From assembly GCF_040436345.1 (NCBI RefSeq), contig NC_133220.1:6698436-6762435 (forward strand): a stretch of DNA of 64,000 bases, in the 5' to 3' direction. Below, one piece after another: positions 1-64,000 of this stretch (positions are counted from its first letter, which is position 1; every line of letters begins with the position of its first letter). The DNA comes from Pagrus major (taxonomy: Eukaryota > Chordata > Actinopteri > Spariformes > Sparidae). The translations under genes were made by a program, and so were the position numbers. A model generated the notes under the pieces. That model was not told where the DNA came from and ran no database searches. It saw only the letters and a list, made by a program, of their open reading frames with translations.

Positions 1-337
1 ATGTTCTGCTTTAAATTTCACGTAGAAAAATGGATCTGAAAGATGAATTGGCTCAATGAATCTCCTCCATCTTGGTGCACAAAGATTATAATCTCCACGG
101 AGAAACCTTGCCCGTAACTATGGCAACACATATCTAGTGCAGACATGAACATTTTTTTTTTTTTTAATAAAACCAGGAGTCGTAAAAAAAAAACATCAAT
201 TTAATTTAGGACGTTTTTCACACGAGTAAATGTCGACTCTCTGTCATGTCGACATGACATCATCGTGGTTGATCACAGCTCCAAACATCTGCTGCTCTGA
301 ACACTCTGGTGGGTTTTTCCAGAGGGAAACGTCCTCA

Positions 338-339
<2 letters not shown>

Positions 340-380
<41 letters not shown>
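340..380. repeat. (CA)n microsatellite
   Basis: About 20 uninterrupted CA dinucleotides. Short frames read through it encode only Thr-His repeats and are not genes. Confidence 0.9.
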
Positions 381-382
<2 letters not shown>

Positions 383-1712
383 ATGATCCTCAGCTGTTTG
401 TGGCAGAATGAACAGCAGCTCGCCCCATTTTAAATACAATGTCAGAAGGGACAGATAGCCTCAAAAGACCAGAATGCACTGCAGCTACGTGGCGTTGAGT
501 AAAATGTGCTCCTCTCTAGTTTATTAGAAAATTGTGACTGTTATGATGTGTGTCCAAGTCTGATGTGTCCTCTTCCTCTGTGGCATAGAGCGTCTGTCAC
601 AGTGAAGCAGAGAAAGTCGACCCAAACGCACGAGGACGAAGTTTGGATGAAGTTTTAAATTAGGATCACGGCAACCACAAGGGAACATCAGGGGAAGAGA
701 AACAGATGACTCAACAAGGACTGAACTAAAGACTTAAAGACAAACTTAATTAATGAGGCGAAGAGGTGCAGGTGGAGTGAGGCGGGGAAACACAGGTGAG
801 GAGTAATGAATGGAAACACACAAAAAAACAGGGAAGAGGCTGATAAAACTCTGGAAAAAGGAAAAAGACACCACAGAAAAACCTAGAAAACACATAAAAA
901 ACACCTACAATGAAGCTAAAACCACAGGACCGTGACAGAGCCATTGTTATCCAGGAACGATGAAAAACACATCCACACTGTTGTTCCTTCATTACCATGA
1001 ACACACACTCAATCCTGAGCCTGACCGACACTGGATATTAAGGGTTGATACCGATATTAGGGAGTTAAAAACATTCTGGTATCGATGTATTGGCAGATAT
1101 TCCTATATACACAGAATATACACATAAACACACATTTTGTTTTGCATTCATCACTCAAATTTATCAAACACGTTGTGACATTTAAAAGTTTATAATAAAC
1201 TTTATTGTCCAGTAAACTTAATATCAGCACGTGTCGGTAAAAACACATATACGCCGATACAGATCAATCTGTGAAAGGTCGGGCTGCAGTCCTCAACAGC
1301 TGCACTGTTTCTCCACTTTGAGTAACTCAACTAAAAACAACAGTGGCCAGCTGTTTAAGAAATAATGAGACTTTTAAAAGAACAATAACATTACATTCGT
1401 GAGTGTGTTTTTAAAGATTTACATCTTCAGTAGGAACCAAAAGGGCTTGGAGCGAAGTGCCACAGTCACAAGAACTGGACAAATTAAATAACTATCCAGA
1501 TGTTTCACACAACACTGAAAACATCTGGGGCAACTCGGTAGGGGATTGGTCAAGATATCTACAGAATCCACGAGTCAGTTTATATGTTGCGTGTCATCGG
1601 TTTCCTTTTGTCAAAAGAAAAACATCTGCAGAAAAATCCCCAACTCTCAACCTCTCGTTGGAGCATCAGCATCATCAGGATTCGTCCTGTTTGAACCTCG
1701 AATGGCATCTTT

Positions 1713-1803
1713 AAAAGGTGATTCTGGAGAAAGTTAGTTGATTGTTGAGTCTCATTCCCACCAGCCGACCTGAGAATGAGACTCATCAATTGACTATCTT
1801 TTA
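1713..1803. repeat. Short hairpin MITE, copy 1
   Basis: The outer sequence AAGGTGATTCTGGAGA and the inner arms (TTGAGTCTCATTCCCA, with a reversed match in GAATGAGACTCA) match the element at 5898-6074. This copy is shorter, about 90 bp, and looks internally deleted. Family name not known to me. Confidence 0.55.
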
Positions 1804-4800
1804 ACATCTGAACCAAATTGAGTTCATCCAGCAGTTGTTGAGACGTTTCAGCCTGGAGCAAAGTGGTGGATTGGCTGATTGACACCACCATCCAAGAGCC
1901 AAACAACAAGCAAAAAAGGCTTTCAGTCAAAGTGTTTTATGTCATGTTTAGTGTAGTAAACAGGATTAGACAGACACTGGGACAAGAAGTTTGGCTGTTG
2001 GACAAGTAGTTTACATGCTCTGGAGACGGGCTAAATCTCCTATGGGAGTCTGGAACAGACAATGTGTCTGTGTTTGGGCAGAAACTCAGAAATGATCGTA
2101 ACAAATGTGATCAGAACACATGAAACACCTCAGACTGACTCCGTGCCCACAGTTTTCTCTGTCCTCGACAAACAGATATTGAACTCGACCTCGTTGCTCC
2201 GTCTCTATCTCGGCAAAGGAAACACCGGCTGCCGGCGAGAAGCCATCCATGTAAAAGGCAGCCGCCCGTGAAATGTTGAATAATCTCATGTCACGGCGGC
2301 TGGCATCGGTTTCCTTCCAGCCTCGGGCAGATTATCAGCGCTCACCTTGTGGAGACAAGGTCAGAGGAAGTGTGGCGTGTCAGAGTCGCTTCACAGAGAA
2401 ACACTGAGAGGCTTTTCTGCCGTTTCACAGGCGGCTCCTTGCAGAGGTGGCCTAAATACTTAGCTGGGCTAATTTTAGATCAGACCATTGTATTCAGTTT
2501 AACAGGATGGAGAAAGGATATTGCATTCATGAGGATATGAAGCATTATGGGTTTCTTTTATTCCTCACAGTGTTCAATTACTAAGAACCTGCTGCAGTCT
2601 CTCTTTTCTTGCCTTCTTGTGATGTTCAAGGATTCAAGGACGTGTCACATGTTCACCACACGACAATGAAACGGTCAAATGAAACGAGAAAAACATCACG
2701 AGGCTGCGACATGAAAAGGTTGTTTTATTCCGCAAAGAGAAGGCAGAAATGAAAAGTAGAAACACTGAACCATGGATTAAAATGTGCTTTACTGCAACCC
2801 AACCCTTAGAAAAGCTATGTTTAACATTAACTAAGACTAAAATTTTGTTCAATTTAAAGAATGAATTGGCCACTGGTTGAATTCATACTTAAAGAAGAAA
2901 AAACAACAACAAAAGACACAATATCACCAGAGAACCCGCTAACTGTAGCTGACATTAGCTTGTCAGCTCAGTTAGCCGTGCAGCTAGCGGTACGTACTGG
3001 GAGCTTGGAGCACAGAGGAAGTGTTTAAAAATATTGATATGGAAATTTAAAGTGCTTTACAGACAGAAATGCATGTAAAAGACTATAAAAACAAAAAGGG
3101 AAAATAAATAATTACAGATAAAATGCATTTAAATGGACACAAAGCAAAAGAAAGCAAATAAAAAATGTTCTATTAAAAAGAAGTTATGACTCATTACTGG
3201 AGAACCACAGCAAACAACAATATAAAAGTGTTTATACTTTAAACAGCTTCACAAATTCCCTCTGAAGTTACTCTGCCAATAAATCTGATCTTGGTATTGG
3301 TATGGTTTTATATTACACATTAAGTAAAATATATCACCGTGGTGGAAATTCTCATTCAGAAGTAAAACAAATAAAAGATGATTCACACAAGGTTGTCTGT
3401 GTGTAATTTAATGAAGTGGTAAAAGTGAAGAGTAAACTCATCCACCAGGCAATTCTGGCAGAGACTGACCACGAGTGTCAGAGAAAGTCACGGTTTACAG
3501 CACACTCAGAGAAACCTTGAGAAAGAGAAAGAGAGAAAGAGATTTCACAACACAAAATCCAGATGGCCCGACGGCCTCGGATGTACCCACAACACCTGAC
3601 AAGCATCCGGGGGAGCACAGAGTGCTACTGTGCACAGACAACTACTCACACATCAGCAAGGTCGCTGCTTAGAAGTAGTTCACGCTCAGGCCAGGTCATA
3701 GTTCAAAGTGCTAAAAGGTGTTAAGAGGTGCAATAAAACGTGAGGTTAAAGGTCAATACGTGAAATAAAACAGTGCAAGGTAACAACAATATGTGTGGTT
3801 AAATGCAAATGATCAAATCTGGTCTGTAATGGGCCAATCACACCTGTTATCCAGTTTTCCAGTTACTTAGTTCACATTTGAAAAGTCACATCCAGAAGTG
3901 TCCAGAGGCAAACACCTGAAATCAGAAATGAACTGAGAGGGACTCAGATTAATTTGTGAGGCCTGGCTTGGATTTTTACAACTCTGGAAAGTTATCACAA
4001 CCAGAAATAAACAAGAAATCTGACTTTCACGTAACGTTCTGATGATCCTGCACTGTTTTGCATCTGTGTTGCCACCAAACTAAAGCTAAGACTAACTGTG
4101 TGAGCTATTTGTTTGTTGTTAGTTTTGGTTATTATTTTTGCTAATAACAAGCAGTAACTATTGTTTGATTATTCTAGATGTTTGCTTTATTATGCACGTT
4201 ACATTCTTTGACTTCCTTCCTCACCCTCCGACTCGCTCCTGAAAGTTAAAGCAACAGGCTGAAACTAATTGAAGCACTGTGTGTGCTCCGGGAGGTCGAA
4301 GGTTACGATTTAGGAGATTGTGGGTGAGCATCTGGAGCGTGTGTGCTGTCACATAACTACTGTGCAGCATTAAGGCATGGTAAAAACTAAAAGTGGTGCT
4401 TATTTTCTGTTTTTCTCAGATCTCAGTCTGCACAAATCTGACTTTTTTTTCCCTCCAAAGCAGCATTCAGAGTCTCCAAAGCCTCGTGATCATCTCTTTG
4501 TCATCCATCAACAGCTAGAGAAAACCACTTTGCACCTCCAGATGTTTTTTGCATTCCCAGGTGAGTCATCCCAGCGGGATTCATTACTTTTGTTCAATGA
4601 AACTGTTGAATGAGGTGTATCGTCATGGTAACAAGTAGGTGGAGGACCATTGGGAACTCGACGTAGCACAGTCCACTCACAGAAAACAGGGAGGGAACAG
4701 CACATTTATGACAGAGGTGGAGCTCATTATAACATAGATGTTATCTAAACACACGTCAGCTAGATGAAAAGAGACTCGTGAGCTGAGGTCACACCTTCAA

Positions 4801-5166
4801 TGTGGCCTCCAGAAGCTTTGTTAAAGAGGTCGTATTATGCTATCTGCGTTTTTTTCCTTTCCATTATTGTGTTATGAATCATTTTTGTGCATGTAAAAGG
4901 TCTGCAAAGTGAAAAAGCCCAAAGTCCACACCACAGGGAGTTACTGCTCCTGCGAACCTGTTCTACTGGGACCCTCAAATAAAAGTACGAACCTGAAAAT
5001 TTGCATAATACGACATCAGCAGAAATTAGTTTTTGTGATGAATAGCGGGATCAATAATCAGGTTTTTCCACGGAAACACAAACACATTCAGAATATGATC
5101 CAAACCAGGACCATGGTGCACATGTAAACACACTGACTGAGATTCAGCGGGTGGGAAACTGACAGG

Positions 5167-5180
5167 GTTGCCATGGTAAC
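5167..5180. promoter_or_regulatory. Palindromic X-box (RFX-type) motif
   Basis: GTTGCCATGGTAAC fits the RFX consensus GTNRCC-N(0-3)-RGYAAC exactly with a 2-nt spacer. It lies about 3.1 kb downstream of the rbl1 stop codon, with no start of transcription recognised nearby. It could be an enhancer element or chance. Confidence 0.35.
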
Positions 5181-5897
5181 TGGGCAATCAAGGCGCAAGA
5201 GGATGCATTATGTATGGGACAGGAGGAGAGAGAGCGTTTCCTCTGAGCTGCACAGGTCAGGTAGTTAGAAACGCTTCAACGTTGCTATAACCAATATTTT
5301 TATATAAACAATGAAAGAAAATGGCTTCTTGTGGGGAAAAACACAGATTTATCACCTGACTCTGCAGTTGTCATCTACAGACCACCTTTACCTATTTGGT
5401 TCACTCTCACCACATCACCATCGGGGTTTTTTTTAGCCGCAGCAGGCAACAGGTTTCATCAAACAAGCTCCAAAAACTCAGACACAGTGGAGCATTAACA
5501 GAGCCAGGTGTTTTCCTCAGGAGTTATTGGAGACCAAAAACAGCTAAAAGAGAATATTTTCCCAGGTCATCTTAAAAACACATATATGTTCCTCAGTGTC
5601 TGATGGACATGGTGTCGTAACAAAAATCAATTAAATAAGGTTTAAACTCAAGATTTAAAGAAAAATTCACGTGTGTATGGACAGAGCTTCAGTTTGTAAA
5701 AAGCACATTAAAATGATTAAAACAATAATAAAAAATACATTAAAGTAAGCGAGTGGAAAAATAATATGTTAAATAATTTACCTGCAAGAAAGTTCCATGT
5801 GTTGGAAAACCCCCCAAAACAAAACAGTTTCATAAGGAACTCGAGTGTTTTGTTTGACTCAATACTATTATACTAAATAGGAGTAATTTAAAGGTAA

Positions 5898-6074
5898 GGA
5901 AGGCGACTCTGGAGAAAGATAGTTCATAGTTAATCGCTGAGTCTCATTCCCAGGAAGTCAAATACCAACGCTCTGGGTCGGTATTCGGCCCTAAATTCTA
6001 ACCCGAGGCGTCGGTATTTGACGACGTGGGAGCGAGACTCAACAATCAACAGCCTGTCTCCAGAATCACCTTCC
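5898..6074. repeat. Hairpin MITE, copy 2
   Basis: The left end GGAAGGCGACTCTGGAGA is repeated inverted at the right end (TCTCCAGAATCACCTTCC). Inside, a GAGTCTCATTCCCA arm pairs with TGGGAGCGAGACTC, and a GTCAAATACC arm pairs with GGTATTTGAC. The whole 177 bp can fold back on itself, typical of a non-autonomous DNA transposon. No coding capacity. Confidence 0.7.
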
Positions 6075-8297
6075 CGTCCCTTCTGAAGAACATTTGACCT
6101 CAAATCTAAAATGATTCAGTATTTCTCGACCTCAACTATAATCCTCGTCAGGTGTGGTGGGTCTTAGACAGCATTCGAAAAAAATAACATAAAATAGAAA
6201 TACAGTTTACAGCAAATCATCGAGACAAAATGAAACAACAGAGTCCTCAAATTTAGTTTTATTGTACAAAACATTTGACTGTTTGTAGAAAATACAAATT
6301 TCCTTGAAGTGGGATGAAAAAAAGCACAAAACACCAGTTAAACGACAGTGTTTACAGAATCCCATTATTGTATTTTTTTGTTTGCTGTCTGGGAACATAA
6401 TCACTTTTAATTTGCATTTTACAACAAGTGGTTAGTTTTTCTCTGTCTCCTTTGCTTCTGTGCTTTTAGCAAACCAGGTATGAACAAAACATTAGATATG
6501 AAACTGTTTAAAGTTAAAGGTCGTTTTCTAAAATGTTAAATTCAATAAAAGATGAAGTGTAGATACTACACACTCAGGTACACAAATGCTGCTTCAATCA
6601 AGCACTCTTGTTAGCATTAAGCCTATTATTACAGCATTACACAACATTAAGTGGTTCATAACCACAAACAGGAAAGATTGAAGGAAACAAATTAGTGAAA
6701 GAATAAAATAAGATAATTTTCCCTCAGTGATAAAATCTCTACAAAAAGTAGAGACCTCTGCAAATACTGTGGAGGAAGACGAGTTTAATACTAGAAAATG
6801 TACAATAGAGCTTGATTTGTCCTGTTAAAGAAAACTATATACACAACTTCAAACATTTCTTTTTCCAAATATATTTTGACCTGATGTGAACAACAACGAG
6901 CTTCCTGCTTTTCAACCCCTGACGTGTGAAAGCCCACTGAACGATTGCCAACGCCCAGTTAAAACTCCTTTGAGTTTTTCCTTCTAGCTTTTACATTTCT
7001 TTAATACTGTCAAAGTAAATTACTGTAAGTAAAGATGAAAAAGCCTGATGAAGGTCGGTCGACTCAGAGCTTATGATAAATTGAGTGTTAAGTGTAAGTT
7101 AATAAAAGTTTATAGCATATTGGCCAAAATATAAGATCTTTTTCAGATATGTATATTTGTAAAGTGTGGCTGTATTAAAGCAGACATTCTCCTTGAATAT
7201 ACAGACTGGTTGTGTAACACCTGCTCAGACAGTCGTGTTGAATTATGACTTGTTTGTGGCCTGAATGTTGCTACAATAGTGAGTTTCTTTAAGTCCGAGT
7301 TTGGTTAGTCCAGTTCAACCAGTGAAATTGTCTGTAAGCGTGTGCTGCCACCAAGGAAATCATTTCCTGCAGGTTCAAAGTACATCCTCTAATGACGTCT
7401 TTACTGTGGAAACAGACGAGACAGAATAATCTCTCAAGCTGCCAAAAACTCACCTCTGTCAGTGAATGAGACTGAAGGAGACAGAGGAGAGTGTGAGTAT
7501 GTGACTGATGGACAAGCTTCACAACGGAGGGATTCAATAAAAATTCACTTCAAAATGTATTTTTCCTACAAATGTTTTTAAAGTCTCTTTTCTTTAGGTC
7601 AAAACATTTTTTTTTTTTTACCTTTTAGGCAATTTATAAATAAAAAATAAAAAAATGCAAAACTATCCTTTGAGTTTTAAAGGATAACTTTTGAAGAGTA
7701 ACTACACAGCCTGAAAAACCTGCGTGTGCTGCCATCTAGCAGCAGCAAATGTTTAACAACCTTGTGAAGTATAGCTCTCTTGTTAATGCCGTGGTGGTCA
7801 GCTGCATTTCTGAGATTTTTCCCACAGTGCAACAGTGATTAAAGATCCTGAAAAGGACAAGGGCTGAGCCGAGGTTCACCTGAGCTACTTGACAAAACTA
7901 CAGAGATCTCGAAGTGAGAGGGTAAAACAAGTGAAGCGTCTCAGTGATAGCTGTCTGCTGTATTTTGTGTTTTGATTCCTGATGTGGCTCAAATATCACA
8001 TTTAAGATATTATTATTATTGTTGTTGTTTCAGAGTCAGAAGTTTGTGGTTGTGACAACACTGGATGTGCAACTGGAATCTGCTTTGGATGAAACAAAAG
8101 GCAAAAACTTGTGCCATTGTCTGCTGCACAGGTTCTATGACCCTCAGGTCATAACATACGCGGTCAAATAAAATGGACATCAGTGATGAAAGAAGACTTC
8201 CTGTCTTGTTTCATAATTTCTCCACAACTTAACTGGAAACTTTTAAAACTGATGAACTGTCATGAACGTACATTAATTTTCTCCATCTGTGGCTCCA

Positions 8298-8584
8298 TCA
8301 GTGACTCTGCCGCTCTGACACGACATCCTGCAGCCGCTTCAGCAGCACATCCGGACTGCTGCCATTCTCCGGACACGCCCTCTTGCTGGGGGAGTCGCAC
8401 GCTGATGACATCATCACGTCTCCCTCCATGGTGAAGGCCCTCTTCCTGCTCACGCAGCCCTGCCGGATCATCCGGTTGATGTCCGATAACTCCTGAAGAC
8501 GGAACAGAAGAGGAAGACGCACAAAGAGTAAAGTTTTAGAGTTAGAAGATAATGACAACACACCTGGTAATAAAGCCACATGTG

Positions 8585-8660
<76 letters not shown>

Positions 8661-11600
8661 TTCTTGCCTTGGATGGGCTGCTGTTGATCCTGTAGGTGTA
8701 GGAGTTCGGTGTGAGGCAGGCTGCAGAGTTCTTGTGAGGGGAGACGTACAGCGAGTGTCTCTGAGAAACTCGACGAGGAGAGAGAGGCTGAGCCCGAACC
8801 GACGGGAACGGAGAGAGGGGAGGGGCGTCGGCCTGACGGGTCAAACACACACAGTCAGATTATTTAACCAGTCGCTAGATTTTCAACACCAATGATACTG
8901 AACCCCAGTTTTACACCACAACAAGTCACACTGAGTTTTGTACCCGGTTATCGTTGGTGGCGTATCGCAGCGCGAAGCTTTTAACCTTCAGGACGAAGAC
9001 GCTGTTGTAGAACTGGATGAGGTCACCACGTTCCTCCTCCGCTGTTTGGTTGGAGTTTGCTTCTCCTGAGACCTGATTGGTTTTCTCTGCAGCTGATGAA
9101 ACAGAAGGATCGATAGTTTAAGAAATTTATCAGATGAAAATGACAAATATTATTAATTGAATCCTGTTGGGGGTTTTCATAATGATTAGCCGGTTAATCA
9201 ATCTATTTTGATTATTTATTAATCGTTTGAGTCACTTTTGAAGGCAAAAAATCCCAAAAAAAGAGAGAATTTGCTGCTTTTGTTGGCCTAAAATTTTATA
9301 TTTGCAGTTTTCAGGTTCAGTTTTTCAGAGGAAACAAAAAACATCACTTCAGTAAAACTGCTCACAACTTATATAAAAAGATGCTGTAGACAAACTGAAT
9401 TCAACCTGTGATGGGGAAATTGCTTCATTAGACGGATGGTTACCTCTTCTTTAAGTTACAGTGTGTTTATGAAGCATTTGAGTGTGAGATTCTTACATTC
9501 GCCTCCCGAAACAGGATCCACCTCCATGTTCTCATCAGCCACCTGCTCTCTAGGAGTGTGACGCAGCAAGACGCTGCGGTACACCTACACACAAACACAC
9601 AAACAGTAAGCTTCTACAAACAAAACAACTTTTTTTCAGTTCATGGATTGTTGTTGTATCATGATGGTTTGCAGTGGTCTGTCCGTGTATTCTTACATGA
9701 CTGCTGGCCTGTGGTTGGCTGCGGTAACACTTCATGATGTCATGGAAGCTGTGAGTCTCTTTGGTGATCTGTAAGGAGGATTGAATCACAGGAATTACAA
9801 CCAGTGTGTTAGCACGCCTCATAACGTCTGAAGAAGTATGTTTCCACCACTGAACATTTGACCGTTAAAAACCTGGTTTCATTTTTCACGGAGTACATTC
9901 AAATTCAAGCATATTCTTAACCTTTAAAACATTTCAAAAGAAGCATTTTCCAAACTCTGAAAACTTTGTATGAACCCTGGTATTAAAAGTTACTAGACCC
10001 TAGGATTATGTGAGTACAATTTCTCTGGCAGGTTTTCAGGATCGCTGCCAGAATCATATTTACCTCCGAGGCATCCTGAAACCACAGCAGCTTATGCTGA
10101 ATTAAATAAGAAGTGTTTAGTTTGTTTCCTCACTTTGGATATGATGTAAACGCTGCACAGCAGCAGCTGGTCGAGATGTCTGCCCTTCATCAGATCAGTA
10201 CTGTGGACCAGAGTGTGTTCAAAACATGTCCAGATTTTCCCTCGCAGCTCCGACGGGATGTCCAACTTCACACACAAATCCCTCAGACGTACACTGGCCA
10301 GATGATACACCTGGAGACACACACAGAGGAGACAAGATGGTCAGAAGACAGAAACATCCATCCGTCAAAGTGTGTTTATATTCTATCAGACAAAGTGAAA
10401 ACTAACCAGTCCTCATGTGGAAATATTCTGCTATTGAACAAACACACTGAAGACAAGGGCAGGTTTTCTTTGCAGTTATAAAATGTCTCTTTTAGGAACT
10501 CTTCCCCTCAATTTATACTAAGCTAAATCACTGAAGTCACATTTAAGATGACCAATTTTATTTCCTGGTTCCTACCTTCCTGAAGAACAGAGCGAGGGAT
10601 CCGGTGCGTCGCGGTCGACCACTTCCTGTCTGTGGGTCTGAGGTCGTGGGTGCGGATGTGACGCGGCTTGGGGAGGCGGTGCGATGCGGTGAAGCCAGCA
10701 GGAACTGAGCGTTGATGGTACCAGAGGAGTCACAAGACTGAACCGGGATCAGTGTGATGGTTCGGTCGTTACTCATACCTGCAGATATTCACAATAAATA
10801 TAAAAGATCATATCATATTCATACCATCCATCAAAGACCATCTTACCTCAGGAAGTCAAACTGTCCAATCAGGGGGCAGGACATAATTCAGATTTGTGTC
10901 GTATGTCATTCAGATCAACATAAAGAAGACATTTCTGAAGGGGTCTTTCATTGCAGTTGTGTCTGTTTTATGCATCAGCATCTCCTTTGTATCCTCCGTG
11001 TTCAGTTATGTAAACATGTGTAAATGTGCGTGTCGTCTACCTTGCAGTGGGAAACTCAGCACGGTGGCCGGGCTGCCCTGAGCTCCGATCCTCAGGGTGC
11101 TGGTCGAGCTGAACGTCAGCCTTTTAGCTGGTGAGGACATCGGGCTCAGGGTCACTCCTGCTGCTGGAGGGTCGTCACCAAAGAGACGTCGTTTAGCACT
11201 GCCAGCTGCTGGGGAGCTGTACCGGTCATGGACCGACAACGGAGAGGGAGGAACATCTGGAAGAAAACAGATAATAAAGTTTATCACAGTTCATTTTTTA
11301 ACCGCAAATACAAACAATTTACACACAGATGCAGTCAACACCCACCTTTACGTGCACTGCCCAGGCCTGACCTGAACTCCCTGATGCGAGGGTGGATGAT
11401 AGGGGAGAGGGCAACCAGAGGCAGGTGGGTCTGCCCTACGCTGGTAGAACTAGAACCAGAACCAGAGCCTGTGTCCAGACTGGAGGAAAAATTCACCTAG
11501 AGAGAGATGAGGAGAGAGAAAGTGAAATACAGACAAAGACAGGCAAAAAAAAGGATATTTCTCTTATATTTCTTTCTGTTTGTACAGACTAAGTGAGACT

Positions 11601-13278
11601 ACAGAGACTATCTTATGGCTTAGCACGATGACTGCATCCAAAAGCAAACACCTGTTGTATTGTACTGTAAGTAGTGTTTAGGCAGCCCTGAGATAAAGAA
11701 CAAAGACAGCCAGCAAAGGAAAGAAGCAAGTAACATCCTTCATAATGTTGCCTTTTATGTCTATGATTTAGCCTTGAGGACTTATTTTTCCATTTCAAGA
11801 CAAAAAAACTGCATACGTGGTGTCATAATGACAGCTGTTCTCTGCGCAGTGACATCTTCTTTCTCAGAAAAAGTGTTTGTATCTTAAAGCAAAACCAATT
11901 GAGGCACACAGCTGCACTAGTATTAAGAAAATGTATTCTAGAAAGTTGAAACGCCTTGATTTATGGCAGAGAAACTTCTGCTTGAATCAACAAAATAAGA
12001 TTCCTGCTGACCTCCTCCACTGTGGGCACTTTGTTCCCTGCATCCTGTAAGGCGCTCCACAGGGCGGAGTCTGCGCTCCACGCTTTGCTTTCCAGAATCT
12101 GCTCCTCGATCTGGTTTAGGTGTTTCACCATGTCTCTGGACAGGCCTTCCTCTGAGCGGATAAACACCTCGATCACCTGCACACACACACACACACACAA
12201 GACACAAATATTACTTAGGAAGCTGACACGAGTTTTGCCTGAATGTGCTTTTGCAGCAATTGATAATTAGATTTATTGGCAACTGCAGTTGAACTTTGTA
12301 TCCAACAGACTCCTGACTGGCTGTTTAAAGATGTTAATGTGTGTACGTTTTAGTGTGTGTGACCTTGAAAAAGTAGAATGGGGACAGTTTGAAGATGTTG
12401 ATGATCCAGGGGAAGGTTCTCTGGGAGCTGTAGGAGAACAACACCACCTCCAGACAACACGCCATCAGGGAACAGTGGAAGATATCCTGCTCCAGTAACG
12501 TCTAACAACACACACAGATTCACATTTATCACTCATGTGGCAGCCAACTGATTATCACAAAAACTGAAACACAGCGGGACATGTCTAATGAAACAAGGAA
12601 GGAAAGAAAAAGTGTTACTTTATACAAAAATTCTCCCTGATGAGAAATTTCTGAGAATTTGGGGCCATTTCAACGAACTATGTAAAACATTTACTGTATA
12701 TTAAATCACTCATGTATGAAAGTTTACTGATTTTTAAACCACATCTGGTTGATATAAGATTAAGATCAGTTTCAAAGCTTAGAAAATGCTAGTAAGTGGA
12801 TCTTTGAGGTTTTTTTTCCAAATTTTCCATCAATCTTCTCATCAAACAGAAAGACTACTATTGTATAAAGATATGAAACACACTGAGAATGATGCTTACA
12901 CTCATGTCTTTGCCGTGCAGCCGTTTGGTCTCCTGACTGATGACGTTCTCCAGGATCTTGTAATAAAGGATCTCAGCCAGTTTCAAACGGTTCTCTGCAA
13001 AGTCTGAAAAAGCCAAAGGGAAGATTATTTGTATACTACAGTGATTGAGCTGTGTTGATATGCTAAACTACAGCGTGTTATATAAGCACAATATATATTG
13101 TCCCAAATAGTGGCATGAGTAAATCCTCTTGTAAGATGATTTAAGAAGGTTGAAGCATTGTTGTTTCAAAATTGTGAGACTGCAGATTGTTGAACCACCT
13201 GGTCGAGATGTTTATTACATGTTGTCTGTTAGAAATTCAGGATAACTCACCAAGAACTATTTCTGCTTTATTTATACT

Positions 13279-13315
<37 letters not shown>

Positions 13316-14513
13316 TACCTATATGAGAGCCTGGCATGTCCTCTGAGTCTTTGGTGTAATGTTCTTTGAAGGTTTGTCCCAGTGTCTTCACTCTGGTCAG
13401 GATGTTGTCTGAGGGATCTCTGGAGCACGACCTTTAATAAACAGCACAGGACACACTGTTACTATGGACAGTAAATATTCACATTTCACACAGTAACAAT
13501 AACTGAACACCTCAAAACAATTAAACTAAAGCAATGACCAGATATGTGTTTATTGTTTCACATTGACATCATTTAAAAATAGAGCCTGACCGATATTTGC
13601 CCTCAAAGATGTTTGCTTATCGACGTTATGATGATGATGTGTTTGTAGGATTCATCATGATCCAAATGGGGGCGTTTTATGTTCTTACTGCTCAAAGTTT
13701 TAAAGGAGCTTTGTGGAAGTTGTGTGTTGTGCTGGAAGATCGTTGTTAGTTTATGTCAGCGGACTCCATTTCTAAACTAACATTAGCTACTGTTGCTCTG
13801 AGACGAAGCACTCAAACGCGCATAAAGTCACATCCTCTTAACTGTCATGGAAAATCTGAACTTAAAACAAATCGTCTAATATACACCAATTACAGAAAGA
13901 ACCCTGAGCACAAAGAGGGACTGACCTGAAGATCTGCATCAGGTGGTCGCTCGGGGACGTCCTTAATCCGGCCACCATGCTCTGCAGCCGGCTGACACTC
14001 TGCGTCGCAGAGGAGACGGGCGTGACGAGCAGGTCCTTCTCCTTCAGGTAGACTCGTCCTGTCAGCGGGGTGGAGGGGGCGAGAGAGGCAGACTGCACAC
14101 AGAAAGAGAGAGAGAGAGACAGAGAGAGATGATTTCTACTTCACTTCATTGTACATTTTGATCAGGATTAGGTAATGCTTGGATTGTTTCTTTTCAACAA
14201 TTAAAAGAGCTTTTTTTGTAGCATAACATGGCAAACTCAGGCCCAACAGGTAACAACAGATGGGCATACTGACCTGAATGTTACATTCCTTAGTAAAAGT
14301 AACACAAAGTAGTGTCCGACTTTACACTTGTAAAGGATAACTAAACAATGTTAATCAGCCTGCAAGCTGTAGCCACCCATTTAGCTGTCACTGTTTGTCG
14401 CATGTACAGTTTTCCATGCGTCTTCATTGCAAACTATGAAAATATAGGATAATGCCAGTCTTATGTATTAAATGTTTGTATTCTGTTATATACCTTACAT
14501 ACATTTACATTTC

Positions 14514-14565
<52 letters not shown>

Positions 14566-17500
14566 TTACCTTCTCAACATGTTGTTGCAGCTGGTTCTGG
14601 GCGGTCGTACGGCTGGCAGGTAGATCCTGAACGACCTTTCTCGGAGTTCCGATCTCTTCATCGGCATCGGCTTCCAGAAACACTCGCTCATCAAAATCTC
14701 CCACCGTCAACACGTACTCCTCATACTCCCTATTTATGGCTTTACTGAACGCAACACACACACACACACAATGTTCAAAACTTTAATTCATCGACACAGA
14801 TGGAGACAGAGTTTAGGATAGTTACTTTTCCCTTTGACTTCTGATCAGTGATCGTCTTACTTGTTATCAATGAAGTTCTGTGGATCCAACAGTTCTGTCA
14901 GATGCTCCTCGCTGCCTTTCAGGATCTGATTAGAGAGTAAATTCAGGACAAACATGAGTCACCAATAACAGATGGATAAATAGAGGGATATTGGTAGAGA
15001 TTGGTAAGAAGAGAAAGATCAAGTAAAGAGGGAGTGGATTATTGTATGGGAGGAGGACTGAAGAGAGGGATAAAGTGAGGATGGAAGGAAGGATCCAGTC
15101 AGTACCTGTTTCTGGAACAGTTTCTGTATGTAGGGTTTGAAGTAGTGCTGTTTGATGCCTTTGGCCTCCACAACCAGCCCATCGTGAAGCTCACACAACC
15201 TCTCCAACACACACGGAGGAGGCTCGTCCGCTGAAACGTGGCTGTCAGCGCGGTACAGAGCAGGCAGACCTAAACACACACATAAAAATAAGCATACATG
15301 GCAGGACACAAAGAGACTACTCCAGCAAATAAATTATTGTAAATAATGAGCTTTATGTTCAGTCTAAACACAGATCACAGTCTGACCTCTGAATGTGGGG
15401 TTGATGAGGTCCTTCCTATTGGCACAGAGCAGAGCGTTGCCAAACACCAGGTCCAGACAGCAAAGCAGCAGGTGGTATGAGTTCACCAGGTCATCACCGA
15501 TCATACGGAAGTTACCTTCACAAACACACAGTTGATATATACAGTCACATCATATATCACACAGAAGTTATCTGCTTCCTAACTAGAGCTATAACAGTTA
15601 ACTGATTATTGGATTAGTTGATCAATAGAAAATTAATGCAACTATTAAGATAATTGATGATTTGGTGTAGAGAAGCAAAAAATCTGATAATGACCGAATT
15701 AAAATTTTTGGATTAACTGAAAACTACATCAGAGACTTAAATATTGTTTTTTCAAAGCTGCTGTAAAGCCTCATTTTGAGCATTTGCTCTGATGTCAGCA
15801 GAAACATTACAGAGTTGAGTTTGGTACCTTTGGTGTAGACAAACAGAGTCCAGCAGAACTTGAACACATCGCTGATGTGACAGGGTAGCCGCCTGCAGAG
15901 CCAGAGAGAGGACACACACACTCAGATAGATCGGGCTGGGTGACTGTCTGTGTGTTTACGTTTGCTTTCCCCTCCGTAAGCAGCAATTACAGAAACAAAA
16001 ACTAAATGTGACAGAGAGAATAAAATCGCTGTGCTTGTGTCTTTTGCTTCAGGGCTAACAGTGTGTGTGTTTGTGTGTGCGCGCGCCTTGCCTGTGTTTC
16101 CTGCTGCGTGGTTGCCGTGGCGGTTCCCCTCCCTGCGGGTTCTGAAACATGTCCATGAAGATGGGCTCAAACTTGCGGAAAATCACAGTAGAGACCTCAA
16201 AGTTGCGCTCCAGTCGCTCCATGCGCTGCCTGAAGTCCTGCGAGAGGTTGGACATGTCAGCCCACTTCCTCATCTTTGAGAAGAACTGGATCAGACTGGG
16301 AGGACAGACAGAGGAGTGTTAGGAGCAACAGAAATGTATCACTAAAATATATAAACAAGGTATCTGCAGTTTCCAGAGATAAAAATTTAAACACATTAAA
16401 AACCTTCTAATGGTACCTGGAAAAAAGCCAGATGTTTTAAAGGTCTAAACATGAAGAAAAAATAAAGGCTGATAAACAAAGAAAGCAACGTTGTCTGATG
16501 AAGCAGAATGGATGCATAAAATAGTTAATGCAGGTCTACTAAGCAGATAGAGCGATATGGAGTTCATTACGCTCACGTACACCAGTCAAATAAGTTGAAC
16601 ATTTGTACTATGTGACTGAAATGCAGCATTTCAACCAGGGAAAGATGAGCAGTAAGTTTAATCTCAATATTATGAATCCCAGCTATATTGTAATTTGAAG
16701 AAACTCCAGTCAAAAACTCTCACTCATTAAAAGAATGAGTTCAAAAAGAATTGCTTACGCCTGTGTACATTGAAGGATTAATGGTAATTATTCTTTATCA
16801 AAATCCTCAGTACTTGTTCCCTCGTTGCGTTATCTCCCCTTCTCTGCAGCTCAGCAAGAAAAAAAAACTGTGAATTTTATTTCAAGAAGTCTGTCACTTT
16901 GGACGACGCCTCCCTGAGTTGTCGAACTCAGACTACAGACACCTCATAATAACTTCAGCTCAACTAACAAATTCATTCTTACACAAATGTAAAGTAAAAA
17001 AAAAATAACACCAACTAACTCCCTTCAATGTGTAAATGGTAGTTGCTGTGATTTGCCAGATGTGTTATATCTCTGACATTATGAGGAACTGCAGAGCTGA
17101 CAGTGACTGACCTGAGTTTGGCGGTGCGAAGGATCCTGGTGAGGGAGACACAGTTTCCTTCCATCAACCCTTTACCCACTGTGGGAGTGGATCCTTTCCT
17201 ACAGGCTGCATACAGCGAACAGGCCAACCAGTGGACCACCTCTCCCTGCACAAACACAGCAACACAGTTAAACCATCTTCATTCTGCATAAATAAAAAGG
17301 TCATCAGTCACTGACCCATTACAAACACAAACTTATGCACATTAACTGGAGCAAAACATGATGAGTATGTCTAGAAAGGAAAATATGTAGTGAAACATCT
17401 ATTTACAAATTCAGCAGAAAGTGGAAGTGAAATGCTTCAACAACTTCTTTTTAGCTTCCAGTCATCTGGATGTCACAGCACTTTTTCATTCTAGAATAAT

Positions 17501-20500
17501 TTCTATTTTTTTTTTTATTTGATTAAATTGAAGAAAATACAGCTGGTTGTTTTTAATGAGGCTGGTGAACAAAATGTTAGGACCCAGTGAGTAATTATAA
17601 TTCTGCAGCCTTTGACTGATGGCGATGAAAGTCTTAACAAAAAGCACCACAATAAGACTGCACAACATCTCACCACCATACTAATCATTTGTTTGGATCA
17701 GCTTCTTAAATGTGAATATTTTTTTTAATCGTTTCTCAGTTTTATATAACCACAAATTCAATGTTCGGGCTTTAGTTAACTGGACAAGCAACAATTAATG
17801 TGATTATATCGACTTGGGCTCTTCTGTTTCTGACATATTGTAGATATAACAATTGATCACCTATCAGGAAAATGACTTGAAGATAAATCTGTAATAATAA
17901 TAACGATAATAATCAGCATCTCTATTCTTGACACAAAATTGAAGTCAGTCGAAACTGCTAATTGTCACCTTGTAGAATGACACAGGACGAAAGCAGCTGT
18001 TAGCAAGGTGGATAACTTAAGTTGTGTGTGACTTTTTGTGTAATTCAAGCGTGTGGTTGCTGCTCCTGCCTCTCTTATCACCTTGAGGTAAAGTGGTAAT
18101 GATGTGGTGGACTTTGATCGCTGTGTTCGATGGTGATAATGATAATGATGTAATCACTGGCCCAGGGTTGGGCAAATACTCTCGTAGAGGGAAACGCAGA
18201 TAGGCAGCTGTCATGTCAGAACATGTCAATTAACCAAGAATGGTGCTGTAGAAAATCTTCATCGTCAGAACATTAAACATCTTTCCTACAAAGCTTCAAA
18301 AGGTTCCATTATTGTTTGCAATATCTAAATTCAACAATATGTTTATTATTGAGGTCACAGTTAAAGGTTGTGTTGTACTGGACAACATTATATTAAAAGA
18401 TGTTTCTAATGTTTGTCCTTCCCTTTTACAAACATCAGGGTGGCAGAATATTAGAAACAACTCTCACCATAATGCTTTCTAGTACAACACCAGCACCATA
18501 CATATAATTAATACATATAATTGATTTAATACTTTCATGAAAGTGTCAACAAAAAAAGTAAACATTAAAGGCATCATAATAGTTGACTTTATGGCACAAC
18601 AGTTGTACTGGATGGCATTAGATCTATCATGGCATAGTTTGCTTTATCATGCCTTGTATTACATTGTAGTAGCTGTTCATAATGTATATGTATTATTGTT
18701 TTTACTGTATCTGTTCTTTTGGCCTCTTCTGCAGCTGTGACAATTCAATTTAACTGTGTGGGATCAAAAGTCATCTCATCAAACATCTGCTGCTTACAGA
18801 TTCTCAAATGTGATGTTTGCAGAAACAATTAAATCTAAAACCTTTAAATCAATGTTGGCCATATGTTTTTTGTTTTTTTCCAGGATGATAATGTCTTCTG
18901 TCTTATTTATTTACGATCTTATCTCTTGTTCTATTGTGGTGCTTTTAACTCTAGGTCCCTTTTTGAACATTGACATTGTCTGATGCTATTCAGCTGTATT
19001 CCTGACATGTTTTAATAGGATTTTTCCTCATGTAAAAAGCATGTTGCATCTTGTTTTAAAAAGCAGATGTGAAACAAATTGTCAATAAACTAACTATCTC
19101 TGAGAATTGATTATGGCCACTTTTTCACTACTTTCTGACATTTTTACAGGCCAAACGATCCATAAAATGAAATGTAAACACTCTGTTTCATAGCTTTTGG
19201 TCAGAAGTATGATTTAGAATTTCAATTAAAGTTAGTGCATCTGTTTTTGTTTTTGTTGAATGTGCGTGGGATCAATAGTCATCTCATCAAACATTGCTGA
19301 TTACAGCTTCACAAATCTGAGGTTTGCAGGAACAATTTTAACGTTTATCAGCCTTAGCAATAGGTTTTACCTCCCCAGTTCAATCATGTCTTCCTTTTCA
19401 TTTTTGGTTCAGTACCTTATGTCTGTTTTTGTTGTGGTGGGTTTTATTCAACATCACATTTTGAACTTGGTGAAACAGTTAGTCGATAAATTACCTAGTT
19501 ATACAAATGAGGATATTCTAATATGTCAACCTCAATTTAAAGCGACTTCATGTGTTTTTTTACTTCGTTTATCTGTGTGGGATTAAAAGTCATCTCCTCA
19601 AACATTTGCAGGAAACAGCTTCTCAAATGTGAGGTCTGCAGAAATGACTACATCTAAAAAGGTTTGTCAACCTTATATCAACATCAGCCATATGTTTTAT
19701 CTCCCCAGTTCACTCATGTCTTCTGTTTGACTTCTGCTCAGAACCTGTGTGTGTTTTTGTTGTGGTGTGTTTTATTCAACATCATATTGTCTACTTGTAA
19801 TTGTCTGATGTTGTTCAGCTATGGTCCTGAAACGTTTTAATTCTAAATTTTCCCATGTAAGACATATTGTAGCTTATTTTGAAAGGAGAGGTGAAAATGT
19901 TGTCGATTAATTAAGCATTTTAACAAAACAAGACATTTTGAGACGTCAACTTTGACTCTAAGAACTGGTTGCTGTAATTGTTTTCACTGTTCTGTCATTT
20001 TTACAGACCAACCCATATCTAGATAAAGATGGCGACAAGTGGCAGGCCTTTTTAAAAGGGCTGTTTCTGTTGGTCAGAAGTAAACAATGTTAAATAATCA
20101 TATTGGTCTCAAATAATGTGGGATTTTGACAGATATGTTAGATACTTTATCGAGTAATTCATAACTTAACGTTACTAAGTAGGTAAATAAAAGATAGAAG
20201 GATTACATGATGAAAACAATCGTTGGTTGAAGCCCTTTAACCCAGTGTTTGTGTCCCACACTGCTATGAAGTTTAGCTAGTTCTGCAGGGAGTTTACAGC
20301 ACAACTAAAGTCAAAGGTATTTCATTAATTATGTAGTTTAACTCCACTAAACAGCCACAAGGAGGCTATCCAGAGGACATTATTTACCTCCAGTGTGTAT
20401 GTATTCCATATGGCAGTGAAGTTGTCCATGGCTTCAGTGGCAGTCTGCTCGTCCATGTTCAGCTCCTGACACAACGTCTCCAAACTCCTCCGGATTGAAC

Positions 20501-20549
20501 TCTCCTCCATCCTCCCGGACTCGGAATCCGACGACTCTTCGCCCCGCAT
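8298..20549 (-). CDS. rbl1: Retinoblastoma-like protein 1 (p107), complete, 22 coding exons
   Basis: Pocket protein that binds E2F4/5 and forms the DREAM complex to repress cell-cycle genes; nuclear. Exons in coding order: 20549-20388, 17245-17112, 16295-16092, 15892-15828, 15515-15387, 15269-15106, 14925-14861, 14744-14570, 14092-13926, 13431-13319, 13003-12900, 12501-12364, 12176-12012, 11496-11346, 11256-11041, 10778-10576, 10310-10134, 9768-9697, 9584-9497, 9092-8944, 8832-8668, 8492-8298. They sum to 3201 nt and join in frame to 1066 aa, against about 1068 in human p107. Visible: N-terminal cyclin-like half, pocket A and B, the cyclin-binding KRRLF in the spacer (11180-11194), many SP/TP sites, and a C-terminus ending LLKRLQDVVSER plus three residues. 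That ending and the DFDER/EEYVLTVG segment favour p107 over p130 (RBL2). Introns 3 and 21 use GC donors. Microsatellites and MITEs sit in several introns. Confidence 0.97.
8584..8660. repeat. (TG)n microsatellite in rbl1 intron 21
   Basis: About 38 TG units. Read on the gene strand it is a CA tract starting within 10 nt of the GC-type 5' splice site of exon 21. CA-rich RNA next to splice donors is a known binding target of hnRNP L. Confidence 0.9.
9150..9350. repeat. Dispersed AT-rich repeat in rbl1 intron 19
   Basis: Sequence of the type TTAATCAATC...TTAATCGTTTGAGTCA followed by a GGCAAAAAATC block resembles a widespread fish interspersed repeat. A related diverged fragment occurs at about 15590-15720 in intron 4. 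Family assignment is from general familiarity only. Confidence 0.45.
13283..13314. repeat. (TG)n microsatellite at the donor of rbl1 exon 10
   Basis: On the gene strand the intron begins GTACC followed at once by about 15 CA units. Confidence 0.85.
14516..14563. repeat. (TG)n microsatellite at the donor of rbl1 exon 8
   Basis: On the gene strand the intron begins GTAAACG followed by more than 20 CA units. Confidence 0.85.
18756..20020. repeat. Three diverged copies of a repeat in rbl1 intron 1
   Basis: Three blocks beginning near 18756, 19260 and 19576 share GTGGGAT(C/T)AA(A/T)AGTCATCTC, then CAAACAT and a TTTGCAG(A/G)AA block. The first and third also share a distal part (TTGTCTGATG..TTCAGCT...CCTGA.A..TTTTAAT) near 18977 and 19800. 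They are all in one orientation. No protein is encoded. The middle copy is truncated. Confidence 0.65.
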
Positions 20550-20559
20550 TCGTGCAAAC

Positions 20560-20830
20560 TTCCAGTTACACTTTCAGACTAGTTTAAAAATCCACCCCAC
20601 CGTCAAATCCAACACACCAAAACACGACAACACCGCATCGAAACAACACAAGCCAACCCCACGACCGGCGCACTTCCGCTAACCATCCCCACAATGCAGC
20701 GCGTTGGCGCGAAAACTGCTGGGCGGCGACCAATCACAGGCGAGGGGAGCGTCGGTCTCGAGAGCCGTTCGCCCAACCCCCTTCGTCCTGCCTCGTGCTC
20801 CTTCCAGCCAACCGTTACCAAGCAACCGGC
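20560..20830 (-). promoter_or_regulatory. rbl1: rbl1 promoter, CpG-rich, with E2F, CCAAT and X-box motifs
   Basis: The block upstream of the rbl1 start is GC- and CpG-rich compared with its surroundings. It contains TTGGCGCGAAAA at 20704-20715; read on the gene strand this gives TTTTCGCGCCAA, a full E2F consensus. A CCAAT box lies at 20730-20734, and GTTACCAAGCAAC at 20814-20826 fits the RFX X-box pattern with a 1-nt spacer. E2F control of the p107 promoter is established in mammals, so the E2F site supports the gene call. No TATA box was seen. Confidence 0.7.
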
Positions 20831-21535
20831 AGGTCATCACCTCACTACGAAGACGTAAACTGATTAAAACCTTCTTTACGTCAGTGTTTACAGTTAAAAA
20901 GACAAAATGGAGGCTAAGTTTTACTCAGCTGACTTTATTGATGATGTTCAGCCAGACTATTTACAAATGTTAAGTTAGGTTGCACATTAAAAGGCATTAA
21001 AGACCTGAGGGATCGCAGTGACACTTGCTCGTCCACCATTTTGGATGTGAGTAGCAATGTGTGTTTCCATCAAGTTTTGTGCAGACAGTCATGGTCCCCA
21101 GAGGATGATTACACTGACTTTAGTGCCACCAGCAGGTCAAAGGTTTCACTTATCCTGTAAAATATTTCAACATCCAGGTCTGACTGGCACAACATTTTAA
21201 TTCTCTGTGCTGTATCGTAAACAACTGGACTTTTTAAACAGATATTCATGGTCCCCAGAGGATGAATCAAACTGACTTCAGATAGGCTGTCATGTGACTT
21301 TTACTGTAGCACCACTATGACATCTATTTCAGTGGTTTTGAGTGAAGTATTTTAACAACTATTAAATATTTTTGACATATTTGTTAGTGTAGAATGAACA
21401 CTGTCTCAGTGAGAATGAATTTTCTCTAATGCCATCATCAGGTCATGCTTAATGCTTCATAGCAAATACTTTGCTTTGTTAATACTCTAAACAAATTTAA
21501 ATCTAGCTGTTTTAAGTAAAGGAAAAATATATGTA

Positions 21536-21550
21536 TATATATAAATATAA

Positions 21551-21620
<70 letters not shown>
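21536..21620. repeat. (AT)n low-complexity tract
   Basis: Almost pure TA repeat of about 80 bp with a few interruptions on the left. Confidence 0.9.
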
Positions 21621-21625
<5 letters not shown>

Positions 21626-22894
21626 GGAGTATAGAAAATACAGGCTAGCCCTAACATCTGTGTTTATAGGCCTTTACATTACTGATGTAAACAAATGCAA
21701 ACTGCTTTCAGAAAATTGGGGAATTATATTTTATTGGATTTCAATCTCAGTTTGATTCACCACAACTTGTCAAAACCTGACATGGAGTAGCAACTTTCTC
21801 TGTCTTCCTATTTGTTGAGGTGCACATAGATGAATGAAGCTCTAGAGGGCAGTGTTCAGCTATAACTGAGAGCACCTCACTGCTGATGTTCAGCTGCTTT
21901 AGTCCAGTGGATCTTCAGAGGCCAAAGACACTCACAGGAACAGGGGAAGCAACTAATACAAAATAATTCAAGTAGAATTTTAATGAAATAAAGGTCGGCA
22001 TCTGCAAACTCTTGTTTATTTTCCCATCAGTCATATTCACTCATCTGAGCATCACTCTATATTTGACACCTGGTCATAAACGTCCCCCCCAAAAAAACAA
22101 GTTTAGGTCATACAATGTATGTGCATGTGCTTTAAGTGTTGATTTCTCACAAATAGTGGTATTTTTATTACAGTTAAAAGAATGCATTTGAATAGTATAT
22201 TTAACCGTTTTCATGTCTGTCGTTTGAAATATTAGTCACTTGCTTGTCAAAAAGAGAGCAGCTCTCTCCATAACTTTGTCTGAAAATGTTTTAAAAAGCA
22301 GGAAAGAAAAAACACTCCTTGTGAGTCTTTTTAGTTCATGTTCACTTTATTTGTAATGCAACAGTAGTAAAGTAATAAAGACACTTAATCCCATTACATC
22401 TGTAGCTGAAAACTACGAGTTAATCTGATAACAGCATCAAGAACGTTCTAACAAAACAACCTCAGAGTAAAAAACTGAGCTGAAAAAGTCTGAGTTAAAG
22501 ACACAAAACTCTGTGTTGGATATAAAATGCATAACAGAATATCCCCAAAATGATTTTAAAAACTACAACAATCTTATATTCTAATAATCTCACCACAGAT
22601 TAATGGAATATAGAAAATAATACAAAGTCTAGTACAGCGTTAGGAGCCAAAGAAGGTTAAAGGCCCCGAGCTACTTGGTATAACTAAAGTCCGACAGACT
22701 GCAGTTAAGACGTTAAAATCTTTATATTGTTAAAATCATATCAGGCGCAAAAAATCCCGGCTCTATTTCCAATTAATTTTCCATGTTTAGATGTATAAAT
22801 GATTTTATTTTTCCATTATTCTACACTAAGTAAAAGTTAGTAATTATATGACCCCTTGCACACACAAGAAACCTGTTAGAAAATAAAACTGTAG

Positions 22895-22896
<2 letters not shown>

Positions 22897-22981
<85 letters not shown>
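22897..22981. repeat. (TG)n microsatellite
   Basis: About 42 TG units immediately left of a MITE end. Confidence 0.92.
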
Positions 22982-22983
<2 letters not shown>

Positions 22984-22985
22984 TG

Positions 22986-23311
22986 TAGTGGTGGAAGAAG
23001 CACTCAGATAAAAGTACTAATACCACGCAGTAAAAATACTCCATTACAAGTAAAAGTCCTGCATTTAAAATGTAACTTTTGTTAAAAAAAATATATATAT
23101 GTAAGCATAATCAGGAAAATGTATTTAAAGTGTTAAAAATAAAAGTACTCAATGAAGTGATTGTGATTGTACTTCACTAAAATCTTAATACATAAAGTAA
23201 CTAGTAAGTGAAGATTGTAGTGGAGTATAAAGTACAATGTTTCCTTCTGAAAGTAGATCGTAGCAGAAAAGAAGTATGTGAGTATATGTACTTAGTTACC
23301 TTCCACCACTG
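22986..23311. mobile_element. hAT-like MITE with AGTGGTGGAAG ends
   Basis: The left end TAGTGGTGGAAG and right end CTTCCACCACTG are inverted repeats, and the interior is rich in AAGTACT/AGTAAAAGT blocks. This arrangement is familiar from a very abundant teleost non-autonomous element. A (TG)n tract abuts the left end and another starts just after the right end. Confidence 0.7.
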
Positions 23312-23373
23312 CATGCATGTTGTGTGTGTGTGTGTGTGTGTGTGTGTGTCTGTGTGTGTGTGTGTGTGTGTCC

Positions 23374-30877
<7,504 letters not shown>

Positions 30878-31657
30878 GGTGGAGGCAGAGATGATGGGGT
30901 GCAGAGATGGAAGATGGAGATATGAATGAATGGAGGAAGGAGAGCAGATAGTGGAAAGACTGAGATAGAGGACAAATATACAGATTAAGAAGACACTCTC
31001 TGGCTGTGCTGAGCAGAGAATGAACAACTGAGTCAATGAGAGGCAGAGAAGTGAAACAGGTGAGTGTAAGATGTCTGAGCACAGTGAGGCATCTCAGGTG
31101 TCTCATGGCCTTTAAGCCTCCCCAGGTGGAGTCAGCGGAGGAGGAGAGAAGCTGGAGCACAAAGAGCCGTGGTGTCGGATATCTATTGTTCTAATCTTCA
31201 GAGAAAACGTAAAGAAGTTACCTGTTTTCTGCTGACTCAGCACATTCAATGGATTAGGAGTCAACCAATATGTTTCTTATTTAATTTTTTCTGGGCCATT
31301 AATGATTATTGATGATCAGGCAGACGGATAACACACATTTGGAAACATTATGAAATGAAAAACTCCAACACAAATTTCAGCTGAAATTCCTTTAAACATA
31401 TATTCATTCAAAATCAGTGCATTTACTCAAGTACTGTACTTAAAAAATCTTCTGGGTTACTTTTCTTGAGTATTTGGCCGATGCCACAGCAGAGTCAAAC
31501 CAGGTCCTCACCAGTGCCCCCTGCACTCCAAAGGACCACCTACAGTCTGATCATTATTCAAGCTTGAGTTTTTGGTCGTTCATACAACACTGTTCAAAAC
31601 AGTCCTTTTGTTACAATCAGTGGAGCCTTTCTATAGTTACAGCACAGACACAGCTTA

Positions 31658-31799
31658 AATAAAAACGAAATACTGGTAATTGATTGCAGCTGAGACGGTC
31701 TCAGATGATGAAATGTATGGATCATTTTCTCATTTTGTCAAAGTCTTCAAAAATGACTTTTCTGTCAAACTCAACGCTAAATAACTCGCAGCCTCTCTG
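31658..31799 (+). repeat. Direct repeat A, left copy
   Basis: Begins AAATAAAAACGAAATACTG, contains GAGACGGTCTCAGATGATGA and CAAAGTCTTCAAAAATGAC, and ends CAGCCTCTCTGG. A near-identical copy in the same orientation is at about 34071-34216, so the pair brackets the satellite array and the inverted repeats like the ends of one insertion. Confidence 0.75.
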
Positions 31800-31917
31800 G
31801 TACGGGAACGCGCATCAGTTCAGAGGAAGTGTGCGTAGGTCTACTACGGGTCAGCTGGCAGACGCAGCACCGAGAGAAATGTTTTTTTTACTGTGCAGTC
31901 CTGTAGCCCAAGTGAGC
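31800..31917 (+). repeat. Inverted repeat B, left arm
   Basis: Starts near GGGAACGCGCATCAGTTCAG and ends CTGTAGCCCAAGTGA. Its reverse complement is present at about 33600-33722, on the far side of the array. Confidence 0.75.
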
Positions 31918-33134
31918 AGGCCCTGCCGAAAAGTGACTGCACCCTGTAAGTCCTTATTGCAAGGAGTGATATTGACCAAATTCACTGTACATGCACCTGG
32001 TTTCCTCTACTATTAATGCTGAAAAGACAGAGAATGTAACCCCTCCCAATCCAGAGTTACAGGGTGCAGTCACTTTTCGGCAGGGCCTGCCGAAAAGTGA
32101 CTGCACCCTGTAACTCTGGATTACAAGGAGTGATATTGACCAAATTCACTGTACATGCACCTGGTTTCCTCTACTATTAATGCTGAAAAGACAGAGAATG
32201 TAACCCCTCCCAATCCAGAGTTACAGGGTGCAGTCACTTTTCGGCAGGCCCTGCCGAAAAGTGACTGCACCCTATAAGTCCTTATTGCAAGGAGTGATAT
32301 TGACCAAATTCACTGTACATGCACCTGGTTTCCTCTACTATTAATGCTGAAAAGACAGAGAATGTAACCCCTCCCAATCCAGAGTTACAGGGTGCAGTCA
32401 CTTTTCGGCAGGCCCTGCCGAAAAGTGACTGCACCCTGTAAGTCCTTATTGCAAGGAGTCATATTGACCAAATTCACTGTACATGCACCTGGTTTCCTCT
32501 ACTATTAATGCTGAAAAGACAGAGAATGTAACCCCTCCCAATCCAGAGTTACAGGGTGCAGTCACTTTTCGGCAGGCCCTGCCAAAAAGTGACTGCACCC
32601 TGTAAGTCCTTATTGCAAGGAGTGATATTGACCAAATTCACTGTACATGCACCTGGTTTCCTCTACTATTAATGCTGAAAAGACAGAGAATGTAACCCCT
32701 CCCAATCCAGAGTTACAGGGTGCAGTCACTTTTCGGCAGGCCCTGCCGAAAGGTGACTGCACCCTGTAACTCTGGATTACAAGGAGTGATATTGACCAAA
32801 TTCACTGTACATGCACCTGGTTTCCTCTACTATTAATGCTGAAAAGACAGAGAATGTAACCCCTCCCAATCCAGAGTTACAGGGTGCAGTCACTTTTCGG
32901 CAGGCCCTGCCGAAAAGTGACTGCACCCTGTAAGTCCTTATTGCAAGGAGTCATATTGACCAAATTCACTGTACATGCACCTGGTTTCCTCTACTATTAA
33001 TGCTGAAAAGACAGAGAATGTAACCCCTCCCAATCCAGAGTTACAGGGTGCAGTCACTTTTCGGCAGGGCCTGCCGAAAAGTGACTGCACAGTGACACAG
33101 TGATATTGACCAAATTCACTGTACATGCACCTGG
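31917..33134. repeat. Tandem array of about 165-bp units with palindromic junctions
   Basis: Seven nearly identical units and one partial unit. Each starts CCTGCCGAAAAGTGACTGCA and ends with the inverted form TGCAGTCACTTTTCGGCAGG, so every unit boundary is a palindrome. At 32048-32122 the arms are 37 bp and perfect around a single central base. Two unit types alternate irregularly: one has AGTCCTTATTGCAAGG after the left arm, the other ACTCTGGATTACAAGG. The units share AAATTCACTGTACATGCACC and GAGAATGTAACCCCTCCCAA. No coding function. Probably amplified inside a foldback transposon. Confidence 0.88.
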
Positions 33135-33599
33135 CAAACACAGAGGATGTTATGCAGAATGTAAAGGCAATCCGTTACAGTTAGCCTACAGTTCTATATA
33201 TACTGCATTATTGTATTCATAATTATGCTCTTAAAAGTTATCCAAAAAGTTACTTAAGTAAATGTAATGAAGTAGCCTAAATGTAAATCGTTATTACCCA
33301 CCTCTGATCGCACTTACTAATTTCTCAGTATGTGTTATATGATTGCTTTCTAATGTGACGTGGAAACTTTTCTGCATTGATTTCCTAATCCTCGTTATAA
33401 AATCACTGAAACATATATTGAATTATGACTTTATTTATAGATCAAAGCGGTGTAAAATCACATTGCAACAACGATAACAACAACAACAACAACAATAAAA
33501 GTGGCAAGGTAAAGCATCTACCCTCATCAATTGTTGACAACTAGCCTACATTATGGAAACATCAGGTTACTTTTTTTATCTGCGCCGTTCTGTTTCCGT

Positions 33600-33722
33600 A
33601 GCCTCTTCACTTGGGCTACAGGACTGCACAGTAAACAAAACATTTCTCTCGGTGCTGCGTCTGCCAGCTGACCCGTAGTAGACCTACGCCCACTTCCTCT
33701 GAACTGATGCGCGTTCCCGTCG
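33600..33722 (-). repeat. Inverted repeat B, right arm
   Basis: Reverse complement of 31800-31917 with few differences (CACTTGGGCTACAGGACTGC at the left, CTGATGCGCGTTCCCG at the right). Confidence 0.75.
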
Positions 33723-34070
33723 GCAAGCAGTCTCTTCTCGGCACTACACCGCCACTGAACGTGTCTAACATACATGATGAATTAGAAAATGACAAAACAC
33801 GGACTCACTCAATGACACCACTATTAAAGGACACAATCTAATGACGTTTTGTCCACCTGCCATATCGATGAGGCACCTGCCTGCAGGCCCAGGTGTCAGA
33901 GGCGGAGGATCTCGCGTCGCCTTCTCCCTCCAGATGCGTCATTTTTCCAACCTCCCAAATAGTTATTCGCTCCTCTGAACCGTTTACACATGAAGTGAAG
34001 ACACTCAAGGAATTCATGGTTCAGCCTTATTTCAAGGTCAGGATGTGGGAGAAAGCAAAAAAAGCCAAAC

Positions 34071-34216
34071 CAAATAAAAACGAAATACTGATAACTGATT
34101 GCTGCTGAGACGGTCTCAGATGATGAGATGTGTGGATCATTTTCTCATTTTGTCAAAGTCTTCAAAAATGACTTTTCTGTCAAACTCATCGCTAAATATC
34201 TCACCGCAGCCTCTCT
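34071..34216 (+). repeat. Direct repeat A, right copy
   Basis: Matches 31658-31799 almost base for base, then diverges into a CpG-rich segment after CAGCCTCTCTGG. Confidence 0.75.
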
Positions 34217-34524
34217 GGTGGCCTCCGGCTTCAGCCACAGCCGACATGCAGGGTGCGTGACCAGCCTCCACAGGAGGCCCTCCGAGCGCGCGCTGAGCGA
34301 GCAGACATCTCGCCACTTAGCGCACGAGCGTGAGGACGGCTGCACCCTCCATGCGGCTCTGGGTCCGCAGCAGCTGCACGCTGCCCTGCAGGTGCACGCT
34401 GCTTGGCAGAGGGTGGCTGTTAGCGGGATCTGAGCGCCAGTATGGATACCTACGCACAGGTGAGGGTGGTTGCCAGTGTCCCGGCATGCTTCTCGGCATG
34501 GCCGGGCTCGTAGGCACCCTCTGA

Positions 34525-34592
34525 GGGCCACGGCCGCGTCATCAGATATATATCTCTGATAGATATCTATGATGACGCGGCACGTCGGCCCC
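34525..34592. repeat. Hairpin in CpG-rich sequence
   Basis: GCCGCGTCATCA and its reverse complement TGATGACGCGGC enclose a short AT-rich centre, and flanking GGGCC / GGCCC extend the arms with small loops. The surrounding 34230-34620 is clearly richer in CpG than the neighbourhood. Possible end of the foldback element. Confidence 0.6.
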
Positions 34593-34991
34593 TCAGTGCG
34601 TGAAGAGAACTGCGGTGGAAATCAACTCACTTCAAACTACTGAGGAGTTCCTGAGCTATTTAAAGGCCTCCACGTCGTCCTCGTGTCACTCATGGTGCCG
34701 ACTTTAATTTTTTTGCTTATTATTTTTTTCTGCCTGACGCACAGTCACAAACAAAACTCCCTCATCACACAGTTTTCACGTTTCAAACTGCTTTACTGTT
34801 CAAATGATCGGCCTCCATTTGGCTGAGAGGCCTGAAAACAATTCTCATGAAGCAGGTGCATTTTTTAAATTCAAACTTGTCTTTGTTTGCAGCTGTGAAT
34901 CTTATTTACGGCATTTTATCACAAAAACATCAAATGTCATGGTGCTGATGATTAATTATTGATATTATTGTGATGATTATTTATTTTTTAA

Positions 34992-35031
<40 letters not shown>

Positions 35032-35185
35032 TCATGTTGTGATTGGTGAAGCGGGCTACAGCCTAAAGCACAGTCATTCAAGCCAGAGCACGAGGCGTCT
35101 GTCTGTTGTATGTGCACACATACAAACACACTGGAGGCCTTTAGATTCACACTTGTTAGACTTTGGCGCCCCCTGGTGGCAGCAT

Positions 35186-35262
35186 CAAGAATCAGAATCA
35201 AAATCAGAAGCACTTTATTGATCCCCGAGGGGAAATTGCTTGCGTTACAGCTGCTCCCATTC
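35186..35262. repeat. LINE/SINE-type tail fragment
   Basis: AGCACTTTATTGATCCCCGAGGGGAAATT is a stem-loop found at the 3' end of many fish retroelement copies; only the tail is present here. Confidence 0.6.
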
Positions 35263-35939
35263 AAAAGTCGTAGAAAATATGCAGAAAAATAAAAATCTAT
35301 CTAAATAATATATCTAAATATAATGCTACAGTAGAAATATGAGTTATTGCACGTTATTTGGTTTGTCAACTCAATACAGAATACAAAAGAGAGAAACAAA
35401 GCGTCCAGAGTCCTCCTATTGACTGTTTGTGTGTGAGTGTCTGACACTCAGAGTGAGGTCAATCAATCAATCAATAAAAAATAATCTGATCAATCAATCA
35501 ATCAGATTTCAAATAAAATAAAACTTCCATCTTTGGTGTGTCAAGTTTCCTTAAATTCTGTTATAATTTTAGTCACGCTTTTGAGTGTTTTAAACTAAAA
35601 TTCTCACACTGATATAACATATTGCACCTTTAAATAACTTTATATGTTAAAAACTATAAACATCTTTACATCAGGATTTTAAACTACACTGCTCGGAGGG
35701 AGCATAACAGAATTACAGTGACCGATCAGACATGAAATATTTAACGCTGTGGTGCGTAACATTTCCTCCAGTGACTCACTATTTAAAAGGTATCAGGTGT
35801 GTATATTTCTGTGTGAAACCCGGCCAGAAGTTCATTCATTATCCATCACGCAGTATCAGGTTGGCAGACACTTAACCTTACAGCCGTGTGGAGGATAAAC
35901 AGACAGCAGCACACAGGAAGTACAGGATTACTGGACGGA

Positions 35940-35945
35940 TTTATT
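35940..35945 (-). terminator. Polyadenylation signal of the SPMIP1-like gene
   Basis: TTTATT on the plus strand, AATAAA on the gene strand, 74 nt past the stop codon at 36019. Confidence 0.55.
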
Positions 35946-36018
35946 TGTTATTACACACGATTAGTCAGTACAATCATTACAAAATTGTTTATAATACTCC
36001 TTTATGATAGGCTGGACT

Positions 36019-37290
36019 TCAGCCCAGTGTGTCGGTAGCTGACGGGCTGCTGAACACACCGTTCCTGGTGTAGAAGGTGTCCTTCACCACCGACGACTTG
36101 GCACGAGATGGAGTTCTGTAGTCCAGAGTGTAGTCACCTGTAGATCCAGGGGGCAGGTGACGTTACTACAGAGCAAACAACTAGGGTACGACAAAGAGGA
36201 TGTGATGATGGCGGTGGTTTCTATGAGAATTTGATGTCTTGCCATGAAATCTGGTTAACTCACCGAGCCTCCACCCGTACTCCCAGGATGAGAGCAGAGG
36301 AAAGTCAAACTTCTCCTCTGGTCTCATCTGACCTCGTCTCTGCAGGTACAGTCGTCGCCCTTTCCCCTGCAGAGGACGTGTTGTTCAAAATGACTTTGAA
36401 TATGTGATGTTCAAAGTTAAAAATGTGTCAAAAATACAGGGAGTACTGGCTGACATAGCATTAGCATGACTAGCTTTGTTAAAACATTTCTTATTATAAA
36501 CAGCAACAATTGAAGGGACTTTTTTATTTATGCATAATATTAAAATACATTTTAATCTAAAGCTTCAGTTCATACATGATGAGAGGAGTCCTGATAAAGA
36601 GCGTGTCTGGTCCGTGGAGAAACGGGCCTCATAACGGGGGGCACATCCAGACGCCCCTCTCCTTCCACTGAGAGCAGAAGAGGTCGAGGAGGAAGAGGAG
36701 GAGGAGGAAGGTCGCTCTGCTTCTCGGGTGTCTTGGATACAGGAGGCAGGACAGCCCTGGTGGGTGGAGCATAAAGACAAGATGTGTCTCATCAATAGTT
36801 TGTGTGATGACTGTAACCACTGCTCACTAAACAGGACAGACATGAATGAATTCAACACACACTGACATTAACCACTGTCCTATTTTCCAGCACCGACTGC
36901 ATCAAAATCAAAATCAAAATCAAAATCTCATCACATCACTGTCTGCATGGCTTATCTTCATGTGCTAGGGGCATCAGCTGACACATTTCAAATGACAAAG
37001 TAGAATCTAAAATTGTTTTGAACCGTCACTGCTCAGATTTATCTTGACAATACTGAAGACACATTTGGTTTTGGACATGAAAACACCTTTAATGTGAATA
37101 ACGCAGCTCACCGGGGGTCAGGAGGCAGATGGGGCAGCTGTGTTGGCTCTGTGCCGCTGTTGTTTTGTGGATCGTAGCAGGACGGGTAAAGTTTGGCATA
37201 GCGGCTCTTCCAGGCCAAACGGGTCAACATCTCCTTCTGGATCTGCTCTCGGTAGCAGTTCTGACTCTGGGTCGTCAACAGGCTGCGCAT
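36019..37290 (-). CDS. SPMIP1/ATP6V1FNB-like sperm microtubule inner protein, 4 coding exons
   Basis: Exons 37290-37112, 36756-36576, 36366-36264 and 36137-36019 join in frame to 582 nt, 193 aa. From memory of the human protein I see the same order of motifs: an N-terminal QN-aromatic segment, a basic REQIQKEM..RLAWKSRYAK helix, a Pro-rich middle (DLPPPPLPPRP), an LYQDSSH segment, then PEEKFDFPLLSSWEYGWRLG and a C-terminal FYTRNGVF (human: RKNGAF). SPMIP1 is a small axonemal protein thought to lie inside sperm doublet microtubules. The first coding exon has a splice acceptor 3 nt before the ATG, so a 5' exon is expected; 38100-38058 (donor GTAAGT) is a candidate and would keep the frame open. 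Paralogue identity is uncertain. Confidence 0.68.
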
Positions 37291-39245
37291 CTCCTGCCAG
37301 AGAGCCTCAATAAGCAACTCAGTGTACACGTTTGACAGAGTTTTATATGGATTTACATCTTTGTTAGACTAAATTTAAAGGGCTATAAAAATGAACGTCA
37401 ACAAACAAAGATGCAAAGATCAAAACCAGGTGAGCCAGCATCACAGATTATCTCATTGACAGTGTCAGGCGACAGATAATTTCAAGCTGACAGTCGAAGC
37501 CAAGGTTCACATGGATACGAAGCATCCGACCACAGAGCTTTAAATCAATAAAGTATATATCAGATTGTAACATATCGTATCGTATCGTATTGTATCGTAT
37601 CGTATCGTAACGAAGTGTTTGTTGCAATTAACAATGACCACGCAATCGCAATCGCCCAAAAGTTTCCTTAAATTAACCAAACTTTAACCTTACAGGCGGC
37701 AGATCAGAAAACAGTCACATGAATCTGTAATAGTTCTGACACGCGCTGTCAGAAGGAGTTTCAGATCAGGAAACACTCAAACACGACAAATAACATTTTT
37801 AGTCGTTCAGGTTGGATGACTTGTATTTATGAATAATCTGTAAAAAAAACTGTCAAATGTTTGTATGGAGAAGAAAGAAGGAAAGAAAATGTTGTCTGGT
37901 TTCAATTCTCTTACATTAAGACAAAAAGTCCATAAGTACTGCGCACCACCACCACAAACACCAACAAATTATATAAATCAAAGGCAATTGGATTTGCATT
38001 TGTGAAATCCTCACATGAAATGATAAGATGAGATAATTATTAAATATCTGAACTTACCTTCAGTGTGTCTGATGCAGAGCTGTGCAGGATCAGCGTCTCA
38101 CTGTGGAAATGAGATGTGGATCAGATAACACTCTGTAACACCGGGAAACATGAGACACACACACACAAACACACACATCCTGTTTTCCCACCACTACAAA
38201 CCTGTTACACTAATCTAAATATGATCCTTTGAAATGCTAAAAGCCTTTAACCCTCGCTGAACATTTTTTACTTTCATTTTTGGATCATTTTGCCTGTACA
38301 TGCACAACACATACATTTTGGCAAAGGTGTTTGTTATATTTTTTTCTTTTAAATTTCAACCTCAGCTCATATAATATCTCTATAACACACTGTGTATATT
38401 ATAGACAGACAGCTACAACTGTTGTTCATATCATTAAACTTTATAAACATTTTTTTTATTATCCAAACTGACATTACAGCATCCCATGTCATCAGGCTTT
38501 CACTCTGTGGTCCTGGATAAGTTTTTATAATTTGTACTATTTTTCACTAGATAGGACAAATACATGCTATTTCACCTGTGTCTTAGGGGGCTTTGTCTAT
38601 AATAGAGTTTAGGGGTTAGGGTCTCTAATAAAACATATTATGAATAATAAAATAACTCTCATGCAACTGATTAGAGACCATACTTGGTACAAAATATATG
38701 TTCCATGTCAAAAAGTGCAATAAAAATACTATAAACCAAGTATATGAGAAAAAAACTGTTGTTTTCATTTACCAAAAACAGCAGCATCATGTAAACAAAC
38801 TTGTGTTTAAAGGGTTAAAATCCTGAAAATGAATGAATATTTGTTAGTTATTATCAGGACTGATGTTGGTTGAAAACTGTAACCCAGTAAATGTTGAAAA
38901 TAATATTAATATGTAGTATTTTCATGACAGTTTTTGACATTTTTATGTACTAAATGTGGTCTGAGTAAATTATTATTATTATGTTTGTTATATAAGTTGC
39001 ATGAGGGTTAATGTAATGTTTCTGTTTTCTTTTGTTTTCACCCTTCATCAAGAAGAAAGGACACTAAAAGAGAAGAGTCTGCTGAATCCTCCACCGACCA
39101 TCAGTCGCTGCGAACTGCAACCTCATCCCGACCTGTGGGGGGCAGCAGAGCGCCGCGAGACATCCCGGTTACCGGAAGTAGTCCAGAAAAAAGACGACGA
39201 AGAAGAAGTCACAACACAAATTTGTGGCGCGACATTCATCATGAA
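37291..39245. other. Between the divergent SPMIP1-like and NLRP1-like genes
   Basis: Holds a pentanucleotide (CGTAT)n tract at about 37570-37610 and the candidate 5' exon of the SPMIP1-like gene at 38058-38100 (minus strand). The rest is AT-rich sequence with no recognised exon. The right end is the presumed promoter of the NLRP1-like gene: GC content rises after 39090 and an ETS-type CCGGAAGT lies at about 39168-39180. Confidence 0.5.
37566..37612. repeat. (CGTAT)n short tandem repeat
   Basis: About eight CGTAT units with one TGTAT and one CGTAA variant. Confidence 0.85.
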
Positions 39246-39309
39246 GCGGAGACGTCAAAGTTTCTGAGAGGAAATTAAACTTTTTCATCCAGATTTGAAA
39301 GGTTATCCG
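39246..39309 (+). other. Presumed 5' untranslated exon of the NLRP1-like gene
   Basis: The sequence ends TTATCCG followed by a strong donor GTAAGA at 39310, and sits in GC-richer DNA about 1.4 kb before the coding start. The left boundary is unknown. A short frame through it ends within the exon and is not conserved-looking. Confidence 0.45.
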
Positions 39310-39697
39310 GTAAGACAGAGACTCTTGGAGTTTTTTCTGTGTTTCTACAACACTTGACTGCCGTAAATTGGGAAATATATTCACAGATTTGAACTTCGAC
39401 CTACGTGAATTAGACCAATGTAACCTGTCCAGCTCAGAAAACGAGACTGTAGCTTGTTGTCCACATTGATACGACTGGAAAGTGGCGTCGTTTGTGTTTT
39501 GACATCGTTTCCACTGATGGGCTTTGTCTTTGTTTAGGGGCGGTAAAGTTGACTGTTAAGCCATGTTTGCTACGATCTCCAGCACACACTACTTCATGTA
39601 TTAATTTATTTATTTATTTAGCTAGCTAGCTAGCTAGCATGTGCCTGGTTTTGCATTTATGTTAATTTACAGTATTATGTAGTCACACGTGATTTGA

Positions 39698-39840
39698 GGC
39701 CCGAGGTTGTCAGAGATCAGCTGTGCTTTCTTTTATCTCGGCTCTGAAGTCCAACCCCTCCCAGCTGAGAGAGCTGGAGCTGACAACAAGCTGCAGGACT
39801 CCGGAGGGAAGCAGCTGTGTGATTTTTCTGAAGAAAACAC
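39698..39840 (+). pseudogene. Relic of an NLR leucine-rich-repeat exon
   Basis: The stretch from GTTGTCAGAGATCAGCTGTG through GCTCTGAAGTCCAACCCCTC to GCAGCTGTGTGATTTT is clearly the same sequence as the LRR exons at 45112 and 45679. It has small insertions and deletions that break the frame and lacks the CTGAG|GT donor. It lies in intron 1 of the NLRP1-like gene, so it is dead duplicated material, not a used exon. Confidence 0.75.
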
Positions 39841-39925
39841 ACTGAGAATAGCAATTTGTTTCATTTTAAGATTAACAATTGACATTTTTACTTGAACAAT
39901 GACTGAAACAATTTCTCTTTTAAAA

Positions 39926-40190
39926 TCAGAATCGGCTTTATTGGCCAATTATTTGTACACAAACAAGGAATTTGACACCAGTAAAGTTTGCTCTCAATGT
40001 ACAGTGAATGGTATAATAAATATTAAATCTAAAAAATGTATATAAATAATTGAAAAATGAATAATAATATGTACAAGATGGTGCTATTGTAAGGAGTGCA
40101 GCATTTCCAACAGTGTTTACTATTTCAAGTTGAACTTCCTGAGCTGTCGCAGGAAGTACAACCTCTGCTGGGCCTTTTTCCTTTTACCAA
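39926..40190. repeat. Retroelement fragment (LINE 3' region, antisense)
   Basis: AATCGGCTTTATTGGCCAA, a poly-AT stretch, then CTTCCTGAGCTGTCGCAGGAAGTAC and CTCTGCTGGGCCTTTTTCC. In my experience this order is the 3' part of a common fish LINE read in reverse. Confidence 0.6.
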
Positions 40191-40377
40191 AATAGTCAAC
40201 AATCAATTTTCTTTCAATGGACTAATTGTTGCAACTTTCCAGTAAATATCTGCAGATATGTGATTGTACAAAGTTTCACTCACAGTCTGACATTGTACGA
40301 GCAGCATGTTAGACTGAACTTGTGAACGCTAATCAGAGAATCAAATCAAATGCACACACAACAAATACAGATTTAGA

Positions 40378-40510
40378 CAAATTGTTGAAGCTTCACAGGA
40401 TCACAGAGAGAAGCTTCAGAAAACCCTGAAGCCTTTACAGGAGAAACAGAAGCACTTTGAACAAGTTAAAGGAAACTATGATCAAGCAGCAAAACACATT
40501 AAGGTCCAGG
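40378..40510 (+). pseudogene. TRIM-like coiled-coil relic
   Basis: In one frame this reads EASQDHREKLQKTLKPLQ, then a short lysine-rich link and FEQVKGNYDQAAKHIKVQ. That is the start of the coiled coil in fish TRIM35/TRIM39-type ubiquitin ligases, just after the B-box. No B-box, RING or SPRY of such a gene is adjacent and no splice site follows, so it is judged a fragment. It lies in intron 1 of the NLRP1-like gene. Confidence 0.6.
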
Positions 40511-40710
40511 TCTCGTCATTTAAAATAATATGTTGATTCTAGGTCAATTTGTTTTTTGCTTTGGACAATAGCCAGGCCAGAGACACCAGCAGTAATACCA
40601 CAGGGAAACACTAGGAGGTGGGGAAAGTTGAAAAGCTGTGTTTCAACTTTAACATTATGGTTGTGTGTGTGTGTGTGTGTTGTTTCTGGTTCACCTCAGA
40701 ATGACTGAAG

Positions 40711-43174
40711 ATGAGTGGTTTGGAGAAAGAGGAAGATGGATCAGACTCTCCACTATCGATGAAGAGTGACATGTCCAAACATCATCCTCCAGACTTGAGT
40801 GATGAACCCGGACCCTCAAACACAAAGTAAGACACTGTCTCTGCTGTTGATAAACAGATACATCAGAGCATACTGAATAGCTTTTTGTCCAGAATTAACT
40901 TTTTAAGTTCAGTTTTGAAGTTATACATAAGATAAGATGGAGTGGAGACACCCACACAGTCTGTGATCAAGAAGTACCAAGTTAAAATCATGGAATATTT
41001 TGTTACATAATCCATGAAATGTTTTTCACTTAAAGGGGCACTATGTAGTTTTGAAGAAGTAATTCAAAGTCAGAATTGTATTATTTACAATATTAATGAA
41101 GTTATAACACAAACTCAGAAATATAATATAAAACATATAATATAACAAGCTGTTCTCAGAAGAAAATAAGGTCCCCAGAACACTGTTTGAACCTAGAAAG
41201 GTGGCAGGGTCCGCCACATATAAACGTATGAAAGTAAAACGTATGAAATTGTGTTGTCGTTTTAGGTCAGTTGTTTATTCAGTCATGAAAACAAAGAGTT
41301 TGCTTATTTAGTTTGTTTATCCATAAACAAAAAACAGTCGATAAAGATCTTTCTCTTCTTAACTACATAGTGCATCTCCAAGAAGAATTTTCTCTATTGA
41401 GGAGCAGTCGTCCTGCTGTGGTTTGTGTCAGGACGTCCTAAAGGATCCAGTCTCTACCAGCTGTGGACACTGGTTCTGCAGACAGTGCATCACCTCACGC
41501 TGGGACCAGTCTGCTTCATCAGAGGACTTCTTCTGCCCCCAGTGTAGAAAAAGATCCAGAACAAGACCTGGACTGCAGAAAGCCCGTCAGACCAGCACTG
41601 TACAAGGTAAGATCATACATCTGTATGCAGATGTTATCAGGTCTGAAAACTGGGATTCCTTTGTTGCAACGGTCACGTATTGTGTATGATGAAAATTTAA
41701 AGCTAAGCTGCATTAAAAAAATCTCCATTTCCATCTCCATCGTCATTCTCTCTTCTTTTTATAAATAATTTTTGTTTCGTTGTTGCAAACCAACACCGTT
41801 GATAATTGGATCTTTTTGTTGTCCTACAGGGGACTTTGGTCTGCAGAAGGTTCTAGATGAACATAAAATCAGTCTGAGGAGGAGATATGAACGTGTGAAT
41901 GAAGGAACTGATGAAGCAGGAAGTGGAATCCACTTCAGCAGGATCTACACCGAGCTCTACATCACAGAGGGACAGAGTGAGGACGTTAATACCCAACATG
42001 AGGTGAGGCAGCTTGAGACGGCTTCCAAGATGGAGAATCTCCATGAAACTCCAATCAAGTGCAGCGACATCTTTAAAGCCTCACCTGGCCAACAGAGAAA
42101 CATCAGAGTCGTTCTGACGAACGGTGTCGCTGGCATCGGTAAAACCTTCTCCGTGCAGAAGTTCACTCTGGACTGGGCGGAGGGCTCAGAGAACCAAGAT
42201 GTCAGTCTACTGATTCTGCTTTCGTTTAGGGAGCTGAACTTGATCAGAGATGAGCAGTACAGTCTTCTCAGGCTTCTCCATGTTTTCCATCCAACATTAC
42301 AGAAGGTGACAGCAGAGCAGCTCACTGTCTGTAAACTCTTGTTCATCTTTGACGGCCTGGATGAAAACAGACTTTCACTGGATTTCCACAACAATGAAGT
42401 CGTGTCTGATGTCACACAGAGGTCATCAGTCCACGTGCTGCTGACAAACCTCATCCAGGGGAATCTGCTTCCCTCGGCTCTCGTCTGGATAACTTCCCGA
42501 CCTGCAGCAGCCAATCAGATACCTCCTACATGTGTTGACAGGGTAACAGAAGTACGAGGCTTCACTGAGGCCCAGAAGGAGGAGTACTTCAGGAGGAGAT
42601 TCAGTGATGAAGATCTGTCCAGCAGAGTCATCTCACACATCAAGACCTCCAGGAGCCTCCACATCATGTGTCTGATCCCAGTCTTCTGCTGGATCACTGC
42701 TACAGTTCTGGACCACATGTTGACTACAGACGACAGAGGAGAGCTGCCCAAGACCCTGACTGACATGTACTCACACTTCCTGTTGGTTCAGACAAAGAGG
42801 AAGAAGCAGAAGTATGATGAGGGACATGAGACAAGTCCACAGGAGCTGACTCAGGCTGACAGGGAAGTTCTTTTGAAGCTGGGGAGGCTGGCGTTTGAAC
42901 ATCTGGAGACAGGAAACATCATGTTCTATCAAGAAGACCTGGAGCGGTGTGGTCTTGATGTCACAGAGGCCTCAATGTACTCAGGAGTTTGTACAGAGAT
43001 CTTCAAAAGAGAGTCTGTGATCTTCCAGAAAACCGTCTACTGCTTTGTTCATCTGAGCGTTCAAGAGTTTCTGGCTGCAGTCTACATGTTCCACTGTTAC
43101 ACCAACAGGAACACAGAGGTCCTGCAGGACTTCTTTGATGATGATGATGATGATGATTCATCCATTGTCAGTGG

Positions 43175-43215
<41 letters not shown>

Positions 43216-43228
43216 CATTCATTGTCAG

Positions 43229-43261
<33 letters not shown>

Positions 43262-46200
43262 CGACTACAACAAGAAAAATGACCGTAACTCATCCTTGGA
43301 TAGATTCCTGAGGAGAGCCATGGAGAAATCCTTAGAGAGTAAAAATGGCCACCTTGACCTGTTTGTCCGCTTCCTTCATGGCCTGTCTCTGAAGTCAAAC
43401 CAGAGACTGTTAAGAGGCCTGTTGGGTCGAACAGACAACAGTCCAGAAATCATCCAGCGAGTCATCAAAAACCTGAAGAAAATGAACACGGACGAACTCT
43501 CTCCTGACAGAAGCATCAACATCTTCCACTGTCTGACGGAGATGAACGACCACTCACTTCATAAGGAGGTCCAAGAGTTCCTGAAGTCAGAGAACAGATC
43601 AAAGAAGAAACTCTCAGAGATCCACTGCTCAGCTCTGGCCTACATGCTGCAGATGTCAGAGGAGGTTCTGGATGAGTTGGACCTGAAGAAGTACAGAACA
43701 TCAATAAAGGGAAAACAAAGGCTGCTTCCAGCTGTGAGGAACTGCAGAAGGGCTCGGTTAGTACTGATGTCGTCTGGCAGGGCCAAAGTGTTGTAGAGTT
43801 ATATGTACTGCCTCTTTAGAAACCTTTAGCCTAGCCATGATTTGATGCTGACCATGTTTGCTTAAGATAACCCTTTGACTTCTGACACATTTACTTACAT
43901 TCTCATGTTTACATGACTGTATTGAAAAATACTTGAACTACTTCACTCCACAACAAATGAATTATATGAAAAATTCATTTAAGTTCTAGTACAGTAACAT
44001 TATGCAATTAAGTATCCAGGAGGTCGAAATTCTGCAGCAGTTCTGTTTTGAAAAATCACTGAATTGTTTGTGCAAAGATTTGTTTTTATTAACAGATGCT
44101 CACATTACAATGCAATTGTGATACCAAAAATATATCACGTTATTTTTTATTGTTGTTCTGCATTTCCTGTCATTCACTTTTATGAATGTGTAGTCCATAC
44201 ACGCACCCATGCATACAGGTACATGGGTGCGTATAAAATCACTAATTTCTTTTACACAATCTCTGTATCCGTAGACTCTCTGGCTGTGAACTGTCAACCA
44301 TACATTGCAACATTGTTGCCTGGGCTTTAAAGTCCAACCCGTCTCACCTAAGAGAGCTTGACCTGAGTAACAATTATCCAGGAAACTCAGGAGTGGAGCT
44401 GCTGTCTAATGGTCTTGAGAGTCCACACTGTAGACTGGAGATTCTGAGGTCAGTTCACTTTGTGTGTTACTTTATAGTGTGTGTCTTTAATCTGAAAAGA
44501 TGTGTGTTTTTATGTGAGCAGCAAGTTTTCCATAAAAATGTCTGTTGTGAAATTTATCTTACAGACTCAATCGCTGTGAAATAACAGGGAGCGGGTGTGC
44601 ATCTCTGGGCTCAGCTCTGAAGTCCAACCCCTCCCATCTGAGAGTGCTAGAGCTGAGCAGCAACAAGCTGTGTGATTCAGGAGTGAAGCATCTATGTGAT
44701 TTTCTGAGGAGTCCACTCTGTAGACTGGAGACTCTGAGGTAGAAAATTCATATTGTCTTTAAATTTTAGCAGTGAAATCTCTTCTGCAACAGTAAAAGCA
44801 CCCGAAAGAAAGTTCCTCTTGGTTCCAACCTTCATGTTTCCCATAAATGTGTCTGTTGAGATTCTGTGGGTCATGCTAACTTTGCACTCTCCACCTCCAG
44901 TGCAGAGAAAACTAAACAGCATACATCAGGGTAAGCTGCAAGTGGCTTTCAAAGCGTTTTATACAGCTCACCCTGATATACGTCGTCCTCATATCCCTGA
45001 CTACAATGGAGTGAGTGCAAAGTTGACACGACCCATGGAGCCAAAGTGGAAACATTGTGACGGTTGAAAAGAAGCAGAATTTTCCTTTAATTTATTTGTC
45101 CTTTTATACAGATTGAGACACTGCAATTTGTCAGAGATCGGCTGTGATTCTCTGGTCTCAGCTCTGAAGATTAACCCCTCCCATCTGAGAGAGCTGGAGC
45201 TGAGTGAAAACAAGTTGTGCAATCCAGGAGTCAGAGATCTCTGTGATTTTCTGCTGAGTCCACTCTTTAGACTGAAGACTTTGAGGTAGGGCACCTATTT
45301 CCCTTGTGTATGAAACACTCCTTGCATATAGTGATATATAAAAGTTTATTAAATTCTTTCGCTTTCTGCAGGTTGTCAAAGTGTAGGGTCACACATGAAA
45401 GGTGTTTTTCTCTGGCCTTAGTTCTAAAGTCCAACACTTCCCATCTGAGAGAGCTGGACCTGAGTAAAAATGAGCTGAAAGATTTAGGAGTGAAGCATCT
45501 CTGTGCTGGACTGAAGAGTCCTCTCTGTCACCTGGAAACTCTGAGGTCAGCACTCATTCCTGTCATTCCTCTCTTGTAGATGATCCATCTTCAAAGAACA
45601 GATCCTAATAAATTATTTGTTGTACGTGGAAGTTTCAGTACATTTAATCTTTTATTCATTTGTATCCTGGGAGAGCAGGCTTCAAAGGTGTGAGCTATCA
45701 GAGATCAGCTGTGCTTCTCTGGCCTCAGCTCTGAGGTCCAACCCCTCCCATCTACGAGAGCTGGACCTGAGTGAGAACGAGCTGCTGGATTCAGGAGTGA
45801 AGCAGCTGTCTGATCTTGTGAAGAGTCCACACTGTAGTCTGCAGACTCTGAGGTCAGTAGGGGGTTGGAGTCAGTCCATGCTGATCAGCCCATTTGTTGG
45901 TCTCAGAGGTGATTATTTGGACAGTACAGTTGGCATCCAATCAAAGATCCAGTATTTCCTGGTACCGTGACTGAATTACTAAGAGTTGGAGTTATTAGAG
46001 GAGATTGGAACCTTGAGTTCATTCAGTCATTGATTTTCAGGGGTTCATCCATCCGCGGTATGGATACAAGCTCTGCACAAATGTAATGAGAGCTCCCTCA
46101 AACAGCAAAGACTTCTCTGACAATTCAGAGTGTATGACAGTTGGCAGTAAATGATCAATGTCTTGGTGTTAAGTGTATCAGAAATGTGTATATGCTGTAT

Positions 46201-49200
46201 GTGTAGGTTCTCCAGCGCTGACGGTTCAACTGTCACAGTGAAGTTTAGTGATTCCCCAGGATCCAGCTGTGACCTGTCTAAAGATAGACCTTCAGACGTC
46301 AGTAATGAACCTGGACCTTCAGACACAAAGTAAGAAAGAGTTTCTACTGTAAACTGAATCTGAACTGTTTACACAAAAGAATACAATTCAGTAATGCCCT
46401 TTACTGTAATATAGGGCTTGCCCAAAACCTTTTTAAGCTTCTACTGTTGCATTGGTAATTGAAGTCCAGAGCTGTCTTTGAAAGCTTCTTCTCTTTTCTT
46501 TTTCTTGACATTGCATTGGCTGCACAGAAAAGGGGTAAAAGACTGGTAAAGAGTGAGACATAGAGTTGTTCTATGGCATTTTATTAGTCTTAAAATTTGT
46601 GCTATGATATGCACACACAGAACATTATTTGCAGAGGAAACCCATCCTTGCAAGGTAGCATTTGTGCTCTGGGAGCACAGGACTGTGACAAGTGCAAGCT
46701 CGAATCTACCCACACGCGCTCGTCAAGTTAATATCTGAAGGGTTCAGAGTGTATGACTGTGGGCAATAAATGATTAATTTTTCGGTGTCAGGTGTATCTG
46801 AGTTGTGTTAATACTATATCTCTATCTTCTTCAGCACTGAGGGTTCACCTGTCACGGTGATTGGACACCAGAAGTTTAATGATTCTCCAGGATCCAGCTG
46901 TGACCAGTCTAAAGATGGACCTTCAGACGTCGGTAATGAACCTGGACCTTCAGACACAAAGTAAGAAAGAGTTTCTACTGTAAACTGAGCCGAACTGTAC
47001 AATAATGCACTGTACTGTAATATAGAGCTTACCTGAATGCTTTTAAGCTCCTGCTGTTGCATTGGTAATTTACGTCCAAAGCTTTTCTTCTTTTTTTTTC
47101 TTCTTTGTCTCCTTCCTTCTTCAACTCCTTCTTTTCCTCCTCCTTCTTCTTCTTTTCCTCCTCCTTCTCCTTCTTCTTCTCCTCTTACTTCGTCTTTGTC
47201 TTCCTCCTCTTCCTAGTGACTTTGGTTGTGTCAAATCACGAGTTTTTGTTTAGTGAAGAGAATGCCCCTGAATATGAGGTATATTACATACTTATTACTT
47301 ATCATGAATATATTATATTATTACTTTTCATGAGGGATGATGCTGTATTTGTTCCTAAAGGGTGGGTGACAGAGACACCAGGGCTCCACCTGACCGACAT
47401 GAAGGACGTGAGTAAAATAATATAAAAATCATAACTGTAAGATTGGTGCTGTTTCTTTAATGGCACGAGTTCATTTCAGTGTCCACAGTAGATTTTTTGC
47501 TGCGTTCTGTTCTGTTTTAAATGTTGGGAAAGATGATGTCCTGGAGTTTTGTTGCCTCAATGGAAGAATTCTGTTGGCTTTGAATCTCAGTCTTTGTTTT
47601 GTTTAAATATTATATGGACTTTGCATTGACCCCCTTTCAACCTCGCCTTCACTTAAACATGGCTGTGCTTGGTCTTGAACTGTTTTCTTGATTTCTTTCT
47701 TCATTTTGACTCTAGTGGAGGGTTTTCCAGTAGATTACAACAGGAAACATGGGTAGAAAGACATGCTACAGAGGACCCTGACCAGCTTTGAACTGTGGAT
47801 TTGGCCGTTACAAGTTTATGAATGTTGGATCACCAGGATGTCCGAAAGTTTGACATCTGCTGCGTCTTCCACCCACTAGATCTGTCCACATCTGAGTCAG
47901 ACCTCACTGTGTCTGAGGACATCAGAGAGGAGAGTGAGGATGAAGAGGATCAGCCGTGCCCTGATGATCCAGAGAGGTTGAACCAGCGGCATCAGCTTCT
48001 GTGTGGAGATACACTGAATACAAATGTCAGTTAATCCTGTTTTTTTTATTCATCTGTCAGTGATCAGACTCGGACCCCTCCAGGGTTTAATATTAATTCT
48101 AGTTTCTAGATCGTTAAAACTACTCGCTGCTGTCCAATCCTCTATGTATTCTCATTGATTGGTCCAGTCTAATTAACTAATGTTTTGACATCTTTAACTT
48201 TAGGACAAGCAGATTTTCACACCTGAACTGCTGACTGATTCTGGAAAGACGTCATACAGGTAACCAAATCATGAACGTCAACTCCTGTCAGTGATTCCAG
48301 TTCTACCTGTCTTCTCAACTCTTCTCTGCACTCACACACTTGAGTTGAAAGTTAAACCTTTTCGGTTTAGCTCATGAAGGCACCAGTATTCTTCAGCAGA
48401 TCTGTTTGTCAAATGGTCGGACAGCTTCAGAACCCCCCAATACAAATGTGCAGGTTTTACAGAGGGGAAGATTAAAACATGCAAAACATTTTGTACAAGA
48501 TAAATTAAAATGCAGTGTCTTCAGGTCTTTAATCAACAGATCTTTTGACAACAGTCCGGCTTGTTGTTAACAGCTCCTCTGTGTCCTACAGGTTCAGGTG
48601 TCCTGGTAAAGGTGTGTTCCAGTGTGAATCGACTGGACTGGTGTTTGTTATGGCTCGGGAGGCGGAGCTGCTGTACAGGACTGTCCAATGGGATGAGAAC
48701 CTCCTCTATTCAGATGGCAAGATGGCTGCAGGGCTGCTGTTCGATATCAAGTGTTCAGAGGATGCTGCTGTCTGTCAGCTCCACCTGCCTCACTGTGAAG
48801 TTATGGATGGTAAGGACTTTATTGTGCTGTGTAAATAAAGAGTTTTTTCAGAGCCATGTTAAGTCCTTTTACTGTCCTTTTATTCTTTCAACAGAAAATT
48901 AATTAATTTTGATTAATGAGAATTCTTTAAAGTTACTCCTTAGTAGCCTGATGGTTACAGCACCACGTCTCGACACTAGTTTCCTGTCAGACTCTTGAAT
49001 CCCAAACTGTCCAATGAAAACGAAAATGCCAAGATAAAAAGTATGTATGGTGCAAGAAGAGTGTTCCCAAGGTCACCAAATGCATCAAGATTTGTCATCT
49101 CTGGATCATGAATATTATTATTATTTTTTCTAAATCTCGAACTTTTTTTCTTTTTACTTATTTTATGTAATTTCAATTCATTGTTAATTTTGACTGGCAT

Positions 49201-51029
49201 TCTCTCCAAGCACAACAATTTGCTGAACCTGGGCTACATTTTAATCCTACGACAAGAATCAGTGTCCTGGCCAGTAAAAAGTCAGTAAAATTAGGACTTA
49301 ACTTGTAATGAGGTTGTTATAAGTAAAACGAAAGTTTGACAGCTCTGTGTTTTCACAGCTCCGCTGCCTGAAGATCTGCTGTCTGTCGTCCACATCAGTG
49401 CTGGTAGACCGAGCTTCCTTAAGCCGCTGGAGATTACAGACACTCATGTGGTTGTCAGAGTCTCTCACTTCTCCGCCTTTGGCTTAGTGAAGGATTTTAT
49501 TAAATGGGTTTTGAACAAAATGAAAACAGTTTGTGGCAAAGTCCTGCTGTTCCTCGGACAACCAAACCCAAAAACACAGTGGCGAAAACTCGACGTGTTT
49601 CTCCTGCCGAGGAACATCCATCAGGACGAGGTAAAGCTTCATGTTACAGCTGTCAGTCCAAACTGTTTCACTATTTTCCAGTACCACAAATGTCACGCTG
49701 GATTAGGCAGACTAGATGTTGCAATGGCGTAATGCCGTCCTCCACTGTTAATCAATAATGCTCCTTTTGACAGTTATTTGTATTGTTTTATATAGTCCAA
49801 CACTGTGCTGATATACCATCAGTTTCTTGATTTTAGTTCAGTGATCCAGGTTGAGTAAAGTGCACAGAGTAAAAAACGTTTTCCAGCTCCCAGGTCTTTG
49901 AACAGCTTCTGCATTTGAAGTGAATAATTGTACTGTCATGATGTAATTTTCCCTTTGTTAAAATGTTCTGATGTCTCTTCAGGTGAGCACACAGCAGCGA
50001 TATTCAGAGTACATCCAGGTTCCTTCAAAATGTAAACTCATCAAAGATCAGAGTTACACTCTTCACTGTCCTGAGGCCATTAAAATACAGCCTAAGGTGA
50101 GTATTTAAAATAAAAGTCTGTGTTAGTGCTGCAGCATGCTGACACATCTCATCATTGGACACTATAACTCTGACACTTTGGTTTTCAGAGTGCAGATTTC
50201 GACCTGGAGTTTGGACCAAATTACTACCCAACGTTTGAGGTCCGCCTGAAAACAGCCACAGAAGAAGTGACTTTAACTGTCAAAGATCAAAGACAGATGG
50301 TGGTCTGGGAGCATGACGTTGATCTCACTGGTAAGACTTCATCCACCTGTAATTAATTTTTTGTGCCTTTATTCTTACTCTGCCTCAGATTGTTCTTCAG
50401 TCTGCATTTATCCTGTGCACTGGCGATAGCTGTGACCAGACGCTTATGTTTTCGAGGTTCTCCGTTGTTTTTACACAAATTTTTACACAAACGGATATAA
50501 TGGGATAAAACAAAAGTTGAGGCATTTTATATCCCAAAGGTCAACTTCACTATGAGGTCATGATGTTCTGCAAAAAAGGTTTTGGATCTGGATCTACATG
50601 TTATTTGATACTGGATTAGGCTTGACTCGGAGTTGCCCTCTTCTCCTTAATCTGATGGTTGGTTATCAAAATGTTTATCCCTGATATCTTCCAGATTCAA
50701 GCAGGGGAACTCCACAGATGAATGTCCGAGCAGAGGACGAGGTCCCAGCAGAGGACAATGTGCCGGCAAACGACAAGCTGAGCTCTATTCGGGCAGAGTT
50801 TGTGTCTGGAGTGTCTGGACCTGTTCTGAACCAGCTTCTGGATAAACTTTATCCGGATGTTATAAACAATGAAGAAATGCAGTCAATTAAAAAAAACACG
50901 GTCATACAGGAAAAAGCACGAGAGTTGATCGACACAGTGCGACAAAAGGGAACTAGAGCCAGCTCGGTCCTGATCGCTGCTCTCTGTGAGGTGGATCAGC
51001 ATCTTTCCAGCCATCTGAACTTAAGCTGA
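40711..51029 (+). CDS. NLRP1-like inflammasome sensor: RING, FISNA-NACHT, LRR, FIIND, CARD; complete
   Basis: Cytosolic sensor expected to nucleate an inflammasome and activate caspase-1-type proteases. Coding exons: 40711-40826, 41371-41606, 41830-43756, LRR 44275-44448, 44565-44738, 45112-45285, 45372-45545, 45679-45852, then 46207-46329, 46835-46960, 47361-47407, 47880-48025, 48204-48259, 48592-48809, 49359-49630, 49983-50096, 50189-50330, 50695-51029. All junctions keep frame: 4728 nt, 1575 aa. Residues: RING 55-97; FISNA-NACHT 118-759 with Walker A GVAGIGKT (216-223) and Walker B FDGLDE (about 291-296); LRRs 760-1049; FIIND about 1216-1464; CARD about 1490-1573. FIIND followed by CARD is diagnostic of NLRP1/CARD8 relatives. 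The start at 40711 fits the family; an ATG at 40701 opens an overlapping upstream frame ending at 40769. Confidence 0.9.
41038..41373. mobile_element. MITE with GCACTATGTAGTT terminal repeats
   Basis: GCACTATGTAGTT at 41038-41050 is exactly inverted as AACTACATAGTGC at 41361-41373. The interior is non-coding. An inverted-orientation copy of the family lies at about 60312-60662. The right terminal repeat contains the splice acceptor of the RING exon (AG at 41369-41370). No clear target-site duplication is left. Confidence 0.8.
41371..41606 (+). other. RING-finger exon of the NLRP1-like gene
   Basis: Encodes residues 39-117. All eight zinc ligands of a C3HC4 RING are present: C55, C58, C70, H72, C75, C78, C94, C97, with CGHWFCRQC in the middle and CPQC at the end. 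RING domains of this sort are E3 ubiquitin ligases in TRIM proteins. Similar RING exons occur before FISNA-NACHT in other acanthopterygian NLRs, as far as I recall. Ligase activity is not shown by sequence alone. Confidence 0.85.
41830..43756 (+). other. FISNA-NACHT exon of the NLRP1-like gene
   Basis: A single 1927-bp exon, as is usual in fish NLRs. It encodes the fish-specific NACHT-associated segment (starting [13 protein letters not shown]), the P-loop, Walker B, sensor motif TSRP and winged-helix region ([15 protein letters not shown]). Right after that motif a GAT repeat at 43133-43265 codes for Asp runs interrupted by SSIVSG and SFIVS. The exon ends at an unusual GTTAGT donor. Confidence 0.93.
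43133..43265 (+). repeat. Coding (GAT)n trinucleotide repeat, poly-aspartate
   Basis: About 35 Asp codons in three blocks, residues about 553-596 of the NLRP1-like protein, nearly all GAT. The frame stays open. Strand slippage would change length by whole codons. Confidence 0.95.
44275..45852 (+). other. Five leucine-rich-repeat exons
   Basis: Five exons of exactly 174 bp, all starting and ending in phase 2, at 44275, 44565, 45112, 45372 and 45679. Each encodes two LRRs with the pattern C.L(S/T).[17 protein letters not shown](D/E)LS. The exact 174-bp unit and equal phase show growth by exon duplication and allow skipping without a frameshift. No SPRY (B30.2) exon follows, unlike many fish NLRC3-like genes; FIIND exons follow instead. 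Confidence 0.92.
48592..50330 (+). other. FIIND (ZU5-UPA) exons of the NLRP1-like gene
   Basis: Four exons (48592-48809, 49359-49630, 49983-50096, 50189-50330). ZU5 part: [18 protein letters not shown], then HLPHC. Presumed catalytic His is H1300 in VVHIS and the cleavage pair is F1326-S1327 in SHFSAFG, 26 residues later. The same His-to-Phe spacing is recorded for human NLRP1 (H1186, F1212). The UPA part holds [12 protein letters not shown] and [10 protein letters not shown]. Confidence 0.85.
50695..51029 (+). other. CARD exon of the NLRP1-like gene
   Basis: After a short acidic spacer ([15 protein letters not shown]) the exon encodes a death-fold helix bundle: [21 protein letters not shown], a linker, and [12 protein letters not shown], ending in LIAALCEVD. 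It would recruit caspases or ASC through CARD-CARD contacts. The stop TGA is at 51027-51029. Confidence 0.85.
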
Positions 51030-53792
51030 AGAAAAATCAAGAAACATGTGATGATGAATCTTTATAACAGCTGTTTAAGGGTGTTTTCACACCACATCAT
51101 TTGATCAGGACCAAGGGGGGAAAAGGTGATGCATTTCAGTTCTGGTCCGGCTCCTGTTCACACTGACTTTTTACAAACGGACCAAGAGGAGTAAAGGATT
51201 GTGGTGATTGTCATCCTGCATCATCAGGTCCACGTGGCGAAATCAAATTCTGGTGACTGACAGAAGTTCATGCAGCACTTTAATGCTTCTAGTTTGTATA
51301 TTTATTTTGTTTGGTGTTACAAAGAGCTCAAGAGGTGACTGATCATAAGCATTATTTCTATTGTTGGACTGCAAATCACATGTTATGAATACTGACTAAC
51401 TGGAAGAGACGAAAAGGAAGCAGCTTGTACATGATTTGGAGCTTTTTACTGTGGGATCACTGAAACACTTAATCGATCCAATGAAACAACAAAGTAAACA
51501 GAGTAGGATAAAAGCACAGCAGTTTTAACAGCTTTTCACCTGCTCATCAGGGAAAATAAAAATACATTTATGAAATGATTCACGTCAGGGGAGTCTCAGA
51601 AAATCCCATACAAATGCAGTGAAGTTTACAAATGAGTGAATGAATGAGTGTGTAAATGCAGGTTCAACAGTCTGTGTATAAATGTAAGAATTCAAATGAT
51701 GTTTTTAATGAAAATTGTAAATACTTTTAAATACATAGTATATTTACAAATTTCTTCAAAACAAGAAAATGTTTTTCTTGCATCAAAAACACATTTTTAA
51801 ACCTTTTTATATGGATTTGTTTTATATTTTTTTATAATTATGTTTTTTGTGTGTATTGAAATGTTTTTTACTTCATTTATGTATAAATCCTGGAAATACA
51901 TTCATTTATTGAGACTGATCTGACTTTCTCTGTACTAACTGGGAAGTTCTGTTGTAACCGAACCAAGCCGGTTACTTGTGAAGGCGTCCTCACACTCTCA
52001 CATCACTCAGTGTAATCTGAAAATACAGATGCTTTTATTAAATGAGACCAAGGGAACAGGCACAATTAAAAGTGTGGTCAGAAACCTTTTAAAGCAAACT
52101 CAGTAGTTACTGATGACCTCTTCTACTGCTTCTCCAGTGTTGTGAGATGAACTGCTCTTTAGTTCATAGCTGTCTAAATGTGATATGGGTTCATGCAGCA
52201 TGTTTGCTGACACACAAACAATCAGAAAACAATTAATATGATCAATATGTAGCCAGAGTTGGAGGGTGGATGTGGTCTGAGCAAGGGCACTGGAAGTAGG
52301 AAGTAGCCATTGGCTCCCGATTTTACATCGCTGGCCCACATTTGCTTTAAGTTGCAGATCTTTGTATCCCAGTTTCAATCCTGTCCACTGAAATACGTTC
52401 ATGGAGAAACCTATTGTAATGAGAACTGAACAGAACAGTACTTTGGTGTTCATACGTCTGTCTGAGGATTATGTCAACACAAAACTTCACAGGTGTGTAG
52501 TTGAGATAAAAATAAATTCAAATTAAGTTCAAATATGTTTTTGTTTTTTTTCAAGAAATGTGTACTGGGTACTTACAGTATGTAATGTAGTACAAAATAC
52601 TGAGTACTCATGGGTCAGAATGTGAACAAGCTAACAGGTGATTTTAAGATAATACTGTGATTTATGAGATTTTTTATATTTTTATGCTTCTTCTACTTTA
52701 TATGAATATTTTGAATTTTAGTTGTATTTGTTCTTCAAAATTCTCCTGACAATACAAAAACATACTCATTGTGCTTCTCAAAACTGTAAAAACATGTTCA
52801 GTTTGCTACAACCACTTTGCTTTGTATCCTATGTGGCCTGTGTAGTGATTAAAAAAATATAGTGATAAAAAATATATATAATATAAAATAGAAGAAGCAG
52901 TCAAATTTAATATAAAAACAGGTGTGTCTCATTTGTCCCATACAATTCAGCACTGGTTTGGAGTCACTGGGTCACATGACATGGAAGCTATTGATTAAGT
53001 CAGATTTTTAAAGATCTGCGGTGAATCAGGGAGGCTTAATGGTAAAAAGTGGTAGATGCTGATATCTTGCCTAAAGCTGGAGCTGTACATAACATTTACA
53101 CTTGACAATAGTTTTTATACTTGATTGGTAAATTAAAGATGGCTGGTTTTCTCTGCACGTTTCCAAGATGTTAAAACTAGATTTGGACCGAGACGACACA
53201 TTTTTAAATGCATATGTAAAGAAAAAATAACTGGATTACACAGCACTTTGCTGGATCTTAATTGTTCTTTTCAGAGTCACTTAACTTCATTCAGGGGTCG
53301 TAGTCACAGTTCTGTGCTAGAATATTAATTAAAAACAGAAGGGGGAACAAACCAGGGGCCAGATGTATAACTGATTCAAACTCACAAAAAAACACGTCTT
53401 GAATAAGGTTGTGAAAGAGTAGAAAGAAATATATAAAGACTGCTGCATGTTTTACATTTGATCAATAAGCTTTGAACCTCTGAAAAACATCTCACTCACC
53501 TACAGTGACGCACAAGAGAGGAGATAGAGTGTGGATTTTGTAAGATGCATTAAAATACAAAGGAGAAACTAGTACCTGACTTTTACAGGCTGGGGACATC
53601 CTGCTCAACAATCATATGGAAACACTTTATCAATAAATTCTGTATTAATAATCAGAATCTGCAAAGTAACTAATGTTGACAAATAGAGAAAGCAAAAGTA
53701 GAATAATTCCATCTGAAATGTGTGAAACCAACATTTTGATTCAAAGTCATTTCAGTTCAGTCAGCTCATAAACACGTCATGTTAAACAGCAA

Positions 53793-53823
<31 letters not shown>

Positions 53824-53848
53824 CTCAAAGTGAACAGGTAGGACGCCT
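51030..53848. other. Intergenic region between the two FIIND genes
   Basis: Includes the 3' UTR of the NLRP1-like gene; AATAAA at 51555-51560 is the likeliest polyadenylation signal. A piece starting AGGGTGTTTTCACACCA at about 51077 resembles the end of a fish MITE. A 117-codon minus frame at 52100-52453 has no recognisable domain and is not called. A (CA)n tract lies at about 53795-53822. Confidence 0.55.
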
Positions 53849-53860
53849 GAAAGTGAAACT
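53849..53860 (+). promoter_or_regulatory. Interferon-stimulated response element
   Basis: GAAAGTGAAACT is an exact match to the ISRE consensus GAAANNGAAACT. It lies about 70 bp before the donor (GTGAGT at 53933) of the presumed untranslated first exon of the second FIIND gene, the right place for a core promoter element. Confidence 0.65.
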
Positions 53861-53869
53861 GTTCAGTCT

Positions 53870-53932
53870 GTCGGTTCAGACTCCATTTTGAGTCGACGGA
53901 GCAGCAGGTGCAGGACTGAAGTCTGAGGCAGG
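53870..53932 (+). other. Presumed 5' untranslated exon of the OCEL-FIIND gene
   Basis: Ends TGAGGCAGG before a strong GTGAGT donor. It contains no ATG in good context; the coding start is in the next exon at 54741. The left boundary is not determinable. Confidence 0.5.
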
Positions 53933-54464
53933 GTGAGTGTGAATTTTTTTTTATTATTTTACGATTAAAGTCTCTGAGTCAGTTTTCTCGACAGTCTGTG
54001 AACCAATGACGTCACAGTGGTGGAGGGATGACGTATTATTGAAGGCTAACTGAAGTTAGCATCGCCCTGGTTCCCTCCATAAAAAAAAAGCCTCTGGGGT
54101 TTTCCATTGGATTTTGGAACATGGCCAAAAATAATCTCTGTGTCAAACACAAGTTTATGATATTTACACGTTTTGTCCAGCAAGATAATCCTCACAGACA
54201 AACACAATTTTTGTGATTTTCGAAGCGTAAATTAAATCTCTAGCAGTAAAAAGCTAATGTTGGTCTACAGACTACATCACGGTCGAATGACTTAAACGTC
54301 ACCACCACGAAGCGTCTTACTACACAGTTACTATACACGTTTTCTATAAACTGATAAATATACAAGTTGTAAAGTTAAAGTTAGAATAGTTTGTAACTAA
54401 AGTCGGCCTGTAAAGACGAACTAATGAGTAGATGAGTCTCCTGTTCGCTGTAATGACGTATATA

Positions 54465-54520
54465 TATATATGTGTATATATATATATATATACACACATA
54501 TATATATATATATATATAAA
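54465..54520. repeat. (TA)n-rich tract
   Basis: TATATA runs with interspersed TG/CA pairs, in intron 1 of the second FIIND gene. Confidence 0.9.
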
Positions 54521-54740
54521 CAGACGCTGCATTCCAGATGCAAGTCCTAAAACCCGGAAATCAGTTAGTATTTTTCCACTACATCATTCTGTGAACTCGA
54601 CAGTTTGATTAATCTGTGGATGCAAAGTCCTGATATAATGATTAATCCACATTAAGACTAAACGAGCACAGACTCAAAGAAAGGTGACCAGGTGGTTTTA
54701 TTACACTGTTTATCTTCTCAGACTGACTTCAGACCAGAAG

Positions 54741-57700
54741 ATGAGTGATTCTGTGAAGGAAGACGAGGACGAGGCTGAGTCTCCAGGATCGAGCCGTCTG
54801 TCTGTGAAGGCTGACGGCTCTAAAGATCATGTTCTCCAAAAAGTTAAAAAACGGTAAGAGGACTGACTAACTCATTCAGTGTTAGCTGATTATATTTTGC
54901 CATTTGCTAAATGTTAGAGTAACATTACGCTTCAGGAATTGAAGAAATACTCTGTCAGACCTCCATATTTTTAAGCAAGTGCTATATGCAGATCTATTTC
55001 ATAATCACAAGCTATAACCAGATCACACATCCTGTTGTTGAGTGTCTCCAGCAGCAGGATTAGCAGTTACTTACAACCCAGACTCCCAAAAAGTTGGGCC
55101 TTTGTGTAAAACACAAGTAAAACAGAATGTGATCATTTGCAATTCTGTTAGCTGCTGTGATCACAACTTTAATTTTGACCCACAAGAAGTTCTCTAGACG
55201 TCTGTGACTGATGTTGAAAATATGTCTAAAATTACATTTTACATTGCTTTAATTTGAATCAGAGAATTTAAGAAGGATTCATGATTTACGAATAAAAATA
55301 TTCTGGTGTTTGCAGAGTTCACTACAGAGAGAGATCAGAGTCTGCAGAGTCCGGCTATGTGTCTATGAAGAGAAACTGGTCACCATACACAAAGTAAGAG
55401 AACTGATACCAACTAATTCAGTGTTTGCTGCAAAATGTTGTGACACAGAGAATTAATTTGTACAACAGAGAGAGACCAGCGTCTGCAGAGTCCGGCTATG
55501 TGTCTACGAAGAGTAGCTGGTCCGAAGAATATTCTCCAATGCTCAGTAATGAACCTGGATCATCATACACAAAGTAAGAGAACTGATACTAACTAATTCA
55601 GTGTTTGCTGCAAAACGTTGTGACACAGAATTAATTTGTCACAACTCCCTCTGAGTGTCTGTGACAGCTGTCACTGACTTTACAAACTTTTAAACCACCT
55701 TATCATCAACAGTAGCAGCACTTTGTGTTTTTAGACGTCTTTAATGACTTTTAGTAGAGAATTTAAGAAGGATTCATGTGTTTATGAATAAAAACATCCT
55801 GGTGTTTGCAGCATTCATTACAACAGACCGAGATCAGAGTCTGGAGAATCTGACTGTCTGTCTGTGAAGACTAACGTCTCTAAAGATCATCCTCCAATGT
55901 TCAGTAATGAATGTTCAGTGTTTGCTGCAAAATGTTGTGACACAGAGAATTAATTTGTACAACAGAGAGAGACCAGCGTCTGCAGAGTCCGGCTATGTGT
56001 CTATGAAGAGTAACTGGTCTGAAGATCATCCTCCAATGTTCAGTGATGAACCTGGATCATCATACACAAAGTAAGAGAACTGATACTAACTAATTCAGTG
56101 TTTGCTGCAAAACATTGTGACTAGGGCTGGGCGATATGGCCTAAAAATTGAATCTCCGATTTTTTCGCACCAAACTCGATTTACGATTTTATTTAATTTT
56201 CTTCCTTCTTAAAAAAAAAAAACTTCAAATGACAGACATTTTTTACAGAACTGCTTTTATTTTTATGCTTAAAAATATCATTTTTGTAATCAAAATGGTC
56301 CTGCCATTGTAAACAGTGTGCACCTTTATTTTGTAAAAATAAATAAAAGCTCTACCTCTTGAAAAAAAAAATGTTTCTCTTGATAACGCTTTTGTAAACA
56401 TATGCTTTTGTAAACATAAATTTAACAGAGGATTGCAGGCTATTACAAAAACATCAATTTCCCCATTAGGATTGATAAAGTGCAAACATAACTTTAATTA
56501 AACACATTTTTTTGTGGATAAATAAGAGGTGCCTTTTGTATACAAAACATATTTTGACATAAGGTGCATGCTTGCTGTCTTTAGTTTCAACATTTTTTTT
56601 TTTTTTTTTACACATTTTTGGCAAGACAAGCCTGTGCACAGGTGAGGCAAGGCAACTTTGGCAAAATACTTGCGGCTTGGTGGCACATACCTGGGGTCCA
56701 ACGTTTTCATCATGTGGATGAACCCCGACTTTTCCACAGTATATATGGGCACCATGTCCACGCTGCATGCATGATTGCATCCGTTACAGCTTTCCACCGG
56801 GACCGTTTCTTGTCATGTGGGATGCAATGAGAAAATGACTCCGCTAAAGTTGACTGCTTCTTTGCGTGTGTTTGTGGGCTGCTGCGGTCTTGTGCATCAC
56901 GTAGAGAACATTTGTCCCACTCTGCTGCATGCTTCTGTCTTAAATGCTGAAATAAATTGGTCGTGCTGCTAGCTTTAGTGGCGACAGGCTTTAAACAAAC
57001 TTTACACCGGACCGTAATTTGTTCGAAGTCGGAACCTTTTTTGGGGACAAACTCCGTGCTTGCGGCCATGTTGCTTGTGTTTGTCTTTCTGAGGGAAGAC
57101 AACGCGGGGGGAGGGCAGAGCCCACTATGAACTACGGGAGCGCATGGGAAGCAGAGGCGGAGAAAATCGATTTTCATTTTTTAAAATCGTCCGAATCCAC
57201 AAACTCGAATTAATCGATTATGTCGATTTATCGCCCAGCCCTAGTTGTGACACAGAGAATTAGTTTGTCACATCTCCCTCTGAGTGTCTGTGACAGCTGT
57301 CACTGACTTTACAAACTTTTAAACCACCTTATTATCGACAGTAGCACCACTTTTTGTTTTTAGACATCTTTAATGACTTTTAGTAGAGAATTTAAGAAGG
57401 ATTCATGTGTTTATGAATAAAAACATCCTGGTGTTTGCAGAGTTCATTACAACAGACCGAGATCAGAGTCTGGAGAATCTGACTGTCTGTCTGTGAAGAC
57501 TAACGTCTCTAAAGATCATCCTCCAATGTTCAGTAATGAACCTGGACCCTCAGGAACAAAGTAAGACAATGTTTTCGTACTAACCTGATAGAAGATGATG
57601 CATCTTTTGTGAAGACAAAATGTTGAATTAAAGTCTTAATGTATTGCATTTAATGCTGAATGTATAAAATGGCACAGATGACTAAGAATTTGCAGCTGCT

Positions 57701-60700
57701 GCTGCGCAAAGTTAGCAGTTTATTAGTGTTAATGAAAGCAGAGGAGCTGAAATAAAAATAAAAAAATATTTTCATTGTAGACTGAATGCTGGATTTCAAA
57801 CAAAAAAGAAAACAGAAACTTTTCTATATTTTTGAAAATGTATTTACTATTTTTATACTTAGCCTATTTATTTTTAAAAACCAATCAACAAATCAGTTCA
57901 GTCAAACAGGACTGTCTCCACAGAGGTACAGAGAGGAGTCATGTTTCTGAAGCAGAGCAGCTGTCTTTGGATAGTGACTTGTCCTTAGATCATGCTATAC
58001 AGATCATCAGGTCCAGTACTGTAACTGGACCCTCAGACACAGAGTAAGACATTTTTTTTTTTTTTTTACTGTAAACTGACCAGAATGAAGATGTTGTGTT
58101 TAGGATGAAGACAAAATGTCCTGCTAAATGATTTATATTCATAATGCAGAACAAGTGCAGAGACTTAAGATGGACTCACTGAATTACTGACACTTATCCT
58201 GTGACAGACAAGAGACTGGTATGAAGGTAACTCCAGCAGGCTTGGAGAGCGTTTCAGAGATCCTTTATTGATTTATTTAAGAAGATGGTTTACTCGTGGA
58301 GGAAAAACTGAATTCAACTTCAAATTCAGTTTGTTACAAAGTAAACCATCTTCCCAAGAAAATCAAGAAAGGATCTTTGCCAATGTTATCACTTTAGTTC
58401 AGTCAGTTCAGTTTTTCCTCCATGAGCCGTCTTTGTAAAGAAATTGTCAGTACTGCATTTTGAATTCAATTGTTGACAGTGAAGGTTCATTTCCATCAAT
58501 TTTCAATGTAACATAGGAATTCTGTAACTAAGCAACCGACCACAGAGATTATTCTGAAATGCTGTTAAATAACTCGTCTGGAAGGTGATTATTTTTCACC
58601 CATGTACATGTGGACTAGGCCTTAGTACCTCTCATTAAGTCTCCCTCTAATGATCATTCTTTCTCTCACTTGAGTCAAATGCTTGAAAGAGAAATGTATA
58701 CATATTTAAACTCTCTCACTAAGATTTTCTCTCCTTTCCCTCCAAGGAAGTACACAGTGATCATTCAGAGATATAGGGATGATTTCTGCACCTTGTACAG
58801 TGAGTACCAGCGTCTGCATGCTCAGTTAAAGGACATCTCAACTAAGCTTCAAAATGAGCTTGAAAAACAGGTCCAACAACTCAAAGAAAAGAAGAAGGTA
58901 GATTCCCCAAAAGATGCACACAAATCTGTTCTTTGTGTTCCACAATACCTTGATTAAAAAGTGCCCCATTATATTTTAGTATTTGAAAATACAAAAGGTA
59001 ACGACTCTCAAGTATTTTGATCATCATGTATCTGAGTACATTATCAGATTGTGACTGTGCTTTTTCATATCCCTTTTAGACTTATCCGAACTATACTCAA
59101 GAGAGGAAACGCCTTGAAGATCTGCACAACAAAATGGAAAATATAAAGAGAAGTATTGCCATGTACGATCTAAGTCATCTTAGGCAATTCTTACCACTCG
59201 GCAGCCATCCTGGCAACGTCAACAGGGCTCCACCTGACAGACGTGAACAACGTGAGTAAAAGCCTACAGGAATATCGTAAAGAAACTTAAACTGTTATTA
59301 AAGTGTAACTGTAAGATTGGCTGCTGTGTGTTAGTGACACTCGGTGATTTCAGCAGCAGATCTTTTGCGTTGTTTTCTTTTCTGTTGGGAATGATGATGT
59401 CTTGTATTTGTTTTGCCTCAATGCTTATTAGGGATTGAATCTCTCTTCTTTGTTAATTTACTTTAATTATACAGTGTGGACTTAAATTTGCATTGACCCC
59501 CTTTGGACCTTGTCTTGACTTAAACATACCTGCACTTGGCGTTAACTTTTTACTTGATTTTCTACATGTTGGCTTTATTGGAGGGTTTGCCAATAGATAA
59601 CAGCTTTGAACTGTGGACTTGGCTGTTAGAAGTTTATGAATGTTGGGTCACCAGGATGTGTGAAAGTTTGACATCTGCTGTGTCTCCATCCCCTAGATCC
59701 ATCCACATCGGAGTCAGACCTCCCTGTGTCTGACAACATCAGAGAGGAGAGTAAAGAAGTTAAAGTGGAGCAGATGTGTCCTGATGATCCAGAGAGGTCG
59801 AACCAGCAGCATCAGCTTCTGTGTGGAGAGGCTCAAAATACAAATGTCAGTTTGTCACATTTTTAAACTGGGGTTTCTTAGTTTCACCACAGAGTTTAGT
59901 ATTCATTACCTCCTGCATTCTGTCCATCACAGTCCTGCAGGCTTCACTTGTGCAGGATAATTTCACTGAATGATAATAATATTTTTAACCAGGGATAATG
60001 AACTGATGAATAAATATGAAGGAGTGCATATAGACTAAACTGTACGTAACTGGGAGAGTTGAGCTGCAGTCTTTACCCCCATCTCAATGTGTTTTAATTA
60101 ACTCTCCCATCCAGTTTAATTAACTAATTTTGTGACTCTCTTCATTTTAGGACAAGCAACATTTCCTACCTGAACTACTAACTGAGTCTGGAAAGACATC
60201 ATACAGGTAACAACACATCAAATGCTCTATAAGAAATGTACTACAGAGCGAGATTAGTGGATTAGCGAGGTATGTTGAATCTATTCTGTGTCACAAACCT
60301 GGCTCTCTTTTAAAGGTTCACTCTGTAGCTTTGGGGAAGACATTTTAATCAGAAGAGAAAGATCTTCAGTGACTTTTGTTTACGCCTAAACAAACTAAAT
60401 AAACAAACTCTCTTTGTTTTAATGACTGAATAAACTGAATAAACAAACTGACCTTAAAGGACAACACAGTTTCATAATGTTTAACTTTGTTGATATGTGG
60501 CGGACCCTGCCACCTTTCTAGCTTCAAACAGTGTTCTGGGGACCTTATTTTCCTCTGAGAACAGCTTGTTTATTCAGTTATGGAATAAATATTTCTTAGT
60601 TTGTATTATTAACTCAATAATGTAAATATTATAATACTGAGTTCGAATTTCCTCTCCAAAAATGAGATATTACATATACATTTAATCTAGAGAGATCACC

Positions 60701-63700
60701 ATGCTAATTTAAGATGCAGACATAATCTGGTCCAGATTATGGAGCTCAATCAGCCCTGTAGTGTATAAATGTAGTGTAATTCCTCCAAACGTTTCCACTG
60801 TGGATTATGTTTTTATGCTTGGTCCTGATTTGCTGAAGTCTGATCAGTCTCTTGGCATTTATCACAGATAATATTCAGTCAATGAAAGTAAACAGATTAC
60901 TACATATACCTCAATGTGTGACTGTCAGACCTGTTTGAAACTCTTGAGTAGAATATGTGAATATGCTTTATCAAGTTTACAGTTTAAAGGCTCAGAATGT
61001 GCACAGAGCCTGAAAAAGAAAGACTGGGTTAACAAAGCAGATTTATAAATACTATTTATTATTACAGAAGATTTATTTATTTACTATTTGTTACCTGTAA
61101 TCCATGACTGAGGTTTCAGGTTTTGTAGAGCCAACTCATGCAAAGAAAGCCTGGCAATGTCGATCCTGCTTAGTGGTACAGGGAACTAGTTGACTCCTTT
61201 CAGTACTTCACCTCCTTTCAACATTTACAGTTCATTTGAAAGTTCAACCTTTCCAGTTTAGCTAATTTCTTGCATTTAAAAAATTTGTGGTGAACTTCTG
61301 TCTGTTGGACGATGGGATAGTTTTCAGTGTGAGCAGAAAAGTTGCAGGTTGTGCAGAAAGGAAGATTTAAACATGTAAAACACAACGTATATGATGAATA
61401 AAAAAGCCAAGCATCTGCACGTCATAACAGATCTTTTGACGACAGACTGGCTTGTTGTTAACAGCTCCTCTGTGTCCTAAAGGTTCAGGTGTTCTGGTCC
61501 AGGTGTGTTCCAGTGTGATTCGACTGGACTGGTGTTTGTTATGGTTCAGGAGGCGGAGCTGCTGTACAGGACTGTCCAATGGGATGAGAATCTCCTCAAA
61601 TCAGTTGGCAAGATGGCTGCAGGGCTGCTGTTCAATATCAAGTGTTCAGAGGACGCTGCTGTCTGTCAGCTCCACCTGCCTCACTGTGAAGTTATGGATG
61701 GTAAGGACTTTATTGTGCTGTGGTAATAGAGTTTTGTTAGATTAGTCCTTTTACTGCCCCCTACAGGCTGCAGGGGTCATTACAGCCACAGTCTGAACAA
61801 ACAACATCCTGATGATTTATAAGTTCTTAAGGTGTGGTGCAGTAGTCTCATCATATGTCCTTTCTTAACCCTGATCGAAACAAAAAGGAAGCTCAAGTCG
61901 TGATGTGAAGGAGATTTCATCAGGAGAAACAAAAAGACAACTGCTGTGCTGAGAGAATCTGACTGCCCTTCATTTTTCATTTTGCACGGAAGTTGTGAAT
62001 TTTTTTACTGTGACATTAAGTATGACTGAAACAATTAGTTCATTATTTTTCCAACAGGAAATTTATTTTGATTAGTGTTAATGCATTGAAGTTACCTTTC
62101 AGGCCCATCGACTCTTCACTGCCAAACTGTGAAACAAAGAAGAAAATGCCCCCAAAAACTAAAAATGTACTTTTCAAGCAAAACTGGATGGTGTTAGAGG
62201 AAAGTTCACATCCACCAAATTTGTCACAACTTATCGTCTGAATATCATTTTAAAAAATAAACTATTTTCTTTTCATTTATTTTGCACAATTTTCAGTTAT
62301 TTTTAATTTGGACTAGCAGTCAATTTATCTTCCCCTTGTAGGAGCAATGACACAGTCAGTCACCGACTTCCCATCCTCCATCACTGAATATGTGTTCAAT
62401 AAATTGCTCAACCTGGACAACAGTTGTACAAAGAATCAGCTCAATGTTCTGGAAAACTCAATACAATTAGGACTATAGTTGTAATGAGCAAAAGTTTGAC
62501 AGCTCTGTGTTTTCACAGCTCCGCTGCCTGAAGGTCTGCTGTCTGTCGTCCACATCACTGGTGATGGAATGAACGTCCTGGAGCCGCTGGAGGTTACAGA
62601 CACTCATGTGGTTGTCACAGTCTCTCACTTCTCTGCCTTTGGTTTAGTGAAGGATTTTATCAAAAGGTTTTTGAACAGCAACAAAATGAGACCAGTTAGC
62701 GGCAAAGTCCTGCTGTTCCTCGGACAACCAAACCCAAAAACACAGAGACAAAAACTCAACGTGTTTCTCCTGCCGAGGAACATCCATCTGGACGAGGTAA
62801 AGCTTCATGTTACAGCTGTCAGTCCAAACGTGTCTCCTAAAGGACAACTTTACAATATGTCTTAAAACAACAGTAATATGTTCATATGAACGCTGAGCAG
62901 CATGTTCTTGCTGTAGTGATTTCTCCTGTTCATACTGGATGTTAAGAGATCCCTACATAATGTTCTTTCAACGTATGTGATGGAGGATAAATTTCACTGC
63001 CCCTCCACTGCAGCTCAACAGGGAAACCATAAGAGGGAATTTAAGGCAGAACAAACTGTCGTGTTATTCATTTTGTTTTGATAACGGATCATTAAAATAA
63101 TTTGCCACATTCACTTGTAAAAGCAGAGCAAGCAGCTCCTAGCTGCTCTCGTGTCTTGAATATCTGAAGTGAGTGGACTCTGATGTTTCATATTTTCTTT
63201 ATTTTTTAATGAATGTATTGGTACTGAAGAAAGGATCGTTCAGAAACCAGTATCGAAGTCAAGGTACCACTATCGAGAGTGTTTTGAACGATTCCCAGCC
63301 CTAGTTGCAGCCCCACTCTACTGATGCAGTATATGATGGTACTTGGTGACCTACAAATACACTGATACTGATTTATCTGTGATGAGATATAATTGGCCTG
63401 TTAATGTCAGGCTCTACTGAGGAGAAACGGTTTACATGTTAAAATGTTCTGATGTCTCTTCAGGTGAGCACACAGCAGCAATATACAGAGAACATCCAGG
63501 TTCCTTCAAAATGTAAACTCGTTGAAGATCAAAGTTACAGTCTTCACTGTCCTGAGGCCATTAAAATACAGCCTAAGGTGAGTATTTGAAACAAAAGTCT
63601 GTTAGTGCTGCAGCATGCTGACACAACTCATCATTGGACACTATAAAGATTCTGACACTTGGTTTTCAGAGTGCAGATTTTGAGCTGGAGTTTGGACCAA

Positions 63701-64000
63701 ATTATGACCCAACGTTTGAGGTCCGCCTGCCTACAAACACCGAAGAAGTGACTGTAACAGTCAAAGATCAAAGACAGATGGTGGTCTGGGAGCATGACGT
63801 TGATCTCACTGGTAAGACTTCATCCACCTGATGGAACAACAGAGAGGAATAGAATAGATTTGAAGCGGTGATGTTGAAGGGTGTGTGTTGTCTCTGATGC
63901 ATTCAAATCTGAAAGGATGCAGTGAACAGTCCAGAATAGACCTCATTAACATTTGGTGCCGATGCAGATAAATGGACAGATGCAGGAATGTTTTCCTCAC
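54741..64000 (+). CDS. OCEL-FIIND protein, NLRP1/CARD8 relative without NACHT; 3' end beyond window
   Basis: Coding exons: 54741-54853, 55316-55393, 55469-55573, 55966-56070, 57441-57560, 57924-58043, 58747-58897, 59080-59251, 59697-59845, 60151-60206, 61483-61700, 62519-62796, 63464-63577, 63670-63811. They join in frame to 1921 nt (640 aa) and the last ends in phase 1, as the exon before the CARD exon does in the neighbour. Residues: acidic N-terminus; repeated linkers such as ASAESGYVSMKSNWSED; OCEL domain about 214-297; spacer DPSTSESDLPVS; FIIND 390-640 with H474 and F500-S501. There is no NACHT or LRR between 54741 and 61483. A CARD exon is predicted past 64000. It may signal like CARD8, with OCEL as bait or partner-binding module; that is inference. 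The ISRE upstream suggests interferon induction. Confidence 0.78.
55811..55925 (+). pseudogene. Broken linker exon of the OCEL-FIIND gene
   Basis: The first 110 bp match the linker exon at 57441-57560 almost exactly, including the TTTGCAG acceptor. After AGTAATGAA the sequence jumps directly into intron sequence TGTTCAGTGTTTGCTGC. The exon end and GT donor are deleted, and reading on meets a stop. Splicing must skip it, which leaves the frame intact. Confidence 0.8.
56124..57243 (-). mobile_element. hAT transposon, internally deleted, with BED-finger transposase remnant
   Basis: The ends TAGGGCTGGGCGATA and TATCGCCCAGCCCTA are inverted. Flanks ATTGTGAC (56116-56123) and GTTGTGAC (57244-57251) form an 8-bp target-site duplication with one mismatch, and the unoccupied form of this site is seen in the paralogous introns nearby. 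On the minus strand 57177-56710 encodes a BED zinc finger (CKVCLKPV...NLFQHLRQKH). After a frameshift, 56760-56600 gives VPIYTVEKSGFIHMMKTLDP, typical of ZBED-like hAT transposases. Most of the catalytic domain is missing, so it cannot move by itself. It sits in an intron of the OCEL-FIIND gene. Confidence 0.9.
58258..58376. repeat. Foldback hairpin in an intron
   Basis: AGATCCTTTATTGATTTATT with AAGATGGTTTAC at the left pairs with GTAAACCATCTT and AAATCAAGAAAGGATCT at the right. A second pair (GGAGGAAAAACTGAA and TTCAGTTTTTCCTCC, near 58297 and 58406) is nested. Probably a small MITE. Confidence 0.7.
58747..59251 (+). other. OCEL (occludin/ELL) domain exons
   Basis: Two exons (58747-58897 and 59080-59251). 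The peptide KYTVIIQRYRDDFCTLYSEY, then RLHAQLKDI, then PNYTQERKRLEDLHNKM and IKRSIAMYDL follows the ELL pattern (tyrosine-rich start, QRY.DDF..EY..LHA, NY.QE..R.E.LH.K, IKR.IA.YD). The middle, about 20 residues in ELL, is shorter here. In ELL and occludin this domain is an antiparallel helical hairpin that mediates protein contacts. Confidence 0.82.
60312..60662. mobile_element. MITE, second copy of the 41038-41373 family, inverted
   Basis: Reverse complement of the element at 41038-41373: it shares AGAGAAAGATCTT, AACAAACTAAATAA, GGCGGACCCTGCCACCTTTCTAG, GTTCTGGGGACCTTATTTTC and the end region. The terminal repeats are more decayed (CACTCTGTAGCTTTG). It lies in the intron before the FIIND exons. 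Confidence 0.75.
63230..63310. repeat. Transposon end fragment
   Basis: CAGTATCGAAGTCAAGGTAC.. then TTTTGAACGATTCCCAGCCCTA resembles the terminal part of a common fish hAT-type element. Only one end was found. Confidence 0.45.

Follow-up and report, generated by a model that had tools for sequence, protein, structure and literature searches.

A predicted FIIND-UPA-CARD gene of Pagrus major with an ELL-type OCEL domain in place of NACHT-LRR, and its candidate role as an integrated decoy

We identified a predicted gene in Pagrus major that appears to encode an NLRP1/CARD8-type inflammasome sensor. Where its neighbor has NACHT-LRR, it has an OCEL domain captured from an ELL-type gene. On balance, we favor the reading that the captured domain acts as an integrated decoy. 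The material was a single genome (GCF_040436345.1, contig NC_133220.1), and the window—the whole stretch analyzed—spans 64,000 nt.

The window gene (copy A) is predicted to comprise 15 exons on the plus strand (54741-64485), the last lying just outside the window. The first exon provides the start codon and an acidic N-terminal peptide, MSDSVKEDED... (54741-54853; ATG, donor GTAAGA, phase out 2). It is followed by four N-terminal repeat exons, two with GT-AG borders and phase 2 to 2 (55316-55393 and 55469-55573, the latter of ~35 aa) and two placed by the splice and phase model (55966-56070 and 57441-57560). By eye, the exon at 55469-55573 is alike to the N-terminal repeats of roughly 30 aa described in fish NLRs (PMC4852459). 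A linker exon (57924-58043) with counterparts in the paralogous genes B, C, D and E, of which C differs at the 3' end, leads into two exons matching the OCEL family PF07303. The first (58747-58897), with a shortened helix α1, has its homologue in the first OCEL exon of an ELL-type gene that lies on a different chromosome (C11); the second (59080-59251) carries helix α3, and its 3' end is fused to a stretch in common with the NLRP1-like neighbor, gene N. Then come the acidic linker exon mid1 (59697-59845; 66% identical to N and 86-92% to B, C and E) and the linker exon mid2 (60151-60206; 83% identical to N, 72% to D and 100% to B, C and E). The FIIND (ZU5) is encoded by exons a (61483-61700) and b (62519-62796), both PF13553, and the UPA by two exons matching PF23679 (63464-63577 and 63670-63811). 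The CARD exon with the stop codon (PF00619) lies at 64166-64485 in window numbering.

Under the predicted splicing, the reading frame runs unbroken from the N-terminal repeats through OCEL, FIIND and UPA to CARD and yields a product of 746 aa. In this spliced protein, Pfam profiles recover OCEL with 40.9 bits (cut-off 31.2) and, likewise above their cut-offs, FIIND with 151.4 bits over exons a and b together, UPA-FIIND with 109.8 bits in a match running from the last part of FIIND exon b through the two UPA exons, and CARD with 67.9 bits; the same scan found neither NACHT nor LRR in the 746 residues. The best PDB relatives are NLRP1 (residues 330-740), CARD8 (326-744) and ELL2 (221-296). FIIND exon b holds the cleavage block SHF/SAFG with a His 27 residues before the Ser, a spacing found in all six FIINDs compared. 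For CARD8, S297, F296 and H270 are given as the cleavage residues, with Glu-279 raising cleavage efficiency (PMC3210808). At the position of Glu-279, copy A has a leucine in an ungapped alignment, with a Glu one residue later. By its domains and cleavage residues, copy A would belong to the FIIND proteins of the NLRP1/CARD8 class, and its autoproteolysis is predicted. An earlier note on this DNA had proposed an in-frame chain from a linker through two OCEL exons into a complete FIIND with self-cleavage residues, with OCEL in the NACHT-LRR position. Every exon that it named is present with GT-AG borders and matching phases, the four repeat exons are additional to its list, the profile check that it advised placed OCEL and FIIND above cut-off in this order, and the CARD exon that it sought within about 1 kb past position 64000 was found.

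The OCEL of copy A was copied as genomic DNA, ~550 bp with introns, from the OCEL exons of the C11 gene. The homology to OCEL exon 1 takes in ~45 bp of the upstream intron, and a breakpoint lies inside OCEL exon 2, whose 3' end joins NLRP1-like sequence just upstream of mid1. Against ELL2, MARVELD2 and occludin in the PDB, the C11 gene scores 137, 72 and 59 bits and copy B 80, 50 and 37 bits, respectively. Judged by the intron-level homology, the fused exon breakpoint and the best PDB match, the donor is an ELL-type gene. We take the C11 gene to be ELL from its OCEL match and a motif; no Pfam family matched the exon beside its OCEL. Occludin and MARVELD2 were ruled out as sources, with ELL2 scoring ~1.6 to 2.3 times their bits and the introns being common with the ELL-type gene; on the same grounds, the occludin or tight-junction alternative raised in the earlier note is not supported. 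A retrocopy origin was also ruled out, because the introns were copied too. Relative to the direct donor, the C-terminal OCEL of ELL/ELL2, the cluster copies are detached from the ELL body and quickly diverged, with A and C shortened.

Copy A is one of several such genes. The same cluster contains at least three further OCEL-FIIND genes (B, C and E) with the same exon series, and a chance origin of the architecture of A is therefore very unlikely, although these copies were modeled by a script requiring open, phase-matched exons and their agreement is partly by construction. Most splice sites of the three models lie no more than a few bases from the expected place, and long frames are open in A, B, C and E as well as in D. 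The OCEL profile scores 79.9 bits in B, 69.9 bits in E and 33.7 bits in D (cut-off 31.2). All three OCEL exons are retained in B and E and the first two in D, so that these copies keep the exon of the middle helix (α2). A and C are without it and without part of α1; with the α2 exon deleted, the three-helix OCEL arch is incomplete in the window copy. Elsewhere in the genome, none of 12 other OCEL loci has a FIIND, UPA or CARD match within 8-10 kb around it, and none lies near a FIIND match by position, among the matches listed. Besides the domain order, we read from the DNA an ELL origin with introns, a placement in compatible phase after the N-terminal repeats and before mid-FIIND-UPA-CARD exons shared with the neighbor, and a later duplication.

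That neighbor, gene N (41363-51029, plus strand), is composed of RING, FISNA-NACHT-WH-HD2, LRR pieces, repeats, mid and FIIND-UPA-CARD. Of its seven open frames scanned with Pfam, six gave matches; its FIIND-UPA-CARD exons were recognized by homology, the FIIND also by profile, and the joins between its LRR and FIIND exons are putative. Its FIIND, UPA and CARD exons are 74-89% identical to those of copy A. One could instead posit two adjacent genes in the position of copy A, the first an OCEL gene that stops short of mid1 and the second a FIIND-CARD gene of its own. Each of the four copies checked does have 3 to 7 AATAAA/ATTAAA motifs in the OCEL-FIIND interval, although such motifs would arise in AT-rich DNA as well. 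However, the exon phases are continuous in four copies, the breakpoint places NLRP1-like sequence within OCEL exon 2 itself, and the OCEL-FIIND gap of copy B measures only 1020 bp with two exons inside it; we consider two genes extremely improbable.

A fifth paralogue, gene D, has a pocket of the tumor suppressor RBL1 (p107), 581 aa, predicted to be in frame with FIIND-UPA-CARD, with phase 0 at both joins; it has lost OCEL exon 2 and mid1. Its first pocket exon lies at about C6 6805644, and the last is predicted to join mid2 at 6799836|6799675. The pocket scores 273 bits for RB_A and 191.5 bits for RB_B in Pfam, and 499 bits against RBL1 vs. 216 bits against RB1. The parent RBL1 gene lies on the minus strand (approximate limits 8298-20570; RB_B match at 10110-10325, with open frames), its blocks being 89-96% identical to gene D; no Pfam family matched its first exon. 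The copy in D shows no indel in 1743 exon bases compared to 51 in 3479 intron bases, whereas drift would give ~13 in the exon bases, a figure inflated by intron microsatellites. As far as the sequence tells, the pocket of D is a copy of the RBL1 gene lying inside the window and, thus, a second capture of a host domain on the same chassis.

The ELL2 residues contacting AFF4 were taken from PMC5290273, whose Tyr596 and Ile599 are Y597 and I600 in 5jw9 numbered from H559; the latter numbering is used here. Conservation of these contact positions, 12/27 in A (p 0.82) and 16/27 in B (p 1), does not exceed that of the remaining positions and gave no signal either way, in these two copies, on mimicry of the AFF4 surface as the specific target. 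The helix lost from copy A is part of the AFF4 groove. The central concave-surface ELL2 residues Y552, Y555, Y607, E615, H618, N619, K625 and D632 are retained in each of the four OCEL copies. This retention, together with the intact pocket of D and a window-copy lineage that looks constrained (see below), would suit a scaffold: OCEL and the RBL1 pocket would localize or oligomerize the proteins, for example via AFF1/4 or other ELL partners, with the repeats or a DPP9-like control of FIIND doing the sensing. We regard this as possible but doubtful, as the overall OCEL ω above 1 is unlike that of a stable partner-binding scaffold, half of the four full fusions lack α2 and the contact sites are not preferentially kept.

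Codon-based maximum likelihood, with κ held at its free estimate such that the 2ΔlnL values are upper bounds, gave an ω of 2.2 for the OCEL (2ΔlnL 5.8), or 2.8 with ELL included (2ΔlnL 14.5), and of 0.6-0.7 for the UPA, not significantly below 1 (2ΔlnL 0.5). The FIIND (1.7-2.2) and the CARD (1.7) are fast as well. Set against ~197 nonsynonymous and ~49 synonymous sites, 24 nonsynonymous and 3 synonymous stem changes relative to ELL are common to A, B, C and E; 8 and 0 are unique to E; and 7 and 7 fall on the A/C lineage (changes AC, A and C). Thus, an excess of amino-acid change is supported, if not proved, for the stem and for copy E but not for the window copy's own lineage, and the 7:7 ratio against 197:49 sites makes the A/C lineage look constrained rather than diversifying. 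The nonsynonymous divergence of the OCEL exceeds that of the flanking introns, taken from local alignments that favor similar stretches, in five of six pairs (p 1.2 × 10−4 to 9.7 × 10−12; A-C p 0.34). We dropped selection alone as the reading of this excess, since synonymous divergence is also above the introns in all six pairs (in B-E barely); the excess would therefore stem in part from exons that are older or have recombined, or from introns homogenized by conversion. In A-B, A-C and B-C, OCEL synonymous divergence is above nonsynonymous and the pairwise ω is <1; the three pairs that include E are the only ones with values of 1.6 to 2.5. Fisher tests of N vs. S across the pairs gave p 0.07 to 0.89.

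Such figures could also describe a young cluster of decaying fusions, the OCEL having been captured by accident and drifting without function. Several domains have an ω close to or exceeding 1, the OCEL divergence above introns need not mean selection, A and C are shortened, the linker of C ends oddly, E has an altered first exon and lacks the usual stop, and D has its own losses. Yet the long frames remain open in all five genes, the A/C changes point to constraint, the UPA ω lies below 1, though not significantly, and the RBL1 copy has no exon indels against the ~13 expected from drift, a number that intron microsatellites inflate. We hold decay to be unlikely.

Under the favored decoy reading, we infer from known FIIND biology that copy A is expressed, cleaved and signals as follows. 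The ZU5 part would cut itself between F and S, and the front half would stay bound and keep UPA-CARD silent. A pathogen factor recognizing the ELL surface would then cleave, mark or destabilize the front half, leading to its degradation, and the freed UPA-CARD would recruit ASC or a caspase. The OCEL would thus be an integrated decoy for factors attacking ELL or the super elongation complex, and gene D one for factors binding p107/RB pockets. Of the two proposals, that sensing resides in the captured domain is the firmer; the choice of pathogen target is guesswork. The host-derived domain expected of an integrated decoy is present in both the ELL copy and the RBL1 copy. The decoy idea of the earlier note gains indirect support from the fast change of the OCEL, an ELL copy, and from the sister gene that holds a second host domain, the p107 pocket; the apparent constraint on the A lineage tells against it.

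Fish NLRP1 is described as NACHT-LRR-FIIND-CARD (PMC9978379), an architecture that gene N shares. Copy A has the same FIIND (ZU5-UPA), F/S cleavage block and C-terminal CARD as NLRP1 but differs in its front half, which is an ELL-type OCEL, the predicted product having neither NACHT nor LRR. CARD8, like copy A, is a FIIND-UPA-CARD protein without NACHT-LRR; its front half is disordered, whereas that of copy A contains a folded host domain. Cleavage of the CARD8 front half by viral protease triggers it (PMC11781737). Single-exon FIIND genes also occur on C19 of the Pagrus major genome, and the one read looks CARD8-like. The FIIND proteins enumerated in the earlier note lacked zebrafish Gbp3/Gbp4, for which a figure legend in PMC4932187 includes FIIND among the domains; a FIIND behind a non-NACHT front half is therefore not new in itself. 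These GBPs likewise place a non-NACHT domain ahead of FIIND-CARD in a fish, but theirs is an immune GTPase, whereas that of copy A is a captured piece of another pathway. In Pagrus major, GBP was rejected as another front half, since none of 20 PF02263 (GBP) matches lies near a FIIND match, among the matches listed. A fusion of FIIND to TRADD-N has been reported (PMC8195603). Titles and abstract openings of the open-access literature yielded no FIIND fused to an occludin/ELL or retinoblastoma domain, and in the same open-access literature we found no animal sensor with a recognizable captured host-protein front half.

NLRP1 and CARD8 have been described as integrated decoys in mammals (PMC5142783, PMC11781737), and plant NLRs carry integrated decoys such as WRKY domains (PMC5142783, PMC11781737; see also PMC4759884, PMC5819176). 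The principle is the same, a host-target domain serving as bait in an immune receptor, but the plant chassis is NB-LRR, whereas here it is FIIND-UPA-CARD, for which release would follow from losing the front half. More tentatively, and with less confidence than for copy A itself, the locus might be a decoy-capturing site like plant NLR sites, where a FIIND-UPA-CARD chassis gains domains of unrelated host proteins that intracellular pathogens disable (ELL from the transcription elongation machinery, the p107 pocket from the cell-cycle machinery), each an inflammasome tripwire, multiplied and reshaped by duplication and selection. Here, donor, breakpoint, phase and later change are all readable from the DNA, with two host domains on one chassis. 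Animals, like plants, may thus attach pathogen targets to alarm proteins as bait. Confirmation would turn the captured domains into pointers to the host pathways that fish pathogens attack and would make the chassis a natural template for bait-swap sensors. It would also carry the integrated-decoy principle, in a form open to direct testing, beyond plants to the inflammasomes of vertebrates.

The earlier note had proposed that linker exons lead in frame through two OCEL exons into a FIIND, up to where the window ends, and we recovered all of these in gene A (54741-64485), together with the CARD exon that it had suggested seeking within about 1 kb past 64000: the DNA beyond the window places this exon at 64166-64485. 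The gene model comprises 15 exons, bordered by GT-AG and compatible in phase, and codes for a product of 746 residues. Pfam profiles identify an OCEL domain in this product (residues 221-294; 40.9 bits, with a cut-off of 31.2), followed by a FIIND (383-512; 151.4 bits), a UPA-FIIND (522-637; 109.8 bits) and a CARD (663-744; 67.9 bits). Its top PDB relatives are NLRP1 (over residues 330-740) and CARD8 (326-744), and residues 221-296 match the ELL2 OCEL. By eye, an intron of A between repeat exons carries a short mobile-element-like insertion (56123-57243) with a BED-zinc-finger-like frame on the minus strand.

A cluster of related genes in and around the window (C6:6698436-6762435) was mapped by tblastn over 150 kb, followed by homology-guided exon models. 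A and three sister copies, B (plus strand, as is A), C and E (both minus), were each modelled as an in-frame series of OCEL, mid (the linker exons between OCEL and FIIND, at 59697-59845 and 60151-60206 in A), FIIND, UPA and CARD exons, with repeat exons modelled for A only. Since the script accepted an exon only if it was open and matched the phase expected, the frame continuity of these models is partly by construction; even so, most modelled splice sites lie no more than a few bases from where they were expected. C has a linker exon with a different end, and in E the first exon ends differently and the CARD exon lacks the usual stop, extending a few codons. A start exon and a repeat exon lie between A and B, ahead of B's own start exon (positions 7400-8470 of the fetched stretch L010, in which 2602-2921 is window 64166-64485); they are either a remnant or alternative first exons. 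Just upstream of A, the NLRP1-like gene N (41363-51029, plus strand) comprises RING, FISNA, NACHT, winged-helix, HD2 and LRR pieces, which are followed by mid, FIIND, UPA and CARD exons that are 66-89% identical to those of A; we infer its LRR-to-FIIND exon joins from order and phase. The presence of a FISNA domain suggests a fish genome.

Across all 25 contigs of the 786-Mb genome, the OCEL profile PF07303 gave 29 exon matches, of which five belong to the cluster and the other 24 are spread over 12 further OCEL loci. FIIND, UPA and CARD were absent by tblastn from the 8-10 kb around each of these 12 loci, and of the at least 56 FIIND matches in the genome, none among the matches listed lies near them. 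One such locus, on contig C11, aligns over about 550 bp with all five cluster copies (the fifth being gene D) at 68-79% identity, in a single piece for B, E, D and A and in two pieces for C. Besides OCEL exon 1 and, as far as its stop codon, OCEL exon 2, the homology takes in about 45 bp of upstream intron and the introns between the two exons, together with the small middle exon that they enclose; as introns were copied along, the OCEL was captured at the DNA level. The C11 domain is, by its sequence, ELL-type (PDB bits: ELL2 137, MARVELD2 72, occludin 59). The preceding exon carries what we take to be an ELL motif, and a Pfam search with that exon gave no family. The ELL homology stops near the ELL stop codon; beyond it, the second OCEL exon of A, B, C and E runs on into a tail that matches N upstream of its mid1, with an identical donor, GTGAGT. 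Because the ELL match thus passes into N-matching sequence, OCEL exon 2 is a fusion in its own right, of ELL and NLRP1-like sequence. The 15-codon middle OCEL exon is kept in B, D and E, is a remnant in A and is missing from C.

Gene D (about 6809185-6794436 of C6, the window's contig; minus strand) has a broken OCEL exon 2, and a search for its mid1 found none. Between its OCEL and mid2 lie 12 retinoblastoma-like pocket exons (C6:6805644-6799836, minus strand; L014:5479-5645 down to L013:9837-9985 in the fetched stretches), which join into 581 residues without a stop, with an entry phase of 0 that fits the preceding OCEL exon and an exit phase of 0 that fits mid2. The predicted product of 1110 aa scores 273 bits for RB_A, 191.5 for RB_B, 148 for FIIND, 107 for UPA, 65 for CARD and 33.7 for OCEL. 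In the PDB, the pocket is closest to RBL1/p107 (499 bits versus 216 for RB1), and the parent RBL1 gene lies within the window on the minus strand (RB_B at 10110-10325). Adjoining RBL1 is an intermediate filament gene (24297-31093, minus strand) with a type II keratin-like head, for which one of the two pieces scanned scored above the Pfam filament cut-off. The exons of the D copy and its parent differ at 39 bases out of 1743, without indels; their introns differ at 172 out of 3479 and show 51 indel events. Had D drifted freely at half the intron indel rate, some 13 indels would be expected in the exons, a figure inflated by intron microsatellites. The pocket dN/dS against the parent is 0.32, and both this value and the indel counts include constraint on parental RBL1. 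In the spacer, AKRRLF of the parent, presumably a cyclin-binding motif, has become PKQHLF. DNA tumour viruses have LxCxE proteins that bind such pockets. The RBL1 pocket is a second host domain on the same chassis, and arguably a more striking one than the OCEL.

NLRP1 and CARD8 cut themselves at SF/S, and the second serine, His-252, His-270 and Glu-279 matter in CARD8 (available text of PMC3210808). All six FIINDs of the locus have F|S with a histidine 27 residues upstream, the same spacing as in human NLRP1 and CARD8; the residue preceding the phenylalanine is histidine in five and glutamine in C. At the place of CARD8 Glu-279, A has leucine in an ungapped alignment, with a glutamate one residue later. 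Pathogen proteases activate NLRP1 by cleaving its front half, where positive selection acts on the linker, and roles as decoys have been proposed (as far as the accessible portions of PMC5142783 and PMC11781737 describe); fish NLRP1 and Gbp4 signal via ASC (parts of PMC9978379 and PMC4932187). The best explanation of the gene, which we hold with moderate confidence, is an NLRP1/CARD8-type sensor with an ELL-derived OCEL as an integrated decoy in place of NACHT-LRR. Under the simplest model, whose every functional step we infer, the OCEL (in D the pocket) would be the part attacked, the attack would cost the protein its front half, and that loss would release UPA-CARD.

Of 27 AFF4-contact positions taken from the accessible part of an ELL2-AFF4 structure paper (PMC5290273), 12 are as in the C11 domain in A, 16 in B, 12 in C and 15 in E, and the remaining OCEL positions are conserved equally often (Fisher p 0.82 to 1). 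All four copies retain Y552, Y555, Y607, E615, H618, N619, K625 and D632. The groove that takes the AFF4 helix is formed in part by alpha2, which is missing from A and C. These observations give no signal for or against mimicry of the ELL surface.

Intron divergence among A, B, C and E is 1-11% (K 0.010 to 0.114; the local alignments behind these values are biased towards similar stretches). Per site, nonsynonymous differences in the OCEL amount to 4.4% in A-C and 11.5-17.4% in the other five pairs, exceeding the flanking introns in these five (p 1.2e-4 to 9.7e-12; A-C p 0.34). Synonymous differences also exceed introns in all six pairs, and clearly in A-B (15.2 versus 3.2%), B-C (17.6 versus 3.6%) and C-E (11.2 versus 3.2%); thus, part of the OCEL excess must have another source, either exons that are older or recombined or introns subject to conversion. 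Pairwise OCEL omega is 0.65-0.79 in A-B, A-C and B-C, and 1.6-2.5 in each of the three comparisons that involve E, with nonsynonymous-versus-synonymous Fisher p of 0.07 to 0.89 among copies and 0.012 for E-ELL. A codon model that fits a single omega to each tree, tested against omega 1 with kappa in the null kept at its free estimate so that the 2dlnL values (in brackets) are upper bounds, gave 2.2 (5.8) for the OCEL and 2.8 (14.5) with ELL added, 1.7 (2.4) for the FIIND and 2.2 (9.5) with D and N, 1.7 (2.8) for the CARD and 0.6 (0.5) for UPA. Single-base changes were placed relative to ELL in the columns where none of the five sequences has a gap (about 197 nonsynonymous and 49 synonymous sites; 14 positions showing three or more bases were left out): A, B, C and E share 24 nonsynonymous and 3 synonymous changes, with 8/0 in E only, 3/3 in B only, 6/4 shared by A and C, 1/2 in A only and 0/1 in C only, and ambiguous placements in ABC (4/0), BE (3/0) and BCE (1/0). 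This placement points to fast OCEL change on the stem (or the ELL branch) and in E; A's own OCEL lineage looks constrained. The fast-change signal is not confined to the OCEL, as the FIIND and CARD are also fast.

Other FIIND genes were seen elsewhere in the genome. At C19:27003434-27055558, at least eight FIIND matches fall within long reading frames of 606-1491 aa, one gene there (L034) having a long repetitive N-terminus, then FIIND-UPA-CARD-like sequence, CARD8-like by eye. At least ten FIIND loci lie in tandem at C17:25129593-25339813 (L035 for one gene); a search of their front halves gave no identity. At C11:291001-295000 (L036), a FIIND exon lies downstream of what is by eye a death-fold- or CARD-like open frame, another architecture.

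FIINDs with non-standard front halves are already known. That of CARD8 is disordered. Zebrafish Gbp3/4 have a GTPase (available part of PMC4932187), and some animals join TRADD-N to FIIND (available part of PMC8195603). No report of an OCEL-FIIND or RB-pocket-FIIND protein was found in the portions of the open-access literature covered, subscription papers and preprints lying outside this scope. The strong interest of the locus arises because two unrelated host domains share one chassis at one place. Tentatively, it may be an animal decoy-capturing site, in which a FIIND-UPA-CARD chassis would take up pathogen-targeted host domains as inflammasome tripwires.
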